Shown: positions 1 through 63,814 of the stretch, in pieces
How positions within the stretch are numbered: position 1 is the stretch's first letter
Layout: every line of letters starts with the position of its first letter
Virus record (IMG/VR): IMGVR_UViG_3300025449_000447
Location: 1-63,814 of that record
Length of the DNA: 63,814 nucleotides
Reading direction: 5' to 3' (one strand)
Source: a virus
Translations under genes and position numbers: made by a program
The notes under the pieces: model-generated
The model's input: the letters and a program-made list of their open reading frames with translations, nothing else
What the model was told of the DNA's origin: nothing
Database searches by the model: none

Positions 1-1
1 A

Positions 2-952
2 TATCAAGAAGCCCACCATATCGCTACACATCTAGAGCGCATGGCTGTTGAAAAGGTAGGTCTTAACTGGGAAAAATATACAAAATTCCTAGAACCATAC
101 ATTAAGAGAGTCCATGGTGAAGATTTAAAGATAGTTCCTAAAGATTTAGATCTTGAGCCATACGCCGATGAACATGATCCTATCCTCAGAAATCTTATGA
201 AGAAGGAAGGCGTAAGGGATATTAAAGCCAGAACGGTCAGAGAATCAATAGGACTTGATGAAGTCAAGATCAGCCTAGAATATCATGACGAGCTGAATCC
301 TGTTCTGTGGGATGGTTTTAAATTAAAGCCAGAAGTAAGAAACAAACTGATGGAATTTGCGAAGGCATGGGCCAGTTTCGCGAAAATACCACTTGACATT
401 ATACAGGATATCATTATAATAGGTGGTAATGTTAATTATAACTACACATCTAAATCAGACATAGACGTCCATCTTATCCTTGATCGCGATCAGCTGGGCC
501 AAAACAGAGAGATGGTTGATGAATATCTCCAAGACAAGAAAGTCCTATGGACTCTCACACATAAGGTGTCTGTACTCGGATACCCAATCGAACCCTATGC
601 GCAAGACTCACATGCAAGTTATCCCCGTGGTCAAGGCGTCTACAGTATCAAACGAAACACGTGGGTTCAATACCCTCCTCGCGGGAAATACGACTTTAAG
701 AACGATCCAGCTCTAAAGAGAAAAGTCTTATTCTATAAGAGACTGATCGATACCATCATCAAAGATAAGATGGATGTTGGTGCTGTTAGAGATCTAAAGG
801 CAAAGTTGAGAGATATGCGTGCTGCTTCTATTGCCGATGGTGGTGAGTTTGGTTTCGAGAATCTAGTGTTCAAGGAACTAAGGAACCGTGGTTATCTTGA
901 TAAGATGAACAAATATGAATTAACAATGAAAGATCAGGAGTTGAGTTTATGA
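2..952 (+). CDS. Nucleotidyltransferase-fold protein (5' end outside window)
   Basis: The reading frame is open from the first bases of the window, so the true start may lie upstream; the first in-window ATG is at 41, giving 303 residues. Around residues 125-145 (counted from that ATG) is a nucleotidyltransferase signature: a GG motif followed about ten residues later by SDIDVHL, the two metal-binding aspartates of the minimal polymerase-beta-like fold. The rest is charged and helical. The substrate cannot be read from sequence; T4-like phages often carry such genes without known function. The 3' end overlaps the next micro-gene as ATGA, so it belongs to the same transcription unit. Confidence 0.7.
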   Translation, partial: YQEAHHIATHLERMAVEKVGLNWEKYTKFLEPYIKRVHGEDLKIVPKDLDLEPYADEHDPILRNLMKKEGVRDIKARTVRESIGLDEVKISLEYHDELNPVLWDGFKLKPEVRNKLMEFAKAWASFAKIPLDIIQDIIIIGGNVNYNYTSKSDIDVHLILDRDQLGQNREMVDEYLQDKKVLWTLTHKVSVLGYPIEPYAQDSHASYPRGQGVYSIKRNTWVQYPPRGKYDFKNDPALKRKVLFYKRLIDTIIKDKMDVGAVRDLKAKLRDMRAASIADGGEFGFENLVFKELRNRGYLDKMNKYELTMKDQELSL

Positions 953-1053
953 TGCTACTCGAGACTATGGTAATTAAAGATATGTGGGAACGAGGATTTA
1001 ATCCTTGCTTTCAGTCAGATATCGAACTATACTGGAAGGAGTTGTTAGGATGA
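949..1053 (+). CDS. 34-residue micro-gene between nucleotidyltransferase and glutaredoxin
   Basis: A 34-codon frame starts at ATG 949 inside the stop of the upstream gene and ends with TGA overlapping the glutaredoxin ATG at 1050. An AGGAG at 936-940 lies 8 bases before the start. ATGA overlaps at both ends and a good ribosome binding site support it as a real coupled gene. No function is recognised. Confidence 0.5.
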   Translation: MMLLETMVIKDMWERGFNPCFQSDIELYWKELLG

Positions 1054-1304
1054 TTGAGATTTACAGCAAACCAAACTGCCCATACTGCACTAAAGCAAAA
1101 CAACTTCTTCGTACCATGGATATTCCTTTCAATGAATATAAACTGGATGAAGATTTTACCCGTGAGATCGTGTTGGAAAAGTTTCCTAATGCTAAATCTT
1201 ACCCAATCGTAGTCGTTGATGGTTTCCATATCGGTGGTTACAGTCAACTAGCAGAAAAGATCAATTCTGAAACTAATGACAATCGTAAACTCTTAGCTGA
1301 ATAA
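1050..1304 (+). CDS. grx: Glutaredoxin
   Basis: 84 residues, the usual glutaredoxin length. The N-terminus MIEIYSKPNCPYC holds the CPYC redox centre (residues 10-13). The cis-proline region follows near residue 52 (SYPIVVVDG) and the glutathione-side GG turn near residue 61. It would reduce disulfides using glutathione, in T4-like phages typically for phage ribonucleotide reductase. The ATG at 1050 is preferred over a TTG further upstream because AAGGAG at 1036-1041 sits 8 bases before it and the protein then begins at the first beta strand. Confidence 0.92.
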   Translation: MIEIYSKPNCPYCTKAKQLLRTMDIPFNEYKLDEDFTREIVLEKFPNAKSYPIVVVDGFHIGGYSQLAEKINSETNDNRKLLAE

Positions 1305-1315
1305 GGACTTATATT

Positions 1316-1585
1316 ATGCAATTTCAACGTGACCACCTTCTTGAGGATCTCAAGGCTCATGTCTGTGAGATCCATTTCACTAAAGTAAACGGCGATTTTC
1401 GTAAGATGCGTTGTACTCTTCGCTGGGATCTTGTGCCTGCTAATACTGATATCAAGCATCTAGATGAAGAGCACAAGAAAGAACCAAACCTCAATACAGT
1501 TGTTGCCTGGGATGTAGAAAAGGGCGGATGGCGTTCTTTCCGTATTGATACAGTCCAATACGCTCAGATCATTGAGGCTTACTGA
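1316..1585 (+). CDS. SH3-barrel-like conserved phage protein (DUF2693-like)
   Basis: 89 residues. The pattern of a short charged N-terminus, then KMRCTLRWDLVP, then VVAWDVEKGGWRSFRIDTV resembles the small SH3 beta-barrel proteins (DUF2693 type) common in T4-like cyanophages. Function is unknown. AAGGA lies just before the ATG, and the stop overlaps the next start by one base. Confidence 0.6.
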   Translation: MQFQRDHLLEDLKAHVCEIHFTKVNGDFRKMRCTLRWDLVPANTDIKHLDEEHKKEPNLNTVVAWDVEKGGWRSFRIDTVQYAQIIEAY

Positions 1586-1863
1586 TGACAAAAATTGTTA
1601 TGGTTGATGTGCTTACGAGTTTTCGTAATCGTTATGCTGTTGAATTGAATGATGAAGACCCAGCCGAGTGGGCTGTGGATACTGTCGTTTGTGAGATGCA
1701 TGATGTAAAACTCACAGAATTCAGCCAATATCACATTGGTGATCAGGTAATGTCTCATAGAGAGATTACTAAAGAAGAATATCTCCGTATGTTTGACGAA
1801 GATAATGATTATCTAAAGGATTGGACTGAGAAACAAAAACTCTCATTCATCAACAATAAATAA
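1585..1863 (+). CDS. Conserved hypothetical phage protein
   Basis: 92 residues, acidic. It starts on the last base of the preceding stop, so it is translationally coupled. It has a predicted beta-rich first half and a charged helical C-terminus. Similar small proteins occur next to the SH3-like gene in marine T4-like phages, from memory of that gene neighbourhood; no function is assigned. An AATAAATA late-promoter match covers its last codons. Confidence 0.55.
   Translation: MTKIVMVDVLTSFRNRYAVELNDEDPAEWAVDTVVCEMHDVKLTEFSQYHIGDQVMSHREITKEEYLRMFDEDNDYLKDWTEKQKLSFINNK
1855..1862 (+). promoter_or_regulatory. Possible T4-type late promoter upstream of speD
   Basis: AATAAATA, one base from the T4 late consensus TATAAATA, lies 35 bases before the SAM decarboxylase start. 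The same octamer recurs before late structural genes in this window. A chance match in A+T-rich DNA is possible. Confidence 0.35.
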
Positions 1864-1896
1864 TGTTTTTCAACACTCTTAAGGAGGTCAAATGAA

Positions 1897-2262
1897 ATGA
1901 GCGATTACTGGGGTTTTCACCTTATCTTAGACGCATCTGGCTGTGATCATGATGCTATTACCTCTCACGATAACATCTATAATTTTGTTAAACAGCTAGT
2001 GACTGATATTGATATGGTTGCCTATGGTGAACCTCAGATTATCAATTTTGGTTCAGGAAATAAAGCAGGATACACTCTCGTTCAATTGATTGAGACCAGT
2101 AATATCTGCGCCCATTTCGTCAACGAACATAATCATATGTATCTTGACGTTTTCTCCTGTAAGACTTTTGACCCAGAAGTTGTTATTAGACTTGTTGCTG
2201 AATATTTCAAGTCAACAAACTATAATACAGCTTTCATTGAAAGGCAAGCGCCAAACACATGA
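1897..2262 (+). CDS. speD: S-adenosylmethionine decarboxylase proenzyme (pyruvoyl type)
   Basis: 121 residues, matching the short bacterial/archaeal SpeD class. Key residues are in place. Ser68 in IETSNICAH would be the self-cleavage site giving the pyruvoyl group, His73 the processing base, and Cys88 in YLDVFSCK the catalytic acid. The N-terminal GFHLILDASGCD matches the family. The product, decarboxylated SAM, is the aminopropyl donor for spermidine. A strong AAGGAGG at 1881-1887 precedes it. An ATG-AAA-TGA minigene at 1892-1900 overlaps the start and might tune initiation. Some T4-like cyanophages also carry speD. Confidence 0.85.
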   Translation: MSDYWGFHLILDASGCDHDAITSHDNIYNFVKQLVTDIDMVAYGEPQIINFGSGNKAGYTLVQLIETSNICAHFVNEHNHMYLDVFSCKTFDPEVVIRLVAEYFKSTNYNTAFIERQAPNT

Positions 2263-2687
2263 TAACAGGATTTACTTGTGGAGCCTTTGATCTTTTGCAT
2301 CCAGGGCATATTGCTATGTTGAAAGACTGTAAGAGTCAGTGTGATTGGCTTATCGTTGGCCTTCACACTGACCCAACAATAGATAGACCAGAAAAAAATA
2401 AACCTATACAGACTGTGTTCGAGAGATGGATGCAGTTAGATTCATGCGTTCATGTTGATTATATCATTCCTTATGATACTGAACACGACCTAATAAATAT
2501 GATGGCGACGCTAGATATCAACAAGAGATTTGTCGGAATAGATCATCAGCTGGATGTTATAACAGGCCAATCTATATGCGATAGGCGTGGTATAGAAATT
2601 ATATACAATGAAAGAAATCATGATTACAGTTCAAGTGAATTGAGGAGCAGAATACGTAATGACACACGTCGAAGAATATTTTTCTGA
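2259..2687 (+). CDS. HIGH-type sugar-phosphate nucleotidylyltransferase (HldE-C/TagD-like)
   Basis: 142 residues, one Rossmann-like domain of the cytidylyltransferase superfamily. Residues 7-20 (CGAFDLLHPGHIAM) hold the HxGH signature, and YSSSELRSRI near the C-terminus matches the second conserved (S/T)-rich motif. Members attach CMP or AMP to glycerol-, choline-, ethanolamine- or heptose-phosphates. With GmhA-, HddA- and GmhB-like genes alongside, heptose-1-phosphate is the likely substrate (inference). It overlaps speD by 4 bases and the isomerase gene by 29 bases. Confidence 0.8.
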   Translation: MITGFTCGAFDLLHPGHIAMLKDCKSQCDWLIVGLHTDPTIDRPEKNKPIQTVFERWMQLDSCVHVDYIIPYDTEHDLINMMATLDINKRFVGIDHQLDVITGQSICDRRGIEIIYNERNHDYSSSELRSRIRNDTRRRIFF

Positions 2688-3246
2688 AGTTGCTCGCATC
2701 GGCGAGTTGATCGATAAACAAAAGATAGAGAGTTTTGCCAATGCCCTGCGCACCACCCGTGACATTTCGAATGGACGAGTATTTGTTCTCGGCGTGGGTG
2801 GGTCTGCTGGCAATGCATCCCATATGGTTAATGACCTGCGAAAACTCTGCGGCATCGAGGCTTATGCTCCAACAGACAATGTTAGCGAACTCTCTGCTCG
2901 CACAAACGATGAAGGGTTTGATACAGTATTCATCGAGTATCTACGCACCTCACGGTTTACACAAGGAGACACAGTAATTGTTCTCTCTGTTGGTGGTGGT
3001 AGCGTTGAGCGTAACGTATCTGTTGGTCTTATTAAGGCAATTGATTACGCACATAAAATGGAGGGTTGCGTACTTTCGATTGTGGGTAAAGAAGATGGCT
3101 ACGCTGCTACAAAGTCTGACCTAGCAGTCGTTGTTCCCCCAGTAAATCCAGATAGAATTACACCACATAGTGAAGCGTTCCAGGCTGTCGTCTGGCATTG
3201 TGTAGTTTCACATCCTGAATTGCAAATGAGAAAAACAAAATGGTAA
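2659..3246 (+). CDS. gmhA: SIS-domain phosphosugar isomerase, GmhA-like (sedoheptulose-7-phosphate isomerase)
   Basis: 195 residues, the normal GmhA length. The SIS core begins with VLGVGGSAGNASHMVNDLRK near residues 42-62, the phosphosugar-binding turn. SELSARTNDEGFDTVF follows, and the C-terminal TPHSEAFQAVVWHCVVSH carries Glu, Gln and His residues expected at the metal site. GmhA converts sedoheptulose 7-phosphate to D-glycero-D-manno-heptose 7-phosphate, the first committed heptose step. GAGGAG lies 11 bases before the ATG. A GmhA-like sugar isomerase of other specificity remains possible. Confidence 0.82.
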   Translation: MTHVEEYFSEVARIGELIDKQKIESFANALRTTRDISNGRVFVLGVGGSAGNASHMVNDLRKLCGIEAYAPTDNVSELSARTNDEGFDTVFIEYLRTSRFTQGDTVIVLSVGGGSVERNVSVGLIKAIDYAHKMEGCVLSIVGKEDGYAATKSDLAVVVPPVNPDRITPHSEAFQAVVWHCVVSHPELQMRKTKW

Positions 3247-3797
3247 AAGCAGTATTTTTTGATAAAGACGGTGTATTGAATAAGCTAGTCAAGCGGCCAA
3301 CTAAGATGACTGCTCCCTGGACTATTGAAGAGTTGGAGTTCAACTGGCAGTCAAAAGCAGCAGTTAATCTCGTAAAGAAATATGGTTGGAAGACGTTTAT
3401 GATTACCAATCAGCCAGATTTCTCCGACGAAGATCCAACAGAAGGTACGGATATCGCAGATCTGTTCGCTATTATGCAGTGTACTCTGTCTTATTTTAGG
3501 TTTGATGGGTTTGACTATTGCACCGAGAGAAGCTCAGATCATTATAAACCAGCAACAGGAATGGTTGATGATATTGCCAAAGAACATGATATTGATCTGA
3601 AACATAGCATCATGATTGGTGATAGCTGGCGCGATATGGTTCTGGCTTACAAGTGCGGAATGAAGAGCTACTATATAGGTAGTAAAGAAGATATAGATTT
3701 CTGGCCAGAAGAATGGCGTAATGTAAGACCAGATTATTTCGTCAATAATGTATATGCTGCTTGTAATCATATCGTAAACGGTGGAGCTATGGAATGA
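3240..3797 (+). CDS. gmhB: HAD phosphatase, GmhB/HisB-N-like
   Basis: 185 residues. HAD motif I is FFDKDGVLN (residues 6-14), motif II MITNQPD, motif III the lysine of HYKPATGM, motif IV MIGDSWRDM. This is the HAD-IIIA arrangement of GmhB, which removes the 7-phosphate from heptose 1,7-bisphosphate. The zinc-binding cysteine loop of classical GmhB is not evident between motifs II and III. It overlaps the isomerase gene by 7 bases and the transaldolase gene as ATGA. Confidence 0.8.
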   Translation: MVKAVFFDKDGVLNKLVKRPTKMTAPWTIEELEFNWQSKAAVNLVKKYGWKTFMITNQPDFSDEDPTEGTDIADLFAIMQCTLSYFRFDGFDYCTERSSDHYKPATGMVDDIAKEHDIDLKHSIMIGDSWRDMVLAYKCGMKSYYIGSKEDIDFWPEEWRNVRPDYFVNNVYAACNHIVNGGAME

Positions 3798-4525
3798 AAC
3801 TATTTGCTGATGGTGCTGACTTTGATGGTATTATTGAGGCGGCAAAGGATCTCGAGATTAAAGGATTCACGACTAATCCTACATTGATGCGTAAAGCAGG
3901 TGTAACTGATTATGTTAAATTCTCTCAGAGTCTAATTGAATACCTATACAATAAGAGACCAGACACTTGCTTGAGTCTTGAGGTATTCGCTGATGATAAT
4001 GAGGGAATGATTCGTCAAGCCAGAGAGATTGACTCTTGGTCTGATGAATATCCAGTGTATGTTAAGATTCCTGTAATGAATACGAAAGGCGAATCAACAG
4101 AAGAAGTAATCTCTGTATTGTCTAATGAAGGAATCAAGCTCAACGTAACAGCAGTGTTTACTATCGATCAGGTACGGGATATCGTGAAGTGTATCACTAA
4201 AGATACCCCAACTATCATCTCTGTGTTTGCTGGACGTATTGCTGACTTGGGTCATAATCCAATCCACATCATGGAAGAAGCAATACAGATTATTGACGCT
4301 GGTCTACGCAATTATCCAAACAAGACTACTGAATTGCTATGGGCCAGCCCACGCGAGGCATATAATTATATTGAAGCATCTAATATTGGTTGTGATATTA
4401 TTACGATGACACCTGACCTAATTAAGAAGGTAAAGGGTTTCCGTTCTAAGTCACTAGAGCAGTTCTCAAAAGAAACGGTTCAAATGTTTTGTAATGATGC
4501 GGTGGCAAGTGGATTTAAAATATAA
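3794..4525 (+). CDS. talC: Transaldolase / fructose-6-phosphate aldolase family (TalC-like)
   Basis: 243 residues, close to the small TalC/FSA class. Asp6, the TTNPTLMRKAG loop (26-36), the Schiff-base lysine Lys91 in VYVKIPV, GIKLNVTAVFT, and SVFAGRIADLGHN are all present. The family interconverts sugar phosphates through a dihydroxyacetone Schiff base; transaldolases connect to sedoheptulose 7-phosphate. Cyanophages carry talC to steer pentose-phosphate flux. Here it sits inside a heptose operon, so supplying the GmhA substrate is the simplest role (inference). Confidence 0.85.
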   Translation: MKLFADGADFDGIIEAAKDLEIKGFTTNPTLMRKAGVTDYVKFSQSLIEYLYNKRPDTCLSLEVFADDNEGMIRQAREIDSWSDEYPVYVKIPVMNTKGESTEEVISVLSNEGIKLNVTAVFTIDQVRDIVKCITKDTPTIISVFAGRIADLGHNPIHIMEEAIQIIDAGLRNYPNKTTELLWASPREAYNYIEASNIGCDIITMTPDLIKKVKGFRSKSLEQFSKETVQMFCNDAVASGFKI

Positions 4526-5282
4526 AAAAGCACTCGTAACAGGTGGTACTCGCGGACTCGGTAAAGTTGTTGCTGAGTTGTTTACGTCAAAGGGTATTGA
4601 TGTCGTAACCTGTTCTAGAGGAAAACAGGATACACCAAATCATTACCAGTGTGATGTATCCAGTGCTTGGACTGTATCTAGGATGATTAAAGATCATCAA
4701 GATCTAGATATTATCGTCTGTAACGCTGGTATATATGGGCCGATTGGGCCACTAGAAACTATCAAACCAGACAACTGGAAACAGACCATAGAAGTCAATC
4801 TAATGGGTGTTGTTAATGTGTGTCGGTTTGCCGTTCCCATCTTAAAAGCAAATGGTAAGGGTAAGATCATCATCCTATCGGGTGGTGGTGCTACTCAACC
4901 CATGCCTAATTTCTCAGCGTATGCAGCATCAAAGGCAGCTGTCGTTAGATTCGGCGAGACACTAGCAGAAGAGCTGAGGGAATTTAACATTGATGTTAAT
5001 TGTGTTGCTCCAGGATCATTGAATACTGACTTTATGGAACAGGCAATTGCCGCTGGCCCAGAGCTAGCGGGTCAGTCATTTTATGATAGGATGATAAAGC
5101 AACAACAAGAGGGTGGTGCTGATATCAATATAGCTGCTGAGTTGTGTTACTTCCTAGCATCAGAACAGAGTGATGGATTAACAGGTAAATTAGTAGCAGC
5201 CCAGTGGGACGACTGGAAAAATATGGATAAATACAATACGACTGGTGATTTATATACATTAAGAAGAGTGAATAAACAATGA
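4494..5282 (+). CDS. Short-chain dehydrogenase/reductase
   Basis: 262 residues (254-262 depending on start). The cofactor motif TGGTRGLGK is near residues 16-24, NAG follows the fourth strand, and catalytic Tyr and Lys lie in YAASK. This is a classical SDR oxidoreductase. In this operon it probably oxidises, reduces or epimerises the nucleotide-linked or free sugar. Starts at 4494, 4497 or GTG 4509 all overlap the transaldolase end and none has a strong ribosome binding site, so translational coupling is likely. Confidence 0.85.
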   Translation: MMRWQVDLKYKKALVTGGTRGLGKVVAELFTSKGIDVVTCSRGKQDTPNHYQCDVSSAWTVSRMIKDHQDLDIIVCNAGIYGPIGPLETIKPDNWKQTIEVNLMGVVNVCRFAVPILKANGKGKIIILSGGGATQPMPNFSAYAASKAAVVRFGETLAEELREFNIDVNCVAPGSLNTDFMEQAIAAGPELAGQSFYDRMIKQQQEGGADINIAAELCYFLASEQSDGLTGKLVAAQWDDWKNMDKYNTTGDLYTLRRVNKQ

Positions 5283-6259
5283 ATATAGCTATAGTAGGAT
5301 GTGGCCTTGTAGGTAACAAGAGAGCAAAACAACTGGCTGGTTGTAAGTTAGTTGCCGTCCACGATATAAACAAACAAAAATGCATTGACTTAATTTCCGC
5401 AACAGGTTATACTGATTGTGTGATAGAAAACGACTGGAAGAATGCCGTTACCCGAAACGATGTTGATGTTGTCATCGTTGCTACAATGCATAATATGTTA
5501 GCAGAGATTACGATCGCAGCATTAGAAGCAGGTAAACATGTATTGGTTGAGAAGCCAGTCGGTAAAGATATTGAAGACATCAACAATATCATCCTAGCAG
5601 CAGATAAAGCTGGTAAGATGGTTCGTGTTGGTTTCAATCATCGCTACCATCCTGCTATGATGAAAGCAACCAAGCTGATCGAACAGGGATACATTGGTGA
5701 TATCATGTATATCCGTGCTCGCTACGGGCATGGTGGTCGCGTAGGATACAACAAAGAATGGCGTGGTGACCCTAAGTTGGCTGGCGGTGGTGAGCTGGTC
5801 GAACAGGGTATTCATATCATTGACCTCGCTCAGAAGTTCTTGGGTAAATTTACTGATGTAAAGGGTTTCGCCGAGACATTCTATTGGGATCAGGTGTTGG
5901 ATGATAATGCTTTCCTAACACTGCGTAACGATAAGAAACAGACAGCATTCATTCATGTAAGCTGTACCGAATGGAAGAATACCTTCTCGTTTGAGATCTA
6001 CGGCAAGAAGGGTAAGCTAGAAGTCAATGGTCTTGGCGGTAGCTACGGTATTGAGACTCTCAAGTATTATGAAGTCAGACCAGAGATGGGCCCACCACAT
6101 ACAACTATCTGGGAATACCCACAGGAAGATAAGTCTTGGGAACAAGAGATCATCGAATTTATGGAAGATATTAGAACTAACAGAACACCAGAAGCAGGAC
6201 TACAGAGTGCTAGGAATGCTTGGGAAGTAATCAACATAATCTATGGAGCAAGTAAATAA
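5279..6259 (+). CDS. Gfo/Idh/MocA-family NAD(P)-dependent sugar oxidoreductase
   Basis: 326 residues, typical two-domain length. The N-terminal Rossmann motif GCGLVG is at residues 7-12. The EKP motif (VEKPVGK) near residue 93, whose lysine is catalytic, is followed by GFNHRYHPAMM. A C-terminal alpha/beta domain carries the substrate-site histidine in EQGIHIIDLAQ. Such enzymes oxidise or reduce sugar or nucleotide-sugar hydroxyls. It starts as ATGA on the SDR stop, so the two redox enzymes probably act in sequence on the same sugar (inference). Confidence 0.88.
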   Translation: MNIAIVGCGLVGNKRAKQLAGCKLVAVHDINKQKCIDLISATGYTDCVIENDWKNAVTRNDVDVVIVATMHNMLAEITIAALEAGKHVLVEKPVGKDIEDINNIILAADKAGKMVRVGFNHRYHPAMMKATKLIEQGYIGDIMYIRARYGHGGRVGYNKEWRGDPKLAGGGELVEQGIHIIDLAQKFLGKFTDVKGFAETFYWDQVLDDNAFLTLRNDKKQTAFIHVSCTEWKNTFSFEIYGKKGKLEVNGLGGSYGIETLKYYEVRPEMGPPHTTIWEYPQEDKSWEQEIIEFMEDIRTNRTPEAGLQSARNAWEVINIIYGASK

Positions 6260-6867
6260 TGGCTATCGAGAAAAGATTATTGTTAACAAGATTGGCTAAC
6301 TGCCCTGTGCTTAATCTTGGTGAATACACATATGGTATGCCGCAAGGATTGGTGTTAGAATTTGGCGTTCACGTTGGTAATACTATCAGAGCAATCTCTC
6401 ATTTTACTGATCGACCAGTGTTTGGCTTCGATTCCTTTGAGGGATTGCCAGAAGATTGGTCTGGTGCTGGTGGTGTAAAGAAAGGCCATTTCGCCTGTGA
6501 GATCCCAGAAAATCTCAGACACAATGTGGTTCTTGTAAAGGGTTGGTTCGAGGATACACTGGGCCCATTCTGTAAGGCAATGAACCATAACAAAGTTGCT
6601 TTCGTTCATATTGACTGCGACATTTACTCTGGTGCTAAGACTATCTTTGGTGAGTTGACCAAGGCAGATATGTGGCAAGATGGTAGCGTTATTGTATTTG
6701 ATGAGATTGCTGGCTATCCTGGATGGGAAGAAGGCGAGTTCAAAGCATTCAATGAGTTTCTTGATGCTACTGGTTGGAGATGGAAACTGTTAGGTATTCA
6801 TGGCGGTAACAGAGCAGACCTAGACCAAGGTGGTGAAGTTAAGTGTGCCTTTAAGATCTTTAAGTGA
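6259..6867 (+). CDS. TylF/MycF-like class I SAM-dependent O-methyltransferase
   Basis: 202 residues. SAM motif I is LVLEFGVHVGNTIRAI (about 31-46). FGFDSFEGLPEDW matches the TylF/MycF/NovP family. HIDCDIYSGA carries the acidic metal-binding residues of these Mg-dependent sugar O-methyltransferases. A late-operon O-methylation of the sugar or glycan is likely (inference). It starts on the last base of the preceding stop. Confidence 0.8.
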   Translation: MAIEKRLLLTRLANCPVLNLGEYTYGMPQGLVLEFGVHVGNTIRAISHFTDRPVFGFDSFEGLPEDWSGAGGVKKGHFACEIPENLRHNVVLVKGWFEDTLGPFCKAMNHNKVAFVHIDCDIYSGAKTIFGELTKADMWQDGSVIVFDEIAGYPGWEEGEFKAFNEFLDATGWRWKLLGIHGGNRADLDQGGEVKCAFKIFK

Positions 6868-6874
6868 GAGTAAA

Positions 6875-7903
6875 ATGGAAAATAACTTTGATCTAATAGA
6901 ACAGAATGAAGCAGGTAAGAATGCAAACGGCGGAACCGAACTATTCATGCGGTTCCTCTATGGTGGTAGAATTCCTCGTGAGTTGTTAGTCAATACTCAG
7001 ATTATACCTGGACGTATCAGAGAATTAGATTCGTCAAAGATTCGCGTATTAACATTACATGATCTACCAGAAGATCCTGAATGTCAGAAACTGAAGGACG
7101 CTCATTTCCGTAAGAAATTTCATAAGATAGTATTCATCTCAAACTGGCAGTATCAACGGTTCAGAGATATTTTACGTGTTCCCTATTCAACAGAACATAC
7201 TGTTATTGAAAATGGTTTAGAGCCAATAGATGTTGATATTGATAAGAAACCAGATGTTGATGATGTCGTTAATATCTGTTACATTACTACACCTCATCGT
7301 GGCCTAGAACTATTGGTACCGATGTTTGAGATGTTAGCCAAGGAAGATAAGAAGATACACCTACACGTTCACTCTTCCTTCAATATGTATGGCTGGCCCG
7401 ATGCTGATAAGCCATACGAAAAACTATTTGATACATGTAAGAGTCACCCACAGATTACATATCACGGATATACTGAGTTCAACCAACTTAGAGGGATGAT
7501 GAAAGACTATCATATCTGTGCCTATCCTTCTATCTGGGAAGAGACTGCCTGTCGTTCTATCCTAGAAGCAATGAGTGCTGGTATGTTGTGCGTTCATCCT
7601 AACTTTGGTGCATTGTTTGATACGACTGGCGGCATGAATTTTATGTATGATGGTTCTGCTGATAAGAGACAACATGCTGATATGTTTGGCGAACACCTCT
7701 ATTCTGCTATCATGGCTGTTAGAACTAAGTCTGATGCTGTTCGTTCTCGTCTGTTGTTTAACAAGTCATATGTTGATACACGCTATCATCCTGACCTAGC
7801 AATCAGCCGCTGGAACAGAATGCTTGGTGATCTAAACGATAAGTATGATACACCAGAAAAGAGAAAACTAGAAACACAAATGTTCTCATACAAGGTAGGA
7901 TAA
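6875..7903 (+). CDS. GT4-family glycosyltransferase
   Basis: 342 residues from ATG 6875, chosen over an upstream in-frame ATG that would overlap the methyltransferase. It is a GT-B type group 1 transferase. HKIVFISNWQ and TVIENG mark the N-domain end, and the C-domain has the nucleotide-sugar signature SIWEETACRSILEAMSAG with its E-x7-E spacing. It would transfer the phage-made sugar to an acceptor (lipopolysaccharide, virion protein or DNA; not decidable here). The N-terminal domain is short for the family. No signal peptide or transmembrane segment is seen, so it should be cytoplasmic. Confidence 0.85.
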   Translation: MENNFDLIEQNEAGKNANGGTELFMRFLYGGRIPRELLVNTQIIPGRIRELDSSKIRVLTLHDLPEDPECQKLKDAHFRKKFHKIVFISNWQYQRFRDILRVPYSTEHTVIENGLEPIDVDIDKKPDVDDVVNICYITTPHRGLELLVPMFEMLAKEDKKIHLHVHSSFNMYGWPDADKPYEKLFDTCKSHPQITYHGYTEFNQLRGMMKDYHICAYPSIWEETACRSILEAMSAGMLCVHPNFGALFDTTGGMNFMYDGSADKRQHADMFGEHLYSAIMAVRTKSDAVRSRLLFNKSYVDTRYHPDLAISRWNRMLGDLNDKYDTPEKRKLETQMFSYKVG

Positions 7904-8889
7904 TGATCTTAACAAAGACTCCATTACGTATCAGTTTCTTCAGCGGTGGCAGCGATCTGCCATCGTTTTATTCTAAGGAAGATGGTGCTGCTCTCTCTGT
8001 TACTATAAGCAAATACATCTATGTCATGGTTCATAAGACACCTCACCTCGGTGTTAAAGTGATGTACGATCAGATTGAAGAATTTCCTGATGTTGAGGCA
8101 ATGCAAACAAACATTACCAGCGAGACATTGAAGTACTTCAACATTGAGAAAGAAATAACAGTAGCATCTATATCTGATATTCTATCTAAGGGATCAGGTC
8201 TAGGATCATCATCTGCTTTTACCGTTGGTCTGATTAATGCATTATCAGCAAGTAAATGGGGTGTTGCCTCTAATGGTTACCTAGCAGATATTGCCTGCGA
8301 GATAGAGATGAATAGATGTAACTATCCCGTAGGAAAACAAGACCAGTATGCTGCTGCTTATGGTGGGCTGAACCTATTTCGTTTTAGAAAAAATGGTGAG
8401 GTATCAGTAGACCATACAAATGTTTCCCTTTCTACCCTAGGCAAATTAGAATCAAATCTAATGCTAGTATATAGTGGAAAGGGCAGATCAGCAAATAGTA
8501 TCTTACAGAAACAATCAGCAGCAATGAGTGATGCTGATAAGTTCAATCTAGTAAGACGTAGCAGAGACAAAGCATTTACTGGTCTTGAATACCTGCGCAA
8601 TGGTGATGTTGACTCTTTTGGTGACCTATTACATGAGGCATGGCTAGATAAGAAAGGAGTAGTCAGCGAGATAACACAAGACTACTTCGATGACGTGTAT
8701 CAAAATATAAGAATAGCTGGAGCAATTGGTGGTAAACTACTTGGTGCTGGCGGTGGTGGTTTCTTTATATTCTATGTTACTCCTGATAAACAAGAGCATG
8801 TCAGACATCATATTGAAAACTATACTTCATGTAAAGTGTATGACTTCAAATTCACTGATCGTGGATCCCAAATAGTTTCAATTTGCTAA
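7903..8889 (+). CDS. hddA: GHMP kinase, HddA-like (D-glycero-D-manno-heptose-7-phosphate kinase)
   Basis: 328 residues, normal HddA length. Family landmarks are TPLRISFFSGGSDLP at the N-terminus, the ATP-binding GSGLGSSSAFTVGLINAL near residues 97-114, PVGKQDQYAAAYGGLN (catalytic region), and the C-terminal GGKLLGAGGGGF. HddA phosphorylates heptose 7-phosphate at C1. Its presence with GmhA- and GmhB-like genes is the main reason to read the operon as a heptose pathway. The start overlaps the glycosyltransferase stop (TAATG). Confidence 0.88.
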   Translation: MILTKTPLRISFFSGGSDLPSFYSKEDGAALSVTISKYIYVMVHKTPHLGVKVMYDQIEEFPDVEAMQTNITSETLKYFNIEKEITVASISDILSKGSGLGSSSAFTVGLINALSASKWGVASNGYLADIACEIEMNRCNYPVGKQDQYAAAYGGLNLFRFRKNGEVSVDHTNVSLSTLGKLESNLMLVYSGKGRSANSILQKQSAAMSDADKFNLVRRSRDKAFTGLEYLRNGDVDSFGDLLHEAWLDKKGVVSEITQDYFDDVYQNIRIAGAIGGKLLGAGGGGFFIFYVTPDKQEHVRHHIENYTSCKVYDFKFTDRGSQIVSIC

Positions 8890-8899
8890 ATAATAGTGC

Positions 8900-8928
8900 T
8901 TGACTTATTACGAGAAAAGCATTATTAT
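8900..8928 (+). promoter_or_regulatory. Sigma70-type promoter before the 126-residue gene
   Basis: TTGACT at 8900-8905 and TATTAT at 8923-8928 with a 17-base spacer, preceded by AATAGTGC as in the early promoters from 12.5 kb onwards. It lies in the gap after the sugar operon and would start the replication genes. Confidence 0.6.
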
Positions 8929-8945
8929 AATCATAGGTAAAACAT

Positions 8946-9326
8946 ATGGATAATGTAATCAAGTTTCCTAAGAACAACATTAATCCTTCGTTCGTTCCCA
9001 ACGATCTGAACGAGATTGATGAAAGAATGCAAATGATAAAGTTCCAACATATCATTGAGACTCTTGAGACTATTCTACCTACACTATTCCAGCAGATTGA
9101 ACTTGCTGGTTTCAATATAAACGACGAAGAAGATATATCTATTAAAGATGGTGCGTTTGTGATAGAAGCAATTAGATCATTCCTATGTAAGACGCATGGT
9201 ATAGACCATCCGTTTCAGACAATAGCAGAGGAAGTATTTGAGCGAACAAGCGATACTACCTTTAGAATTATTGATAAGCTGAATGTTACACTTAAAGAAG
9301 ACATGATGGAGAAAGGAACCAGCTAA
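8946..9326 (+). CDS. Conserved hypothetical T4-like protein
   Basis: 126 residues, acidic and largely helical, with an N-terminal MDNVIKFP. Proteins of this size and composition sit near replication genes in T4-like cyanophages. No catalytic motif is seen. It is the first gene after a sigma70-like promoter. AACCAG (9317-9322) and CTGGTT (9330-9335) form an inverted repeat around its stop codon. Confidence 0.6.
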   Translation: MDNVIKFPKNNINPSFVPNDLNEIDERMQMIKFQHIIETLETILPTLFQQIELAGFNINDEEDISIKDGAFVIEAIRSFLCKTHGIDHPFQTIAEEVFERTSDTTFRIIDKLNVTLKEDMMEKGTS

Positions 9327-9343
9327 TAACTGGTTGTTATAAT

Positions 9344-10192
9344 ATGATTATTGTTGACCTCAATCAAGTAATGCTGTCTAATCTACTAATGCAATTGGGT
9401 AATCATACAAACGCTCAACTAGAAGAGAACATGGTACGCCATATGGTTCTCAATTCATTACGTTCTTATAGGCAGAAGTTCGGTAGTGAATATGGTGAGT
9501 TGGTGATTGCTTGTGATAACACCAACTACTGGCGTAAACAGGTTTTCCCATATTATAAGGCGAACCGTAAAAAGAATCAAGAGAAATCTGAGCTTAACTG
9601 GCAATCAATCTTTGAGTGCATGAATAAGATTCGTGCTGAGCTCAAGGAGTATTTCCCATACAAAGTAATTGATATTGAATCAGCTGAGGCGGATGATATC
9701 ATTGCCACACTCGTGAAAGAGTTTAGCGAGTTTCCAGCCCAAGATATCCTAATCTTATCTGGTGATAAAGACTTCATTCAATTACATGTGAATGATAACG
9801 TAAAGCAGTATGATCCAGTACGTAAAAAGTATATCAAACATGCTGATCCTGTACGTTACCTCAAAGAGCATGTATTAAAGGGAGACTCGGGCGATGGCGT
9901 ACCTAATGTGCTTTCTAATGACAATTGTTTTGTTGTTGGTGAGCGTCAGAAGCCATTGACTCAAAAGAAGATTGATGCTTTGTTAGATACAGATATTGAT
10001 GAAAAGCATCCTAACTATCGCAATTACATGCGAAACAAACAACTGATTGACCTAAGTATGGTTCCTATTGATATTTCTATGAAAGTGATGGAATCATATG
10101 ATAGTCAGTCATCAAAAGGTCGTGAGAAATTACTTAATTATTTTATCGTGAACAAACTGAAACATTTAACAGAACATATTTCGGAGTTTTAA
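9344..10192 (+). CDS. rnh: RNase H / FEN-type 5'-3' exonuclease (T4 Rnh-like)
   Basis: 282 residues; T4 RNase H is about 305. FEN-family acidic motifs are in order: MIIVDLNQ (Asp5), VIACDN then YYKANRKKN (arch entry), SAEADDIIATL, LSGDKDFIQL, and GDSGDGVPN (helix-3-turn-helix). It removes RNA primers from lagging-strand fragments in T4 replication. No clear Shine-Dalgarno precedes the ATG; an inverted repeat at 9317-9335 sits just upstream, so coupling to the previous gene is possible. Confidence 0.9.
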   Translation: MIIVDLNQVMLSNLLMQLGNHTNAQLEENMVRHMVLNSLRSYRQKFGSEYGELVIACDNTNYWRKQVFPYYKANRKKNQEKSELNWQSIFECMNKIRAELKEYFPYKVIDIESAEADDIIATLVKEFSEFPAQDILILSGDKDFIQLHVNDNVKQYDPVRKKYIKHADPVRYLKEHVLKGDSGDGVPNVLSNDNCFVVGERQKPLTQKKIDALLDTDIDEKHPNYRNYMRNKQLIDLSMVPIDISMKVMESYDSQSSKGREKLLNYFIVNKLKHLTEHISEF

Positions 10193-10196
10193 TAAT

Positions 10197-10691
10197 ATGG
10201 CAACTAGAGTAGGCGTGGCCGAGTTCTTAGAGAAGGTAAGTAAACTAGGAACAGAACAAGAAATGATAGATGCGCTCAAATTTAATGATAGCGTAATCTT
10301 GCGAATGGTGCTTCAGGGAGCATATGATCCCGCAGTAAAATGGTTGTTACCTGAAGGTAGACCACCATACAAAGTAAATGATCTAGTAGATCAAGAGAAT
10401 GTATTCATTCGCGAACACCGTAAGCTGACCTATTTTGTTGAGGGATTCTATCCTAATCTACCTCAGACCAAGCGCGAACAGATGTTTATTGAATTGTTAG
10501 AGACGATAGCACCAGCCGATGCTGAAATGTTATGCGCGATCAAAGATAAACAGTTTCCTTGGCCTAGAATCACAGAAGAAGTTGTAAGAACAGCATTCCC
10601 TGATATGATACCTACACCAATGGAACCAAAGTTGGTTTTGCCTACACCAAAAAAGAAGTTATCCGACAAAGTAAAGGAGATCACTGGTTAA
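10197..10691 (+). CDS. Conserved phage protein (DUF6433-like)
   Basis: 164 residues. N-terminal helices (GVAEFLEKVSKL) are followed by LRMVLQGAYDPAVKWLLPEGRPPY, a pattern seen in a protein family shared by T4-like cyanophages beside rnh. No enzymatic motif is visible; the C-terminal third is proline- and lysine-rich. It lies 4 bases after rnh and is probably co-translated. The family name is from memory and should be confirmed. Confidence 0.6.
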   Translation: MATRVGVAEFLEKVSKLGTEQEMIDALKFNDSVILRMVLQGAYDPAVKWLLPEGRPPYKVNDLVDQENVFIREHRKLTYFVEGFYPNLPQTKREQMFIELLETIAPADAEMLCAIKDKQFPWPRITEEVVRTAFPDMIPTPMEPKLVLPTPKKKLSDKVKEITG

Positions 10692-10692
10692 C

Positions 10693-10896
10693 ATGTCTAA
10701 GTCTAAGAACACAAGGTATAACAATCATAATGATGATCGTGATTATATTGATGGTGATGATGTTAGAAGGGAACGTAATAATAAACGAGATAAGCGACTG
10801 TCTCGCGCTATTAAGACCAAGAACATAGATCAATTGCTTGAGTTGGAAGAATACAACGAGGAACAATATAGTTATGCCAACATATACGTTCGTTAA
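10693..10896 (+). CDS. Small highly charged hypothetical protein
   Basis: 67 residues, rich in Asp, Arg, Lys and Asn, with no hydrophobic core in the first half. It starts one base after the preceding stop, and its end overlaps the next start. No function is recognised. Confidence 0.5.
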   Translation: MSKSKNTRYNNHNDDRDYIDGDDVRRERNNKRDKRLSRAIKTKNIDQLLELEEYNEEQYSYANIYVR

Positions 10897-11110
10897 CAAT
10901 GATACTGGTGATTACTTTGAAGAATTCATGTCAATGAGTGAGTTAGATAATTATCTAAAAGCAAACCCAAATGTAACACAAACGATTGGTGCAGTGAACC
11001 TAATATCTGGTGTGCCTAAGAAACCAGATGATAGCTTTAGAGACATTCTAAGAAACATCAAAAAGGGTAACTCTAAAGGATTTACAAGGAGCACGATCAA
11101 TACTTTCTAG
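10874..11110 (+). CDS. FmdB-like small protein lacking the zinc ribbon
   Basis: 78 residues from ATG 10874. MPTYTFVNNDTGDYFEEFMSM matches the start of FmdB-type regulatory domains and of short proteins common in T4-like cyanophages, but the CxxC pairs of the zinc ribbon are absent. SGVPKKPDDSFRDILRNI near the C-terminus is also typical of the phage version. Function is unknown. It overlaps the preceding gene by 23 bases. Confidence 0.6.
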   Translation: MPTYTFVNNDTGDYFEEFMSMSELDNYLKANPNVTQTIGAVNLISGVPKKPDDSFRDILRNIKKGNSKGFTRSTINTF

Positions 11111-11119
11111 GAATATTAA

Positions 11120-11866
11120 ATGGTTCAACCCCCAAGAATATCAAGAAAAGAAAAAAGAAAACAACAACAAGAGGGTAATAATAAGAACGATAACAGTGTA
11201 AAACTGAACTTCAAACTAAGAAACATTGAACCGTTAACGGAGAATCAAAAGAGAACGTTTGAAGCATACTATGAAGGCAAGAACCTAATGTTACATGGTA
11301 TTGCCGGAACGGGTAAGTCCTTTATCGCTAACTATCTAGCAACCAAAGAGATACTAGAAGAGAATAGCAGATATAAGAAACTAGTAATCGTTAGATCAGT
11401 GGTACCAACTAGAGATATGGGCTTTCTACCAGGAAGCAATAGAGAGAAGACCAAGGTATATGAAGCACCATATCAGGCAATCTTTACTGAGTTGTTTAAT
11501 AGGGGTGACGCTTATGAATACCTCAAGCAACGAAACATTGTTGAATTCATTAGCACATCGTTCATTCGCGGTATAACATTGAATGATTGTATTGTTGTCG
11601 TTGATGAGATAGCAAATCTTACATTACATGAGCTTGATTCTGTTATCACTCGTGTTGGTCGTAATTGTAAGATACTATTCTGTGGTGATTTTAGACAATC
11701 AGACTTCACCAAAGAACATGAAAAGAATGGGCTGGTTGACTTTATGAAAATAATAGATAGAATGAAGTCGTTCGAATTTATAGATTTCGACGAGAACGAC
11801 ATAGTTAGATCAGCAATGGTGAAGGAATATATAATTGCAAAAGATAGACTCAAAATCGTCGCATAA
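11120..11866 (+). CDS. phoH: PhoH-like ATPase
   Basis: 248 residues. Walker A GIAGTGKSF is near residues 60-68, Walker B IVVVDEIANL near 155, and a sensor region ILFCGDFRQSDF follows. An N-terminal basic, Gln-rich extension precedes the domain. PhoH-like P-loop ATPases are widespread in marine phages; their role (RNA or phosphate metabolism) is unsettled. The 3' end overlaps the nuclease gene by 32 bases. Confidence 0.9.
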   Translation: MVQPPRISRKEKRKQQQEGNNKNDNSVKLNFKLRNIEPLTENQKRTFEAYYEGKNLMLHGIAGTGKSFIANYLATKEILEENSRYKKLVIVRSVVPTRDMGFLPGSNREKTKVYEAPYQAIFTELFNRGDAYEYLKQRNIVEFISTSFIRGITLNDCIVVVDEIANLTLHELDSVITRVGRNCKILFCGDFRQSDFTKEHEKNGLVDFMKIIDRMKSFEFIDFDENDIVRSAMVKEYIIAKDRLKIVA

Positions 11867-12506
11867 CTTTGACCTACAACTATTACCAAAGTCAAAGATA
11901 GTACGAGAAGTAATAAACGGAAAGCGCCATTATGTAACACCTGATGGCGTTTTCCCATCTGTAACGACTGTACTTGGTAGAGTACAAGATAAGACAGCAT
12001 TGAACGAGTGGCGTGCTAGAGTAGGCGAAGCAGAAGCCAATAAGATAAGCACTCAAGCAGCAAACAGAGGTACAGCAGTACATGATATGCTTGAGAAATA
12101 CGTCAAGAGAGAAGACTATCAAGTAGGCCAGATGCCCGCCAACAAATTGATGTTTGACTCTATTAGATCTGTACTAGACAAGAACCTAACCAAAGTATAC
12201 GGTATAGAGTATCCACTCTGGTCTAAGCGATTGTATACTGCTGGAACTACTGATATGATTGGTGAATACAATGGAGTAACAAGTATTGTTGACTTCAAGA
12301 CCAGTCGTAGACTCAAGGAAGAGAGTTGGATCGAGTCATATTTCCTACAATCAACAGTATATGCTATGATGACCGAAGCAAGGACTGACCTAATAGTTCC
12401 TCAGATCGTAATCATTATTGGTGTTGATGATGAACCAGAGCCACAAATATTTGTGAAGTCTTCCTATGACTTCCGTGATAAGGTTCAAACCATTTTCAAA
12501 AAATAA
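11835..12506 (+). CDS. PD-(D/E)XK exonuclease (RecB/MGME1-like)
   Basis: 223 residues. GTAVHDMLE supplies the helical His/Glu element. GTTDMIGEYNG followed by IVDFKTSRR gives the Asp...Asp-x-Lys active site of RecB-family nucleases. SYFLQSTVYAMM matches the downstream Gln-Tyr motif. Similar ssDNA exonucleases occur in T4-like phages. The start appears to be TTG 11835: no ATG occurs before the conserved domain, and GAAGGA sits 8 bases upstream. It starts inside phoH, so the two are coupled. Confidence 0.82.
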   Translation: MQKIDSKSSHNFDLQLLPKSKIVREVINGKRHYVTPDGVFPSVTTVLGRVQDKTALNEWRARVGEAEANKISTQAANRGTAVHDMLEKYVKREDYQVGQMPANKLMFDSIRSVLDKNLTKVYGIEYPLWSKRLYTAGTTDMIGEYNGVTSIVDFKTSRRLKEESWIESYFLQSTVYAMMTEARTDLIVPQIVIIIGVDDEPEPQIFVKSSYDFRDKVQTIFKK

Positions 12507-12529
12507 TTTAATTTTTTCAAAAAAAGTGG

Positions 12530-12559
12530 TTGACTTTTTTTAGCACATTCACGTATGAT
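12530..12559 (+). promoter_or_regulatory. Early promoter 1 of the small-gene region
   Basis: TTGACT (12530-12535), 18-base spacer, TATGAT (12554-12559). It is preceded by a TTTTTTCAAAAAAA element and followed by GATAATATGATGA, shared with later members of the family. Confidence 0.75.
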
Positions 12560-12586
12560 GATAATATGATGAATGAGGGAAAGCAA

Positions 12587-12781
12587 ATGACAAACCAAGA
12601 GATCGCTAAGTCAATCCGCCATAATCTGTTCGCTGAACGTGACAATCTGAAGGAGGCGTTTGATTATGCCTTTAAGACATTCCGTACGCTTGGCGCCAAT
12701 GAACTGGCGGCGACCACGGCATTGTTCGTGGTGCTGAATACGCTCGCAAATGAATTAGAGAAAAGTGAAAAAACTGTTTGA
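12587..12781 (+). CDS. Small hypothetical early protein
   Basis: 64 residues, helical, beginning MTNQEIAKSIRHNL. The ATG at 12587 is chosen because GAGGGA (12575-12580) is 6 bases upstream; in-frame ATGs at 12566/12569 lie in the conserved leader. A single gene behind its own promoter. Function not recognised. Confidence 0.6.
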   Translation: MTNQEIAKSIRHNLFAERDNLKEAFDYAFKTFRTLGANELAATTALFVVLNTLANELEKSEKTV

Positions 12782-12806
12782 CTTTTTTTCAAAATGAACG
12801 TATGAT
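12778..12806 (+). promoter_or_regulatory. Early promoter 2
   Basis: TTGACT (12778-12783), 17-base spacer, TATGAT (12801-12806), then GATAATATGATGATGA. The -35 box overlaps the stop codon of the preceding gene. Confidence 0.75.
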
Positions 12807-12839
12807 GATAATATGATGATGAAGCAAAGGAAGAGCGAT

Positions 12840-13130
12840 ATGAGCGGCATTGAAATCCTGATCGGCGACCACCAAGGTATCTATATCCCCCAACAGTTTG
12901 CCATGTATCACGAGGATATGGATAATGTATCCGCCGAAGATATGGAAATCCTTAAGACTGGCCCAGACCACGAACACTACTGGGAAGCATGGGATTCCGT
13001 GCTTCAGAATGCCACGGCAACCCATAACGGTAATGTGTGGCGTCTGTACCAAGACGGTGATCTGTTTGCCGTATGCTATGAGCTGATGACCGATCAGGAG
13101 TATAAAGATTTTTTCGGCGAGGAGCGATAA
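12840..13130 (+). CDS. Hypothetical early protein
   Basis: 96 residues, acidic, with aromatic-rich stretches such as HEHYWEAWDSVL and NVWRLYQDGDLFAVCYELM, suggesting a compact beta domain. AAGGAAG at 12827-12833 supports ATG 12840. Proteins with this pattern occur in other large phages but no function is known to me. Confidence 0.6.
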   Translation: MSGIEILIGDHQGIYIPQQFAMYHEDMDNVSAEDMEILKTGPDHEHYWEAWDSVLQNATATHNGNVWRLYQDGDLFAVCYELMTDQEYKDFFGEER

Positions 13131-13148
13131 TTTTTTCAAAAAAACTAT

Positions 13149-13177
13149 TTGCTTTTTATCAGGAAATGACCTATACT
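13149..13177 (+). promoter_or_regulatory. Early promoter 3
   Basis: TTGCTT (13149-13154), 17-base spacer, TATACT (13172-13177), followed by GATAATATGATGATG. Like promoter 1, a TTTTTTCAAAAAAA element precedes it. Confidence 0.7.
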
Positions 13178-13204
13178 GATAATATGATGATGGAGGGAAA
13201 TGAT

Positions 13205-13408
13205 ATGTATACTTTTGTGATCGGCGTATATGAAGCTGGCGTATTCCGTGATGACCGAACCAACCGATTGTTAAAATATGAGACAGTCCGTGCTCGTACC
13301 CCAAAAGACGCTCTGAACCTAGTCAAAGATATGTATACAATCAGTATTACCCCAGTAGGTAATATATCCTATTCAATCCTTCGCTCTGATTATAAGGAAA
13401 TAGCATAA
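13205..13408 (+). CDS. Small hypothetical early protein
   Basis: 67 residues: a short beta-rich domain beginning MYTFVIGVYEAGVFRDD, then RARTPKDALNLVKDMY. GGAGGGA (13192-13198) fixes ATG 13205. The pattern resembles small single-domain phage proteins of unknown role. Its stop overlaps the next start by one base. Confidence 0.55.
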   Translation: MYTFVIGVYEAGVFRDDRTNRLLKYETVRARTPKDALNLVKDMYTISITPVGNISYSILRSDYKEIA

Positions 13409-13797
13409 TGGCTACTCGTTCTTTCATTGCTATCTATGACCCCCAAGACCCATCAATCATCAATGGTATCTATTGCCATTATGATGGCTATGTTAGTGGC
13501 GTCGGTGCTATGTTACTTAAACATTACAATAATCAGTTTCTGGCAGATATGTTAGTTTACAATGGTGATATTAAGATTCTGGCTGCTAAGATATCTGATT
13601 GTGATATGTCCTATACCGTAAAGAACCCTTTCTGTCAGTATGTATCAGAAAAAGAACTATTAGAAGAAGCAGAAGACCAAGGTATTGAATATGTATACCT
13701 GTATACTAATAGTGAATGGAAAGTGTATAGAGTATTAGACCGAAACAAATGGGAATCAGTCTCTGATATACTCCAGGAAACCAAACAATATGCCTAA
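13408..13797 (+). CDS. Conserved phage protein (MATRSFIAI... type)
   Basis: 129 residues. It begins MATRSFIAIYDPQ, followed by GIYCHYDGYVSGVGAMLLKHY. This signature recurs in small proteins of many large phages and some plasmids, with no assigned function. A single globular alpha/beta domain is likely. It overlaps the next gene by 8 bases, forming a three-gene run with 13205 and 13790. Confidence 0.6.
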   Translation: MATRSFIAIYDPQDPSIINGIYCHYDGYVSGVGAMLLKHYNNQFLADMLVYNGDIKILAAKISDCDMSYTVKNPFCQYVSEKELLEEAEDQGIEYVYLYTNSEWKVYRVLDRNKWESVSDILQETKQYA

Positions 13798-14137
13798 TAT
13801 ACTATCATTCATCAATACACCAGAACAAGAACGTAAGAATAGAATCAAACTATCACTTGCTGCATATGCATATGAGTTCGATAATAACTCTATAATGAGT
13901 GATGGTGACTTTGATGAACTGTCTAAATGCATTGATGTTACTATGCCTACTACTGAAACATACCATACTAAGGAGCAACTACTAAGATATACTGCTCTTG
14001 ATGCCTTCTTTATTAAGGAATTCCAAGCAGATACTGGTCAATGGATACATAAACACCCAGAACTACCAGTACTTGCTGCTCTCTATACTAAGCTGTATAA
14101 GTCAAATACTCGTAAACGTAGGAAGAAAACAAAATGA
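13790..14137 (+). CDS. Conserved hypothetical phage protein
   Basis: 115 residues. YAYEFDNNSIMSDGDFDELSK at about 27-47 is followed by TGQWIHKHPELPVLAALYTKLY and a basic tail. The SDxxFDxL element recalls the N-terminus of NAD-dependent DNA ligases, but no ligase catalytic motif follows, so this is not called a ligase. Marine phages carry similar proteins. Confidence 0.55.
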   Translation: MPNILSFINTPEQERKNRIKLSLAAYAYEFDNNSIMSDGDFDELSKCIDVTMPTTETYHTKEQLLRYTALDAFFIKEFQADTGQWIHKHPELPVLAALYTKLYKSNTRKRRKKTK

Positions 14138-14250
14138 AAACATCATCATCTCGGAATTCCTCGATTAAATCCATCAAACCTATTGGCTCTAAGCGTAAGA
14201 TTGCTAAGATTGGCAGTATTAAACCAATTAAACCACGGGGTAAACGGTAA
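14134..14250 (+). CDS. 38-residue basic micro-protein
   Basis: A 38-codon frame starts as ATGA on the preceding stop. It has many Lys, Arg and Ser and no acidic residues, with Ile-x-Pro-(I/R)-G type repeats. The overlap supports translation. A nucleic-acid or ribosome-binding role is possible from composition only. Confidence 0.45.
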   Translation: MKTSSSRNSSIKSIKPIGSKRKIAKIGSIKPIKPRGKR

Positions 14251-14410
14251 TCTATAGTGGTATTCACTAAGATATACTGATACTGTAGTGTTTTCCACTA
14301 GTAAATGGCGTGTATTTAGTGTGGCTTTAAATCCCCTTTATTTAAATGGTGGCGTGTCGTGTTCTGGTCGTGTCTGTGCGAAAAAAAATAAAAAAAGATA
14401 GAAATAGTGG
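14251..14410 (+). other. Non-coding gap with twin TAGTG-N5-CACTA hairpins
   Basis: Two identical inverted repeats, TAGTG with five bases then CACTA, lie at 14255-14269 and 14286-14300. Neither is followed by a T-run, so they are not classic terminators; they could be RNA stability or protein-binding elements. The rest up to the promoter is A+T-rich with no gene seen. Confidence 0.4.
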
Positions 14411-14439
14411 TTGCTTTTTTTCGTGATGTGGCGTATGAT
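14411..14439 (+). promoter_or_regulatory. Early promoter 4
   Basis: TTGCTT (14411-14416), 17-base spacer, TATGAT (14434-14439), preceded by AATAGTGG and followed by GATAATATAAG. Confidence 0.75.
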
Positions 14440-14468
14440 GATAATATAAGTTGAAAAGGAAAAACCAA

Positions 14469-14681
14469 ATGACCGCCATTGAAATTCTTCGTCTCGCTGC
14501 TACCACCCAATTCCGTCCTTTCGATAAAGCCGATTGGATGAGCTTTGCTGGCTGTAACTCACAAAACCCACTGATCGGTGAGGCGGGTAATTATATTGTC
14601 ATTATAGACGACGAAGTCATTGCCGTCCTAGACGAAGATAACAACGAATTCTCCGTTGAGGTTTCTCTCGTTCAAAAATAA
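14469..14681 (+). CDS. Small hypothetical early protein
   Basis: 70 residues. It starts MTAIEILRLAATTQF, with a C-terminal half of alternating acidic and hydrophobic residues (YIVIIDDEVIAVLDEDNNEF) suggesting a beta sheet. AAGGA (14456-14460) is 8 bases before the ATG. Monocistronic behind its own promoter. Function not recognised. Confidence 0.6.
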   Translation: MTAIEILRLAATTQFRPFDKADWMSFAGCNSQNPLIGEAGNYIVIIDDEVIAVLDEDNNEFSVEVSLVQK

Positions 14682-14689
14682 AATAGTGC

Positions 14690-14718
14690 TTGCTTTATTT
14701 CTGATCTTAGGGTATGAT
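14690..14718 (+). promoter_or_regulatory. Early promoter 5
   Basis: TTGCTT (14690-14695), 17-base spacer, TATGAT (14713-14718), upstream AATAGTGC, downstream GAATTATAGTTTG. Confidence 0.78.
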
Positions 14719-14747
14719 GAATTATAGTTTGAAAAAGGAAAAGTGTT

Positions 14748-14993
14748 ATGCAAACGATTCAGTATAATGGTGTTACCTACCCCATCACCCAAGACTTTCT
14801 TCTTGCTGTTGCTGAGCTTGATGGTCGTCTAGTAGATAATGATGGTGAGTTCGCGGTAGAATTTCCCACCCATGACGAGTCAGATCTATTCGAGTGGTTC
14901 CTCGAGGATGGTGCTATTAATCTTAGCTGGGGCGATGATGACGGCCAGCCAAGCGAGATGGATGAGTGGCTGGATTTTGATCCTGACTGCTAA
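14748..14993 (+). CDS. Small acidic early protein
   Basis: 81 residues, strongly acidic (many Asp/Glu in the C-terminal half), which could suggest a DNA-mimic or a binder of a basic host protein, but this is composition only. AAGGAA (14735-14740) lies 7 bases before the ATG. Single gene between two near-identical promoters. Confidence 0.6.
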   Translation: MQTIQYNGVTYPITQDFLLAVAELDGRLVDNDGEFAVEFPTHDESDLFEWFLEDGAINLSWGDDDGQPSEMDEWLDFDPDC

Positions 14994-15002
14994 AAATAGT
15001 GC

Positions 15003-15031
15003 TTGCTTTATTTCATTGTCTAGGCTATGAT
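15003..15031 (+). promoter_or_regulatory. Early promoter 6
   Basis: TTGCTT (15003-15008), 17-base spacer, TATGAT (15026-15031), upstream AATAGTGC, downstream GAATTATAGTTTG. Nearly identical to promoter 5. Confidence 0.78.
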
Positions 15032-15057
15032 GAATTATAGTTTGAAAGGGAAAAGCA

Positions 15058-15372
15058 ATGGCTGAGTATGGATATCAGTATACCGAAGAAGAACTCGTGT
15101 TGATGCGGGCACTGTTTGATGATAGTCGCACTGACCGACCCGAATTATTCAAAGCCATTGCCGAGAGCACAGCCAAGACTCAGGCTGAACGGTCTCAATA
15201 TAAGAGCTTCATTCAGGGTCAGGTCAGACGTTTAGAGGAGCGAGCAGCACAGCTTGGCTTCATTAAACTGAACGTAGCACCACATGATATCCAGGACTTA
15301 GAGCTTTACTTAAATGAGCTCTTGGGGTATATTGCCTTCAAGGAAATCGTCGACGAATATCACAGCTACTAG
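15058..15372 (+). CDS. Hypothetical helical early protein
   Basis: 104 residues, mostly helical and charged, with a long central amphipathic stretch (SQYKSFIQGQVRRLEERAAQ). AAAGGGA lies upstream of the ATG. Monocistronic. No family recognised. Confidence 0.6.
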   Translation: MAEYGYQYTEEELVLMRALFDDSRTDRPELFKAIAESTAKTQAERSQYKSFIQGQVRRLEERAAQLGFIKLNVAPHDIQDLELYLNELLGYIAFKEIVDEYHSY

Positions 15373-15403
15373 AAAAAAAAGAGCAGCCACCGAGAGAAAG
15401 TGG

Positions 15404-15432
15404 TTGCGTTTTATCCCAGTCTAGGGTAAGAT
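15404..15432 (+). promoter_or_regulatory. Early promoter 7
   Basis: TTGCGT (15404-15409), 17-base spacer, TAAGAT (15427-15432), followed by GATAATATAAGTTG. Confidence 0.65.
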
Positions 15433-15460
15433 GATAATATAAGTTGAAAAGGAAGCTACT

Positions 15461-15580
15461 ATGACCGAAGATATCTTGGAATTCGTTGCTGGCGTGGCCC
15501 TGTTGGCTATCACTCTGTTCGCCCTCACCCCAGCATTCTGGTTGATGATCCAGTCTCTCGGGCGAGCGATCGGAAAATAG
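15461..15580 (+). CDS. 39-residue single-pass membrane micro-protein
   Basis: A 39-codon frame follows AAGGAAG at a normal distance behind its own promoter. After a short acidic N-terminus it has about 22 hydrophobic residues (VAGVALLAITLFALTPAFWL), a clear transmembrane helix, and a basic C-terminus. A promoter devoted to it argues it is real. It could act on the host envelope early in infection (inference). Confidence 0.6.
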   Translation: MTEDILEFVAGVALLAITLFALTPAFWLMIQSLGRAIGK

Positions 15581-15583
15581 TGC

Positions 15584-15612
15584 TTGCTTTATTACTGGTA
15601 TTACCGTATAAT
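15584..15612 (+). promoter_or_regulatory. Early promoter 8
   Basis: TTGCTT (15584-15589), 17-base spacer, TATAAT (15607-15612). It carries the AATAGTGC upstream element, which overlaps the preceding stop codon. Confidence 0.75.
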
Positions 15613-15644
15613 CATATTGTGATGATGATAAATGGAGAATGTGA

Positions 15645-16112
15645 ATGTCTAAACGTGCAGTAATGGTCGCAGTGATCAATGACAATCAAGACAAGCCATA
15701 TGAGACTGTGGTGCAGATGATTGCTGATGCTGTATCGATCCCAATGACGAATGCCCGAGGTGCCTATCGGTTCCTCGTCAAGAACGGACTGGCTAATGGA
15801 TCGCTGGATAATATCCCAGCTCGTACCAAGAAGCCCAAGACCGTCACCCTAGCGTCGATCCATAAGAAAGTAGCACAGAAGTATCGTGAGAAGGCAGCAG
15901 CGAAAGCTGTAGTCGATCCTGAGATCAAGGCACGTAACCTGGCAAAGCTGCGGATGGCTGGTGAGTCATTCGTGAAGCGTCCGAAGGAAGTAGTGCAGCT
16001 CCGCGAGCAGGTCAAGGACATGTATCGTGAGATCGACGAGCGTAAGGAACTGCAGGACGAGCTGCGTGCTAACATCCCATCGTCACTGCATCGTGATCTT
16101 GGACTAGTCTGA
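15645..16112 (+). CDS. Hypothetical early protein, possible helix-turn-helix plus coiled coil
   Basis: 155 residues. The first 50 include VVQMIADAVSIPMTNARGAY, which reads like a winged or helix-turn-helix unit. The middle is very basic, and the C-terminus (VQLREQVKDMYREIDERKEL) is a likely coiled coil. A DNA-binding role is possible but not shown. It ends just before a strong terminator, so it is the last gene of its unit. Confidence 0.6.
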   Translation: MSKRAVMVAVINDNQDKPYETVVQMIADAVSIPMTNARGAYRFLVKNGLANGSLDNIPARTKKPKTVTLASIHKKVAQKYREKAAAKAVVDPEIKARNLAKLRMAGESFVKRPKEVVQLREQVKDMYREIDERKELQDELRANIPSSLHRDLGLV

Positions 16113-16137
16113 TATTTGTTGTGTTGATAACGACTTG

Positions 16138-16164
16138 GTGGGGCTTCGGCTCCACTTTTTTTTT
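16138..16164 (+). terminator. Rho-independent terminator
   Basis: GTGGGGC, loop TTCG, GCTCCAC (7-bp stem with one G-U) directly followed by nine T. The UUCG tetraloop and T-run make this the clearest terminator in the early region. Confidence 0.92.
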
Positions 16165-16175
16165 AGAAATACTGC

Positions 16176-16204
16176 TTGCTTTTTTTCAGCATCCGAGGTA
16201 AGAT
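16176..16204 (+). promoter_or_regulatory. Early promoter 9
   Basis: TTGCTT (16176-16181), 17-base spacer, TAAGAT (16199-16204), then GATAATATGATGATGA. It starts right after the terminator. Confidence 0.72.
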
Positions 16205-16231
16205 GATAATATGATGATGAAGGAAAATGAT

Positions 16232-16480
16232 ATGCTGACGATCGAGATGATACTTCCCCGCCACTGGGCATATGCTCTCAACTATGGTGAGATGGATGGT
16301 CTCGATGAAGACGAGATCAAGTCCATTGAAGAGTTCCAGCAATGGATGATTAAGGAATATGGTGGATGCTGGTGCCTCGAGGTCTCTGGTGACTACTGGT
16401 TCTCGAAGTTCCATGATGCATCTGAGTGGGTGCTTCCCTGCGACGTTTCCACTTTCACATTTGACATTACACCGGAGTAA
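16232..16480 (+). CDS. Small hypothetical early protein
   Basis: 82 residues. MILPRHWAYALNYGEMDGLD is followed by GGCWCLEVSGDYWFSKFHDAS. This aromatic-rich pattern is shared by a family of small proteins in large phages and mobile elements whose role is unknown. AAGGAA (16220-16225) supports ATG 16232. Confidence 0.6.
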   Translation: MLTIEMILPRHWAYALNYGEMDGLDEDEIKSIEEFQQWMIKEYGGCWCLEVSGDYWFSKFHDASEWVLPCDVSTFTFDITPE

Positions 16481-16483
16481 GCC

Positions 16484-16681
16484 ATGAGAGAAGAGACACT
16501 CGAGCGCCTCTATGAGAAACAGATGGATCACCTAGACAGCGATCTCATGAAGAATCTCCTGACTCAGGAGCAGTATGAGCAGAGGGTCGCGAATCTTGAC
16601 AGGTGGCTGGCTTCTTGGCAGGGACTGATCTGGACCAGTCGGTCGACCGACTTCGACGTGTCGGTGCGCACCAAAAAATAA
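16484..16681 (+). CDS. Small hypothetical protein
   Basis: 65 residues, charged and helical in the first two thirds (ETLERLYEKQMDHLDSDLMK). It starts 3 bases after the previous stop, so it is in the same unit. Not recognised. Confidence 0.55.
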   Translation: MREETLERLYEKQMDHLDSDLMKNLLTQEQYEQRVANLDRWLASWQGLIWTSRSTDFDVSVRTKK

Positions 16682-16694
16682 TTAAAATAATCGC

Positions 16695-16723
16695 TTGCTT
16701 TATTTCACGAATCGGCGTATACT
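16695..16723 (+). promoter_or_regulatory. Early promoter 10
   Basis: TTGCTT (16695-16700), 17-base spacer, TATACT (16718-16723), followed by CTTAATATGATGATGAA. Confidence 0.73.
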
Positions 16724-16750
16724 CTTAATATGATGATGAAGGAGTTGAAA

Positions 16751-16948
16751 ATGACAGTATCTGAAGCAAGAGTGATTATCGAACGTGTCCGCGAAGAGAA
16801 TGGCTTCGGCCTCCTGGAGCTCCTTGAAATTATGCATGATGAGCGCGAGGCTGGTAAGGATTTCTTCAACAGCATCTATTCCAAAGAAGAGCGTCAGGCG
16901 TATGACGTGATGATGACTGGTTTCTATCAATTGTTCCATGGAGCTTGA
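16751..16948 (+). CDS. Small hypothetical early protein
   Basis: 65 residues, helical, beginning MTVSEARVIIERVREENGFG. AAGGAG (16739-16744) is 6 bases before the ATG. First gene of a run of six tightly packed small genes (16751-17907). Not recognised. Confidence 0.58.
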   Translation: MTVSEARVIIERVREENGFGLLELLEIMHDEREAGKDFFNSIYSKEERQAYDVMMTGFYQLFHGA

Positions 16949-16949
16949 T

Positions 16950-17189
16950 ATGTTTGTATATGTTTTGACTTCCGCTACTGCATATGAGGGTGAAGATCTC
17001 GTCGGTGTGTATTCCGATCTGCCATCAGCCCAATTCGCTGCAGGCCACTATGCAGCTCGTTCTGAACGGGACGATCGCTCCGAGGGGTACTGTGCAGGTG
17101 GCGATTACTACAACGTCTATTGTGTAGAGGTCGGTCGTGCAGGTCGCTGGTACACCGATGAAGATGTGGTCTGGTCCTCAGGAGAATGA
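16950..17189 (+). CDS. Small hypothetical protein
   Basis: 79 residues beginning MFVYVLTSATAYEGEDLVGV, with a Gly/Tyr-rich middle. The ATG at 16950 is chosen because GGAG lies 6 bases upstream; an in-frame ATG at 16938 would overlap the previous gene. Similar short proteins that start with this beta hairpin occur in many phages without known function. Confidence 0.52.
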   Translation: MFVYVLTSATAYEGEDLVGVYSDLPSAQFAAGHYAARSERDDRSEGYCAGGDYYNVYCVEVGRAGRWYTDEDVVWSSGE

Positions 17190-17190
17190 T

Positions 17191-17403
17191 ATGACCGATT
17201 ATGATACACGCCATGGTGGTGCATATGATCGTGGTGGCGCCGATGCCTACTATGGTCGTGCCTTCGATCCTCACTATTATGTTGGTAGCAGTGAGAAGTC
17301 CCTTCGCATAAAGATCGATGATCCTGACAGCGAAGATTGGAAGGCATATGCTGCAGGCTTCCGTGATACTGTAGAGGCTGGCGACTTCAAGGATTGGGGC
17401 TGA
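17191..17403 (+). CDS. Small hypothetical protein
   Basis: 70 residues, with a Gly/Asp/Tyr-rich N-terminus and then DWKAYAAGFRDTVEAGDF. AGGAGA precedes ATG 17191. An upstream in-frame ATG at 17137 is rejected because it would run inside the preceding gene. Not recognised. Confidence 0.5.
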   Translation: MTDYDTRHGGAYDRGGADAYYGRAFDPHYYVGSSEKSLRIKIDDPDSEDWKAYAAGFRDTVEAGDFKDWG

Positions 17404-17405
17404 GA

Positions 17406-17612
17406 ATGGCTAAGTTGGTATACTGGATCTGCGATGTTCGGGAAGATTCGAAGTGTTACAATATCCGTGCTCGCACCAAGAAGGCAGCTGTCAAGCGTCG
17501 CGAGGAGCTCGGTCCCTGGAACTACGACGAGCCAAGGAAGCATGTAATCGAATACATCAATACCTACGACCTGATGGATATCTGCCTGAGTGAAGCGCGA
17601 GGATACGAGTGA
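17406..17612 (+). CDS. Small basic hypothetical protein
   Basis: 68 residues. MAKLVYWICDVREDSKCYNI is followed by a basic helix (RTKKAAVKRREEL). It starts 2 bases after the preceding stop and ends as TGATG on the next micro-gene. Not recognised. Confidence 0.52.
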   Translation: MAKLVYWICDVREDSKCYNIRARTKKAAVKRREELGPWNYDEPRKHVIEYINTYDLMDICLSEARGYE

Positions 17613-17764
17613 TGGAATCTTTCTTACGTCTTATTATGAATATCTTGATCGTGTGGTGCTCGATCTATTTCGTCGAGTGGCTGTGCAACGGAGACTTCCA
17701 GCGCGAGGTCGTCTATCTGTTTGCACTAGTGATGGTCGATCTGATGATGCTGCGCCAGTCATGA
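17612..17764 (+). CDS. 50-residue membrane micro-protein
   Basis: A 50-codon frame starts at ATG 17612 on the previous stop and ends TGA overlapping the next ATG (ATGA at 17761). It is strongly hydrophobic, with two probable transmembrane stretches (LRLIMNILIVWCSIYFVEWL and VVYLFALVMVDLMML). A longer overlapping frame from GTG 17590 has no membrane or domain features and is judged a shadow in this stretch. Confidence 0.55.
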   Translation: MESFLRLIMNILIVWCSIYFVEWLCNGDFQREVVYLFALVMVDLMMLRQS

Positions 17765-17907
17765 GAGTCACTTTCAGTGCCTTTACTCAGGGTGGAGCGA
17801 ATCGTATGGCGATGGTCTATAAGAAGGCAGGATGGAAGATCCTGAACGTCCCCGTCCTTAATGAGAAGACTACATTATGGGAATGGAGCATGGAAAAAGC
17901 CGATTGA
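17761..17907 (+). CDS. 48-residue hypothetical protein
   Basis: 48 residues beginning MRVTFSAFTQGGANRMAMVY; start overlaps the membrane micro-gene stop as ATGA. It is the last gene before promoter 11, whose -35 box overlaps its stop codon. Not recognised. Confidence 0.5.
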   Translation: MRVTFSAFTQGGANRMAMVYKKAGWKILNVPVLNEKTTLWEWSMEKAD

Positions 17908-17932
17908 CTTTTTTCAAAATATGACGTATACT
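17904..17932 (+). promoter_or_regulatory. Early promoter 11
   Basis: TTGACT (17904-17909), 17-base spacer, TATACT (17927-17932). It drives the DUF932 gene. Confidence 0.75.
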
Positions 17933-17966
17933 TATTATAATGAATACTTGCCTAGAGGAGATAAAC

Positions 17967-18914
17967 ATGGCTCATGAGATTGAAATCGTCGATGGTGTTG
18001 CAAAGATGGCCTATGCAGGGGACGTTCCCTGGCATGGTCTTGGTGTTCGAGTCCCTGATGACGTGACCCCTGAACAGATGCTTCAGGCTGCAGGTCTAGA
18101 CTGGACCGTAGAGAAGATCCCTGGATTCGCCACTATCAATGGCGTCCAGACTCCCATCGACCGTTCTGCACTGGTTCGCTCCAGTGATCATAAGATCCTC
18201 GATGTGGTGTCCGATGACTGGAATCCCGTTCAGAATCGCGAGGCATTCGAGTTCTTCAATGACTTCGTTGCTGCAGGTGATATGGATATGCATACGGCAG
18301 GTTCACTGAAGGACGGTCAGATCGTCTGGGGTTTGGCGAAGGTCAAGGAGAGCTTCGAGCTCTTCAAGGGAGATCGTGTTGAGGGATATCTGCTCTTCTC
18401 GAACTTCCATCGTTATGGCAACTCGACGACCGTTCAGTTCACACCGATCCGTGTCGTATGCAATAACACCCTGACGCTCTCGCTCAATACGAAGGTCGAG
18501 AACATGGCGAAGATCTCTCACCGTCGCGTATTTGACGGAGACTCAGTGAAGGAGATGCTGGGAGTCGCGAAGCACAAGCTCGCTGCATACAAGGAGATGG
18601 CAGCATTCCTTGGTGATCGTCGCTACAATGACGAGAACATCGTAGAGTACTTCACACGGGTCTTCCCTGTGGCTGGCTCTAAGAAGGACATGTCAAAGAA
18701 CGCCGAGCTGGCATTCCACGTCTTGGAAGAGCAGCCTGGGACGGAGTTCGCTCCAGGGTCTTGGTGGCAGGCGTTCAATGCAGTCACCTACCTGACGGAT
18801 CACTTGGCAGGTCGCTCTGCTGACAATCGCCTCCAGTCAGCATGGTACGGTCAGAACAAGGGAGTCAAGACTCGTGCTCTTGAGTTGGCCGTCGAGATGG
18901 CGGAGGCTGCGTAA
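17967..18914 (+). CDS. DUF932 phage/plasmid-type protein
   Basis: 315 residues. The start AHEIEIVDG, then WHGLGVRVPDDVTPEQMLQAAGLDWTVE, later TPIRVVCNNTLTLSL and the C-terminal NAVTYLTDHLAGR are hallmarks of the DUF932 (phage/plasmid-like, TIGR03299) family. The function is unknown, although plasmid and phage members are common. GAGGAGAT lies before ATG 17967. Its G+C-richer codon choice (gac, gtc, cgc) differs from the A+T-rich virion genes. Confidence 0.85.
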   Translation: MAHEIEIVDGVAKMAYAGDVPWHGLGVRVPDDVTPEQMLQAAGLDWTVEKIPGFATINGVQTPIDRSALVRSSDHKILDVVSDDWNPVQNREAFEFFNDFVAAGDMDMHTAGSLKDGQIVWGLAKVKESFELFKGDRVEGYLLFSNFHRYGNSTTVQFTPIRVVCNNTLTLSLNTKVENMAKISHRRVFDGDSVKEMLGVAKHKLAAYKEMAAFLGDRRYNDENIVEYFTRVFPVAGSKKDMSKNAELAFHVLEEQPGTEFAPGSWWQAFNAVTYLTDHLAGRSADNRLQSAWYGQNKGVKTRALELAVEMAEAA

Positions 18915-18945
18915 TAGAATGAGTGGATATCGGAGTAAGGTAAAA

Positions 18946-19287
18946 ATGGCTGATTCCCGTTGGGATGATTATGATGTCGCGCATGGGCATACGCTCGAGC
19001 TCTCAGTAGAGACTTGTGATAGGCTGTTTCGTGATATCTTGGTTCAGAATTATCGTGACAATCTTGGTGAGATCGCCGAGCTAGAGTCAAAGGATAGCCT
19101 CGGTCACTGGGAGATTCGAGATCTGATTGAAATGATAGAGCGCTCCAGGGCAATGGAAGTCTTGATTAAGTACTACTTTCCTGAGAGCGAGTATATCGGA
19201 ATCATCGGCAATCAATTCGATCCGAATGAGGAAGACGAGTATGAGATCGATCTTTTGCGTAGTATGAGAGAGGGTAAGTTTCGATGA
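18946..19287 (+). CDS. Hypothetical acidic protein
   Basis: 113 residues, helical, rich in Glu, Asp and Arg. ATG 18946 is preferred because GTAAGG lies 5 bases upstream; ATG 18919 is an alternative adding 9 residues. It overlaps the next gene as ATGA. Not recognised. Confidence 0.52.
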   Translation: MADSRWDDYDVAHGHTLELSVETCDRLFRDILVQNYRDNLGEIAELESKDSLGHWEIRDLIEMIERSRAMEVLIKYYFPESEYIGIIGNQFDPNEEDEYEIDLLRSMREGKFR

Positions 19288-19796
19288 GTGATGCTGGTAC
19301 CATAGCCGAGAGGCTTCACAACATCGAGATCCTCCAGAGAAAGATGATGGATCGTATCATTGCACTTGAAGATGTTCGAGATCAGAAGTCTGAGCCTGAC
19401 TGGCGGGCGATCGCTAGTGGCTTTAATGGAGGTCAGTCAGCAGAAAACCTGATCTCCAATAAGCATAGAGAGATCGAAGAGCTCAAGCGGACTGTCAATC
19501 AACAGTCAGCATCTATGCATAATCTGTATACCCAGAACCAGGAGCTCGAGAAAGACAAAAAGTACTGGGAGGAGCAGGTCGAGAGGCTGCAAAAGGCATA
19601 TGCTGATATCAGATGGCGCTTCGACAATCAGCTACTCGTTGAGAAGCAGACCGCTCGTAAGTGCTTCGACATAGTCAATAGGATCAAAAACGAGCCAAAT
19701 AACCCGATCGAATCCCAGATCAAGAAAGCTCCGCACAAGTGGTGGATCGTCTGCGAGGACATCGAGAAGGCAATTAAGAAGGAATTTGATTTATGA
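19284..19796 (+). CDS. Coiled-coil hypothetical protein
   Basis: 170 residues. Heptad-like stretches at 5-30 and 60-105 (REIEELKRTVNQQSASMHNL, QNQELEKDKKYWEEQVERLQ) predict a coiled coil. The C-terminus ends in a charged helix. It starts and ends with ATGA overlaps, coupling it to the phosphatase gene. No function recognised. Confidence 0.58.
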   Translation: MSDAGTIAERLHNIEILQRKMMDRIIALEDVRDQKSEPDWRAIASGFNGGQSAENLISNKHREIEELKRTVNQQSASMHNLYTQNQELEKDKKYWEEQVERLQKAYADIRWRFDNQLLVEKQTARKCFDIVNRIKNEPNNPIESQIKKAPHKWWIVCEDIEKAIKKEFDL

Positions 19797-20242
19797 AAGC
19801 ATTCAGCGTGGTGGTATTCGACATCGACGGAACGATCGCCAACAACGAACACCGTCGCAAATGGCTTGAACAATCTCCAAAGGACTGGAAGCGGTACAAC
19901 GAGGGGATGGCTGAGGACGGGGTTTACCACGACATCGTTCACCTGATGTCCCAGCTCTACTACAACAACAAGATCATCCTTTGCACTGGTCGCGAGGAGA
20001 CTTTCCGCGAAGTTACTGAAGAGTGGCTGGAAAAGAACGATATATCTGAGTACGTCGACGACATCTACATGCGTCCTGCTAAGGACTACCGCTCAGACGC
20101 AATCGTCAAAGTAGAGCTGCTAAAAAAGATCACTTATGACTATGCCAGTCCATGGCTCTGGATCGACGATCGTCAGCAGGTTGTCGATGCAATCCGTGCT
20201 GAGGGGATCCGTGTCCTTCAGGTTGCTCCAGGAGACTTCTGA
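19793..20242 (+). CDS. HAD-family polynucleotide 3'-phosphatase-like protein
   Basis: 149 residues. Motif I VVFDIDGTIANNEHRRKWL, motif II LCTGREE, and the C-terminal LWIDDRQQVVDAIR...VLQVAPGDF strongly resemble the 3'-phosphatase half of T4 polynucleotide kinase (PseT). The kinase half (a P-loop domain) is missing, so this is a stand-alone phosphatase. It may heal 3'-phosphate ends after host anticodon or DNA nucleases act (inference). Confidence 0.75.
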   Translation: MKAFSVVVFDIDGTIANNEHRRKWLEQSPKDWKRYNEGMAEDGVYHDIVHLMSQLYYNNKIILCTGREETFREVTEEWLEKNDISEYVDDIYMRPAKDYRSDAIVKVELLKKITYDYASPWLWIDDRQQVVDAIRAEGIRVLQVAPGDF

Positions 20243-20388
20243 TGGCTAGATTATTATCAATCAAATGGATTGGCTTTGCGGGTCATCCTCGTGATTGGTT
20301 TTATTGGAACATCAGTAGGTTCAATTCTGGTTATCCTTATACTAGTTATAGGTTGGGTCCATTCTTAATTAAGAGATGGTGGAGGTGA
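20242..20388 (+). CDS. 48-residue basic aromatic micro-protein
   Basis: A 48-codon frame starts on the phosphatase stop (TGATG). It is rich in Trp, Tyr, Phe, Arg and Lys, with net positive charge and no long hydrophobic run. The overlap, and the GGAGG at its end that serves the next gene, support the reading. Not recognised. Confidence 0.45.
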   Translation: MARLLSIKWIGFAGHPRDWFYWNISRFNSGYPYTSYRLGPFLIKRWWR

Positions 20389-20391
20389 GTG

Positions 20392-20598
20392 ATGGGAATG
20401 TTTGATAAGCCAAAGAAATATAAGATCGACTTGATCCAGGACAGCGACACCAAGGAGATCGTCTATGGGTTGTATGTCTGGAGAAACTCTCTGGGTGGAT
20501 ACTACGACCTGCGATTCGTGTTTCACTCGGAACAAAAGGCTAGGGACTTCGTCGAAAAGTGGAAAGAGTTTCCAAAGTACTTTGATGCGGAAAAGTGA
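20392..20598 (+). CDS. Small hypothetical protein
   Basis: 68 residues: MGMFDKPKKYKIDLIQD, YGLYVWRNSLGGYYDLRFVF, then a basic helix (KARDFVEKWKEFPKYF). GGAGG (20381-20385) lies 6 bases before ATG 20392. The stop overlaps the next start. Not recognised. Confidence 0.55.
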   Translation: MGMFDKPKKYKIDLIQDSDTKEIVYGLYVWRNSLGGYYDLRFVFHSEQKARDFVEKWKEFPKYFDAEK

Positions 20599-20759
20599 TG
20601 GATCGAGACGAATTTTATAAATTGGTCAATCCCGTAAGGATGCTGATATGCAACAAGATGTATGAGCACGCTTATCAGAGAATTATTGACTTGACTAAAA
20701 TGAAGATATACGTTATAGTTAATGATGATGGTTACAACGAGTGGAAAAGAAAACAATGA
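20598..20759 (+). CDS. 53-residue micro-protein
   Basis: A 53-codon frame starts on the previous stop (TGATG) and ends as ATGA with the next gene. Mixed charge, with a beta-like KIYVIVNDDGYNEW end. Overlaps at both ends support it. Not recognised. Confidence 0.45.
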   Translation: MDRDEFYKLVNPVRMLICNKMYEHAYQRIIDLTKMKIYVIVNDDGYNEWKRKQ

Positions 20760-20935
20760 ACGAGCGTATCAAAGAACTTTGGGAACAATCTCGAACTTCT
20801 GGAGTTCATCCTAAGTTTGGGGTTTATGACAAATACAGTGTAGAAAAGTTTGCCGAGTTGATTGTCAGGGAATGTGCCAGAGTTGAAAGCGAAATGAACA
20901 ATCCAGATCATGTCGATGGCAAGTCGTTTAATTAA
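20756..20935 (+). CDS. MNxRIKEL-family small protein, C-terminus cut by in-frame TAA
   Basis: 59 residues. MNERIKELWEQS at the N-terminus and VEKFAELIVRECA in the middle match a widespread family of small phage proteins; the gene at 21303 is a paralogue. After the TAA (20933-20935) the same frame continues for nine codons reading TILEHFGVK and then stops. The paralogue ends KKHFGVEE, so an internal stop has apparently removed the conserved end. Confidence 0.6.
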   Translation: MNERIKELWEQSRTSGVHPKFGVYDKYSVEKFAELIVRECARVESEMNNPDHVDGKSFN

Positions 20936-20965
20936 ACGATCTTGGAACACTTCGGAGTTAAATAA
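20936..20965 (+). other. In-frame remnant C-terminus beyond premature stop
   Basis: Nine sense codons (TILEHFGVK) plus TAA continue the frame of the upstream gene past its stop. They match the end of its paralogue at 21303-21539. The next ATG overlaps this second stop. Confidence 0.5.
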
Positions 20966-21087
20966 TGTTTCACATAAGAGAAGAAGGCGAAACTACTAAA
21001 ACAGGATTTAATTTTTATCCGCTTAAAAGTAGCCAACTTGGGTTTGTATTTAAGCTGGGCAATTTTGTTGGTTATTTTATTGGCTGA
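20965..21087 (+). CDS. 40-residue micro-protein
   Basis: A 40-codon frame starts at ATG 20965 on the remnant stop (TAATG). It has a hydrophilic first half and a hydrophobic aromatic second half (LGFVFKLGNFVGYFIG). It could be membrane-associated. Not recognised. Confidence 0.4.
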   Translation: MFHIREEGETTKTGFNFYPLKSSQLGFVFKLGNFVGYFIG

Positions 21088-21105
21088 AAGATAGAGTAGT
21101 AAAAA

Positions 21106-21303
21106 ATGATGACTGAAGATGAAATATTAGAATCGCTAAAGGCAGCTGCCCGCACTATTGGAATTCATACTTTTACGATCATGCTTCACGAATATCACGG
21201 TCGAACAGAACAGGCGGAAATTGTCCGTGGGCAAAAACAAAAACTAGAAGATCAACTGCGTAGAAGAATTGAGTTATTCTATGTGATGAAGGAGATAGAG
21301 TGA
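21106..21303 (+). CDS. Small hypothetical protein, paralogue of 21536-21742
   Basis: 65 residues. ARTIGIHTFTIMLHEYHGRTEQAE aligns with AQTIGINMLQIRIHELEGLTEEAE in the gene at 21536, so the two are paralogues. It is preceded by an A-run rather than a strong ribosome binding site. Not recognised. Confidence 0.55.
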   Translation: MMTEDEILESLKAAARTIGIHTFTIMLHEYHGRTEQAEIVRGQKQKLEDQLRRRIELFYVMKEIE

Positions 21304-21539
21304 TGAACCAGCGTATCAAAGAACTTGCCAAACAGGCTGGGTTTGCTATGGAAATTGATAATGATCCTAATAGCCCACCAGGATGGTGGGGTGCTGGACA
21401 TAATCCAACATTTGAAAAGTTTGCCAAGTTGATCATCGCCGATCTTGACAAGGTGTTGACGGATAACTTCTATGGTGATCCACATGAGATACCAGACTTC
21501 ATCGAAGATGTAAAGAAACATTTTGGAGTTGAAGAATGA
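21303..21539 (+). CDS. MNxRIKEL-family small phage protein
   Basis: 78 residues. MNQRIKELAKQAG, a Pro/Trp/Gly-rich middle, FEKFAKLIIADLD, and HFGVEE at the C-terminus. The family is common in phages of many hosts and its function is unknown. It is the intact paralogue of the truncated gene at 20756. GGAG lies 8 bases before ATG 21303; the 3' end overlaps the next gene as ATGA. Confidence 0.65.
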   Translation: MNQRIKELAKQAGFAMEIDNDPNSPPGWWGAGHNPTFEKFAKLIIADLDKVLTDNFYGDPHEIPDFIEDVKKHFGVEE

Positions 21540-21742
21540 ACGAGTATAAAGTAAAATTTCCCGAACAATATAAAACATTGGAGTCAGTGGCTCAGACAAT
21601 TGGAATAAACATGCTCCAGATTAGGATACATGAACTTGAGGGACTTACGGAAGAAGCTGAAAAAATTAGGTCATTCAATACCGCAACAGTAGAATTTATG
21701 GAATATCTAATTAAAAATTATATTGAGACCAAAAACAAGTGA
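21536..21742 (+). CDS. Small hypothetical protein, paralogue of 21106-21303
   Basis: 68 residues sharing the TIGI...IHE...G-TE-AE-IR core with the gene at 21106. Together with 21303 it forms the second copy of a duplicated two-gene unit. Start and stop overlap both neighbours. Confidence 0.58.
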   Translation: MNEYKVKFPEQYKTLESVAQTIGINMLQIRIHELEGLTEEAEKIRSFNTATVEFMEYLIKNYIETKNK

Positions 21743-21996
21743 TGACAATAGATTATGAACAACAATTTGAAGATATAATAGAAAGCATTTTTGAAGCGGG
21801 GCGCGATGATGCAGAAGAAGCACTTCGCATTCTAATTCGTCATGGTATGCATGATGGAGAGCATCACAAGATGTGGGTGATAGATCAGGCTGTCCGTGCA
21901 TTGGCTGGTGGTTACTATGAAGAACTAATCGCAGCTGCAAATGGCGGTGAAGATGGTCCGGAAACATATTCATGGGATGTAGGAATTGCTCCATGA
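21742..21996 (+). CDS. Conserved acidic phage protein
   Basis: 84 residues. DGEHHKMWVIDQAVRALAG followed by GEDGPETYSWDVGIAP is a recognisable small phage family signature of unknown function. Helical N-terminal half with many acidic residues. It starts on the preceding stop (TGATG) and ends as ATGA. Confidence 0.65.
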   Translation: MTIDYEQQFEDIIESIFEAGRDDAEEALRILIRHGMHDGEHHKMWVIDQAVRALAGGYYEELIAAANGGEDGPETYSWDVGIAP

Positions 21997-22202
21997 GTGA
22001 AGATGCTGGTAAGCCAAAATACGATGTAGTCCTCTATACTTTGCAGAAACGCTACGACAAGTTAGATGCGATGGATAAGAACACAAACGTGTTTGGCATT
22101 ATGCAACAGATTCGTATGGAACATTGCTATCAGTTGCAGAAAGCGATGAATATGTGGAAGAAATACAAAGAAGAACATCCTGAGGAGTTTGATTATGAAT
22201 AG
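21993..22202 (+). CDS. Small charged helical protein
   Basis: 69 residues, helical, starting MSEDAGKPKYDVVLYTLQKR and ending KKYKEEHPEEFDYE. It starts inside the preceding stop; GAGGAG near its end serves as ribosome binding site for the next gene. Not recognised. Confidence 0.55.
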   Translation: MSEDAGKPKYDVVLYTLQKRYDKLDAMDKNTNVFGIMQQIRMEHCYQLQKAMNMWKKYKEEHPEEFDYE

Positions 22203-22491
22203 ACGTGGATTATTTGCAGCACTTGCACTGGCGCCTGTTATGGCTGTCGAGGCATTTGCAAAGCCAAAGCCCGAGGGCGAGCCTCACAGTTCACAAAACT
22301 CTCTTGTATTGTCAGGAACTAAAAAACAAACCAAACCTGCTGTTAGTAGTGCAAATGGTATGTTTTTAACATTGGATGGCGGCTGGGGCGCCAATGATCC
22401 AGACAAACAGGTTTCAATGGCTGTCGGTCAAGATGGCAATCTTTGGTTGAAGTCCAAGGGTGGCGATTGGAAGCGTGTGGTGACAGAATGA
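22195..22491 (+). CDS. Exported small protein with Tat-like signal peptide
   Basis: 98 residues. The N-terminus MNRRGLFAALALAPVMAVEA has a twin arginine, a hydrophobic core of about 15 residues and an Ala-x-Ala-like end, so it reads as a signal peptide, possibly Tat. The mature part contains FLTLDGGWGANDPDKQVSMA and VGQDGNLWLKSKGGDWKRVV, short beta repeats. An exported phage protein would act in the periplasm or on the envelope (inference). Confidence 0.6.
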   Translation: MNRRGLFAALALAPVMAVEAFAKPKPEGEPHSSQNSLVLSGTKKQTKPAVSSANGMFLTLDGGWGANDPDKQVSMAVGQDGNLWLKSKGGDWKRVVTE

Positions 22492-22757
22492 AAGTATACA
22501 TTGATGACTACAATGTGATGTGGTGTGGAACAGATGATATTCCCCGTGGTGTCGGTGACCACACCAATATTATTGATTGGGACCTTGTTAAGGATACTGA
22601 TTGGGAAGCATGTAGCTACGGTAAAGACTACAAGCCTCCGATTGCAGAAATATCTGAAGAAGACTACGCTAAGTTCCACGAGGCATGTGAGACGATCAAT
22701 CAAATTATAGATAAAGTATATCAACTGAGAACAGAGTATTGTGATGCGGAAGATTAA
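22488..22757 (+). CDS. Hypothetical acidic protein
   Basis: 89 residues from ATG 22488 (ATGA overlap with the exported-protein gene). MKVYIDDYNVMWCGTDDIPR is followed by an acidic helical C-terminus. Not recognised. Confidence 0.55.
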   Translation: MKVYIDDYNVMWCGTDDIPRGVGDHTNIIDWDLVKDTDWEACSYGKDYKPPIAEISEEDYAKFHEACETINQIIDKVYQLRTEYCDAED

Positions 22758-23022
22758 TGTAACAAAAAGAACCATGACCCTTGAAGAAGAGGAGCGGCTG
22801 TATGGCTACCTCGAGGGTAAACACTGTGCTCTCGACGAGCAGCGTGATGGTGCAAATTTCTATATGAATATGCAGATGTGGTTCAGCGGTAACAGGAATA
22901 TCTGGCGTTCCTTCCGCGAGGGCTACCTGAAACACACCAAGGGTCGTGCTCCAAGGAAATTTGACCAGAGCTGGCGTAACGTTCCTCGCCCAGCCAATCC
23001 CCCAGCTGTAGGAAGCTTCTGA
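22744..23022 (+). CDS. Hypothetical basic protein
   Basis: 92 residues from ATG 22744 (an internal ATG at 22774 is possible). The middle ALDEQRDGANFYMNMQMWF is followed by a basic, Pro-rich tail. It overlaps the preceding gene by 14 bases and the glycosylase start by one base. Not recognised. Confidence 0.52.
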   Translation: MRKINVTKRTMTLEEEERLYGYLEGKHCALDEQRDGANFYMNMQMWFSGNRNIWRSFREGYLKHTKGRAPRKFDQSWRNVPRPANPPAVGSF

Positions 23023-23411
23023 TGAGAGAAGATCTGATGGTCCAGCAACAGATTGATGGCCCATGGCAACATATGGTCGGAGTCATGATGCTGAACCTGA
23101 CTGATCGAAAGGTAGTAAAACAGATACTGCCACAGTTTCTTGAACGCTGGCCAACACCAGAGGCTCTACTTCGCAGCCGCATCATTGATATAGAAGAGAT
23201 GATTAAGCCTCTGGGCCTCTACCGTCGGCGTGCAAAGGCGATCTATCGGATGAGCATAGACTTCCTAAGCTGGGATGGTAAGGACGCTACACAGCTTCAT
23301 GGTATCGGTCAGTATGGTTCGGAGAGTTATCGCATCTTCTTTCTTGGCGAGACCCTCGAGCCACAAGATAAGGAATTAAAAAAATACATGCTTGACATTA
23401 ATACCAAATGA
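23022..23411 (+). CDS. HhH-GPD DNA glycosylase, MBD4-like
   Basis: 129 residues, only the compact catalytic core. WQHMVGVMMLNLTDRKVV (15-32), FLERWPTPEALL (39-50), KPLGLYRRRAKAI (62-74), the helix-hairpin-helix LHGIGQYGSESYRIF (92-106) and PQDKELKKY with candidate catalytic Asp116 match the MBD4 glycosylase domain in order. MBD4 removes T or U opposite G. No iron-sulfur cysteines and no lyase lysine in the hairpin, so a monofunctional glycosylase is expected. Role in phage unknown: mismatch repair, or action on modified or host DNA. Confidence 0.8.
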   Translation: MREDLMVQQQIDGPWQHMVGVMMLNLTDRKVVKQILPQFLERWPTPEALLRSRIIDIEEMIKPLGLYRRRAKAIYRMSIDFLSWDGKDATQLHGIGQYGSESYRIFFLGETLEPQDKELKKYMLDINTK

Positions 23412-23420
23412 GGGTATGAT
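23392..23420 (+). promoter_or_regulatory. Sigma70-type promoter
   Basis: TTGACA (23392-23397), 17-base spacer, TATGAT (23415-23420). The -35 box is inside the end of the glycosylase gene. It drives the 57-residue gene and the GIY-YIG gene. Confidence 0.78.
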
Positions 23421-23426
23421 GTTGAA

Positions 23427-23600
23427 ATGATGAAACATGACCTTATCCCAATGATCGTTCTCTACTGTCGCGCCAAGAATCTGATCCTGAGTGATTATCT
23501 CCAGGGTCTCTTTGGTGGTTTGACTGATGAGAATATGCCCAAAAATTTCCTCGCGATGCAGCTGAAGTATCACGAGGATTGGTTAAACAAAGGTGTATGA
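23427..23600 (+). CDS. 57-residue hypothetical protein
   Basis: A 57-codon frame from ATG 23427 (or 23430), just 6 bases after a -10 box, so the transcript would be nearly leaderless unless the start lies further in. Helical, with YHEDWLNKGV at the end. The 3' end overlaps the next gene's ATG. Not recognised. Confidence 0.5.
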   Translation: MMKHDLIPMIVLYCRAKNLILSDYLQGLFGGLTDENMPKNFLAMQLKYHEDWLNKGV

Positions 23601-24286
23601 TGTTTGATAAACCTACGGCTGAGTTTTTCGAGACTCTTGGTCAGTACGTATACATGTATAGCAGCAAAGATGAGATACTGTATATTGGCAAGGGTGTAAA
23701 CGATCGTTGCCTCTTTCATCTAAAGGACAAAGGTTTTGAATATGAAGACTGCTATATAGTCGGTCGTAATCTTGAGAGCTTTAATGATAAACCATCACTA
23801 CTGTTTGAATCTTATCTGATTAAGAACTATAATCCAACCCATAATGCAGTTTCTGGCCATTACAAGGAGTGTTTCGATATGGTCTCTCTTGCCTCTCTCT
23901 ATTCTGAATTTAAATCTACACAACACGATAACTTCGAAACTCTGCCCGATTGGTATATTGAAGACTATCATCTAATCAAGGGCAACATTAGGGAAGTATC
24001 GATAGCAAAAGATAAATTCACTGTAATAAGTACTGCTAATTCTGGCGTTTATATTCATATCATTGTATCTTCTGTTGATAGTTCCACTCAAGTTCTTCTT
24101 GAGATGTCAAACTATTTTACCAATAAACCAAATAAAATTATTGAAACTAGAGAGAAACTCTTTCATTGGCTCAAAGCCTGTGGTAAAAAAGAAATAACTG
24201 AAGATAAGAATCAGTTAAAAATTTATGTTAACTGCGATTCTCCTAACGAAGCTGCTGTCCTCTTTTCTGAATTTTTTGGAGTCTGA
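23597..24286 (+). CDS. GIY-YIG domain protein
   Basis: 229 residues. Residues 16-45 (GQYVYMYSSKDEILYIGKGV, then a conserved Arg and His) form a GIY-YIG nuclease core of the type in which the first motif is YVY and the second YIG. FESYLIKNYNPTHN carries the Glu and Asn expected further on. The C-terminal half is unassigned. It could be a stand-alone homing or host-DNA-degrading nuclease. It starts inside the stop of the previous gene. Confidence 0.72.
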   Translation: MMFDKPTAEFFETLGQYVYMYSSKDEILYIGKGVNDRCLFHLKDKGFEYEDCYIVGRNLESFNDKPSLLFESYLIKNYNPTHNAVSGHYKECFDMVSLASLYSEFKSTQHDNFETLPDWYIEDYHLIKGNIREVSIAKDKFTVISTANSGVYIHIIVSSVDSSTQVLLEMSNYFTNKPNKIIETREKLFHWLKACGKKEITEDKNQLKIYVNCDSPNEAAVLFSEFFGV

Positions 24287-24288
24287 TC

Positions 24289-24876
24289 ATGCCTAATTGG
24301 TGTTATAACTATGCTACCTTCTCTCATAAAGATCCAGAACAGGTCAAGCGTCTGGTAAATGCTGTTAAAGAACACAATCTCTTTACCGAGTTTGTTCCCT
24401 GCCCATCTGAGATTATGGAACATGTTGAAGAGGGCGAGAATTATAATGAACGATGCGAGGCTAAAGCTAAGAGTAATCTAGAGAAGTATGGTTACTCTGG
24501 CTGGTATGACTGGAACTGTGGTAACTGGGGAACTAAGTGGGATATCGGCAATCCTGATGTCTATGAAGAGAGTGATGGCTCAGCTGTATGCTCTTTTGAT
24601 ACTGCTTGGGGACCTCCGATTGCTTTCTATGAAAAGATGGTAGACATGGGCTGGGAAGTCGATGCCGAATATACAGAAGAGGGTATGGGGTTCGTTGGTT
24701 ACTTTACAAATGAAGAGGGTGACGAATGTTTTGACTTAAACTTTGATGCTTTTGACGAAGATTGGAAAGATAATTTTCCCGAGCGTCTTCATGAACGTAT
24801 TCAATATCAGTATGATGACTGGTTAGAATGGCAGGAAGAAGAGAATAAAACATTTAAAGATGAGATTGGGTGTTAA
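24289..24876 (+). CDS. Api92-like protein with ferredoxin-like fold
   Basis: 195 residues. MPNWCYN at the start and WDIGNPDVYEESDGSAVCSF, WGPPIAFYEKMVDMGW, GFVGYF are features of the DUF1281/Api92-like family found on phages and plasmids. Very acidic C-terminus. Function unknown. It starts 2 bases after the GIY-YIG gene. Confidence 0.7.
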   Translation: MPNWCYNYATFSHKDPEQVKRLVNAVKEHNLFTEFVPCPSEIMEHVEEGENYNERCEAKAKSNLEKYGYSGWYDWNCGNWGTKWDIGNPDVYEESDGSAVCSFDTAWGPPIAFYEKMVDMGWEVDAEYTEEGMGFVGYFTNEEGDECFDLNFDAFDEDWKDNFPERLHERIQYQYDDWLEWQEEENKTFKDEIGC

Positions 24877-24878
24877 GA

Positions 24879-26000
24879 ATGGCTCGTCGTCCAGCATTAA
24901 TTAAACGAAAAGCAAAGACCGTTCGAAAGACTCATAGTGAGGTTTTCCTGGTCAATCGTAAATATCTGGGCGACGAGCCTGAGAATGTGGTTACTCGCGC
25001 AGATCTTCTCAATGCTACCAACTGGTATGGTATCATGTGCGACCGAGAGGATGCTCGCGAGTACTTACATACTTGGCTGATGGAGGTAGGTCAGGGAGAA
25101 CTGGCCAAGGGTATCAAAAAGATTCCTGATACCTGGATTCCCTTTCATGTGGCTTGGCAGTGCCGTATCGCCAGTAAACATAAGAGAGTCCTTGAGGCTG
25201 ATGCTTATGACCGCATGATTCGCGACATCAAGTATGCGATCTCTAAGGGTTCAAATGATGAGCCTGAGGAAAAACCAAAGGCAGCTGTCGTATCTATTCA
25301 GGATCGCATGCGCGAGAAGCTCAGTGATATCATTGGTGATATTGAGGCTCTGATTGATTCAGGCGAAACATTTTCATTATACGACTGGCTAAAGACCAAC
25401 GAGGTTCCAGCTGCGTATGCCTCTAAGATTGCTGACTATTATCGTCCCATCGAGACAGAGATGCGTCTAGCATTGATTCCTAAAGGTCAGGATGGTTATC
25501 TAGATGGGTATGAGAACTGGACCAAGTTACAGATCCGTGCACGAGCTGAGTTTTATGGCAAGATTATGTCAGATGCTGAACGCTACGGTGATGTGACTAA
25601 GAAGGTTCGTAAGCCTCGCAAGCCTCGTGCAGTATCGGTTGACAAGAAGCTGCAGCACCTTCGCTACCTAAAGGAGAGCAATGAGTTTAAGCTCGCATCA
25701 GTAGCTCCAGAGAAGATCCTCGGAGCCTCAGAGGTCTGGTTGTTTAATGTGAAGTATAAGGTCTTTACAGTCCTTCGAGCACTAGACCGTGGCGGTCTTG
25801 ATGTGAATAGGTCAACCATCACAAAATATGACGAGAAAACCAGTCAGTCTAAGAAGGGCGGACGTAAGCCAGAATTGGTGCTTGACAAAATCCAGAATGG
25901 AGGTAAGATAATGCTAAGGAAAGTCTTAGACGATCTTAAGCCAGACGGAAAGATTCAAGATCGTCTTAACGAACATGTAATTATTTTGAAGGTCGTATGA
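24879..26000 (+). CDS. Hypothetical protein (373 residues)
   Basis: 373 residues, basic N- and C-terminal parts flanking an acidic linker near residue 130. The middle contains a Lys/Arg/Pro segment (KKVRKPRKPR, about residue 245) that could contact nucleic acid. No known motif recognised. It starts 2 bases after the Api92-like gene. Confidence 0.6.
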   Translation: MARRPALIKRKAKTVRKTHSEVFLVNRKYLGDEPENVVTRADLLNATNWYGIMCDREDAREYLHTWLMEVGQGELAKGIKKIPDTWIPFHVAWQCRIASKHKRVLEADAYDRMIRDIKYAISKGSNDEPEEKPKAAVVSIQDRMREKLSDIIGDIEALIDSGETFSLYDWLKTNEVPAAYASKIADYYRPIETEMRLALIPKGQDGYLDGYENWTKLQIRARAEFYGKIMSDAERYGDVTKKVRKPRKPRAVSVDKKLQHLRYLKESNEFKLASVAPEKILGASEVWLFNVKYKVFTVLRALDRGGLDVNRSTITKYDEKTSQSKKGGRKPELVLDKIQNGGKIMLRKVLDDLKPDGKIQDRLNEHVIILKVV

Positions 26001-26440
26001 TGAAACCAGTAAATAAGTTTTTTGATGATGAGCATATCGCAAAGATTGAAGAAAAATACAATGCTAAGTATGTCATTGATACTTGTCTTAAATCTCTGGG
26101 CGGTTCTTGGGTAAATTCTCCTGCTGCAATTTTTTATACAGAAGAACCACACCCTGAAGGCTCAAACTACATGGCTCTGTATTGGTCAGATATTCACAAT
26201 GGGTGGATGATCACGAATGCTATCAAAGCTATCGAGGGTCAGTTTGGTGGCTTTCTGTTTGAAGATGGTGAGCTAGTCCATAGTCGTTTTCGGCACGATT
26301 GTTTCGTTCATCGCGGAGCAATGGTAGATGGTGGTCGTGACTACTTTAAATCGTCTGCAAATGTTGAAGGCGCAAGACGAATTAGTTTTAAAATTGAAAA
26401 AGATCAGATTGTAGAGGTGCAAAATGAAAGAGCTGCTTGA
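25997..26440 (+). CDS. Hypothetical protein
   Basis: 147 residues, one globular alpha/beta domain with aromatic-rich strands (YMALYWSDIHNGWMITNAIK). ATGA overlap with the preceding gene and a 17-base overlap with the next. Not recognised. Confidence 0.58.
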   Translation: MMKPVNKFFDDEHIAKIEEKYNAKYVIDTCLKSLGGSWVNSPAAIFYTEEPHPEGSNYMALYWSDIHNGWMITNAIKAIEGQFGGFLFEDGELVHSRFRHDCFVHRGAMVDGGRDYFKSSANVEGARRISFKIEKDQIVEVQNERAA

Positions 26441-26792
26441 TGCTTATTACCAAGAACGCCGCCAGAATGAAGCTCTGAAAGGCAATATCGCATTGCTACA
26501 GGCTGAGCTGAAGCGTGTTAAAGAAAACTACGACTATGTTGTTCATATGAGCCAGAACTATAAAGATATTAGCGAAGAAGAAAAACAGGCTGAAATTGAT
26601 GAAGGAAAAATTGCCGTCCATAATATATCGAAACCAAAATATGTTATTGGTTCTGGCGCAGTTCCTTTCTCAGTAACTGGTGTTGATGCCAGCCAGCATG
26701 CACCTAAAGGAAACATCAATACTAGCTTGGTTGATTATGAGTATGATACTGGTCATGTAATTCCTCGTGACGATTCACATAATTGGGGTTGA
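26424..26792 (+). CDS. Hypothetical protein with N-terminal coiled coil
   Basis: 122 residues. The first 45 (RRQNEALKGNIALLQAELKR and following) form a probable coiled coil; the remainder is a low-complexity polar tail with histidines. Not recognised. Confidence 0.55.
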   Translation: MKELLDAYYQERRQNEALKGNIALLQAELKRVKENYDYVVHMSQNYKDISEEEKQAEIDEGKIAVHNISKPKYVIGSGAVPFSVTGVDASQHAPKGNINTSLVDYEYDTGHVIPRDDSHNWG

Positions 26793-26793
26793 T

Positions 26794-26910
26794 ATGATTC
26801 CTAGCTGGTATAAAATCTACACACGCATCATTGACAATACTATAAAGATAGTTTGGTTGATATTACTGATAACATGGCTGCTTGATGGCGCCAAATTGCT
26901 TGTAAAATAA
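26794..26910 (+). CDS. 38-residue membrane micro-protein
   Basis: A 38-codon frame one base after the preceding stop, with one clear transmembrane helix (IKIVWLILLITWLLDGAKLL) and a basic N-terminal half. It ends one base before the -35 box of the tmRNA promoter. Confidence 0.5.
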   Translation: MIPSWYKIYTRIIDNTIKIVWLILLITWLLDGAKLLVK

Positions 26911-26911
26911 C

Positions 26912-26942
26912 TTGACTTTTTACCCAATGTAGGCTATAAATA
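26912..26942 (+). promoter_or_regulatory. tmRNA promoter: sigma70-type with overlapping T4 late octamer
   Basis: TTGACT (26912-26917), 17-base spacer, TATAAA (26935-26940). The -10 box extends to an exact TATAAATA (26935-26942), the T4 late-promoter consensus. The RNA might therefore be made both early and late. Confidence 0.7.
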
Positions 26943-26944
26943 AT

Positions 26945-27268
26945 ATGCGATGGTCGTTGACGTTATACGGCATAAGCACACTGGACTCGGGGGCGGTACC
27001 CGACGCCTCCACCATAGATACATGGTGCTGTTACCAATTAAGGTGTAAGGATGCCATCAAAAAGAACGTACAGCTCCGTTCTGGCAAATCGTCATCATGT
27101 ATCTTTGCTGGGGGCGAAATAGGATCGACAGGTGTGATAAAGGTATTACTGAGATCATAGCAAACGTCATAGATGCAAACGATAATGCACCTATCGCTAT
27201 GGCACTAGCTGCCTAAGCATGAGCTTTTGGTAGTTTTGGCTTGGAAACAGAACAAAACTACCGTCAAT
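26945..27268 (+). ncRNA. ssrA: Circularly permuted (two-piece, alpha-type) tmRNA
   Basis: The gene has the acceptor piece first and the coding piece second. Acceptor piece: T-arm TCGGG/CCCGA (26987-27003), then CGCCTCC-A-CCA ending at 27014. About 95 bases of intervening sequence follow. The coding piece starts GGGGGCG (27110-27116), which pairs with CGCCTCC over 7 bp and includes the G3-U70 pair recognised by alanyl-tRNA synthetase. AAATAGGATCGACAGG follows as in alphaproteobacterial tmRNA. The tag frame encodes ANDNAPIAMALAA then TAA. GGTAGTTTTG/CAAAACTACC (27229-27238, 27253-27262) forms a 10-bp hairpin. TTGACG (26957-26962) can pair with CGTCAA (27262-27267) to join the pieces. Outer ends are approximate. 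Confidence 0.9.
27175..27216 (+). other. tmRNA proteolysis-tag reading frame
   Basis: The resume codon is taken as GCA 27175, preceded by TAG plus two bases as in E. coli tmRNA. It reads ANDNAPIAMALAA and stops at TAA. The AND start and the ALAA end, a ClpXP-type degron, are typical. An in-frame GCA also occurs at 27160, five codons earlier, so a longer tag is possible. Confidence 0.85.
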
Positions 27269-27719
27269 AACAACTTCGTTGATGTAATACTAATCCATTA
27301 ACTGAAATTATTTTTTTACAATTCAAACAACATACCTTTTTTTGTTGTTTTCCTTGCATTGGATTTTTACCATTTCGGCTTTGTTCTTTTCTTTTTTCTA
27401 TTAAATGTTCTTTCATTCCAGGCATTTTCCACATATTTAATATTTTATTTTTTTGTTGTTCTTTATTTTTAGGTAATTTATTCATATGCCAAGAATTTCT
27501 TTTACCATTTTCCGACATGGTTAACGATATAATTTTTTCTTTATCTATCATTTTAGATAAACCAAGCCAAGCAATTCTATCGTATTCATTACCATGTTGT
27601 TCCCATAATTTTTTGTGCGCTTCTGCGTGCTCTTCTACAGTTAAAAGAACAATATTAGATGGATCGTCCGATCCACCAGCGTGTTTAGGAATTATGTGAT
27701 GTTTGTGATAAATAACCAT
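27264..27719 (-). CDS. HNH homing endonuclease
   Basis: 151 residues from the ATG at 27719 (AAAGGAAA just upstream); longer in-frame starts exist at 27740 and 27773. HKHHIIPKHAGGSDDPSNIV followed by EEHAEAHKKLW is the HNH active site of free-standing phage homing enzymes. The C-terminus has a CLNC...HQRSC zinc finger. It is convergent with the tmRNA gene and its stop codon overlaps the tmRNA 3' end. TATAAATA at 27784-27777 on the same strand is a fitting late promoter. Confidence 0.85.
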   Translation of the reverse strand: MVIYHKHHIIPKHAGGSDDPSNIVLLTVEEHAEAHKKLWEQHGNEYDRIAWLGLSKMIDKEKIISLTMSENGKRNSWHMNKLPKNKEQQKNKILNMWKMPGMKEHLIEKRKEQSRNGKNPMQGKQQKKVCCLNCKKIISVNGLVLHQRSCY

Positions 27720-27776
27720 GCTGTGTTTCCTTTCTAACATAGAGTCAGTGGGATTGCCCTCCGCGACTGACAATAT

Positions 27777-27784
27777 TATTTATA
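27777..27784 (-). promoter_or_regulatory. T4-type late promoter for the HNH gene
   Basis: Exact TATAAATA on the minus strand, 58 bases before the chosen HNH start. The late-promoter octamer also precedes minus-strand virion genes at 36644-36651. Confidence 0.6.
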
Positions 27785-27808
27785 ATATATTATCTTCAAG
27801 GAACCAAA

Positions 27809-27991
27809 ATGCAAAAGTTAGCACAATTTATTAGCGATTTTCACCATAAGATGTTTGCTTATGTTTCTGAACGTGCAAAGGCGAGCATATGGTTCGCTAT
27901 CCTTCTTTCATTCATGGCACTGTATGAAGTGTTTGAACATATCGTAATACCAGCTGCTCTATTGGTTTGGGCTTGGATGTCATGGTCATAA
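27809..27991 (+). CDS. 60-residue membrane protein
   Basis: 60 residues with an amphipathic N-terminus (KLAQFISDFHHKMFAYVSER) and a hydrophobic C-terminal half that spans the membrane once or twice (WFAILLSFMALYEVFEHIVI and PAALLVWAWM). AAGGA is before the ATG. With the overlapping 37-residue gene it forms a membrane-protein pair. Role unknown. Confidence 0.6.
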   Translation: MQKLAQFISDFHHKMFAYVSERAKASIWFAILLSFMALYEVFEHIVIPAALLVWAWMSWS

Positions 27992-28095
27992 CTCTATCAA
28001 CCTGTGGACCTATCGTTTTCGATACCATGTTTTGGTTATCTCTTGGGTTTTTTGTTACGACAGCAAGTCTTATAATCTTCGAAAAATACTTTTAA
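27982..28095 (+). CDS. 37-residue membrane micro-protein
   Basis: A 37-codon frame overlaps the end of the 60-residue membrane gene by 10 bases. Mostly hydrophobic (MFWLSLGFFVTTASLIIF), so a single transmembrane helix. It ends 1 base before the tRNA-Arg gene. Overlapping nested membrane genes are reminiscent of spanin or holin pairs, but no Cys lipobox is seen. Confidence 0.4.
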   Translation: MVITLSTCGPIVFDTMFWLSLGFFVTTASLIIFEKYF

Positions 28096-28096
28096 T

Positions 28097-28173
28097 GGTC
28101 TCTTAGCTCAGCAGGATAGAGCAACAGCCTTCTAAGCTGTGGGTCGCTGGTTCGAATCCAGCAGAGATCGCCA
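28097..28173 (+). tRNA. trnR: tRNA-Arg(UCU)
   Basis: 77 bases, a complete cloverleaf: acceptor GGTCTCT/AGAGATC, D-stem GCTC/GAGC, anticodon stem ACAGC/GCTGT with loop CTTCTAA (anticodon TCT at 28131-28133), T-arm GCTGG-TTCGAAT-CCAGC, discriminator G and encoded CCA. It reads AGA/AGG, which are frequent in this phage and usually rare in G+C-rich hosts. Confidence 0.95.
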
Positions 28174-28188
28174 TTATTCCTAGTTAAA

Positions 28189-28265
28189 GCTCGGGAAGCA
28201 TAAGCGGTATATGCCTGCGTCTCATAAACGTATTATAGTGGGTTCGAGTCCCACACCGAGCACCA
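28189..28265 (+). tRNA. tRNA with CAU anticodon (Met, or Ile2 if lysidine-modified)
   Basis: 77 bases: acceptor GCTCGGG/ACCGAGC with a G-A mismatch at the seventh pair, D-stem GCAT/ATGC, anticodon stem TGCGT/ACGTA with loop CTCATAA (anticodon 28223-28225), T-arm GTGGG-TTCGAGT-CCCAC, encoded CCA. Lack of the three G-C initiator pairs argues against an initiator. Phages often carry the CAU-Ile species to read AUA, which is common here; sequence alone does not separate Met from Ile2. Confidence 0.92.
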
Positions 28266-28302
28266 TTTTTTCGCTACCCCTACCATCATCAAAGGAGCAG
28301 TA

Positions 28303-28527
28303 ATGAAATTTGCATTCGACGTCGTTAAGTTTAATAATGAGATAGACAAGATGTGTAGAAACAATGTCGATTACATTGACGCAGTCGTAACTTGGTGCGA
28401 GAGAAACAATGTTGATGTAGAAGTTCTTGCTGGTGTAATCAAGAAAGATCCCGTAATTAAATCTAAACTTCAGGCTGATGCTGAGAATCTTAATTTCCTC
28501 AAAGGTGGAGCTAAGTTGCCGATATGA
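28303..28527 (+). CDS. 33: gp33-like late transcription coactivator
   Basis: 74 residues, a short helical protein: YIDAVVTWCERNNVDVEVLA, followed by VIKSKLQADAENLNFLK, the arrangement of T4-like gp33. gp33 bridges RNA polymerase and the sliding clamp at late promoters. Its position upstream of gp59 and gp32 matches T4 gene order. AAGGAG precedes the ATG. The presence of TATAAATA late promoters in the window fits. Confidence 0.75.
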   Translation: MKFAFDVVKFNNEIDKMCRNNVDYIDAVVTWCERNNVDVEVLAGVIKKDPVIKSKLQADAENLNFLKGGAKLPI

Positions 28528-28817
28528 TTGCAAAAGTAAAAGAAGTTGAATGCAGTCTTGATGATTTTGACGATTGGGATCTGAAAGACGAATTACAATC
28601 TCGTGGTTATGTTATTGATGGAGATCTTTCTGATTTTGAGGATTGGGAGATCTACGAAGAATTCGAGAAACGTAGACTTGGTAAACCCATTGAACCACTC
28701 GAAGATGCAATCTTTAAACTTTATGAAGAATGGTTAGCAGATGAAGGTGATAACGATCGTCGTTTTGATAAAGCACTGCGAGCATTTTTCTCAAAACAAC
28801 TTGATAAGAATTTATGA
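28524..28817 (+). CDS. Acidic hypothetical protein between gp33 and gp59
   Basis: 97 residues, very acidic. Two internal near-repeats, LDDFDDWDLKDELQSRGY and LSDFEDWEIYEEFEKRR, separated by about 20 residues indicate a duplicated helical unit. It sits at the position of T4 dsbA but is acidic, unlike that DNA-binding protein. ATGA overlaps with both neighbours. Confidence 0.6.
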   Translation: MIAKVKEVECSLDDFDDWDLKDELQSRGYVIDGDLSDFEDWEIYEEFEKRRLGKPIEPLEDAIFKLYEEWLADEGDNDRRFDKALRAFFSKQLDKNL

Positions 28818-29398
28818 TGTCAGCATTTGAATGTTATAAAGAATATCTTGCTCTGAAGAACCACTTCACCAAGCCAAGTTATGATTACTTCAAATATGCA
28901 GGTAAAAGCAGAGTTTCTTTTGACTCTTTTGAGAAGAGAAAAGATAAACTATACTTTATGAAGGTCGCCAAACACACTGACCCAGTAAACTATATTTTGT
29001 CTAATCTCCTTGTGAACGAGAAAACTTGGATAAAAGAAATTGCATATTCTTCAACAGCCGAACAGATCTATCAGGATTGGCTGAAGCGTAAAGAATCACT
29101 TACCTACAATTTTACAAACGAACTATCTAAATTAGATGAGGATTTCAATTCTAATTTTAAGATAAAAGACAACAGTCACCCACTGTTGCTGAAACTTTAT
29201 CTTCGTAATGAAGTTTCTCTTGAGACCCTGATCATACTGGCAGATATGGTTCAGTGTATGGTATACTGGAATAAGAAGATGGAATATGATCCGTCTTGGG
29301 CAAGCATCTCAACTAAGATTATCAAGTATAGACCATTCTTAAACTACGACAGAGAAAAGTTTAAGAAGATAGTACTTGACAAATTTAGCGATGTTTAG
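28814..29398 (+). CDS. 59: gp59-like replicative helicase loader
   Basis: 194 residues; T4 gp59 is 217. The N-terminus FECYKEYLALKNHFTKPSYD followed by YFKYAGKSRVSFDSFEKRKDK is characteristic of T4-like gp59. The all-helical remainder fits. gp59 loads gp41 helicase onto gp32-coated forked DNA, consistent with gene 32 directly downstream. The gp32 promoter lies in its last codons. Confidence 0.85.
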   Translation: MMSAFECYKEYLALKNHFTKPSYDYFKYAGKSRVSFDSFEKRKDKLYFMKVAKHTDPVNYILSNLLVNEKTWIKEIAYSSTAEQIYQDWLKRKESLTYNFTNELSKLDEDFNSNFKIKDNSHPLLLKLYLRNEVSLETLIILADMVQCMVYWNKKMEYDPSWASISTKIIKYRPFLNYDREKFKKIVLDKFSDV

Positions 29399-29404
29399 TA
29401 TACT
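29376..29404 (+). promoter_or_regulatory. Promoter of gene 32
   Basis: TTGACA (29376-29381), 17-base spacer, TATACT (29399-29404), preceded by AGATAGTAC similar to the early set. It lies at the end of gene 59 and gives a leader of roughly 70 bases. Confidence 0.75.
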
Positions 29405-29412
29405 AAATAAAC

Positions 29413-29479
29413 TTGAGCGTTATACTGCTCAATTAAACAATACTGTCAATACGATTAATACTAACAATACGGAGAATAC
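29413..29479 (+). promoter_or_regulatory. Gene 32 leader: hairpin plus five 9-nt repeats (candidate autogenous operator)
   Basis: TTGAGC (29413-29418) and GCTCAA (29427-29432) form a 6-bp hairpin. Then AATAC occurs at 29439, 29448, 29457, 29466 and 29475, exactly every 9 bases up to the start codon at 29482; the GGAG ribosome binding site lies between repeats 4 and 5. T4 gp32 represses its own mRNA through a structured nucleation site plus an unstructured A+U-rich stretch, so this is a likely equivalent. Confidence 0.65.
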
Positions 29480-29481
29480 AA

Positions 29482-30417
29482 ATGGTAGATTTTTCACAAC
29501 TTAAACGTAATTCTGGTAAGTCTTCACTCGAACAACTTACCTCAGAGCTCTCTAAGCTCAGTGGCGGTCAGCAAGGCGATAAGAAGTCTGATGATCGTTT
29601 TTGGTATCCTAACGTAGATAAGGCTGGCAATGGCTATGCTGTTATCCGTTTCCTTCCCGCTCCCCCAAATGAAGATGTGCCTTTTATCCGTATGTTTGAA
29701 CACGGATTCAAGGGACCAACAGGTTCTTGGTATATTGAGAACTCACTGACTACTATCGGCAAGACCGATCCTGTCAGCGAATATAACACTCAGCTCTGGA
29801 ACTCTGGTCTTGAGTCTGATAAGAAGATTGCTCGCGATCAAAAGCGTAAGGTCAGCTTTATCAGTAATGTCTATGTTATTACTGACCAGCAAAATCCTGA
29901 GAACGAGGGTAAGGTATTCTTGTTCCGTTATGGCAAGAAGATCTTTGATAAGCTCAATGATGCTATGAACCCAGCGTTTCCTGACGTTGAAGCATTTAAC
30001 CCATTCGATTTGTGGGCTGGTGCTAACTTCAAGCTGAAGATCCGTAACGTTGATGGTTACCGTAACTATGACCGTTCAGAGTTCTCAACTACAGCGCCTC
30101 TTGGTGATGACGAGATGATGGAAGCAATCTGGAAGAAAGAACATTCTCTTCAGGGATTCCTTGCTCCTTCTAACTTCAAGTCTTATGATGAATTGAAGGC
30201 GAAGCTGAACCGTGTCCTTGGTCTCGATGGCTCTCCAGCATCCGCTCGCGCGAGTGCAGCTGAGACTTATCTTTCAGCGGAGGATGATGCCCCTTGGAAA
30301 CAAGAGGCTGCAGCGCCTGCTATTAAGTCTGCACCTGCGGCAGCTCCTAAGTTCTCAGACGATGATGACGATGATGATGGTCTGGAGTTCTTTAATAAAC
30401 TAGCCAACAAAGGCTAA
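29482..30417 (+). CDS. 32: gp32 single-stranded DNA-binding protein
   Basis: 311 residues (T4 gp32: 301). N-terminal basic/LAST-like region, OB-fold core beginning DRFWYPNVDKAGNGYAVIRF, and an acidic C-terminus (DDDDDDDGLEFFNKLANKG) that recruits replication partners. The Cys/His zinc cluster of T4 gp32 is missing, as in cyanophage versions. Coats ssDNA in replication, recombination and repair. It ends 6 bases before a strong terminator. Confidence 0.93.
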   Translation: MVDFSQLKRNSGKSSLEQLTSELSKLSGGQQGDKKSDDRFWYPNVDKAGNGYAVIRFLPAPPNEDVPFIRMFEHGFKGPTGSWYIENSLTTIGKTDPVSEYNTQLWNSGLESDKKIARDQKRKVSFISNVYVITDQQNPENEGKVFLFRYGKKIFDKLNDAMNPAFPDVEAFNPFDLWAGANFKLKIRNVDGYRNYDRSEFSTTAPLGDDEMMEAIWKKEHSLQGFLAPSNFKSYDELKAKLNRVLGLDGSPASARASAAETYLSAEDDAPWKQEAAAPAIKSAPAAAPKFSDDDDDDDGLEFFNKLANKG

Positions 30418-30423
30418 AGAATT

Positions 30424-30449
30424 GGGGAGCATTTAGCTCCCCTTTTTTT
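30424..30449. terminator. Terminator after gene 32 (convergent genes)
   Basis: GGGGAGC, loop ATTTA, GCTCCCC, then seven T on the plus strand. It sits between gene 32 and the convergent 998-residue gene, whose stop codon touches its T-run. The minus-strand side lacks a T-run of comparable length. Confidence 0.9.
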
Positions 30450-33444
30450 ATGCTGCCATTCCGAACAGATCTTTGAGACGTTTCGCTGCATCAGCAGGTT
30501 CAACCATACCAACATTATCTTTATCAAATCTAGCATTACCTTCTTTACCAGATGCCGGAGCCTGACCACCACTGTTAGATGGAGCTTCAGCAGCAATATT
30601 TTTATCAGCCGATCTCTGACTTGCTATGTCGTTAGAAGATGCTTTGGCTAAATCGGCACCAGTAGACGGAGCTGCAGGAGTCGGAGTACCACCACCGCCA
30701 CCACTGGCCGCTTCGCTTCTCATTCCGCTGCCACCACCCTTGGCTGGTTTTGCACCACTACCACTATCTTCCTTCTTGGCTTGTGGTGGAGTAGCTGTAT
30801 CTGGACCTCCTGAGCCGACTGGGTCTTTACTCTTATCTTCTTTCTTTCCGCCCTGATCACCACCGCCACCACCACTGGCTGCAGTACCCTCAACTTCACC
30901 AGCAGCTATGGATCCATTTCTTGGGATATCAAATGTTCCCTGTTCGCCTTTCGCAGCAGAAAAATGCATAGGATCTTTGACGGATTTCCAATTCATACCC
31001 CAACCAAGACCCCACTTAGCAGCAAGCGCACCAGTCTCTGCTGGTAGATCTGTCTTTGTTGACTTGTTTGGATTTGATCCAGGATTGATATCGATAGCAG
31101 CACCAGATGCGTGGTAACTCTTTACGCTTGGGTTGTTTACGTTTGCACGATCAGCATAACCACCTATGCTACTAATCTTATAACCCGTGGCCTCAAGATC
31201 ACTAATGAATCCTTGGAAGTTCTTAGCATAAGCACCAGCAACCTGTACCGACTTGCCGCTAGCAGTTTTTACGTTTACAAGATTTGGTTTTGATACAGGA
31301 CCACCAACACCCTTACTTGCTCCACCTATTGCTGCAGGACCACCAGCAGCACCACCAGATCCTTGACCGCCACCAGCTCCAGATGGCATCGATACTGAAG
31401 GGCTACCAGAAGGGCCAGCACCAGTAGCAGCAGTAGCAGATTTTGCTACTGATTCTTTAACTGCATCAGCTCTCTGCATAACAACTGCAGCGCCAGAACC
31501 ACCACCTCCGCCAGAAGGTTTGCCAGCTCCTACAGGACTGGGTGGGCCCATCTCTTGTGCTTTTGATACATCTGCACTCTTGGCTGCTCCAGCAGCAGGA
31601 GCTTGTGTAGTTGGTGTTGAAGTGAATATGATCTTATCTGCTTTAAGGATAATTGTATCAGCTTCAAATGTTAGTTCTTTTTGTCTCTTTTGTTTTTCAG
31701 CATCAGCGTCATCTTCTTGTTTTCTTTCAACAGCAGCCTGACGTTCTGCCATGATAGCAGAAGAAATATCGGGCATATTATCGTTGGAAGAAACAATTTG
31801 TGGTGTGTTTTGTTTTGTGGCAACAATTGGTGCTTCAGATTTTACTGGTCCTGCAGCTTCTGGTTCTGGTTTAATGTCGCCTTTGTCTTCAAGATTATTT
31901 CTACCAGCCTGTTGTTGATCTTCTGGTAATTCTTTATCTTCTTCATCTTTTTGCGATGAGAATTCTTTCCACCAATTATATACTTCATATGCTAGCGCCA
32001 AAGAACCTAAAACATTTATAGCAGTCCACACCCATCCTGGGCCTGGTAATGCTAGACCAGCGAGAGCACTACCTGCTCTGACCATAAATCTTCTAAACAC
32101 AGATGGTGCAGTCTTTTCTAAGAATGTTAAGAATTTAGACCATTTGCTTACGCCTTGTGTCGCTGCATTACTTGCAGCTCCAGCAACTTTGGTTGCTACA
32201 GCACCAGCACCTTCGGCGACAGCTCCCGCAGCTTTTGTTGCTATTGAGCCAGCTCCTTCTACTACTGCACCTGCAGCTTTAGAAGCGCCACTTAATACTC
32301 CTTTACCAGCGCTCATTAGACCGCTACCAGCAGAGCCTGCGATATCCATAGCGCCACCAGCAAGTTTACTTAATAATCCTGGACCTTCTTCTTTCTTGGC
32401 TTGTGGCTGCTGTTGTGGTTTTGTTGATGTAAGATGATCAGCTATATCTTTTAGATACCCATTTGCTGTATCTATCTTATCACCATTACGGCTTATCGCC
32501 TCTTCTATTTTTTCCATAGAAAGGCTCTGGCTTACGCCACTCTTAGAAACAGCCTCTCCGTCTTGTTTTTCGGATGAACGAATCTTTTCGCCGTTCTGTC
32601 CAAGACCTAATTTCTCAGCTTCTTTTCTAGAGATAAATTGACCGCCACCAACACCCTTGTGCGTATCGGCCCACATACCAGCTTTTTCTCTGAACTCATA
32701 TCTCTCTCTTTCAGGGACGATTGGTTCGGTAACAGCTGGTTTTGCATCAGGTTTTTTATCTTGGTTAGATTTTAACATATCTCTGAGCAGCTGATTCGTC
32801 ATCATCTGCTGTTCGACTATCGCCTTAGAAAAAGACTCAGTCGATTCAGACATACCACCGCCTGATTTGTTTTCGGCTTTTGGTTTATTTTCTTCTCTTT
32901 TTTGAACTAATCCTTTTAGGCCAGGAAATGCTTTTACGAATAGATCATCACCAATATCTTTGACTGCACCACCAATAGATTTAGTTATAGATTTTGTTAG
33001 TTCTTTTAATTCTCTAACGACTTCAGGTTCTTCTGTACCAAAACCATCTCTCTTTTTTACATCCTGTTTAGACGCAACTTTTAGTTCTTTTACTAGACCC
33101 TTTACTTCTTCAAAGAATGGGCGAGTCGGACCATAGCTTACACCATAGTCAGCATTCTGTTTCATTTCTTTGGTTTCAGTTTTTGATGTAGTTGTCTGTT
33201 TTTGTAACTTGACCTGCTCTTTTGTAAGGCTGATCAGTTCTTTTAGAGCATCATTAGTCTTTTTTTGCTCTTTCTTGAGCTCAGAAACTTCTTTTGTGGT
33301 CTTTACAGATTCTTTAGCAACTTCTTTCGCGGAATCTTTATTCTGTTTAGATATGTCAAGCTGTTCCTGCGCAGTTCTTGCTATATCAGGATTATTAGTC
33401 TGCTGTAAGAGTCTCTTTAGATCGTCGTCTGTAAAATTAGCCAT
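30448..33444 (-). CDS. Large virion protein with M15 metallopeptidase domain; candidate tape measure
   Basis: 998 residues. Regions in order: charged coiled-coil N-terminus (1-210); Ala/Gly repeats (370-450); a hydrophobic segment (LAGLALPGPGWVWTAINVLG, about 470-500); Ala/Gly/Pro/Ser low complexity; then an M15-type domain with SYHASGAAIDIN (His778, Asp785) and DPMHFSA (His827) as zinc ligands; then a low-complexity tail. M15 enzymes cut peptidoglycan peptides. Being downstream of the gp26/gp51 frameshift pair and having membrane and muralytic segments, it may be the gp29 equivalent (inference). Long phage low-complexity proteins of other roles are the alternative. Confidence 0.6.
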   Translation of the reverse strand: MANFTDDDLKRLLQQTNNPDIARTAQEQLDISKQNKDSAKEVAKESVKTTKEVSELKKEQKKTNDALKELISLTKEQVKLQKQTTTSKTETKEMKQNADYGVSYGPTRPFFEEVKGLVKELKVASKQDVKKRDGFGTEEPEVVRELKELTKSITKSIGGAVKDIGDDLFVKAFPGLKGLVQKREENKPKAENKSGGGMSESTESFSKAIVEQQMMTNQLLRDMLKSNQDKKPDAKPAVTEPIVPERERYEFREKAGMWADTHKGVGGGQFISRKEAEKLGLGQNGEKIRSSEKQDGEAVSKSGVSQSLSMEKIEEAISRNGDKIDTANGYLKDIADHLTSTKPQQQPQAKKEEGPGLLSKLAGGAMDIAGSAGSGLMSAGKGVLSGASKAAGAVVEGAGSIATKAAGAVAEGAGAVATKVAGAASNAATQGVSKWSKFLTFLEKTAPSVFRRFMVRAGSALAGLALPGPGWVWTAINVLGSLALAYEVYNWWKEFSSQKDEEDKELPEDQQQAGRNNLEDKGDIKPEPEAAGPVKSEAPIVATKQNTPQIVSSNDNMPDISSAIMAERQAAVERKQEDDADAEKQKRQKELTFEADTIILKADKIIFTSTPTTQAPAAGAAKSADVSKAQEMGPPSPVGAGKPSGGGGGSGAAVVMQRADAVKESVAKSATAATGAGPSGSPSVSMPSGAGGGQGSGGAAGGPAAIGGASKGVGGPVSKPNLVNVKTASGKSVQVAGAYAKNFQGFISDLEATGYKISSIGGYADRANVNNPSVKSYHASGAAIDINPGSNPNKSTKTDLPAETGALAAKWGLGWGMNWKSVKDPMHFSAAKGEQGTFDIPRNGSIAAGEVEGTAASGGGGGDQGGKKEDKSKDPVGSGGPDTATPPQAKKEDSGSGAKPAKGGGSGMRSEAASGGGGGTPTPAAPSTGADLAKASSNDIASQRSADKNIAAEAPSNSGGQAPASGKEGNARFDKDNVGMVEPADAAKRLKDLFGMAA

Positions 33445-33935
33445 TAGTTACCTATCTTTGCCAACTTTTCTTGTCCACGAGTATAAGCAGCAACACCAAG
33501 GATAGCACCGAAAGCGATATGAATCATACCACCATTAGACAGAGATAGACTCTGCCATGCGGTATAACCTACCTGGACGCCTGATCCTTTGTAGAGAATA
33601 GGTAGGAACATAGATATGACTGGGAATCCGATAAAGTCCATAAAACAGATACCCATATAGAGCCAACCCATTGCTGGACGCCAGTATGCCTTTACCCAGT
33701 GTTCTTCTTGTTTATCTAGCTGACTGTCTACTATCTTTTCATCAATAGCGGTCTGAGCCAAGCCAACAGAAGCTGTTGCTTGGGCTTGTGCTGTTTGCTG
33801 TTGCATTTGCACAGTTTGCTGAGCCATCGTTGAAGATGCTTGATTATTGTTATTGTTCACATCAATCACAGTAACAGCAGGAGCAGGAGCTGCCACTGGC
33901 GCATCATCATCAGCTGGTTTCGCAAATTTAGCCAT
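33444..33935 (-). CDS. Holin-like membrane protein
   Basis: 163 residues. A polar Ala/Gln-rich N-terminus of about 75 residues (with an Asn run) is followed by hydrophobic segments WRPAMGWLYMGICFMDFIGF, SMFLPILY and MIHIAFGAILGVAAYTRGQE. This resembles the 3-transmembrane holin type seen in gene-transfer agents (GTA_holin_3TM). The start overlaps the gp51-like frame. Its position between the tail chaperones and the peptidase protein leaves a virion role possible. Confidence 0.5.
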   Translation of the reverse strand: MAKFAKPADDDAPVAAPAPAVTVIDVNNNNNQASSTMAQQTVQMQQQTAQAQATASVGLAQTAIDEKIVDSQLDKQEEHWVKAYWRPAMGWLYMGICFMDFIGFPVISMFLPILYKGSGVQVGYTAWQSLSLSNGGMIHIAFGAILGVAAYTRGQEKLAKIGN

Positions 33936-34062
33936 TTCTTTGTTTCTCTTCCATTTCCGCTAGGTGATTCATTATCATCTGAACATAAATATCTCTCTCA
34001 AAAGGTATCAGATTTTCTAATTCTGTTATTGAATATTTATGATGCTGGATCATAGAAAACAT
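33928..34062 (-). CDS. 51: gp51-like extension, probably made as a -1 frameshift fusion with gp26
   Basis: 44 residues from the first ATG, containing HKYSITELENLIPFERDIYV, typical of the small gp51-like proteins after gp26 in T4-like phages. There is no ribosome binding site before the ATG. The frame is open upstream to the slippery T7 in the end of the gp26 gene, adding 15 residues (YLALNHTSLENYYLT). It is therefore probably the T part of a G/GT-type tail assembly chaperone. Confidence 0.65.
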   Translation of the reverse strand: MFSMIQHHKYSITELENLIPFERDIYVQMIMNHLAEMEEKQRNG

Positions 34063-34094
34063 TGTCAAATAGTAATTTTCTAATGAAGTATGAT

Positions 34095-34802
34095 TCAGCG
34101 CAAGGTAAAAAAATCAGATAAGGTTTTCATCTCAATCTGTCGATCGTTACCATTGCTGTTCTTGTAGTTGATCGCATAATAAAGAGTAGGTTGATTTGCC
34201 ATGAAAGAACGAACTTTTTCAAAGGTCTTAACATCCAAATTCTCAAGGAATTCTTCAATTTCTTTTACGTCATAACTTGATGCTGGATATACGTTATTCT
34301 CGTCATAAAACTTATCTATACAGCGAATTACAAGCTGGAAAAATGTCTCATTTCCTGATTCAAAAAACTTCTTATCGCTAAAGATAGAAGCCTCAGGAAA
34401 CTTCATAACGAATCCGCTATCATCAGATAATTTGATTGTGCTTTCAATCTTTTCTGGAAATTTTACATCTATCGTATTCAGATCTACTTCAAAGTCATAG
34501 AGCTGATTATCTTCATAATCTCTGTATGATACTTCAACGATGTTGTTTACAGATTGTGCGCGTATGCGTATGAATAGATATTCAAGGTCAAAAATAGCAA
34601 GTTTATCAACATCAATCTCATCAATTGCGCAGTTGTTAACGATCTGTTTAACGGCCATCATTACATCAGTCTCGTCATCAGATTCTCTAGCCATCAATAG
34701 AATCTTTTCTTCTTTTACAAGAAAAGGTCTAAATCTAACTTCTTTTTTTGTTGATGGTACTGTTAGTTTAAAAACAGGATGATTAATCTTAGGTAGTGGC
34801 AT
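34095..34802 (-). CDS. 26: gp26-like baseplate hub / tail assembly chaperone
   Basis: 235 residues (T4 gp26: 208). LPKINHPVFKLTVPSTKKEV and FRPFLVKEEKILLMARES mark the T4 baseplate hub gp26 family, and the C-terminal DVKEIEEFLENLDVKTFEKV is also typical. The gene ends ...DFFTLR, with the DFF codons on a T7 run that allows -1 slippage into the gp51 frame. It would be made in excess over the fusion, as lambda G is over GT. Confidence 0.82.
   Translation of the reverse strand: MPLPKINHPVFKLTVPSTKKEVRFRPFLVKEEKILLMARESDDETDVMMAVKQIVNNCAIDEIDVDKLAIFDLEYLFIRIRAQSVNNIVEVSYRDYEDNQLYDFEVDLNTIDVKFPEKIESTIKLSDDSGFVMKFPEASIFSDKKFFESGNETFFQLVIRCIDKFYDENNVYPASSYDVKEIEEFLENLDVKTFEKVRSFMANQPTLYYAINYKNSNGNDRQIEMKTLSDFFTLR
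34107..34113 (-). promoter_or_regulatory. Slippery heptamer T TTT TTT for -1 frameshifting
   Basis: On the minus strand the zero frame reads GAT TTT TTT ACC TTG CGC TGA. A -1 slip on the seven T gives TAC CTT GCG CTG and continues without stop through the gp51-like frame to 33928. Only four codons separate the slip site from the zero-frame stop. Confidence 0.7.
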
Positions 34803-34817
34803 AATATAACTCCATTA

Positions 34818-35576
34818 TTAAAGAGGTGAATTAAAATCAGTTTTTATTACGTTATTGTTTTTCGGTGTTGAGATAGAAGACCCAGGAATTAGATTCGTTA
34901 GAACTTTTAAAGGATTTGTAGCATTTGATGTATCTGAACCCTGTTGGACGTCTGGAGCTTTTGATTCTACAGCAATCATCTGCCAATCTCTGAACGAGAA
35001 CGATACAGTTACTTTCATTAATTCGTTGTTTTGGTTCCAGCTAAGAGGTACTTCGTTTAATGATTCTGGAAAAGCTCTTAGCATAACAATTTCTTTTATC
35101 TGATTTCCGGTATTATCAAAAACATACACATGAATATCGGTCGTATAGTTATCTTTGTATTCAGTCTGATATGAAGCATTACGACTAATGATTGGTCGAC
35201 CAGCTACGATCGCTCCACTAGCTCCAGCAAACTCAAATATGCTGTTAATCCATGTGTAAAAATATTTGTAAATCGCACCTCTTCTATCAGCGATAAAACT
35301 TATGCTGTTTGACGTAAACGAGGCGTTATATGGCATTTTTTGGACTGGGCCAATACCATATCTGTTAACATCGCCCATCAACAGTGCGATTCCTGGAATT
35401 TTTATAGAATCAGCTCTTACTTGAATCATTTTCTCTATATCAGCGACTGGTTTCCCGTCTATGCTATAGTTTTGAAGGATGTTAGGAGTCGTAAAACCAA
35501 CAAGATATTTGTTAGTCTGTAAATAACCTGATTTACCTATTTCTGAAGAGAATGATGCGATATTAAAACCAGCCAT
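34818..35576 (-). CDS. 54: gp54-like baseplate tail-tube initiator
   Basis: 252 residues (T4 gp54: 320). It starts MAGFNIASFSSEIGKSGYLQ, and the body has the tail-tube-fold pattern (SISFIADRRGAIYKYFYTWI and FPESLNEVPLSWNQNNELMK). gp54 with gp48 nucleates the tube on the baseplate. Its position between gp26 and the gp2-like gene and the nearby gp48 support the call. A gp19-type tube protein is a weaker alternative. Confidence 0.7.
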   Translation of the reverse strand: MAGFNIASFSSEIGKSGYLQTNKYLVGFTTPNILQNYSIDGKPVADIEKMIQVRADSIKIPGIALLMGDVNRYGIGPVQKMPYNASFTSNSISFIADRRGAIYKYFYTWINSIFEFAGASGAIVAGRPIISRNASYQTEYKDNYTTDIHVYVFDNTGNQIKEIVMLRAFPESLNEVPLSWNQNNELMKVTVSFSFRDWQMIAVESKAPDVQQGSDTSNATNPLKVLTNLIPGSSISTPKNNNVIKTDFNSPL

Positions 35577-35578
35577 TA

Positions 35579-36175
35579 TTATAGTTTCCTTACTGAGTCG
35601 CTAAACACAGTCTCTTTTCTGGCTTTCTTAAATCTTTCGGTCGGAAGCATTAGAGCTGTATCCCAATATTTAGGCTCAACATTTAAAAATTGACCCTGAA
35701 CATGGCTCCAGAGATATCTCTTAAAGCAAGGAGCAAAATAACTAGTCGCAGGTAGTCTTTTTAGCGTCTGATATGATATTTTTAGCTTCGTATTTTCGTC
35801 ATACTTGTCGTCACTGGCTATCCCATAGAGAGCATCCATCAGTTTTGCTCTATAATATCTAGGAAGATAGTGTAAATTTATCCCTGTGAACCCGTTTGGG
35901 GCAAAATCGACTACAAATATGAGAGGAAAAGTGTCATAATAAGGCAAGACGTCTTTCATTTTTGGATCATAGAAAAACATAAACATCTGACCGATATTTT
36001 TGATAGTAAGCGATGGTAAAACGTTCTTTTTATCGTTCATTAGCTTCGGAGCAGACACGGAACCAACGCTTTGGGCTGCTTCTCTAAACCATTCGCGAGC
36101 TGTGCTAGTCTGATTCGGTGTGATGTTGGCTTTATCACCCTTTTTAGCTATAGTCTGAAATATATACGCTGTCAA
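35579..36175 (-). CDS. T4-like structural/packaging protein, probably gp2-like DNA end protector
   Basis: 198 residues from TTG 36175; an ATG at 36220 would add 15 residues inside gp4. GGAA lies 8 bases before the TTG, which overlaps the gp4 stop. TAREWFREAAQ, MFMFFYDPKMKDVLPYYDTF, GINLHYLPRYYRAKLMDAL and SHVQGQFLNVEPKYWDTALM match a T4-like family that, from memory, is annotated as DNA end protector gp2 in cyanophages. Its place beside gp4 fits; the name is less certain than the family. Confidence 0.62.
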   Translation of the reverse strand: MTAYIFQTIAKKGDKANITPNQTSTAREWFREAAQSVGSVSAPKLMNDKKNVLPSLTIKNIGQMFMFFYDPKMKDVLPYYDTFPLIFVVDFAPNGFTGINLHYLPRYYRAKLMDALYGIASDDKYDENTKLKISYQTLKRLPATSYFAPCFKRYLWSHVQGQFLNVEPKYWDTALMLPTERFKKARKETVFSDSVRKL

Positions 36176-36612
36176 AAGTTTATTCCTAACTCTTTTTCCG
36201 TAAAAATAACGAATTTCCAATTACGATCTTTACAGAAAGACTCGGCGGCGGCCCACTTAGCACTATTTATTCCATATGTGAAAACTTCATTGATGTATCT
36301 TCTATTTGGCTTGTTTTCGGGCTTTGGCGCGACGGTCTGCGCAGCTGGTTTTACTTCTATTACCATCGTCTCAAATGTTCCGTCTGGTTTTTTCTTTTTT
36401 ACCCAAAAATCAGGAAAATAACGATGCATTCTCCCGTCTACAGGCGAGCGATACGGTATACAAAACTCTTCGGAAGACCACTGCACTATCTCTGGATGAT
36501 CATCAAGATTAGACATCAATTTTAACTCCCATCGAGAGCGATAAATAATATTGGTGGGATTTCCCTTATATTTTGCTGGGTTCTTTGGTTTAAAGTATCC
36601 TTTGTAAGCCAT
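36172..36612 (-). CDS. 4: gp4 head completion protein
   Basis: 146 residues (T4 gp4: 150). KPKNPAKYKGNPTNIIYRS, WELKLMSNLDDHPEIVQWSS, RYFPDFWVKKK and VIEVKPAAQT follow T4 gp4 closely, including the D...E-x-K pattern of its TnsA-like nuclease fold. It completes the DNA-filled head before tail joining. The ATG at 36612 is used, and a TATAAATA late promoter lies about 32 bases upstream. It is the first gene of the minus-strand late block. Confidence 0.9.
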   Translation of the reverse strand: MAYKGYFKPKNPAKYKGNPTNIIYRSRWELKLMSNLDDHPEIVQWSSEEFCIPYRSPVDGRMHRYFPDFWVKKKKPDGTFETMVIEVKPAAQTVAPKPENKPNRRYINEVFTYGINSAKWAAAESFCKDRNWKFVIFTEKELGINF

Positions 36613-36625
36613 TTCTAACCTTAGC

Positions 36626-36633
36626 AATAAATA
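36626..36633 (+). promoter_or_regulatory. Late promoter for the plus-strand baseplate block
   Basis: AATAAATA, 29 bases before the gp48 start, divergent from the minus-strand TATAAATA 10 bases further on. Confidence 0.55.
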
Positions 36634-36643
36634 ATAAAAAGAA

Positions 36644-36651
36644 TATTTATA
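36644..36651 (-). promoter_or_regulatory. Late promoter for the minus-strand gp4-to-peptidase block
   Basis: Exact TATAAATA on the minus strand in the 49-base gap between gp4 and gp48. Confidence 0.7.
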
Positions 36652-36661
36652 GGAAACATAT

Positions 36662-37636
36662 ATGTCTAACGTAACAGGAACAGTGGGTTCTTTAACTTCT
36701 AGATTCGTTAGTGGAGCAAAGGCAGTCGCTGCTGTAGTCCCAACAGCTATCGGACTCGCGGCTGGTGCTTCTGGGGCTGCAGCAATAGCAAGTGCATTTA
36801 AAGTTTCTCCTCAGAAAATACAATCAGATAAACAATTTAATGGTGTAGATCTTACTTTCCCTAACGATCTTATAGACGACAGTGCATCTAGAAATTACTA
36901 TATGACGCTTAGATTTGTCCAATATCAGAGAAGATCAATCTTTGATCCGCCATTTACTAAAGAACAGGGAGGGATTCGTCTTCCTATCCCAACAAATCTT
37001 GTTGATAGTTATAGCATAAATTATTCTGAAGAATCTGCAGAAAATCCAGCTGTTGGTGCTGGTATTGAGGGATTCTTAAAGGGCGGAAATAGCGTAAAGA
37101 GCGGTGGATTGCAGAATGCTATCGGTAAAATTGCGCAGGCTGGAACTGCTGCTATTGAAGCCGCTGGTGTTAATGCTCTTACTAAAGCAGGCGATGAGGC
37201 TTTGGGAAAAGGTGCTTCAGCACAAGTATTACAGCTTGGTGGTCTTGCTCAAAACCCATTCTTAACTGTTATGTTTAAGTCGCCAACATTCAAGAGACAT
37301 CAATTCTCTTGGAAACTTACTCCTAATAACGAACAAGAATCTAATACTCTTAATAACATTATAAATGCATTAAGATATAACATTCTTCCTGGATTGGCCG
37401 GAGAAGGCGGAGCGCTTTTAGGTTATCCGAACATGTGTATGATTAACTTATCACCAAATGAAGAATTCCTTTACAAATTTAAGCCATGCGTTGCGACTGA
37501 AATGTCTGTCAACTTTGGTTCAGCTGGCACTCCTGCGTTTTTTAAATCGGCCAAGCCAGTAGAAGTTACAATCTCAATAAGTTTCCTTGAGACCGAATAC
37601 TGGCTCAGAGAAAATATTGGCTCAGCATCATTATAA
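36662..37636 (+). CDS. 48: gp48 baseplate tail-tube cap protein
   Basis: 324 residues (T4 gp48: 364). NPFLTVMFKSPTFKRHQFSW followed by KLTPNNEQESNTLNNIINAL and the C-terminal TISISFLETEYWLRENI are hallmarks of gp48. An Ala/Gly-rich N-terminus precedes the tube-like fold. It caps the baseplate together with gp54 to start tube growth. First gene of the plus-strand late block, with AGGAAA upstream. Confidence 0.87.
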   Translation: MSNVTGTVGSLTSRFVSGAKAVAAVVPTAIGLAAGASGAAAIASAFKVSPQKIQSDKQFNGVDLTFPNDLIDDSASRNYYMTLRFVQYQRRSIFDPPFTKEQGGIRLPIPTNLVDSYSINYSEESAENPAVGAGIEGFLKGGNSVKSGGLQNAIGKIAQAGTAAIEAAGVNALTKAGDEALGKGASAQVLQLGGLAQNPFLTVMFKSPTFKRHQFSWKLTPNNEQESNTLNNIINALRYNILPGLAGEGGALLGYPNMCMINLSPNEEFLYKFKPCVATEMSVNFGSAGTPAFFKSAKPVEVTISISFLETEYWLRENIGSASL

Positions 37637-37647
37637 TGAGTAATTAA

Positions 37648-38562
37648 ATGCCAAATAGATATTTCGAGAATTTTCCAACAATTGCTTATGCTAATAATTA
37701 CGCTGTTAATATAACAGAGCGTGTTGGTATCTTAAATTCTGTTTTACAGAATCCTTATGTTTATCTTCCACTAGTTAATGTTGAGAACGAAAGACCAGAT
37801 AGCATAGCAGATAGATATTATGAAGATCAATATCTTAGCTGGATGATTTATCTAGCAAATAAGACGATTGACCCATATTATAGCTGGTGTCTAGATGAAG
37901 AACAATTTAACGACTCTATAACAAAAAAATATAATGTAGATGTCTATACATTACAACAAAAAGTAGCATTCTATAGAAATAACTGGTATGAAAATACTGG
38001 TACGATTTCTGTTGCTGATTTCGAGGCTCTAACATTAGATCTACAGAAATATTGGGAGCCAGTATATAACAGTAGCTATACTCCTATCGGCTACAGCAGA
38101 AAACAGAATGATTGGGTAACAAACACTAACGAAGTATTCACTTATTATGTTGATGGTTCTGGTTTTGTTAAAAATGAGATAGTTGACATTGTTTTTAATA
38201 ACACAACAACAGGCAGAGGGCAGGTAGTATTAGGAAATACCAGTGTATTAACATTACAACACATGTATGGTACGGTCAATGTTAGCAATACTGTTTCTAT
38301 AACAGCTTCTAGTTATCTGTATGGTAGAGAGAGTACGTCAAACGTAAACTTTACAGCAAATACCACTGGTGGATATTCGAATAACATATTACTAGTTTCT
38401 GTTAATCTACCACCAACAGAAAACACATATTGGAGTCCAGTAACAATATATGACTATGAGAGAGAATCTAACGAAAATAATAAGGTAGTAAACATCTTAA
38501 ATAAATCTTACATTCAACAAACTGCAACTGAAATAAAGAAACTCTTAGCATCAAATGGCTGA
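37648..38562 (+). CDS. 53: gp53 baseplate wedge protein with C-terminal insertion
   Basis: 304 residues (T4 gp53: 196). MPNRYFENFPTIAYANNYAV, then RPDSIADRYYEDQYLSWMIY match gp53. Residues about 160-250 hold an inserted beta module (VDGSGFVKNEIVDIVFNNTT, then SVLTLQHMYGTV) similar to the repeats in the gp8-like protein. VVNILNKSYIQQTATEIKKL ends the gene as usual. A wedge component linking neighbouring wedges around the hub. Confidence 0.85.
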   Translation: MPNRYFENFPTIAYANNYAVNITERVGILNSVLQNPYVYLPLVNVENERPDSIADRYYEDQYLSWMIYLANKTIDPYYSWCLDEEQFNDSITKKYNVDVYTLQQKVAFYRNNWYENTGTISVADFEALTLDLQKYWEPVYNSSYTPIGYSRKQNDWVTNTNEVFTYYVDGSGFVKNEIVDIVFNNTTTGRGQVVLGNTSVLTLQHMYGTVNVSNTVSITASSYLYGRESTSNVNFTANTTGGYSNNILLVSVNLPPTENTYWSPVTIYDYERESNENNKVVNILNKSYIQQTATEIKKLLASNG

Positions 38563-39790
38563 TTCTAATCCAGGCGATATTGCCGTAGACAAATTGACTG
38601 TTACATCATCTAGAGGATCATTGGATCTCTCTAAATCATTCGTATCATGTTCGATATATGAGAGTATCTTTACACCAGGGATACTGGCAGATATATCTGT
38701 TCTTGACGCTGATGACCAAGTCGGTCAATTAAAAATAACAGGCGATGAGACTGTAGAATTTTCATTCAAAGTTCCAGGCGGCAGCAGTGCAGAATTTAAA
38801 TTTGCACTCCATATGCTTGATGATGGTAAACCAACTGGTGCTCAGAAATCTAAGGTCTATATGCTGAAATGCGTTAGCGAAGAGGCTTTACATTCTAAGA
38901 CAAACTTTGTTCAGCAGTCGTACAAGAAAACAATCAGTGATATGGCTCAAGATATCTTTCTAAGATATATGAAGAGCAGTAAATCATTTGAAGCTGAGGA
39001 CACAAAAGGAGTCCAGGATATATTGATATCACACAAGAATCCTTATGAAGCAGTTGATATGATTAGACGTAGAGCGATCAGCGCCGATAACAAATCATCA
39101 TCATATGTGTTTTTTGAGACTAGAGAAGGCGGTACTAGCCCAAAATTTAAATTTGTTACCATAGAAAAATTATTTCAGGAAGCATCAGTAAAATCTTTTA
39201 AACAGTCTGATTCTGTTAACAGTAGCACATCTAATCAGACAGATAACAACATATTGGCATATAAGGTTCCTAAACAATTATCTTCAACTGACCGTATCGC
39301 AAATGGTGGTAAACGCAGGACTTCTACTTTTGATTTTCGCACCCACGAATATAAATCTAAAGATGATACGCCAGATCCTTCATCGTATAAGTCAGGCGGT
39401 AAAGGAAGTTATGACTCGCCCGAGTTTAAGAGTAAGTATAATGATGGAGCAAAGATACCTCCTCAGAATATGATACCTGTTGATACATCGCAGCGTGCTG
39501 TTACAAACATAGCAGATAATTCAAAAGATCAACAGGCGTATATAGCACAGCTGATGCAGAACGCTTTACAGATTAGAGTGTATGGTGATACCAAACTAAC
39601 TTGTGGTGCTGTAATTGAGGCTAATATTACGAAAAAAGTTTCTACGACTGGGGAATACAGTAATGATACTCAGTTGACAGGTAATTTTTTAATTTCTAGA
39701 ATACATCATGAGATACAAGAAGAAGGCATTAAGCCAAGATATACTTGTTGTATAGAACTACTGAAGGGTGGATTGGAGAACGGAGTATAA
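38555..39790 (+). CDS. gp27-like baseplate hub protein
   Basis: 411 residues. A beta-rich protein starting with LTVTSSRGSLDLSKSFVSCS, IYESIFTPGILADISVLD, YVFFETREGG and a C-terminal domain with TGNFLISRIHHEI. This fits the hub fold shared by T4 gp27 and contractile-tail relatives, and gene order (before gp5) agrees. It would connect the tail tube to the gp5 spike. It overlaps gp53 by 8 bases. Confidence 0.72.
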   Translation: MADSNPGDIAVDKLTVTSSRGSLDLSKSFVSCSIYESIFTPGILADISVLDADDQVGQLKITGDETVEFSFKVPGGSSAEFKFALHMLDDGKPTGAQKSKVYMLKCVSEEALHSKTNFVQQSYKKTISDMAQDIFLRYMKSSKSFEAEDTKGVQDILISHKNPYEAVDMIRRRAISADNKSSSYVFFETREGGTSPKFKFVTIEKLFQEASVKSFKQSDSVNSSTSNQTDNNILAYKVPKQLSSTDRIANGGKRRTSTFDFRTHEYKSKDDTPDPSSYKSGGKGSYDSPEFKSKYNDGAKIPPQNMIPVDTSQRAVTNIADNSKDQQAYIAQLMQNALQIRVYGDTKLTCGAVIEANITKKVSTTGEYSNDTQLTGNFLISRIHHEIQEEGIKPRYTCCIELLKGGLENGV

Positions 39791-41445
39791 TGACTGAAAG
39801 AGATTTAGGTAGTAGTTTTGGTGGTATGTGGTATGGCGAGGTCGTGGATGTCATGGATCCAGATCAGTCAGGACGTGTTCGCGTGCGCGTATACGGGCGT
39901 CATGATGACAAAGAGAATATACCAGATAACACATTACCTTGGGCCATGCCAATGCAGCCAGTCACATCAGCTGCGATGGGAAAAATAGGACAGGCACCAT
40001 TAGGTCTTCTTAAAGGTTCTAAGGTCATGGGTATGTGGGCTGATAAAGATCAGCAGTATCCAATCATCATGGGCAGCTTCGGTAAAGCTGGTGATCCTGT
40101 TGAAGGAGGATCTGTAACGGATGGTGTTCCTGAGATTAACAAAGATACAGGAAGTATTCCTACAGGTGCAACAAATCAATCTCCTCCTGTTGCTAAGAAT
40201 CCGTACAGTATTCTAAACCCAGACAGAATAACAATCAATGATATTAACAATGGTGTCAAATCAGTTCAAAGCGTATCTAAAGCTGCTGGCATCGTAAACA
40301 ATCAAGAAGTCGATAAGAAACTAAAAGAACCATCGATACCCACAGTCGCTTCTGCTGTTAAAGGTTCTGGTGCGCACATTCTTGACCTCGTAAAACAGGT
40401 AGACCCAAAAGGTCTTAGTGCTTCTATACCTTCTATGGCTAGTAATATGGCCAGCGTTAGAGATATTGTTAATATCTCAAGTCCTCTAGGTCTACAGAAT
40501 TTAATGTCTGGCGCTGTTGCAGGTATGGTTGGTAATCTAGCTGGTCAATTCGGTCTAGGTAATATAGCAGGCGTCTTATCTAATGCTCTAAAAGTGGGCG
40601 GAGCGACTGGTCTGTTGAATGGTTTAGATCCTAGTCTTGTAAGAGGTATTAAGATAGGACTATCGACAGCAATTAACAGCGCTATGGCTAATGGTGGCGC
40701 AGCAGTTCCTCACGCAGTTCCTTCTACTACGACAAGAGGCGCCAATACTCCGATTCCTCTTGCAAGTCTTATTGTTGATAATCCTCCAGATATGTATGTT
40801 CAGCAATATTATACTGTTGATGAAGATCCATATCCAGGTTACATAGAATGGTATGACAAAAGATCGAATCAAAAAAGATATACACACAGAAACGGCCAGC
40901 CGCATTACGCATCAGCCACAGAGCATGTAAAAGGCAATGCTGTTGCAGCTCTAACTTCTTCACTCGCTTCTAGTCTGTTAAATGGAGCAATTCCCTCTTC
41001 TGCATCCGTCTTAGGCGCTCTGAGTGGTGGGTTTAGTGCTATGAAAGTTGATGGTTTGACTAAAGTCCTTGGTTCTGGTATCAGCCCAGATAACATAACT
41101 AGCATGGCTTCTAAACTATTGCCTGGAGGACTTGGTGGCGGTATCGATGGTATCATGAAAGGTCAGTTGCCCAGCTCCGTTCTTGGTGAGGGTGCTGGGA
41201 AAGCCATGGGAGCTTTTACTCAGGGTCAGGCCATGTTATCTGCTAAAAAGAGTAGCCTCATTGACTCCATCAAACCAAAAGATTCAGAATTAGATAGCAA
41301 ACTGGATGATTCGTTGAAAGGATTGTCTGCCGCAGATAAGGCATCTGTCTTAAATGGTGGTCTAACGACTGCAGAAAAAGCAGCAGTCCAACAACAACAG
41401 ATTAACCAGACATTTGGCCAAGATAGACCAATCATAAAGGGATAA
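39790..41445 (+). CDS. 5: gp5-like baseplate hub OB-fold protein lacking lysozyme
   Basis: 551 residues. The N-terminal 120 residues (GGMWYGEVVDVMDPDQSGRV, PWAMPMQPV, GSKVMGMWADKDQQYPIIMG) are the gp5 OB domain. The remainder is Ala/Gly/Ser-rich with hydrophobic repeats and no T4-lysozyme catalytic motif. YIEWYDKRSNQKRYTHRNGQ near residue 350 is a small conserved-looking domain. The beta-helix spike domain of T4 gp5 is instead encoded by the next gene. ATG 39790 overlaps the hub gene stop. Confidence 0.78.
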   Translation: MTERDLGSSFGGMWYGEVVDVMDPDQSGRVRVRVYGRHDDKENIPDNTLPWAMPMQPVTSAAMGKIGQAPLGLLKGSKVMGMWADKDQQYPIIMGSFGKAGDPVEGGSVTDGVPEINKDTGSIPTGATNQSPPVAKNPYSILNPDRITINDINNGVKSVQSVSKAAGIVNNQEVDKKLKEPSIPTVASAVKGSGAHILDLVKQVDPKGLSASIPSMASNMASVRDIVNISSPLGLQNLMSGAVAGMVGNLAGQFGLGNIAGVLSNALKVGGATGLLNGLDPSLVRGIKIGLSTAINSAMANGGAAVPHAVPSTTTRGANTPIPLASLIVDNPPDMYVQQYYTVDEDPYPGYIEWYDKRSNQKRYTHRNGQPHYASATEHVKGNAVAALTSSLASSLLNGAIPSSASVLGALSGGFSAMKVDGLTKVLGSGISPDNITSMASKLLPGGLGGGIDGIMKGQLPSSVLGEGAGKAMGAFTQGQAMLSAKKSSLIDSIKPKDSELDSKLDDSLKGLSAADKASVLNGGLTTAEKAAVQQQQINQTFGQDRPIIKG

Positions 41446-41447
41446 GA

Positions 41448-42230
41448 ATGGCGACCGATTATAATGTAAAACATCCGAAACTCCCATATGAGGGAAATTA
41501 TCCTAATCTTCACGTATCGCAGGATGCTGCCGGCAATCAGATCATCAAGAGTCTTGAGCCTGGAAAAGAGGCATATTTTGAGGTCATGGCAAGCGGCTCT
41601 TACTACGGTCATGCAGCTGATGGTTCTAGGACTGAGGTAGTTGTAGGTAAAACCCACCAATATCACGGTGACGGAGTTTCCAAGACGGCTGACGGACACT
41701 CTGACGAAAAGGTAAGCGGTTCGGTCAGATCAAACAGCGATGGTGGTAGAAGCAGCGAGAATGGCGGCGACAATTATTCTGGCGGTTCAGGTCATAACGT
41801 ATCAGCTACACAGGATTCTGGTATCTCCCACAGTAGTGGTGACGTCTTTCATACCTCAGAGGGTAATCATATCACCCAGCATGATGGTAACGTAAGCCAT
41901 GCTGTCACAGGAGATATGGTTGAGGTCGTTAATGGCCATAAAATGGATATAATAACTGGTGAGTATGGTATAAATATTCAAAGCGGTAATTTTGATATTC
42001 AGACTAACGATGGCAAGACTAGAATAAAGAGTTCGGATGCCATCATAATTGATAGTGATACTTCGATAACATTAAATGTTGGTGGTACTTCAATAACTAT
42101 TACTCAGGGTGGTATTGTTATTGACAGTGGTGGTTCTACTACTATTAAATCTTCTAAGAGCAATGTTATTAGATCTAATAATGGTACTCAGCTTGAAATT
42201 GCTAATGTCCCACCAAAAGGTAAAGGTTAA
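41448..42230 (+). CDS. Separate gp5-C-like beta-helical spike protein
   Basis: 260 residues. N-terminal residues 1-55 form a small domain. Residues 60-240 show gp5/VgrG-like short repeats rich in Gly, Asp, Ser and His (GDVFHTSEGNHITQHDGNVS, GDMVEVVNGHKMDIITGEYG), as in triple-stranded beta-helix needles. Many histidines could bind metal at the tip, as in other phage spikes (inference). It starts 2 bases after gp5, suggesting a split gp5. Confidence 0.68.
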   Translation: MATDYNVKHPKLPYEGNYPNLHVSQDAAGNQIIKSLEPGKEAYFEVMASGSYYGHAADGSRTEVVVGKTHQYHGDGVSKTADGHSDEKVSGSVRSNSDGGRSSENGGDNYSGGSGHNVSATQDSGISHSSGDVFHTSEGNHITQHDGNVSHAVTGDMVEVVNGHKMDIITGEYGINIQSGNFDIQTNDGKTRIKSSDAIIIDSDTSITLNVGGTSITITQGGIVIDSGGSTTIKSSKSNVIRSNNGTQLEIANVPPKGKG

Positions 42231-42233
42231 TAG

Positions 42234-42650
42234 ATGGCAAGAGCCGATATAGTCCAAAAAGGAAAACCAGTAGAGTATTTCAGCGATTTTCTGAATAATA
42301 TGGACGTACATCCGATTAACAAGACTCTTGGTAAAGTCATAAACGAAGAATCTGTAAAACAATCATTAAAGAATCTCATACTCACAAATATCGGAGAGAG
42401 ATTATTTCAGCCTACAATTGGTTCAAACGTATACAAAGCTCTGTTTGAACCAAACGATGTCATTACAGCTGAAAATATAACATACCATATAACTTCAACG
42501 ATAAAACAGAACGAAAAGAGAGTAATTCTGTTGAATGTTATCGTCAATCCTAATCCTGATAATTATTCTTTTGACGTAAACATCATTTTTTCTCTAATAA
42601 ATAATCCAGATACTATAAATTTAAATCTAATCCTTAGAAGAGTAAGATAA
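42234..42650 (+). CDS. 25: gp25 baseplate wedge protein
   Basis: 138 residues (T4 gp25: 132). VKQSLKNLILTNIGERLFQP with the following IGSN matches the gp25/GpW core motif (usually EPR-like; here GERLFQP). INLNLILRRVR ends the protein. It anchors the sheath to the baseplate. Stop overlaps the gp6 start. Confidence 0.9.
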   Translation: MARADIVQKGKPVEYFSDFLNNMDVHPINKTLGKVINEESVKQSLKNLILTNIGERLFQPTIGSNVYKALFEPNDVITAENITYHITSTIKQNEKRVILLNVIVNPNPDNYSFDVNIIFSLINNPDTINLNLILRRVR

Positions 42651-44470
42651 TGGCAAATAGCGCATTAGTATTAACATCGTTAGATTTTGATACTCTAAAA
42701 TCCCAGCTAAAAACGTTCCTTCAATCGCAAAGTCAGTTTAAAGACTATGACTATGAAGGTTCTAACATGAACGTCCTCCTTGACGTTTTGTCTTACAACA
42801 CATATCTCAACTCTTTCTATCTTAATATGATGGCTTCTGAGACATTCTTAGATACTGCGCAGCTTTACAGTTCTGTTGTCTCGCATGCGAAAGAACTGAA
42901 TTATACACCAAGATCAGCGAGATCGGCAAAAGCTACTGTAAGTTGTAACTTTATAACTACTGGTATATCTAACACATTCTCAATCCCAAAGGGGACACAG
43001 TTTTCTGGTCAGAATGCTAATGGATCTTATACGTTCGTTACAGATAGAACACAGACCATAACTTCAACAAACAACGTATTCTCTATAACTAGTTTAGATA
43101 TCTATGAGGGTTCCTACATCAACGAGACTATGATTGTTGATAATACCATAGAAAATCAAAAATTCGTTCTATCAAATAAAAATATTGATACAAGTAGTAT
43201 CGTTGTTACTGTCTCTGAAGATAATGGTTCTAATGTTAATGATTTTTTACAGAGCGATACTCTGTATAATTTGAATTCTGAATCTCAGATATATTTCCTA
43301 CAATCAACTTTAGATGGTTATTATGAAATCGTATTTGGGGATGGTGTTTTTGGTCGCGTACCGCAAAACAATGCTTTGATTCTTGTAACATATAGAGTAT
43401 GTAATGGTTCTGATGGTAATGGCGTAACCACCTTCTTCTTAAACAAAGATTTAGGAGCATACAATGGCGGTAATTCTACAGCAAAAATAACTCCAGTAGT
43501 TACATCTGCTGATGGTTCGCCTATCGAAACAATTGAATCAATTCGTTTTAGAGCACCAAGAAATTATCAGACTCAGGATAGAGCTGTTACTGTTTCGGAT
43601 TATAAGACTCTTATCCTAAACAATTTTCCAGAAATAAAAGACGTGAACGTATACGGCGGCGAAGAAGTTACAGATAGCATACAGTATGGAAAAGTTATTA
43701 TTGTACCATCAACATTTTCTGGTTCGACGCTTACAAATCAAAGAAAAACTGATGTTATAACTTATCTAAAAACTAAAAAAATCATAGGAATAGAATTAGT
43801 AGTTTCTGATCCTGACTACGTTTATGTCGTGCCAACTATTAACGTAAATGTTGATTTTAAGAATACACCCATGACTCCAGCAGAGATCCAATCTTCTGTG
43901 ATTAATGCTGTTAGTGCATTTAATAAGAGTAACCTACAGATATTCAACAATACCTTTAGATTTTCTAAATTAGTTGAGGCTGTTGATGCAGCAGACGCCA
44001 GTATCGTAGGCAATCAGATTAATACTCAAATTTATAAGATTGTAGAGCCTATTATTGGAACAGCTACATCTGTAACAACGAAATTCAATAATTCTCTACT
44101 TCCAGGGACGATCAGTAGCAGTCAATTCTTATTGAGTGATGGAAATACATACATCATAACAGATTACAGCGAATTAAATAATACTTTTGAAAGACAAATT
44201 ACACCTTTGGGATTTTCTGTTTATAATACAAACCCAGTTTTGTATTTGAAGAAAATAACAACAAATAACACATTGGTATATATGAACGCTGGTACTATAG
44301 ATTATAATACAGGTATATTAAACATAACAAATCTTAATGTTATTGATTTTCTTGGTAATAATGGTATTATTCTGTCAGGAACACCAGTAAATGATGATAT
44401 TTCTGGTACTTTCAACAATATCGTAGAAATAGATATCGGCGCGATGTCAGTTAATGTAAATGCAGTCTAA
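42650..44470 (+). CDS. 6: gp6 baseplate wedge protein
   Basis: 606 residues (T4 gp6: 660). The N-terminus SLDFDTLKSQLKTFLQSQSQ, FKDYDYEGSNMNVLLDVLSY and NTYLNSFYLNMMASETFLDT are diagnostic of gp6/J-type wedge proteins. Central DRAVTVSDYKTLILNNFPEI matches the conserved middle. It forms the inner baseplate ring. Coupled to gp25 and to the next gene by overlapping codons. Confidence 0.92.
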   Translation: MANSALVLTSLDFDTLKSQLKTFLQSQSQFKDYDYEGSNMNVLLDVLSYNTYLNSFYLNMMASETFLDTAQLYSSVVSHAKELNYTPRSARSAKATVSCNFITTGISNTFSIPKGTQFSGQNANGSYTFVTDRTQTITSTNNVFSITSLDIYEGSYINETMIVDNTIENQKFVLSNKNIDTSSIVVTVSEDNGSNVNDFLQSDTLYNLNSESQIYFLQSTLDGYYEIVFGDGVFGRVPQNNALILVTYRVCNGSDGNGVTTFFLNKDLGAYNGGNSTAKITPVVTSADGSPIETIESIRFRAPRNYQTQDRAVTVSDYKTLILNNFPEIKDVNVYGGEEVTDSIQYGKVIIVPSTFSGSTLTNQRKTDVITYLKTKKIIGIELVVSDPDYVYVVPTINVNVDFKNTPMTPAEIQSSVINAVSAFNKSNLQIFNNTFRFSKLVEAVDAADASIVGNQINTQIYKIVEPIIGTATSVTTKFNNSLLPGTISSSQFLLSDGNTYIITDYSELNNTFERQITPLGFSVYNTNPVLYLKKITTNNTLVYMNAGTIDYNTGILNITNLNVIDFLGNNGIILSGTPVNDDISGTFNNIVEIDIGAMSVNVNAV

Positions 44471-46521
44471 TGAATATAGAAAAATTTATATCGCCATTAA
44501 TTAAATCTCAGTTTCCTGGTTTCTATAGAGATCAGGGGCCAAATTTCATTGCTTTCGTTCAAGCGTATTATGAATGGATGGAAAAACAGGGAAATGTTAT
44601 AAATTTATCTAGATCTCTATCTGAGATTGGTGATATTGATCTTACTACAGCAGAATTTATCAAATATTTTAAGACAAAATATATAAACTCTCTTCCAGAT
44701 AATGTTATTACTGACAAAAGATTATTGGTAAAACACATCATAGATCTTTATCGTTCTAAGGGTAACGAGAGCTCTTATAAACTGCTATTTCGTATGTTAT
44801 TTAATGAAGATATAGATTTTTATATTCCCAGCGAATATATGATGAAACCTTCCGATAATACTTGGTTTGTTCCAAAATACATTGAAGTTTCTGATAGTTA
44901 TTACCTACAAGATTTAGTTGGCCATTCTATCTACAGTTCTGGAAACGGAACAGGGGTTGTTGAAGATTTTACCACAAAGATTGTTAGTGGTAAAACCATA
45001 AACATTTTACATCTTTCTAATGTTGAAGGACAATTTAAATATGGTGAAGAAATCTACTCATATGATTTTCCTGAAATAAACATATCTAACGCTCCAGTCA
45101 TATTTGGCTCTCTTTCTACTGTTTCTGTTACTTCTGGTGGCTATAATTATAAGGTAGGCGATCTACTCAATGTTATTGGAAGTGGTTTTGGTGGTGTTGC
45201 TAGAGTCGCAGCCACAACAAACCAAAACGGTAAAGTTACTTTTAATCTTAAGAATGGCGGTAAAGGATTTTCTACTAGCCCAAATATCACTATTACTGGT
45301 GGTGGCGGCGCAGGAGCTTCTTTCCAGGTTGGTGGTATAACAGACACTCAGATCGTCTCTCTTAACACAGACGTCATCAATGGTTTAAAAGATACTCTAC
45401 TGGATATAGAGACTGAGGGTCTAGCTCTTAATGTCTCGATATTGTCTGGCACCTTTATAAACAACGAATATATCCATCTATCCGCTAACGCAAAACATTT
45501 TGATGTGGTGCAAATATTTGGTAATATCAGTAACGGCGAATCTCTTTCAAATAGTTCTTTGGGTATTTCAGGTCTTACTGTATATAATTCAGACGGAAAT
45601 ATGATATATTGTATTGGTTCGGATACCAATCTTAACAATGCAAATCTTGTGCCAGGCGTTATCTTAATAAGCAATACTTCTTCTTCGACTGTTAAGATTA
45701 ATTCCACCTTTCCTAAAGTTACAGTGTCTGGAAACGGAGTCGTTAATACTTACGCATCAAATAGTTCTGTTCTTACGATCTTTAACCCAACTTCTGATAT
45801 TGGCTATTTTATACCTAGTCTGACTGTAACAGGTAATACATCTGGGGCGACAGCAAAAATTACTGGTATTAACAGATTAACAAACTGGGGTCCGAGTTAT
45901 TTTCCTGCTGGTTTCGGTAATGAGAATCTAAACAGCAACATTGGTAATACATTAAGATTTGTTGTTAAAGAAGTCGGAACCATAACATTCTTAAATAACA
46001 TAAATCCAGGCACTGGTTACTCATCAAGCCCAACAGTAGAAATAGTTGAGCCTCTATTATATGATCTTAGAATACCAGACGGCATTGGTGGATATTTGGG
46101 TTATGATGCTATCGTAACAGCGAATGCCGGAACAGCAACAGGAATTGTTACTGGAGTTACGATTTATGATTCTGGATTGGGATATATACCAGATGAAAAC
46201 GTAAATCTAGTAAACGCTAACAATACAGCTACTGTTACTGGTACTACAATTGTTGATCTAAATGGTGTTGGCGCTGGTTCTTATAAGAACACTAGAAGTT
46301 TCCTTAGTGAGACTATGAAAATTCAAGATAGCTATTTTTATCAGGCTTTCTCATACCAGATTACAGCAAACAGAATGATCGATACATACCAAAAATTCGT
46401 TCTAGACCTCGTTCATCCCTCTGGGTTCCTTCTTTTTGGTGCGTATTCGATCAAAAACGAACTGACAGAAGAATATTCACAACCAATCTCTTTTACATTG
46501 AATGGCGTTAGTTATTCATAA
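44470..46521 (+). CDS. T4-like baseplate structural protein (gp7 position)
   Basis: 683 residues. FPGFYRDQGPNFIAFVQAYY, EWMEKQGNV and RLLVKHIIDLYRSKGNESSY are conserved in a T4-like family located directly after gp6 in marine phages, the T4 gp7 position. The middle holds Gly/Ser/Asn-rich beta repeats, and a conserved C-terminus follows (QDSYFYQAFSYQ, LVHPSGFLLFGAY). A baseplate wedge component is likely; homology to T4 gp7 itself is not visible by eye. Confidence 0.7.
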   Translation: MNIEKFISPLIKSQFPGFYRDQGPNFIAFVQAYYEWMEKQGNVINLSRSLSEIGDIDLTTAEFIKYFKTKYINSLPDNVITDKRLLVKHIIDLYRSKGNESSYKLLFRMLFNEDIDFYIPSEYMMKPSDNTWFVPKYIEVSDSYYLQDLVGHSIYSSGNGTGVVEDFTTKIVSGKTINILHLSNVEGQFKYGEEIYSYDFPEINISNAPVIFGSLSTVSVTSGGYNYKVGDLLNVIGSGFGGVARVAATTNQNGKVTFNLKNGGKGFSTSPNITITGGGGAGASFQVGGITDTQIVSLNTDVINGLKDTLLDIETEGLALNVSILSGTFINNEYIHLSANAKHFDVVQIFGNISNGESLSNSSLGISGLTVYNSDGNMIYCIGSDTNLNNANLVPGVILISNTSSSTVKINSTFPKVTVSGNGVVNTYASNSSVLTIFNPTSDIGYFIPSLTVTGNTSGATAKITGINRLTNWGPSYFPAGFGNENLNSNIGNTLRFVVKEVGTITFLNNINPGTGYSSSPTVEIVEPLLYDLRIPDGIGGYLGYDAIVTANAGTATGIVTGVTIYDSGLGYIPDENVNLVNANNTATVTGTTIVDLNGVGAGSYKNTRSFLSETMKIQDSYFYQAFSYQITANRMIDTYQKFVLDLVHPSGFLLFGAYSIKNELTEEYSQPISFTLNGVSYS

Positions 46522-46527
46522 TAAATA
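46520..46527 (+). promoter_or_regulatory. Possible late promoter before gp8-like gene
   Basis: AATAAATA followed by C, 25 bases before the gp8-like start. The same nonamer precedes the 860-residue gene at 55670. Confidence 0.5.
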
Positions 46528-46551
46528 CAATAAATCATATCGGGTAAAATA

Positions 46552-49500
46552 ATGGCAGCTTTAACGATACATCATTACCTAGACATTATTGATTCTTTCA
46601 TCAATAATCTCACGAATTCTTCTAAATCTTATTATCTGTTCATGGGCAGACCACAGCCATGGGTAAATGATTCTGGTGCAAATGATGATACTGCTGTTCA
46701 ACCTGCAGATGGCTCAGTAAATCAACACGAATCTACAATCTATAATGATATTGTTTTTGGGAAACTAATCTCAAATACAAATGTTTCATATATGATCCCA
46801 AGATATGATTGGGCCAATAACACATATTACGACAGATACGATCAGTTTGATGCTAATCTCTATTCTAAGGCATTTTATGTTCTTAACGACAATTATGAAG
46901 TCTATAAATGCATAGACAACAATAATGGCGCAAATTCTACAGTAAAACCTTCTCTTACTTCTACGATTGGAACATTCCAAACAGGCGATGGCTATACTTG
47001 GAAATATATGTATAGTGTTGGTTCTGACGCAAATACCAATTTTACAAGTACTACATATATTCCTGTGACACCAAATAATTATGTAACTGGTAATGCTGTT
47101 GGTGGCACAATCGACGTTATTAGATTGTTAAACGGTGGTAACAACTATCAGGCACATTACAGTGGATTTTTACAAGGAACCGTAAACAATTATGTGGTAA
47201 CTCTTGATGCTAATGCTGCTCCTATCGACAATTATTATGTGGGTTCTTCGATGTATCTTAAATCTGGTTTCGGCGCAGGCCAGATCCGTAAGATTACCAA
47301 TTACAATGGCGCAAACAAACTGGTTCGTGTAGATTCACCATTTGATACTTTTATCAATTTTAATCTTGATGGTTATAGTGGCAATTTTAATGTTGGTGAT
47401 ACTCTAACACAAAATATCGATAGTATCGCAGTTTCTTACACAAAAGGCATATTCCAAGTTGGTGACAGTATAGTTCAATCTGATACAGGAGCAAACGGAA
47501 CTATCGTTACAGCAAACTCTACTGTATATAAAGTCGTAAGAAATAGTCTTGCTACAACGTTCTCGTTAGGTTATCCGTTCATCAATACATCTCAATCTGG
47601 CACTCTCAAGAGTGGTAATGTTAATATCATATCTGGTAATAATTGGGTTATTGCCAATGGTGGGACTTCATTTACCTCGAATTATTCTGCTAATGACTAT
47701 ATTCGCGTTGGTTCTGATGCTAATACAAATGTCAGACGTGTTACCTCTGTCAACAGCACAGTTATTATCGTAGATTCTCCTTTTGGTAATTCAGCGACTG
47801 CAAATGTTCATTATTCTATGCCATACGTTGCTGAACCTCTTTCTATATCATTGCTCTCAGCGAATGGTACTGTATCAAATACAAATCTTAATGGCGTATC
47901 AATAAACATCACTAATCCAAACATACTTGGTTATTATTACATAATCGGCGAAAAAGTTAACATGGTTGACGGAAGTGGTATCAACCAAGGCGTTTCTGCT
48001 ACAGTATCTTTTGCCAATTCTTCAACAGTAATATTAACAAATGTTTCAGGTACTGGATTTATAGGTGGAGATACTTATTTCCTAAAAGGCGAATCATCAC
48101 TATTAGAAAATACTATTCATGCTGTAACCAGTTATCCTAACATAACAATCTCTAGTCCAATCGGAACATTTATATCTGGGCAAAACATATTCTCAAAAGA
48201 TTCTGCTAATCTGCAGATTACTCATGGTTATGCAAACGTAATATCTTATTATACTATTCCGAATCAGTTAACAGAATATGTCATATCTCCAACTGTTAAT
48301 ATTGTTGGTGATGGTAGTGGTGCTCTCGCATACTCAACTGTTAATACTGATATAAAATCAACTTTGATTATTGACTCAACAAATACTATATCGTTTACTG
48401 CTGGTGAAATCGTGTATCAGAGTGATGGTACAGCCAATATTGGTTTGGGTATCCTTTATCAAGCAAATAGTTCTACTCTATCAATCAGTAATACTATCGG
48501 TTCATTTACTGTTTCGCCAAACTCAACATTCTATATCACAGGATTTACTTCTGGCGCCACAGCAAATGTTGTATCATATAATTTTTCTGCTACATCAAAT
48601 AACATATCTAGAGTAATAGTAATCAATCCAGGCCAAGGATATACTTCTGCTAATGTTACTCTAACATCAAATAACACATATGGCAATGGTGCTCTGGCTG
48701 CAGCAACTATATCTCCAATTTTAGGCCATGGTTCCGATACTCATGCAGAGCTTGGTGCTAGATATGCTGGGGTTTCTGTGTTGATAGATAGCCCAACCAA
48801 TGAATCTTATAAATTTCCTGTCTATGGAAAATACAGAAGAGTAGGTATTATCGAAAACCCATTATTTGCTGATGCAATGATACAGGTTGGTGATTTTGAC
48901 AGAGTTAAACTTACTATCACAAATAAAAATGCCAATACATTTGTTCCAGGAGAGATTGTAATTCAATCTAATACGAATGCAGCTGGTATCGTTGTTTATG
49001 GTAACACAACATATCTAGAGTTGAGAAATGTTAAAGGAACATTTAGCGCCAATGGAAAATACGCAAACGGCAGTTCTTCTAACGATAACATCTTAGCTCT
49101 CAGCTCACTAACAACTGCAAATGTTTCCTTGTCTAATGTGGCTTATTTTAACGTCTATTCAAATGTTGATATCATTTCAGAAACATATTCTGGTGCTAGC
49201 GCATATCTTAAAAGTATTCCAGGCGGCCAAAACTCAAATCTATTCTTGACTAATGTAACAGGAAAATTCGAATATAATGACATCGTATATGATGCAGGGT
49301 CGAATGCTTATGCTAATGTTACAGCAATATATGCTGCAAACGGTACTATTGATGTTACTTCTTCGTTTGGCCGTAAATTTAGCCAGACAGTTCGTTTCCC
49401 ATTAACATCAAATACCGCAGCATTTCAGCAATTTGAATATGTTAAACAACAGACTTCTAATTCTATTGGTCGCGTAATAAGCAATAATAACGAATTCGAT

Positions 49501-49926
49501 TTTGCTATTGAATTACCCAGTGGTTCGTTTGACACTGGAAACTGGGTAGTCAGTCAGAATACTGGAGCTAATGCAATAGTAACATTCGCAAATAGCACAT
49601 ATTTAAGAGTAACTGCAGCAAATGGACAATTTTATGCTACGGATAACATTATAAATAATCTTGGTATTACTGCAGAAATTGCTAGTGTTTATCCTGTCTT
49701 AGTTCTTGGTGATATACAAGGTCCAAGATTCCAAGCAGGTTCTCTATCAGGTAATGTTGTTGGTACCGATTCTGGTGCGATTGGTAAGTGTTTGCTGAAT
49801 AATAATAACATATTGTATCCGGATTTGGTTCGTGATTCAGGTGCTGTTACTTATATAGAAAACGTATCTCCATTCACAATAACTAACACATCTCAAGAGA
49901 GTGTAAGACTTATTATTAAATTTTAG
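46552..49926 (+). CDS. 8: Enlarged gp8-like baseplate wedge protein with repeat insertion
   Basis: 1124 residues against 334 in T4. The N-terminal 180 residues carry gp8 features (YYLFMGRPQPW, MIPRYDWANN, VYKCIDNNNGANST, GDGYTWKYMYSVG). The C-terminus SGAVTYIENVSPFTITNTSQ with ESVRLIIKF matches the gp8 end. Between them about 900 residues of tandem beta modules of the form F-x-x-G-E-x-V-x-Q-S...G...ANST...G-x-F are inserted. One module (about 604-680) is close to one in the 860-residue protein at 55701. AGGAAAA-type signals are weak. Confidence 0.82.
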   Translation: MAALTIHHYLDIIDSFINNLTNSSKSYYLFMGRPQPWVNDSGANDDTAVQPADGSVNQHESTIYNDIVFGKLISNTNVSYMIPRYDWANNTYYDRYDQFDANLYSKAFYVLNDNYEVYKCIDNNNGANSTVKPSLTSTIGTFQTGDGYTWKYMYSVGSDANTNFTSTTYIPVTPNNYVTGNAVGGTIDVIRLLNGGNNYQAHYSGFLQGTVNNYVVTLDANAAPIDNYYVGSSMYLKSGFGAGQIRKITNYNGANKLVRVDSPFDTFINFNLDGYSGNFNVGDTLTQNIDSIAVSYTKGIFQVGDSIVQSDTGANGTIVTANSTVYKVVRNSLATTFSLGYPFINTSQSGTLKSGNVNIISGNNWVIANGGTSFTSNYSANDYIRVGSDANTNVRRVTSVNSTVIIVDSPFGNSATANVHYSMPYVAEPLSISLLSANGTVSNTNLNGVSINITNPNILGYYYIIGEKVNMVDGSGINQGVSATVSFANSSTVILTNVSGTGFIGGDTYFLKGESSLLENTIHAVTSYPNITISSPIGTFISGQNIFSKDSANLQITHGYANVISYYTIPNQLTEYVISPTVNIVGDGSGALAYSTVNTDIKSTLIIDSTNTISFTAGEIVYQSDGTANIGLGILYQANSSTLSISNTIGSFTVSPNSTFYITGFTSGATANVVSYNFSATSNNISRVIVINPGQGYTSANVTLTSNNTYGNGALAAATISPILGHGSDTHAELGARYAGVSVLIDSPTNESYKFPVYGKYRRVGIIENPLFADAMIQVGDFDRVKLTITNKNANTFVPGEIVIQSNTNAAGIVVYGNTTYLELRNVKGTFSANGKYANGSSSNDNILALSSLTTANVSLSNVAYFNVYSNVDIISETYSGASAYLKSIPGGQNSNLFLTNVTGKFEYNDIVYDAGSNAYANVTAIYAANGTIDVTSSFGRKFSQTVRFPLTSNTAAFQQFEYVKQQTSNSIGRVISNNNEFDFAIELPSGSFDTGNWVVSQNTGANAIVTFANSTYLRVTAANGQFYATDNIINNLGITAEIASVYPVLVLGDIQGPRFQAGSLSGNVVGTDSGAIGKCLLNNNNILYPDLVRDSGAVTYIENVSPFTITNTSQESVRLIIKF

Positions 49927-49934
49927 AGGAAAAT

Positions 49935-52900
49935 ATGGCTCTTCAAACAGATCTATCCCGCTCGCCTTACTTTGATGACTACGATGTAAATAAGAATTTT
50001 TATCGTGTTCTTTACCGCCCATCTGTTGCTGTTCAGGCTCGCGAACTTAATCAGATGCAGACAATATTACAAGATCAAATTGATAAATTTGGGCGTAATA
50101 TTTTTAAAGAAGGTTCTGTCACAGAAGGTTGTGCATTTACTTTTGATGATAAGTATAATTACGTAAAAATTAACGATACATATGCTAATGGCGCCGCATT
50201 TACTATTACAGATTTCCAAGATAAAGTAATTACTAATGGATTTGGTTTAAGAGCTATCGTTCATAATACTGTAGCAGGTTTTATAACACAAGATCCTGAT
50301 CTTAACACTCTTTATGTAAAATACATCAATTCAGTAACAAATAATGGTATAACATATACAGCATTCTCTAACAACGATAATCTTGTTGTTACTACACAGG
50401 CTAACGTGGCTGTTGGTAACCTTACTGTTGCGACTGTAACCAATTCAACAGGCGTTGGATATGCCTTTACGACTACAGCCGGAACCATCTATAAAAAAGG
50501 TTTCTTTATTAGCGTTCAGCCTCAGACATTAATTGTTTCAAAATATGATAATATGCCAGATGGTATCTCTGTTGGTTTTGATGCTACTGAAAATATCATT
50601 ACACCAGAAGCTGATTCTTCTCTTTATGATAACGCAGCTGGTTCGCCAAACTATGCAGCTCCAGGAGCACACCGTTTACAATTAATTCCTACTCTCGTAA
50701 CTAGATATGCAAATAACATATCTAACACTTCTTCTTTCTTTTCTTTGTGCGATTTTAAAAGCGGTAAACCCGTTTCTATCAAAAATGATCCACAATATGC
50801 TCTACTTGGTGCACAAATTGCACAGAGAACATATGAAACGAATGGTAATTATGTTGTTTATCCTTTTGTTCTCTCTACAGAAGCAAAAGCTGCCAATGAT
50901 GCTTTAAATTCTACATATGTAAATCTTGTTTCTTCTGCTGGTCTTGGATATGTTGAAGGATATAGAGTACAATATGTCAACAACAATAAAATAAACCTTA
51001 GAAGATCAACAGATTACGATACTGTAAAAAATGTTGTTGTTAGCGCAAATTATGGTTATTATATCAATGTTAATAATTTCTGTGGTGAATTTAATACTGA
51101 TCAATTATACCAAGTAGAATTACACAGCGTTGCAAAAACAGCTGTTACTAGTGGCACTTTGTTAAGCACTGGATATTCTAGCTCTACTAGAATCGGAACA
51201 GCATATCTTCGTGGATTTATGTTCAGTTCTGGTAATATCGGCAGTGGTTCAGATATCTATACAGCATATCTATTTGATGTGCAGATGAATCCAGGTAAAA
51301 ATTTCAGCGCTGTTAAGAGTATCATCAACTATCAATCTTCTGCAGTTGTTGGTGTTGCTGACGTTATTCAGACATATGATTCTACTGTTAATGCGAATAT
51401 TTCTAAGATTCAGAGCGCCCAGTTTAACAACATGATTTATCCTTTTGGTCAGAAAGCGCTGAAAGAAAACGGTTTCAATAACACACAGTATGTTTATCGC
51501 GATAAGAAAACATCATCGTTCGGCGTTCCATCTCTTTCTGGTGGAGCGATGTCTTTCACTTTAAGTTCTGCTGACGGTACTGCAACAGAATCTTTTAATG
51601 TTTCTGGCACTCTTTCTCCTGCTCAGACTACAGAATTTTTAGTAGTCCCAACAGTATCAGGATATACTTCTAACTATACTGGTACAGTATCAACATCTGG
51701 AAACACAGTAACTGGTTCTTCTGATGCTGCTTTCCTATCTCATTTTGTTCCAGGCGATTATATCAGTATTGGTGGCTCTAATTTCCTAGTAACATTCGTT
51801 GCTAATAATACTTCTCTGAATACAATCGGTTCAGTATCAGGTTCTGGCTCATTTGCAAAAGCATTCCCAGCTGGAGTTCCTATCGACTTTACTAGAGGAA
51901 ATAGATCAGTTGTTATTAGCGGAACAACTGCGACTTTTACTCTAAATGAGACTTTATCTGCATCGTTCAACGCCAAGATCTATTATGACGTTCTTCGTTC
52001 TTCTACTGTAGCGATCAAAAAACAAATTAAAAAGAATGTTATCGTTCAAATAAATTGCGCAAGTCATTCTGCTACAACTAATGGCCCATATTCTCTTGGT
52101 TTCCCAGATGTTTATAAGATTAATGCGATTTATCTAAACGAAGGAACATATTCTAACTCTGGTATTAATCTATCATCTGCTTTTAAATTTGACAATGGCC
52201 AGAGAGATAATTATTACGATCTCGCAACGATTACTCCTATTTCTGCTAATTTAGATGCAAATACTCGCATTTATGTTGATATGCAAGTGTTTACTTATGA
52301 TCAATCGTCAGGTAAAGGTTTCTTTACTGCAAACTCTTATCCTATAGACAATGCTAATACTGCAAATACAACAGCAATTCAGACTGCTGCTATTCCTCAA
52401 TATACAGCAACTGATGGTTCTATTTTTGATTTAAGAGACTGTGTTGATTTTAGACCTTTCGCGGCAAACACAGCAAATCCTGCGGCAAATTCTTCAAATT
52501 TTGCATCAACTGCTACTACAAATCCATCAGGAACATTAACATTTAGTCTTTCTTCTAAACATTCTTCCTCAGGGACTTATCTTCCTACACCAAATCAAAA
52601 TTTTGAATCTGATATTCAACATTATTTGTCAAGAATTGATAAAGCTGTGATTAAAACAAATGGTGATTTTATTATCGTAGAAGGTAATCCATCAAATTCT
52701 CCTATTCCTCCTGTAGATCAACCTGGGGCGATGACTCTTGGGATTATTACCGTTCCGCCATATCCATCATTAGCAACCCCAGAAGCCAATGATGCTAAAA
52801 GATATGATTATGCAATAACAAATTCAATTACTCAGATTAAAAGATACACCATGAAAGATATTGGTGTTCTTTCTAATAAAATTGATAATCTGGAATATTA

Positions 52901-55688
52901 TACTTCTCTCTCTTTGTTAGAAACACAAGCCAAAAATACTCTTGTGCGCTCGAGCGCGACAGGTCAAAACAGATTCCAAAATGGTATTCTTGTCGATCCT
53001 TTTAGAGGCCATGACATAGGTAACACTCTAGATCCAAATTATAATATAGCTATTGATACTGTTAAGTCTGAATTGAGACCATTTTTTGATCAGTTCCGTA
53101 GACCTATGAAATATAGCCAAGATTTAAGCACAAACACTGTAAAAAAAGGTAATGCTGTTCTTTTAAATTATACAGAAACACAATATATTTCTCAAAATTA
53201 TGCAAGTAAATATAGAAATTGTATTGAAGGTAATATATATGTTTGGTCTGGCGAAATAAATTTCATTCCTCCTGGGGATACACAACCAGATCTTACTAAG
53301 AGCCCAGACGTTGTTAATAATATTGATCTTGCTTCTAATTTTGTTAATATTTCTGCTGCATATGGTACACAATGGGGTAATTGGCAAACAACAAGTTCAG
53401 CGACTGATTCTAAGATAGCTGGAACTGATTATAGTTCTGTTACAGATTCTTATGGAAATATTATCAACACTACCTCAACACAAACAGCAACTACTACTAA
53501 CACTCAACAACAGCGTGCTGGCACACAACTTGCTGTTACTACTAGCACAAATCAATATAATGTGGGAACATTCGTAACAGATGTTTCAACATTACCTTAT
53601 GTAAAATCTATTGCAGTAACTGTGATAGCTCATGGATTAAAACCAGGAAGTAGAGTCTATGGTTTCATAAACAATATAGACGTGAATCATTATCTTGGGC
53701 CAGCTAATAGTTCTTATGTTCCGTCAGGAAATTTAGGCGATCCATTGATTGTTGATAGTAATGGAAATTTATATGCACAATTAATAATTCCGCCAAATAC
53801 TTTTAGATCAACGACTCTAGAAATGAATCTTTATGATGTTCCTAACCCAGTAACAGGTATAGATGCTATAACAACAAAAGCTACAGGTAATTTTTACGGT
53901 TCAAACATAAGTATAGCAAAGGGATCTTCTATATTAAATGCAAGAGAAGCTGTTGTTTCGGTTCAACAAGTTACAGATCAACAGACTATAACTCAAACTG
54001 TAGTAACAAGTAATTCTAGTGTTGTTGTTATACCTGCTCCAGCACCACCAGAGCCTCCATATAATCCTTACGGAGATAGTATTCCTGCTGCTTCTGATGG
54101 AAATAGTTATGATGGCGGCGGTGGTTGTTGTTTTGATCCAGATACGAAAGTTCTTATGGCTGATGGGTCTTGGAAAAAGATTTCAGATATTTTAGAAGGC
54201 GAACAAGTTATAGGTTCCACAGGTAATGTTAATACAGTTACAGGAACAAAATCAACAACTGTTCAAGACCGTATGATGAAAAAAATCAAAGGATATGATT
54301 TCTTTGCTACCGATGACCATCTGTTCTTAACCAATAATGGCTGGAAAACTTGGAGACCTGATAGATTAATTATAAACAACAGAGAAAATGCTGTTTTCTT
54401 AGAAGGAGAAAACCGTTATACTCCTCTTAATGACAAAGATATTCTTACTTTATTTAAAGATGGAAAAGTAACGAGTGTTCCATATTCTGAATTAGAAATT
54501 GAAGATCATATCTTTAATCCTGACTTTGTCGTTCATGATTTACATCTTGATGGCGATCAATCGTATATTGTTGAAGAATTTGTTGTCCATAACTGTGGTG
54601 GTGGTGGATGTGGATGTTGTTTTGATCCAGAAGCTTCTGTACTGATGGCTGATAAATCTCTGAAAAAAATTAAAGATGTCGAAATCGGAGATTTAGTTGT
54701 CGGTTATGGTGGTCAAATAAATAAAGTTGTAAACGTAAAAACCACAACGGTAAATGATAGACCGATGAAAGGATTTAATGGTTTTGCGTTTGCCACTGAT
54801 GACCATCTGTTCCTTACTATCAATGGTTGGAAAACATTTAATCCACAAAGAGTTTTTGACAACAATTTAGATGTCAGAGTTTACCTAACTGGCGAAAACA
54901 AAACAACCCCTCTAAATGAGAACGATTCATTTGTAATGATGGGCATTTATGAACACAATGAAATTTCAATGAGCAGCCTATCTTATAAAGATTTAGATGT
55001 TATCACAGAAATAAAAGATAATGATTATGTTGTTTATGATCTTACCCTTGATGGTAACCATACTTATGTTGTTGAGGGATTTGTTGTTCATAACTGTGAC
55101 GGATGTTCTTGTTTCTTGGCCGGAAGTTTAATAACAATGGCAGATGGATCTGTAAAAGTAATTGAAGATGTAAAAGTAGGAGAATATGTCCTAGGAGCTT
55201 TTGGCGAACACAATATAATTCTTGGTAAAGATAATGTTGTGCTTGGTAATAGATCGATGTATAAAATCAATTCAGAACATGATACTGCTGGGGATCATCC
55301 TCACGTTTCTAAAGATAAAAAATTCTATTCTTTTGAGGTAGATGCAATTTATAAAGAATGGGGTGGTTCTTATCCCGTAATTCTAGAAAACGATGAAATT
55401 GATATTTTAATCAATAAAGGATTAAATAAAGATAGAGTCCATCAATTAGAACTTGGTGTTGAACTTAAGACTGTAGATTCTTCTAAAGTCGTAGAAGAAA
55501 TATTGGTATACGATATGCCACCAGAAACAAAGCTCTACAATTTTGTTGTTGGCGGGAGTCATACTTACTTTGTTAATGGTTACGCTGTAACTGGATGGCC
55601 TAGAGAAGATGACTTTGATTATGATAAATGGGAGTCAAAAGGAATTCAATTGACTCTTGATGATTATAGAATAAATACAAAGAAGTAA
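49935..55688 (+). CDS. Giant baseplate/tail protein (DUF4815-like) with three C-terminal Hint (intein-like) domains
   Basis: 1917 residues. Residues 1-1390 are a virion protein starting SPYFDDYDVNKNFYRVLYRP, then VQARELNQMQTILQDQI, the DUF4815 type of T4-like phages. Then come three Hint domains. Hint1 C1399-N1553 has CFDPDTKVLMADGS, TDDH (1459-1462) and VVHN followed by Cys1554. Hint2 C1562-N1720 has CFDPEASVLMADKS, TDDH (1621-1624) and VVHN followed by Cys1721. Hint3, about 1726-1887, has CFLAGSLITMADGS but ends YAVTGW without His-Asn. Short Gly/Cys linkers separate them. No homing endonuclease domain. Hints 1 and 2 have every residue needed for splicing or cleavage; whether they do is untested. 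Confidence 0.85.
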   Translation: MALQTDLSRSPYFDDYDVNKNFYRVLYRPSVAVQARELNQMQTILQDQIDKFGRNIFKEGSVTEGCAFTFDDKYNYVKINDTYANGAAFTITDFQDKVITNGFGLRAIVHNTVAGFITQDPDLNTLYVKYINSVTNNGITYTAFSNNDNLVVTTQANVAVGNLTVATVTNSTGVGYAFTTTAGTIYKKGFFISVQPQTLIVSKYDNMPDGISVGFDATENIITPEADSSLYDNAAGSPNYAAPGAHRLQLIPTLVTRYANNISNTSSFFSLCDFKSGKPVSIKNDPQYALLGAQIAQRTYETNGNYVVYPFVLSTEAKAANDALNSTYVNLVSSAGLGYVEGYRVQYVNNNKINLRRSTDYDTVKNVVVSANYGYYINVNNFCGEFNTDQLYQVELHSVAKTAVTSGTLLSTGYSSSTRIGTAYLRGFMFSSGNIGSGSDIYTAYLFDVQMNPGKNFSAVKSIINYQSSAVVGVADVIQTYDSTVNANISKIQSAQFNNMIYPFGQKALKENGFNNTQYVYRDKKTSSFGVPSLSGGAMSFTLSSADGTATESFNVSGTLSPAQTTEFLVVPTVSGYTSNYTGTVSTSGNTVTGSSDAAFLSHFVPGDYISIGGSNFLVTFVANNTSLNTIGSVSGSGSFAKAFPAGVPIDFTRGNRSVVISGTTATFTLNETLSASFNAKIYYDVLRSSTVAIKKQIKKNVIVQINCASHSATTNGPYSLGFPDVYKINAIYLNEGTYSNSGINLSSAFKFDNGQRDNYYDLATITPISANLDANTRIYVDMQVFTYDQSSGKGFFTANSYPIDNANTANTTAIQTAAIPQYTATDGSIFDLRDCVDFRPFAANTANPAANSSNFASTATTNPSGTLTFSLSSKHSSSGTYLPTPNQNFESDIQHYLSRIDKAVIKTNGDFIIVEGNPSNSPIPPVDQPGAMTLGIITVPPYPSLATPEANDAKRYDYAITNSITQIKRYTMKDIGVLSNKIDNLEYYTSLSLLETQAKNTLVRSSATGQNRFQNGILVDPFRGHDIGNTLDPNYNIAIDTVKSELRPFFDQFRRPMKYSQDLSTNTVKKGNAVLLNYTETQYISQNYASKYRNCIEGNIYVWSGEINFIPPGDTQPDLTKSPDVVNNIDLASNFVNISAAYGTQWGNWQTTSSATDSKIAGTDYSSVTDSYGNIINTTSTQTATTTNTQQQRAGTQLAVTTSTNQYNVGTFVTDVSTLPYVKSIAVTVIAHGLKPGSRVYGFINNIDVNHYLGPANSSYVPSGNLGDPLIVDSNGNLYAQLIIPPNTFRSTTLEMNLYDVPNPVTGIDAITTKATGNFYGSNISIAKGSSILNAREAVVSVQQVTDQQTITQTVVTSNSSVVVIPAPAPPEPPYNPYGDSIPAASDGNSYDGGGGCCFDPDTKVLMADGSWKKISDILEGEQVIGSTGNVNTVTGTKSTTVQDRMMKKIKGYDFFATDDHLFLTNNGWKTWRPDRLIINNRENAVFLEGENRYTPLNDKDILTLFKDGKVTSVPYSELEIEDHIFNPDFVVHDLHLDGDQSYIVEEFVVHNCGGGGCGCCFDPEASVLMADKSLKKIKDVEIGDLVVGYGGQINKVVNVKTTTVNDRPMKGFNGFAFATDDHLFLTINGWKTFNPQRVFDNNLDVRVYLTGENKTTPLNENDSFVMMGIYEHNEISMSSLSYKDLDVITEIKDNDYVVYDLTLDGNHTYVVEGFVVHNCDGCSCFLAGSLITMADGSVKVIEDVKVGEYVLGAFGEHNIILGKDNVVLGNRSMYKINSEHDTAGDHPHVSKDKKFYSFEVDAIYKEWGGSYPVILENDEIDILINKGLNKDRVHQLELGVELKTVDSSKVVEEILVYDMPPETKLYNFVVGGSHTYFVNGYAVTGWPREDDFDYDKWESKGIQLTLDDYRINTKK
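54129..54593 (+). other. Hint domain 1 (mini-intein-like)
   Basis: 155 residues, Cys1399 to Asn1553: block A Cys, TxxH block B (TDDH), block F HDLHLDGDQSYIVEEF (usual His replaced by Gln), terminal His-Asn and +1 Cys. Upstream sequence is GGGGC. Confidence 0.8.
54618..55094 (+). other. Hint domain 2 (mini-intein-like)
   Basis: 159 residues, Cys1562 to Asn1720, clearly paralogous to Hint 1 (shared CFDP, VLMAD, DDHLFLT-NGWKT, GEN, FVVHNC). Block F has the usual His (LDGNHTYVVEGF). Confidence 0.82.
55110..55595 (+). other. Hint domain 3 (no C-terminal His-Asn)
   Basis: About 162 residues from Cys1726. It has the block A CFLAGSLITMADGS and block F NFVVGGSHTYFVNGY, but ends VTGW instead of His-Asn-Cys; block B is DTAGDH. 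N-S acyl shift is possible, Asn cyclisation is not. A 30-residue acidic tail follows. Confidence 0.75.
55670..55677 (+). promoter_or_regulatory. Possible late promoter before the 860-residue gene
   Basis: AATAAATA followed by C, inside the last codons of the Hint-bearing gene, 31 bases before the next start. Confidence 0.45.
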
Positions 55689-55700
55689 TTAGGGGTAAAA

Positions 55701-58283
55701 ATGACTAAACCAATTGCGCAAACTTTCTATATTAATGAACCCGTTGGTGGAACCGATGGAGTAGTATTAACTGCAGTTGATATCTATTTTGCATCTGTGA
55801 GCTCAAATTATGGTGTTGAATTGCAGATCAGAACCACTGATAATGGTAACCCAACAACTGATCGTTTACCGAACGGCCAAAAAGTGTTACAAATATCAGA
55901 TACGTATGCTTCTGATATTACATATCTTAAGAATGGCACATCAACGACCATATCAGCTGGCAGTAAAATTATTACAGCATCTGCTGATGCCACAGTCCCT
56001 ACAAGATTTGAATTTGATACTCCAATATTCTTAAAATCACAAACATCATATGCATTCGTTATTATTCCGATTGGTGGTAACCCTGATTATACTGTTTGGA
56101 CAGCAGAATTGGGTAAGACCGATGTATCATTAAACACCCCAATTACTACAAATAATGATACAGGAACACTTTTCTTATCTTCGAACGATATACAATTTAC
56201 AGCAATTCAATCTGAAGATATTAAATTTACAATTTACACAGCTGATTTTACTGTCAGTGGTGGTTCTGGTACTGCAGTATATACAATGTTTGATGAAGAA
56301 AATATGCAGTACAATAATCTTATTGGTTCTTTTACTCCAAATGAATTGCTTTTTATATCTGATACAAATTACAATTTGGCTAAATTGAGAATCGATTCTA
56401 CAAATACTATTCCTTTCTCAGTTGGTGAAACTGTTTACCAGAGTAATGGAAGCGCCAATTTAGCAACAGGTGTCTTGTATTATGCAAACGGTTCTTCTTT
56501 GCTTGTAACAAATACTGTTGGAGCTTTTGTTGCTTCTTCTGGAAACACGACTCTATATGTTCAGGGCGGAGCCTCAGGAGCTACTGTTAATGTGACATCT
56601 TATAGTCAAAATGTTATAGCTCAATCAAATTCTACTATCATAGTTCCGTTTACTGGGAACGGAACTGCAAATATTTTTTATGCAAACCAATCAATATATA
56701 TCGGTACGAACAATCGTTCATCAATGCAGGTTGGTATTGTTAATACTGTTATTAATTCTACAGCTTTTTCTCTTGCAGGAAATATATCATTCAGCGATAC
56801 CAATTCACTTTTAGGGCAAGTAAGAGGTGATGGTTTAGCTCTTAATGGTAGATTTAGTGGTTCTGTTGCTCAAAACATATCAAATAAGTATATGTCAACA
56901 AATTTTTATATTTGGGGATCTACGGCAAACGCTTCTTCTAATTTCTCCAACTCTTATGGAAAATACCTAATAGGAAAATCTTCTCAATCTTCAGCAATCA
57001 TAAATTCTAATTATAATAGATCTTATAATGCTATTATTCCACAATTTGCTGATATGACTTCTTTTTCCACAAATATCAATTATTATCTAACAGGTATTCA
57101 AAAAAATAATACTTCAGATTCATCTCCTATTCCTGTGGTTAATAATTCAGAAAAAGAATTTTACGATGTTGAAAGAGCTGTAAAAGCTAGATCAGACGAA
57201 CTTATCAATAATGGTGGCTCTTACACAACTTTAATTTCTGCAGAATTTACTACCGCAAACAATAAATTTTCTCCATATATTGATAGTATTTCTAATTACT
57301 CTACTTTTACTAGAAATTATACTTTCCAAAAATGGCAAACTTACGGATATGTTCTTTCTATTTCAAATGCCACTAATAGTTTTTATGTTTCTAGAAACAA
57401 TTCAGGACAACCTGTTTCTCAATCTAATGGTTCAGTTACAGTAACAGGTAATTTCCATTATGGAAACAGTAGTGTTATGTATATTTCAAATACTTCTGGT
57501 CCATTTCAGGCTGGTTATAGTATCTATGTTACAGGAAATTCAACTATTAATGCTTATGTTAATTCTTCACAAAAATACGGAGAAATATATAATACTAATC
57601 TAATTTATCCAAGATCAAGATATATTTCTAAAAACGTAGTTCTTGCTGATAAACAAGACGCCGAAGACCTTAAATGTTTCATAGCAGCATATCGTCCAGC
57701 AACAACTGATTTTAAAGTTTATGCTAAAATTCAACACAACCAAGATTCTTCAGCTTTTAATAATATATACTGGTCTAGAATGGTAGAAATATCTTCGCCT
57801 GCTTTATTAAGTTCTGGGACAAATCTAGATGATTTTGTTGAACTTGAATATGATTTTCCGACTAGTGTTTTCTTGGCTTCAAATAATGCACAATGCAATA
57901 CTTCTTCAGCTAACGTAACAGTTTCTACGACAGCAGGTATCGCAAACGGTAATTATATCTATCTGTATAATACTGCTGCTAATACTTTTATTGTTCGTAT
58001 GGTAAATTATGTTGCGAATAATACTACTCTAGTCCTAACTTCCAACCCATCAATCTCAACTACTGTTAGTGCTTATGCTGATATTGGTATTATTCCTGGA
58101 ATTGAAGACCAGACTGGAGCTTTCTTGTTCGCAAATAATAACAACATAGTAAGATACGTATCTAATACTGATGTCGTTTATGATAGCTTTAAGACTTTTG
58201 CTATTAAGATTATTCCTGTCTCAGAGACATCTTATATTATTCCAAGAGCCGCAGATATGAGATGTTTAGCGTTGCAGGTGTAA
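55701..58283 (+). CDS. Large virion structural protein
   Basis: 860 residues. It starts MTKPIAQTFYINEPVGGTDG then VVLTAVDIYFASVSSNYGVE, the start of a carbohydrate-binding-like jelly-roll domain common in tail structural proteins downstream of the DUF4815 gene. The middle includes a beta module (IDSTNTIPFSVGETVYQSNG, about 230-306) shared with the gp8-like protein. Ser/Asn/Thr-rich throughout. RRGGTAAAA-like spacing is normal. Likely baseplate periphery or fibre attachment (T4 gp10/gp11 region); exact equivalence not visible. Confidence 0.68.
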   Translation: MTKPIAQTFYINEPVGGTDGVVLTAVDIYFASVSSNYGVELQIRTTDNGNPTTDRLPNGQKVLQISDTYASDITYLKNGTSTTISAGSKIITASADATVPTRFEFDTPIFLKSQTSYAFVIIPIGGNPDYTVWTAELGKTDVSLNTPITTNNDTGTLFLSSNDIQFTAIQSEDIKFTIYTADFTVSGGSGTAVYTMFDEENMQYNNLIGSFTPNELLFISDTNYNLAKLRIDSTNTIPFSVGETVYQSNGSANLATGVLYYANGSSLLVTNTVGAFVASSGNTTLYVQGGASGATVNVTSYSQNVIAQSNSTIIVPFTGNGTANIFYANQSIYIGTNNRSSMQVGIVNTVINSTAFSLAGNISFSDTNSLLGQVRGDGLALNGRFSGSVAQNISNKYMSTNFYIWGSTANASSNFSNSYGKYLIGKSSQSSAIINSNYNRSYNAIIPQFADMTSFSTNINYYLTGIQKNNTSDSSPIPVVNNSEKEFYDVERAVKARSDELINNGGSYTTLISAEFTTANNKFSPYIDSISNYSTFTRNYTFQKWQTYGYVLSISNATNSFYVSRNNSGQPVSQSNGSVTVTGNFHYGNSSVMYISNTSGPFQAGYSIYVTGNSTINAYVNSSQKYGEIYNTNLIYPRSRYISKNVVLADKQDAEDLKCFIAAYRPATTDFKVYAKIQHNQDSSAFNNIYWSRMVEISSPALLSSGTNLDDFVELEYDFPTSVFLASNNAQCNTSSANVTVSTTAGIANGNYIYLYNTAANTFIVRMVNYVANNTTLVLTSNPSISTTVSAYADIGIIPGIEDQTGAFLFANNNNIVRYVSNTDVVYDSFKTFAIKIIPVSETSYIIPRAADMRCLALQV

Positions 58284-58284
58284 G

Positions 58285-58500
58285 ATGTATCAAAAAGTAA
58301 TCGATCATAAAGATCTTTTGAGAGATAGTAATAGTAAAGCCATACTGAATCAGGACTCTTCTTCGCTTAATAAATATAAAGAAGAGAGAGAATATAAACA
58401 GAAACTTGCAAACGTCGTTAATGAACATCAACAGCTAAAAGAAGATGTTTCTGAGATTAAACAGATGTTAAGAGAAATTTTAGGAAAAGCCAGTAAATGA
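58285..58500 (+). CDS. Small coiled-coil virion-region protein
   Basis: 71 residues, charged, with NVVNEHQQLKEDVSEIKQML forming a probable coiled coil. MYQKVIDHKDLLRDSNSKAI followed by LNQD is a recognisable start of small T4-like proteins between baseplate and fibre genes. Starts 1 base after the preceding stop and overlaps the fibre gene as ATGA. Role unknown; could be a trimerising adaptor. Confidence 0.62.
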   Translation: MYQKVIDHKDLLRDSNSKAILNQDSSSLNKYKEEREYKQKLANVVNEHQQLKEDVSEIKQMLREILGKASK

Positions 58501-60188
58501 CTATAACCATCTCACAAGTTACTAATACTCAGAGCTTTGGGACTTGGCTCCAGAGAACTAACGACATCGTATACATTATCGGAGCCAATGCAGTAACAGC
58601 AGATTCTACTTCTTCTGGTTCTGTTACTACTGGTAACGCATATGTGAATGGTTTCTTTGGCGCTAACAATCTTTTCGTAAATAATTATATTTCTGGTGGC
58701 GTCATGGGCGCTCCTAATACTCTTTACGTTACTTCAAACCTTAACGTAGTAAATGCTACAGCATTCTTCGGAAATGCTACTGCTAACGTAGTTCTTGGTT
58801 ATCTTTCTGCTCCAAGTTCTATTATGGAAGGTTTTGGTAACCAGAATAATTACGTACAGTTTGTATTACAAAATACTAACACTGGTATTAATTCTTCTAC
58901 CGATCTTGCTCTCTACAATAGTGTAGGTACGACATCTAACGTATTCATTGACTTGGGTATCAATGGTAGCAACTGGTCTGGTTCTTCTTGGACTATCAAT
59001 GGACCTTCAGATGTTTATCTCTATTCAGGTAATACCAATCTATCAATCGGTACACAGGGTCAGGCATATATCAACTTTTTCGCTAATGGAACATTAGCTA
59101 ACAACGAAGTCATGCGCCTTACATCAGGCGCGAACGTAGGTATCGGTAATACAAATCCAAATGCTAGATTACAGGTAACAGGAACTGCTAACATCAGCGG
59201 TAACGTTGCATTCGGTGGAGTTCTTCAAGTCGCAAATACATTAACTGTAACTGGTAATGCTACGTTCTCGAATACAGTAAATGCGACTGGTCTTGTTACT
59301 GTTAATACTTTCAATGCTACTGTCGCTAACTCAACAAATATAAATGCATCAAATAACTTTACAGTAGCTGGAGTTGTTCAAGCTAACTCTACTGTTGTTA
59401 ACGCAGCTTCTTTTGCAGTAGGAACTATTACTTCATCAAACGGTTTCTTTGCAAACTCTTCGTATGTTACTCTCGGCAACAGCTCAGTGAATACTTACAT
59501 AACTGCAAATGGTGTTACAACAAACACTGTTAATACATATGTCTTGAATGTTACTGGCCTGTTTATTGCTTCTAACTCAGCTCTCGGTAGTATTTTCCCA
59601 CCAGTCGGTTTTAGTAACACATACAGCATATCAAATAGTTCTTTATATTATTCGAACTCTTACATATATGCGATGTATACTAATAGCCTATCACCATTCT
59701 CAAGCCTGTTGACCATTACATCAAATACAAATATCAGTGGTGTTGCTAACATAGCTGGTAATACCACGATTACAGGGTTTGCTAATATCTCAGCAAATAC
59801 TACGATTGGTGGCGCAGCAAACATAGCTGGTAACGTTGCAATCGGTGGCGTGGTTTCTATTGCTGGTATCAATACGATGTATAGTAATACGTTTAATTTT
59901 AGCAGCACTGCTCAGATAACTGTCGACAGTTTCTCAGCTTCTACATTTAGATCAGCAGAATATCTCATTGAATTGACTGATTCCGGCACAAGTAGCTACC
60001 AGCTAACTAAGATATTATTGATCCAGGACGGAACTTCTGCTTATGCTACTGAATTTGGCACTATTGTTAACAATAGTTCTCTGTGTTCGTTTGTGGCCGA
60101 CATTAACTCTGGCTCTGTGAGATTGAGAGGAACACCAGCAACTTCAACAGTAGTTGCCAAATTTACAAGAAATACTATGGTGGTGTAA
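58497..60188 (+). CDS. Tail fibre-like protein
   Basis: 563 residues. N-terminus VTNTQSFGTWLQRTNDIVYI, then low-complexity Asn/Thr/Ala/Val repeats (TLTVTGNATFSNTVNATGLV). NVGIGNTNPNARLQVTGTAN is the GIGT-NP-xxxLxV motif common in fibre and S74-type proteins. The C-terminal 90 residues form a globular beta domain (AQITVDSFSASTFRSAEYLI). Probably a long or short tail fibre part recognising the host surface. Confidence 0.75.
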   Translation: MTITISQVTNTQSFGTWLQRTNDIVYIIGANAVTADSTSSGSVTTGNAYVNGFFGANNLFVNNYISGGVMGAPNTLYVTSNLNVVNATAFFGNATANVVLGYLSAPSSIMEGFGNQNNYVQFVLQNTNTGINSSTDLALYNSVGTTSNVFIDLGINGSNWSGSSWTINGPSDVYLYSGNTNLSIGTQGQAYINFFANGTLANNEVMRLTSGANVGIGNTNPNARLQVTGTANISGNVAFGGVLQVANTLTVTGNATFSNTVNATGLVTVNTFNATVANSTNINASNNFTVAGVVQANSTVVNAASFAVGTITSSNGFFANSSYVTLGNSSVNTYITANGVTTNTVNTYVLNVTGLFIASNSALGSIFPPVGFSNTYSISNSSLYYSNSYIYAMYTNSLSPFSSLLTITSNTNISGVANIAGNTTITGFANISANTTIGGAANIAGNVAIGGVVSIAGINTMYSNTFNFSSTAQITVDSFSASTFRSAEYLIELTDSGTSSYQLTKILLIQDGTSAYATEFGTIVNNSSLCSFVADINSGSVRLRGTPATSTVVAKFTRNTMVV

Positions 60189-60189
60189 G

Positions 60190-60513
60190 ATGGCAACAAA
60201 GGCTAACATAGTTGTTGATCAGGGTACTACTTTTAATACACAAATATCTCTTACTGATGATGCTGGTAATCCTCTAGATCTTACTGGCTATACTGGCGAA
60301 TCGCAGATTCGTAAATGGTATACATCAAGCAATTCTACTTCTTTTAGCGTCTCCCTTAGCACAGGAGTCGTAAATCTTTCATTAGACGCAAATACCACCA
60401 GCTCTCTTGCAGCTGGTAGATATGTGTATGATGTTGTCATGACAGACGGCACTGGCGTCGTTACTAGAGTCGTAGAGGGGATCGTTACTGTAACGCCAAG
60501 AGTATCACAATAA
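60190..60513 (+). CDS. Small virion beta-sandwich protein
   Basis: 107 residues from ATG 60190. NIVVDQGTTFNTQISLTDDA, DLTGYTGESQIRKWY and VYDVVMTDGTGVVTRVVEGI form a compact beta sandwich, a family often encoded among tail genes of T4-like marine phages. Probably an adaptor or decoration on fibres. Coupled to the next gene by overlap. Confidence 0.68.
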   Translation: MATKANIVVDQGTTFNTQISLTDDAGNPLDLTGYTGESQIRKWYTSSNSTSFSVSLSTGVVNLSLDANTTSSLAAGRYVYDVVMTDGTGVVTRVVEGIVTVTPRVSQ

Positions 60514-60776
60514 TGGCCAACATTAATGCTACAATAAGAAGACCAAACCTAATCGTAGCAAATACGGTCCCTCTTACTACGACTCAATCTAACCCACCAT
60601 TATCGCTAAAAAATAATGGTGCATCTTTGAATCAAAATTATATACATAATCTACTAGATGTAGTCGAAGATCATCCATCTGATGGAGCTACTCTAGTATA
60701 CAATGCGAATACGCATAAATACGAAGTAAAAAACATAACAATTAGCGTGACGAGCCTTGATGGCGGTTCTTTTTAA
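60513..60776 (+). CDS. Small tail-region protein ending LDGGSF
   Basis: 87 residues: a polar N-terminus (ATIRRPNLIVANTVPLTTTQ), then LDVVEDHPSDGATLVYNANT and a C-terminal SLDGGSF. The fibre encoded downstream ends LDGGTF, so the two share a terminal motif. Not otherwise recognised. Confidence 0.6.
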   Translation: MANINATIRRPNLIVANTVPLTTTQSNPPLSLKNNGASLNQNYIHNLLDVVEDHPSDGATLVYNANTHKYEVKNITISVTSLDGGSF

Positions 60777-60787
60777 GATGATTTTAT

Positions 60788-60795
60788 AATAAATA
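60788..60795 (+). promoter_or_regulatory. Possible late promoter before fibre gene
   Basis: AATAAATA in the 47-base gap before the 632-residue fibre gene, 29 bases from its ATG; AAAGGA follows as ribosome binding site. Confidence 0.55.
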
Positions 60796-60823
60796 TAAAA
60801 AACAATAACACAAAGGAACAACC

Positions 60824-62722
60824 ATGGCTAATAACCTAATTCAAATTAAAAGAAGTGCTTCTACAGCTACTCCATCGTCGTTGAATCCAGGCGAATTAGC
60901 CTTTTCCAACGTAGTTGGTGGTTCTGGTATACTATTCATCGGTTCTACTGATGGCGGTACTGTTGTTCCAATTGGTGGTGCTAGAACTCCAGGTACTCTT
61001 ACTGCCAACCAAGCTCTCGTAGCCAACTCTACTTCTGGTATTAACAGAATTTTAGCTGCTAACGTTGATCTTAATATCCTTAATGCTAACGGTAGCCCTG
61101 GAACTTCTGGTTATGTTCTGTTCTCTGGTGGTTCTGGCTCGAATGCATACTGGGCTGGTGCTGGTGGTCTTGGTGTTAACACTGCTGCTCAATACAGCTT
61201 TACCAATACAATTTCTTTCTCAAATACTGTAACATTCAGTACTTCTATCCTAGCTAACACTATTAATGCTACATCATATACCGCTGCTACTTATGGTGGT
61301 GCTACTAGTGGTTTCCTTGCTAACTCTACATTTATTGGTGTTGGTAATAACTCTGTTAACGTAAGCATCAATAGCACTGCATTTAGCGGAACTGCAAATA
61401 ATGCATTGTATCTTGGTGGAACAATCGCTTCTTCCTATGCTACTCAGTCTTATGTAACTAGCCAAGGCTATATAACATCTTCTGCTCTTTCTGGATATGC
61501 TACTCAGTCTTATGCTGATAGTTCTGCTAGCTCGTACGCCAGCACTGCATATTCCAATGCTATGGCGGATACTCTAACTCGTAATGCTACGTATACTGGA
61601 AACACTACGTTTAGCTCGGCCAATCATTCGATTACTGGCACCAATACATACATCTCATCTAACACTACGATTGCTGGTACCAATACCGTAATCTCATCGA
61701 ACGTCTTTATTACTGGCTCATCTCTTGCTGCTCCAGCGATCTCTCTTGGCGGCTCGATTATCCCAACTTCTAACGTATCATATGACCTTGGTAATTCTAC
61801 CAACGCTTTCAGAAGTTTGTATGTTGGTGGTACTACTGTCTATCTAGGTTCTGTGACCCTAAAAGACAGCAGCGGAACTCTACAAGTTAATGCTGCTTCT
61901 GGTGGCGCTGCTTCTGGTCTTGCTGTTGCTAACCTTACTCTTTCTACCAATACATTAACAATCGGTACTGCAGCATATCATGTTGCTAACGGTAACTTAG
62001 GTATCGGTAACAGCGCACCAACTGATAAGTTGTCGGTTAATGGCACTACCAATCTTGGCGCGAACGTTGTTATTGGTGGTACTAACGTATATGCTACTTC
62101 AGCAGTACTGAATGTTAAAGACATTATTGCTAGTGGTAACCTTACTGTTCAGGGCACTCTTACTACTATCGATACCAATAACCTACAGGTTAAAGATAAC
62201 TCGATTAAGATTGCTGATGGCCAGGCAAGTTCAACAACTTATGTTGACCAACAAGACTTCGTAGTTTATGGTACATATGGTAACACTGCGAATACTTGGT
62301 ATGCTGGTTTCTATCGCGACCACGCTGCGAGCACTGGAACAAACCCAGTATTTAAAATCTTCGCATCTAATACTGAACCTTCAGGTGTCGTAGATAATAG
62401 TGCTCCAGGATATAACCTTGGTACTGTTAATGCTTGGTTGACTACTGGCGCTTTTGTCGCTAACTCAACTGTAGTCAATATTACTGCGAATAGCACAGTA
62501 TCTTCTGCTCTTGTTGCCAACACCTTGACTCTTTCGAGCGCTCTTGCTGCTTCATACGGTGGTACTGGCCAGACTTCATATAGCACTGGTGACTTGCTAT
62601 ATGCATCATCTTCTTCGGCGCTAAGTAAGTTATCGGTCCCAGGTTCTGCTGCTAACGGCCAGGTTCTACAGATTACCAACAACCTACCAGCTTATGGCAC
62701 TCTAGATGGCGGTACATTCTAA
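60824..62722 (+). CDS. Tail fibre protein
   Basis: 632 residues. NLIQIKRSASTATPSSLNPG followed by ELAFSNVVGGSGILFIGSTD is the N-terminus of many cyanophage-type fibres. The shaft is Ala/Asn/Ser/Thr-rich with TQSYVTSQGYITS-like repeats. A conserved region GNLTVQGTLTTIDTNNLQVK with DNSIKIADGQ lies near residues 440-470. The C-terminus has LAASYGGTGQTSYSTGDLLY and LDGGTF. Receptor-binding role expected. Confidence 0.82.
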   Translation: MANNLIQIKRSASTATPSSLNPGELAFSNVVGGSGILFIGSTDGGTVVPIGGARTPGTLTANQALVANSTSGINRILAANVDLNILNANGSPGTSGYVLFSGGSGSNAYWAGAGGLGVNTAAQYSFTNTISFSNTVTFSTSILANTINATSYTAATYGGATSGFLANSTFIGVGNNSVNVSINSTAFSGTANNALYLGGTIASSYATQSYVTSQGYITSSALSGYATQSYADSSASSYASTAYSNAMADTLTRNATYTGNTTFSSANHSITGTNTYISSNTTIAGTNTVISSNVFITGSSLAAPAISLGGSIIPTSNVSYDLGNSTNAFRSLYVGGTTVYLGSVTLKDSSGTLQVNAASGGAASGLAVANLTLSTNTLTIGTAAYHVANGNLGIGNSAPTDKLSVNGTTNLGANVVIGGTNVYATSAVLNVKDIIASGNLTVQGTLTTIDTNNLQVKDNSIKIADGQASSTTYVDQQDFVVYGTYGNTANTWYAGFYRDHAASTGTNPVFKIFASNTEPSGVVDNSAPGYNLGTVNAWLTTGAFVANSTVVNITANSTVSSALVANTLTLSSALAASYGGTGQTSYSTGDLLYASSSSALSKLSVPGSAANGQVLQITNNLPAYGTLDGGTF

Positions 62723-62782
62723 GTTATCATCATCACATTACTGATTATATTATAGATTGAAACATTAGTCAAGGATTTTATT

Positions 62783-62983
62783 ATGAATGAAGAATTTATT
62801 AATACCTACATTGAGATGATGAACAATAAAGTGTCTGATCTAACCAAATCAGAAATTATGTTACAGACGAGATTGGCGATTGCTGAAAAATTAGTCGCCA
62901 CTCTCTTAGAAGATAAAACAAAATTAGAGGCGAGCTTAAATAAGAAAGCCTCTAAGACTACTAAAGAAGATAATTCGTTTTAA
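62783..62983 (+). CDS. Small coiled-coil protein between fibre genes
   Basis: 66 residues with a central amphipathic helix (LTKSEIMLQTRLAIAEKLVA and following) and a Lys-rich end. It stands alone between two fibre genes, after AAGGA. Similar in type to the 71-residue protein at 58285; perhaps a fibre chaperone or trimerisation aid (inference). Confidence 0.6.
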   Translation: MNEEFINTYIEMMNNKVSDLTKSEIMLQTRLAIAEKLVATLLEDKTKLEASLNKKASKTTKEDNSF

Positions 62984-62986
62984 TCC

Positions 62987-63000
62987 TCGGTATATACCGA
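62987..63000 (+). promoter_or_regulatory. Perfect 14-base palindrome before the TTG-start fibre gene
   Basis: TCGGTATATACCGA reads the same on both strands and begins shortly after the preceding stop codon. As RNA it gives a 5-bp stem with a 4-base loop just upstream of GAGGAG. It could be a weak processing or translational element. Confidence 0.35.
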
Positions 63001-63019
63001 TTGATGAGGAGAGCCAAAA

Positions 63020-63742
63020 TTGGCCAATAATACCTTTCAGGTAAAGAGAACGTCCACGACTGGCCGCACGCCAAATACGACAAACTCTGCCAATTCTCAA
63101 TACATAAATGCGGGCGAACTGGCTCTGAATATGACCGATCAGGTTCTTTATACTTCTGACGGTACGAATCTTATCATCATTGGTTCGAATACAGTAAATC
63201 ATAGAGTTAGTAATACTCTAACTGTTAATGCTATTTCCGCGAACGGTTCTTTAGGATCGGCAAACCAAGTACTGACTTCAAATGGTTCATCTGTTTATTG
63301 GTCAACACCAACAGGTGGTGGCGCATCAGTAACAATATCAGATACAGCACCATCTTCGCCTTCGGCTGGTAATCTTTGGTATAGCAGTGCTACAGGTGAT
63401 TTGTATATATATTACAATGATGGCGATAGTAGCCAGTGGGTTAGTGTTAACGAGACATATCTTGGCGCTCCTGTTAATACACCATTGTTTACTGGTCTTG
63501 CTACATTTAGTAACGGTATCAATGTTGTTGGTAATGCTACTTTTACAAACACAACTTTTAGCAATACCAATTTTGGCAATACAATATTCAGTGGTTCTAT
63601 AACAGCAAACAGTTCAAATGGAACAACTGGTCAAGTTTTAACATCTGGTGGTAGTAGTGGTAACGTATATTGGTCAACACCAAATACATCATTTGCTACA
63701 ACAGGTAAAGCCATTGCAATGGCAATAGTATTCGGGGGATAA
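63020..63742 (+). CDS. Tail fibre protein (TTG start)
   Basis: 240 residues. FQVKRTSTTGRTPNTTNSAN, then INAGELALNMTDQVLYTSDG is a typical fibre N-terminal domain. SDTAPSSPSAGNLWYSSATG is followed by a WVSVN element. The C-terminus is ATTGKAIAMAIVFGG, very common at fibre ends in T4-like marine phages. The start is TTG 63020 with GAGGAGAG about 8 bases before it; no ATG exists near the conserved start. Confidence 0.75.
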   Translation: MANNTFQVKRTSTTGRTPNTTNSANSQYINAGELALNMTDQVLYTSDGTNLIIIGSNTVNHRVSNTLTVNAISANGSLGSANQVLTSNGSSVYWSTPTGGGASVTISDTAPSSPSAGNLWYSSATGDLYIYYNDGDSSQWVSVNETYLGAPVNTPLFTGLATFSNGINVVGNATFTNTTFSNTNFGNTIFSGSITANSSNGTTGQVLTSGGSSGNVYWSTPNTSFATTGKAIAMAIVFGG

Positions 63743-63743
63743 T

Positions 63744-63814
63744 ATGGCTAATCCAAATATAGTTGGTGTATCAACAATTTATGGTAATACTAACTTACTA
63801 GCGGTAACAACAGT
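63744..63814 (+). CDS. Virion structural protein, 5' part only
   Basis: The frame starts at ATG 63744, one base after the fibre stop, and runs off the window: MANPNIVGVSTIYGNTNLLA. This start is typical of small T4-like marine phage structural proteins encoded beside fibres. Only 23 residues are visible. Confidence 0.55.
   Translation, partial: MANPNIVGVSTIYGNTNLLAVTT

Follow-up and report, generated by a model that had tools for sequence, protein, structure and literature searches.

The DNA analysed here, a stretch of 63,814 nucleotides from an IMG/VR virus record (hereafter the window), contains an array of sigma70-type promoters that form a shared unit with their leaders. This array, the unit, the dialects that it takes in related phages and a position-specific frame rule, by which an ATG six nucleotides after the -10 box lies in frame with the downstream Shine-Dalgarno (SD) start, are established by the sequence. 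It is probable that these are the early promoters of a T4-like phage, organised as a portable unit, and that mRNAs beginning with AUG would also be entered by ribosomes at their 5' end. What appears to be new is the leader, with its offset-specific in-frame 5' ATG.

The earlier note had described eleven such promoters between 12530 and 17932, all of which were found (12530, 12778, 13149, 14411, 14690, 15003, 15404, 15584, 16176, 16695 and 17904, plus strand), as were those that it reported at 8900, 23392, 26912 and 29376. Between 8801 and 18000 the pattern TTG(AC/CT/CG/AT)T-N17/18-TA(T/A)NNT has 12 matches on the plus strand and 3 on the minus strand, against a mean of 0.31 and a maximum of 2 in 200 dinucleotide shuffles of that region. 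Spacers measure 17 bases, as described, the sole 18-base spacer among the eleven being that of 12530. The -35 consensus TTG(A/C)(C)T that had been given fits less closely, with TTGACT in just 3 of 11 (12530, 12778, 17904; also 8900), TTGCTT in 7 and TTGCGT in one, the TTGCTT spelling being mostly confined to this phage; the -10 spellings TATGAT, TATACT and TATAAT hold for all of the eleven except 15404 and 16176, both with TAAGAT. Most copies had further been said to carry an upstream element AATAGTGC and GATAATATGATG after the -10 box, which could not be upheld: each is exact in only 4 of 12, the 8-mer AATAGTGC by itself occurs 5 times on the plus strand of the window where 1.65 are expected, barely over chance, and what the array has in common upstream of the -35 box is a run rich in A/T rather than exact AATAGTGC. 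Other sequences after the -10 box among the 12 are GATAATATAAGTTG and GAATTATAGTTTG (twice each) and CTTAATATGATGATG and CATATTGTGATGATG (once each). TTGCTT-N17-TATGAT occurs at 14411–14439, with leader GATAATATAAGTTG and no 5' ATG, and at 14690–14718 and 15003–15031, both with leader GAATTATAGTTTG; TTGCGT-N17-TAAGAT at 15404–15432 has leader GATAATATAAGTTG and is followed by a 39-aa ORF (15461–15580), and TTGCTT-N17-TATAAT at 15584–15612 has GTG at the predicted RNA start and an out-of-frame leader. Outside the array, also on the plus strand, TTGACT-N17-TATTAT (8900–8928) precedes a conserved gene at 8946, several orthologues of which keep a promoter, TTGACA-N17-TATGAT lies at 23392–23420, TTGACT-N17-TATAAA (26912–26940) precedes a permuted tmRNA gene and TTGACA-N17-TATACT (29376–29404) that of a gp32-like single-strand DNA binding protein (29482). 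The T4-like late promoter TATAAATA was matched only three times on the plus and twice on the minus strand, which is uninformative. The region recurs in three further contigs (L002, L009/L089 and L010/L088), whose proteins are 100% identical for the two genes compared, and is therefore not an assembly error.

The shared unit, about 60–75 nt long, begins in A-rich DNA above the -35 box and ends at the start codon; nucleotide similarity between copies begins about 10–18 nt above the -35 box and ends at the SD sequence or the start, and the leaders are unstructured. The genes downstream of the window's units are unrelated, and gene duplication as the source of the similarity is ruled out by the lack of paralogy among these small genes. 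Since megablast gave no match among cultured phages, relatives were gathered by protein searches, and these show similar promoter arrays, each with its own leader dialect, which is visible in the arrays themselves and in orthologous genes, each carrying the dialect of its own phage. In two relatives near-identical or repeated units stand ahead of unrelated genes, and copying within a genome is therefore real. The dialects show that copying and homogenisation of promoter-leader units within a phage genome proceed without regard to the genes behind them, which bears out the earlier proposal that a promoter-plus-leader cassette has spread. The word "recent" in that proposal is unsupported in this window, where the copies are only 61–84% identical with a random mid-spacer (0.31 identity) and hence old. 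Leader identity differs weakly within and between dialects (0.337 versus 0.310) over loosely defined sites, because many chance sites are included. Conservation in relatives beyond the -10 and -35 hexamers, on which the earlier note had made its proposal depend, is present there and in the window, and extends to A/T-rich upstream DNA, a T-rich spacer start, a G before the -10 box and the leader. Across 199 sites from 58 loci, positions 5–9 above the -35 box are about 78–85% A/T, and an extended -10 (TGn) was not found, with T in 24% at the TGn position and G/C before the -10 box. The conserved positions are those expected from RNA polymerase contact and the RNA 5' end.

All six leaders of the window that have a 5' ATG are in frame with the downstream SD start. 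The first, with a predicted 5'-terminal ATGATG, runs over 21 nt (12566–12586) from TTGACT-N18-TATGAT (12530–12559) to the SD-led start at 12587. Four begin with ATGATGATG, namely 12813–12839 (27 nt, start 12840) behind TTGACT-N17-TATGAT (12778–12806), 13184–13204 (21 nt, start 13205) behind TTGCTT-N17-TATACT (13149–13177), 16211–16231 (21 nt, start 16232) behind TTGCTT-N17-TAAGAT (16176–16204) and 16730–16750 (21 nt, start 16751) behind TTGCTT-N17-TATACT (16695–16723), which is followed by about six small ORFs. In the sixth, 17940–17966 (27 nt, start 17967), the ATG lies 7 nt past the -10 box of TTGACT-N17-TATACT (17904–17932), ahead of a phrog_1221 (DUF932-like) gene, whose orthologues with long leaders often have the 5' ATG out of frame. 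In half of the array the leader does not begin with ATG.

The rule was examined across every viral promoter followed by a start with a strong SD, offset 6 denoting the predicted +1, 6 nt past the -10 box. Among leader clusters with an ATG at offset 6, 53 of 79 have it in the frame of the downstream SD start (p = 9e-10), as do 50 of 65 among the short leaders (p = 8e-13), compared with 129 of 365 control leaders lacking a 5' ATG (unique leaders versus this control, Fisher p = 1e-10). In-frame units of one phage may share descent; when each sequence group is counted as a single vote, 14.8 of 22 are in frame (p = 9e-4). The same rule gave frames of 11/13/11 in bacterial genomes, without bias. Two further candidates were rejected. 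A second start at the TTG of the TATAAGTTG dialect is not borne out, just 12 of 50 TTG/GTG triplets at offset 10 being in frame, and among AUGs at offset 5 many run straight into a stop (CAGTAATGTGA dialect) and the frames, 5/7/8, are unbiased.

A frame bias of this kind could arise if the array consisted only of strong host-type promoters with a copied leader, in which ATGATGATG would be an initially transcribed sequence aiding promoter escape and the frame would be kept by copying the whole leader including the start codon. Relatives do copy leaders as units, the ATG keeps its position relative to the -10 box rather than to the start codon, and a mild preference for the same length class (56 of 126, p = 0.006) is also seen in those leaders of this phage's family that lack a 5' ATG. 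We nevertheless regard this as rather unlikely, since leader length varies with the frame kept (of 30 TANNNT-GATAATATGATG sites that have a good -35 box, 29 are in frame, at distances of 18, 21, 24 and 27), since unrelated phages follow the same rule, and since within the same viral set no frame rule was seen for ATG at offsets 4, 5 and 7–16 or for TTG/GTG at offset 6 (2 of 11 in frame). At the lone out-of-frame TANNNT-GATAATATGATG site (L249) the stop of the upstream ORF overlaps the start as TGATG.

A phage activator or repressor reading the shared elements, be it through a MotA-like middle promoter with TTGCTTTA or as a factor that reads the leader, appears improbable. Eight of the eleven promoters have TTGCTT or TTGCGT, a weak, MotA-box-like -35 spelling found mostly in this phage, but the same leaders stand behind TTGACT and TTGCTT promoters here, and TTGCTT lies about 2–3 bp further upstream than the spacing of T4 MotA boxes would allow. 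The shared regulator suggested by the earlier note was not found, neither as an operator nor as a domain: MotA had no match in the window, itself a fragment, or in ten other phage records, with T4 MotA as positive control, and AsiA none in the window or in relatives, seven phage records being covered, the genomes in both searches being partly incomplete. Least probable of all is that the genes are plainly leaderless from the 5' ATG, with an accidental or minor internal SD and ATG, for although 43 of 91 viral TTGACA-N17-TATAAT-N6-ATGATG sites lead into a leaderless ORF that lacks an SD start altogether (21 of 91 have an in-frame SD start; with ATGATG at offset 10 the respective figures are 3 and 4 of 68), an in-frame SD-led ATG at codons 7–11 occurs in only 0.7% of ordinary genes against six of six units here and 21 of 64 scanned, and orthologues lacking the 5' ATG, among them those of the phrog_21544 member starting at 12840, begin at the internal ATG, which is thus the old start.

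Under the dual-entry reading that we favour, the host sigma70 RNA polymerase would read the early promoters of a freshwater T4-like phage, each serving one short operon of small takeover genes, with promoter and 5' leader joined in a single unit, some 65 nt long, that is copied from one gene to another, unrelated one and remains uniform within a phage lineage. Half of the units would place ATGATG(ATG) at the expected transcription start, 6 nt after the -10 box, so that the mRNA begins with AUG, a 5' end predicted from the distance to the -10 box and from the offset-specific frame rule, with an SD sequence 10–20 nt in and the gene start 18–27 nt downstream in the same frame. The in-frame 5' AUG triplets suggest that ribosomes could also start at the extreme 5' end, and of the earlier note's proposals the one to ask whether ATGATGATG influences translation proved the productive one; entry would probably use both a leaderless route at the 5' AUG and the SD route, and the kept frame would make both productive, giving a product with or without a 6–9 residue extension. 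What we infer from these patterns is that transcription is early, that the RNA begins at this exact position, and that initiation does occur at the 5' AUG and is of benefit. More tentatively, and with somewhat less than even confidence, the portable unit may in many phages yield dual-start early mRNAs, combining tandem 5' AUGs for leaderless 70S initiation with an in-frame SD start, so that takeover proteins are made by both routes even if one of them is blocked or limiting. Should translation be what underlies the frame rule, the early genes of phages would constitute a large natural set of mRNAs using leaderless and SD initiation together, so far known from single E. coli mRNAs. The rule offers a purely sequence-based test for use of a 5'-terminal AUG and matters for where the start codons of small phage genes are annotated.

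Among known systems, the early promoters of T4 (PMC2988021) resemble the array in their many strong sigma70 promoters with conserved flanks, A/T-rich upstream DNA, small takeover genes and genome type, and repeated early-strand -35/-10 boxes with a spacer of about 17 bp and UP-like A/T-rich sequence above the -35 box are likewise found here. They differ in that the array has [C/G]G before the -10 box instead of TGn, a mostly weak TTGCTT -35 box and an ATG at the predicted RNA start; the T4 genome gave no promoter matches to the offset-6 ATG pattern. The cultured relative Melnitz, a Methylophilales phage (PMC9004378), shares an early promoter array and has, like this phage, an early promoter ahead of its permuted tmRNA, but carries another leader and just three matches to the offset-6 ATG pattern. 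Promoter early stem-loop cassettes (PeSLs) of T4-type phages (Arbiol 2010; Comeau 2014), as outlined in PMC4503421, also comprise repeated early promoter units in a variable, shuffling region of small genes, which is the setting seen here. Assignment to PeSLs as so outlined was rejected, a clear stem-loop or terminator adjoining only one of 12 promoters (the intrinsic terminator at 16137–16164, plus strand): a PeSL joins promoter and terminator, whereas the present unit joins promoter and leader. Leaderless genes of Deinococcus-Thermus likewise have the start codon a few bases past the -10 box (PMC12340547), whereas this phage has a -35 box and a second, SD-led start 18–27 nt downstream. Comparable to the predicted AUG-initial mRNAs with a separate downstream SD-led start are E. 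coli mRNAs with a 5'-terminal AUG and an SD sequence, which are bound by 70S ribosomes and serve translation from the AUG as well as from the SD-led start (Beck 2016, PMC4965119); those are isolated examples, and in the set selected for study the AUG was out of frame, whereas the phage AUGs are repeated, tandem and in frame.

The window (63.8 kb, an IMG/VR virus record) belongs to a T4-like myovirus that carries PhoH, exonucleases, a gp6-like baseplate wedge and a gp32-like single-strand binding protein. About 18 small ORFs, for the most part not assigned to any family, lie between an exonuclease gene (11835-12506) and a phrog_1221 (DUF932-like) gene (17940-18914) and are served by eleven sigma70-type promoters (12530-17932, plus strand); the same region is present in three further contigs. 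The promoter array described in the earlier note is borne out, since the promoter pattern occurs 12 times on the plus strand of 8801-18000 (the twelfth at 8900) and three times on the minus strand, against 0.31 in shuffled sequence. The elements said to accompany most copies are rarer than claimed, AATAGTGC and GATAATATGATG each being exact in four of the 12, and the hexamers need amending, as TTGCTT is a more frequent -35 box than TTGACT and TAAGAT is also used as -10 box.

Similarity among the copies extends from 10-18 nt above the -35 box down to the Shine-Dalgarno (SD) sequence or start codon and then ends, with 61-84% identity to reference copies. Among the 12 promoters, likeness is highest at the spacer start (0.76), followed by the upstream 14 nt (0.56) and the leader (0.51), whereas mid-spacer (0.31) and gene start (0.30) are random, which indicates that functional parts were kept while neutral parts drifted. 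Judged by this drift, the copies in the window are not recent. No paralogy was found among the proteins downstream of the array promoters.

Around 150 relative loci were collected via PhoH and phrog_1221. Sites picked by hexamers and a 17-bp spacer alone number 201 on the plus and 77 on the minus strand, compared with 27 in a first-order Markov control, and share an A/T-rich stretch above the -35 box, a T-rich spacer start, a G before the -10 box and a C-poor leader. Single phages carry arrays with their own leader type (TATAAATTGAAA or TATGGTTGAAA in locus L108, TATAAGTTGA in L131, CTTACTGAAACGATGAGGACTCTGAAATG in L123, GATAATATGATG in L105), and the leaders of orthologous genes follow the phage rather than the gene; the 14411 gene has TATAAGTTG leaders in the window and L108 and ATGATG leaders in L360, L099 and L105. 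Direct evidence of copying within genomes comes from contig G003, where near-identical units precede unrelated proteins, and from L105, where a 106-nt unit occurs in five copies.

In six units of the window an ATG lies six or seven nt past the -10 box (offset 6 being the predicted +1), and each of the six shares its frame with the SD-led start that follows 21 or 27 nt further on, with no stop between. When viral sequences were scanned for TANNNT-GATAATATGATG, 29 of the 30 listed matches with a good -35 box and a called start were in frame, at distances of 18, 21, 24 or 27 nt and including GC-rich-flanked phages (L280, L193, L204); in the lone exception the upstream ORF terminates on the start codon (TGATG). 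Across the full set of collected viral promoters that are followed by a strong SD start, drawn from fragmentary genomes, the offset-6 ATG is in frame in 53/79 clusters, while no frame rule holds for ATGs at offsets 4, 5 and 7-16, for TTG or GTG at offset 6, or for the lengths of leaders without a 5' ATG; family leaders of the last kind slightly favour the same length class (56/126). Counted as unique leaders, 58/73 are in frame versus 131/344 in the control (p 1e-10), and with one vote per sequence group, a crude grouping, 14.8/22 (p 9e-4). Otherwise, an SD-led in-frame ATG at codons 7-11 is rare (0.7%).

Independently of this count, a scan for TTGACA-N17-TATAAT-N6-ATGATG listed 91 matches, of which 43 precede a leaderless ORF and 21 have an in-frame SD start, compared with three and four of the 68 listed when N10 replaced N6. 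Among the matches listed for N6 in bacterial genomes, 35/108 precede leaderless ORFs and SD-led cases are spread evenly over the frames. In the viral scan (contigs L284-L403), nearly half of the listed consensus promoters with an offset-6 ATGATG precede apparently leaderless genes, many of them from different phages, and such phage genes may be under-annotated. Leaders of a distinct type, in which the predicted RNA begins with AUG-stop, were observed in L006, L126, L161, L170, L209 and L236; they have no frame bias toward the SD start and could represent minimal AUG-stop ORFs.

A frame rule so specific to one position is what would be expected if the 5' AUG is truly used. From the expected spacing, host sigma70 polymerase would most likely initiate at the A six nt past the -10 box, yielding an RNA that runs from AUGAUGAUG through a purine-rich stretch, unstructured and holding the SD, to the conserved start. 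The 5'-terminal AUG could then bind 70S ribosomes and initiate, and, the frame being kept, both points of entry would lead to the same protein. Translation from 5'-terminal AUGs of SD-led mRNAs occurs in E. coli, where in one case, ptrB, the AUG promotes binding of 30S subunits to the downstream start even if the upstream ORF is not translated (PMC4965119). The gain might lie in increased initiation, in resistance to changes of initiation by host or phage, or in an extended isoform.

Further elements lie outside the array. A permuted tmRNA of alphaproteobacterial type (26908-27262, tag ANDNAPIAMALAA) follows immediately on an array-type promoter of its own (26912), suggesting that the host or the source of the gene is alphaproteobacterial; in relatives, a promoter with leader AAATATATTGCTTGGTTGTTGAGGCG occurs repeatedly and is possibly that of their tmRNA gene. 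Between tmRNA and tRNA genes, an HNH endonuclease ORF (27264-27773, minus strand) is likely a homing endonuclease insertion. A second tRNA with CAT in the anticodon loop (28189-28262), matched by Rfam and missed by ARAGORN, adjoins tRNA-Arg 28097. A 998-aa protein (30448-33444, minus strand) has a Peptidase_M15 domain near its C-terminus and endolysin-like PHROG matches. In the late region, a well-matching promoter, TTGACT-N17-TATAAT-CAGTAATGTGATGATGATAA (62772-62744, minus strand), faces the end of a plus-strand gene; its CAGTAATGTGA start, with which the predicted RNA would open on an AUG and an immediate stop, is seen again in several unrelated contigs.

Among cultured phages, the relative Melnitz, for which 31 early promoters were reported (PMC9004378), has an array with 12 sites on the plus versus four on the minus strand and one in the control, and the same search gave no array in Sinorhizobium phage phiM12. 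In T4 the offset-6 ATG pattern as used matches nowhere, and searches for MotA and AsiA domains were negative in the window and the other phage records covered, the MotA control being positive in T4. The array does not share the TGn feature of T4 early promoters or, as far as the promoter early stem-loop (PeSL) cassettes of T4-type phages are described in a citing paper (PMC4503421), the stem-loop of those cassettes.
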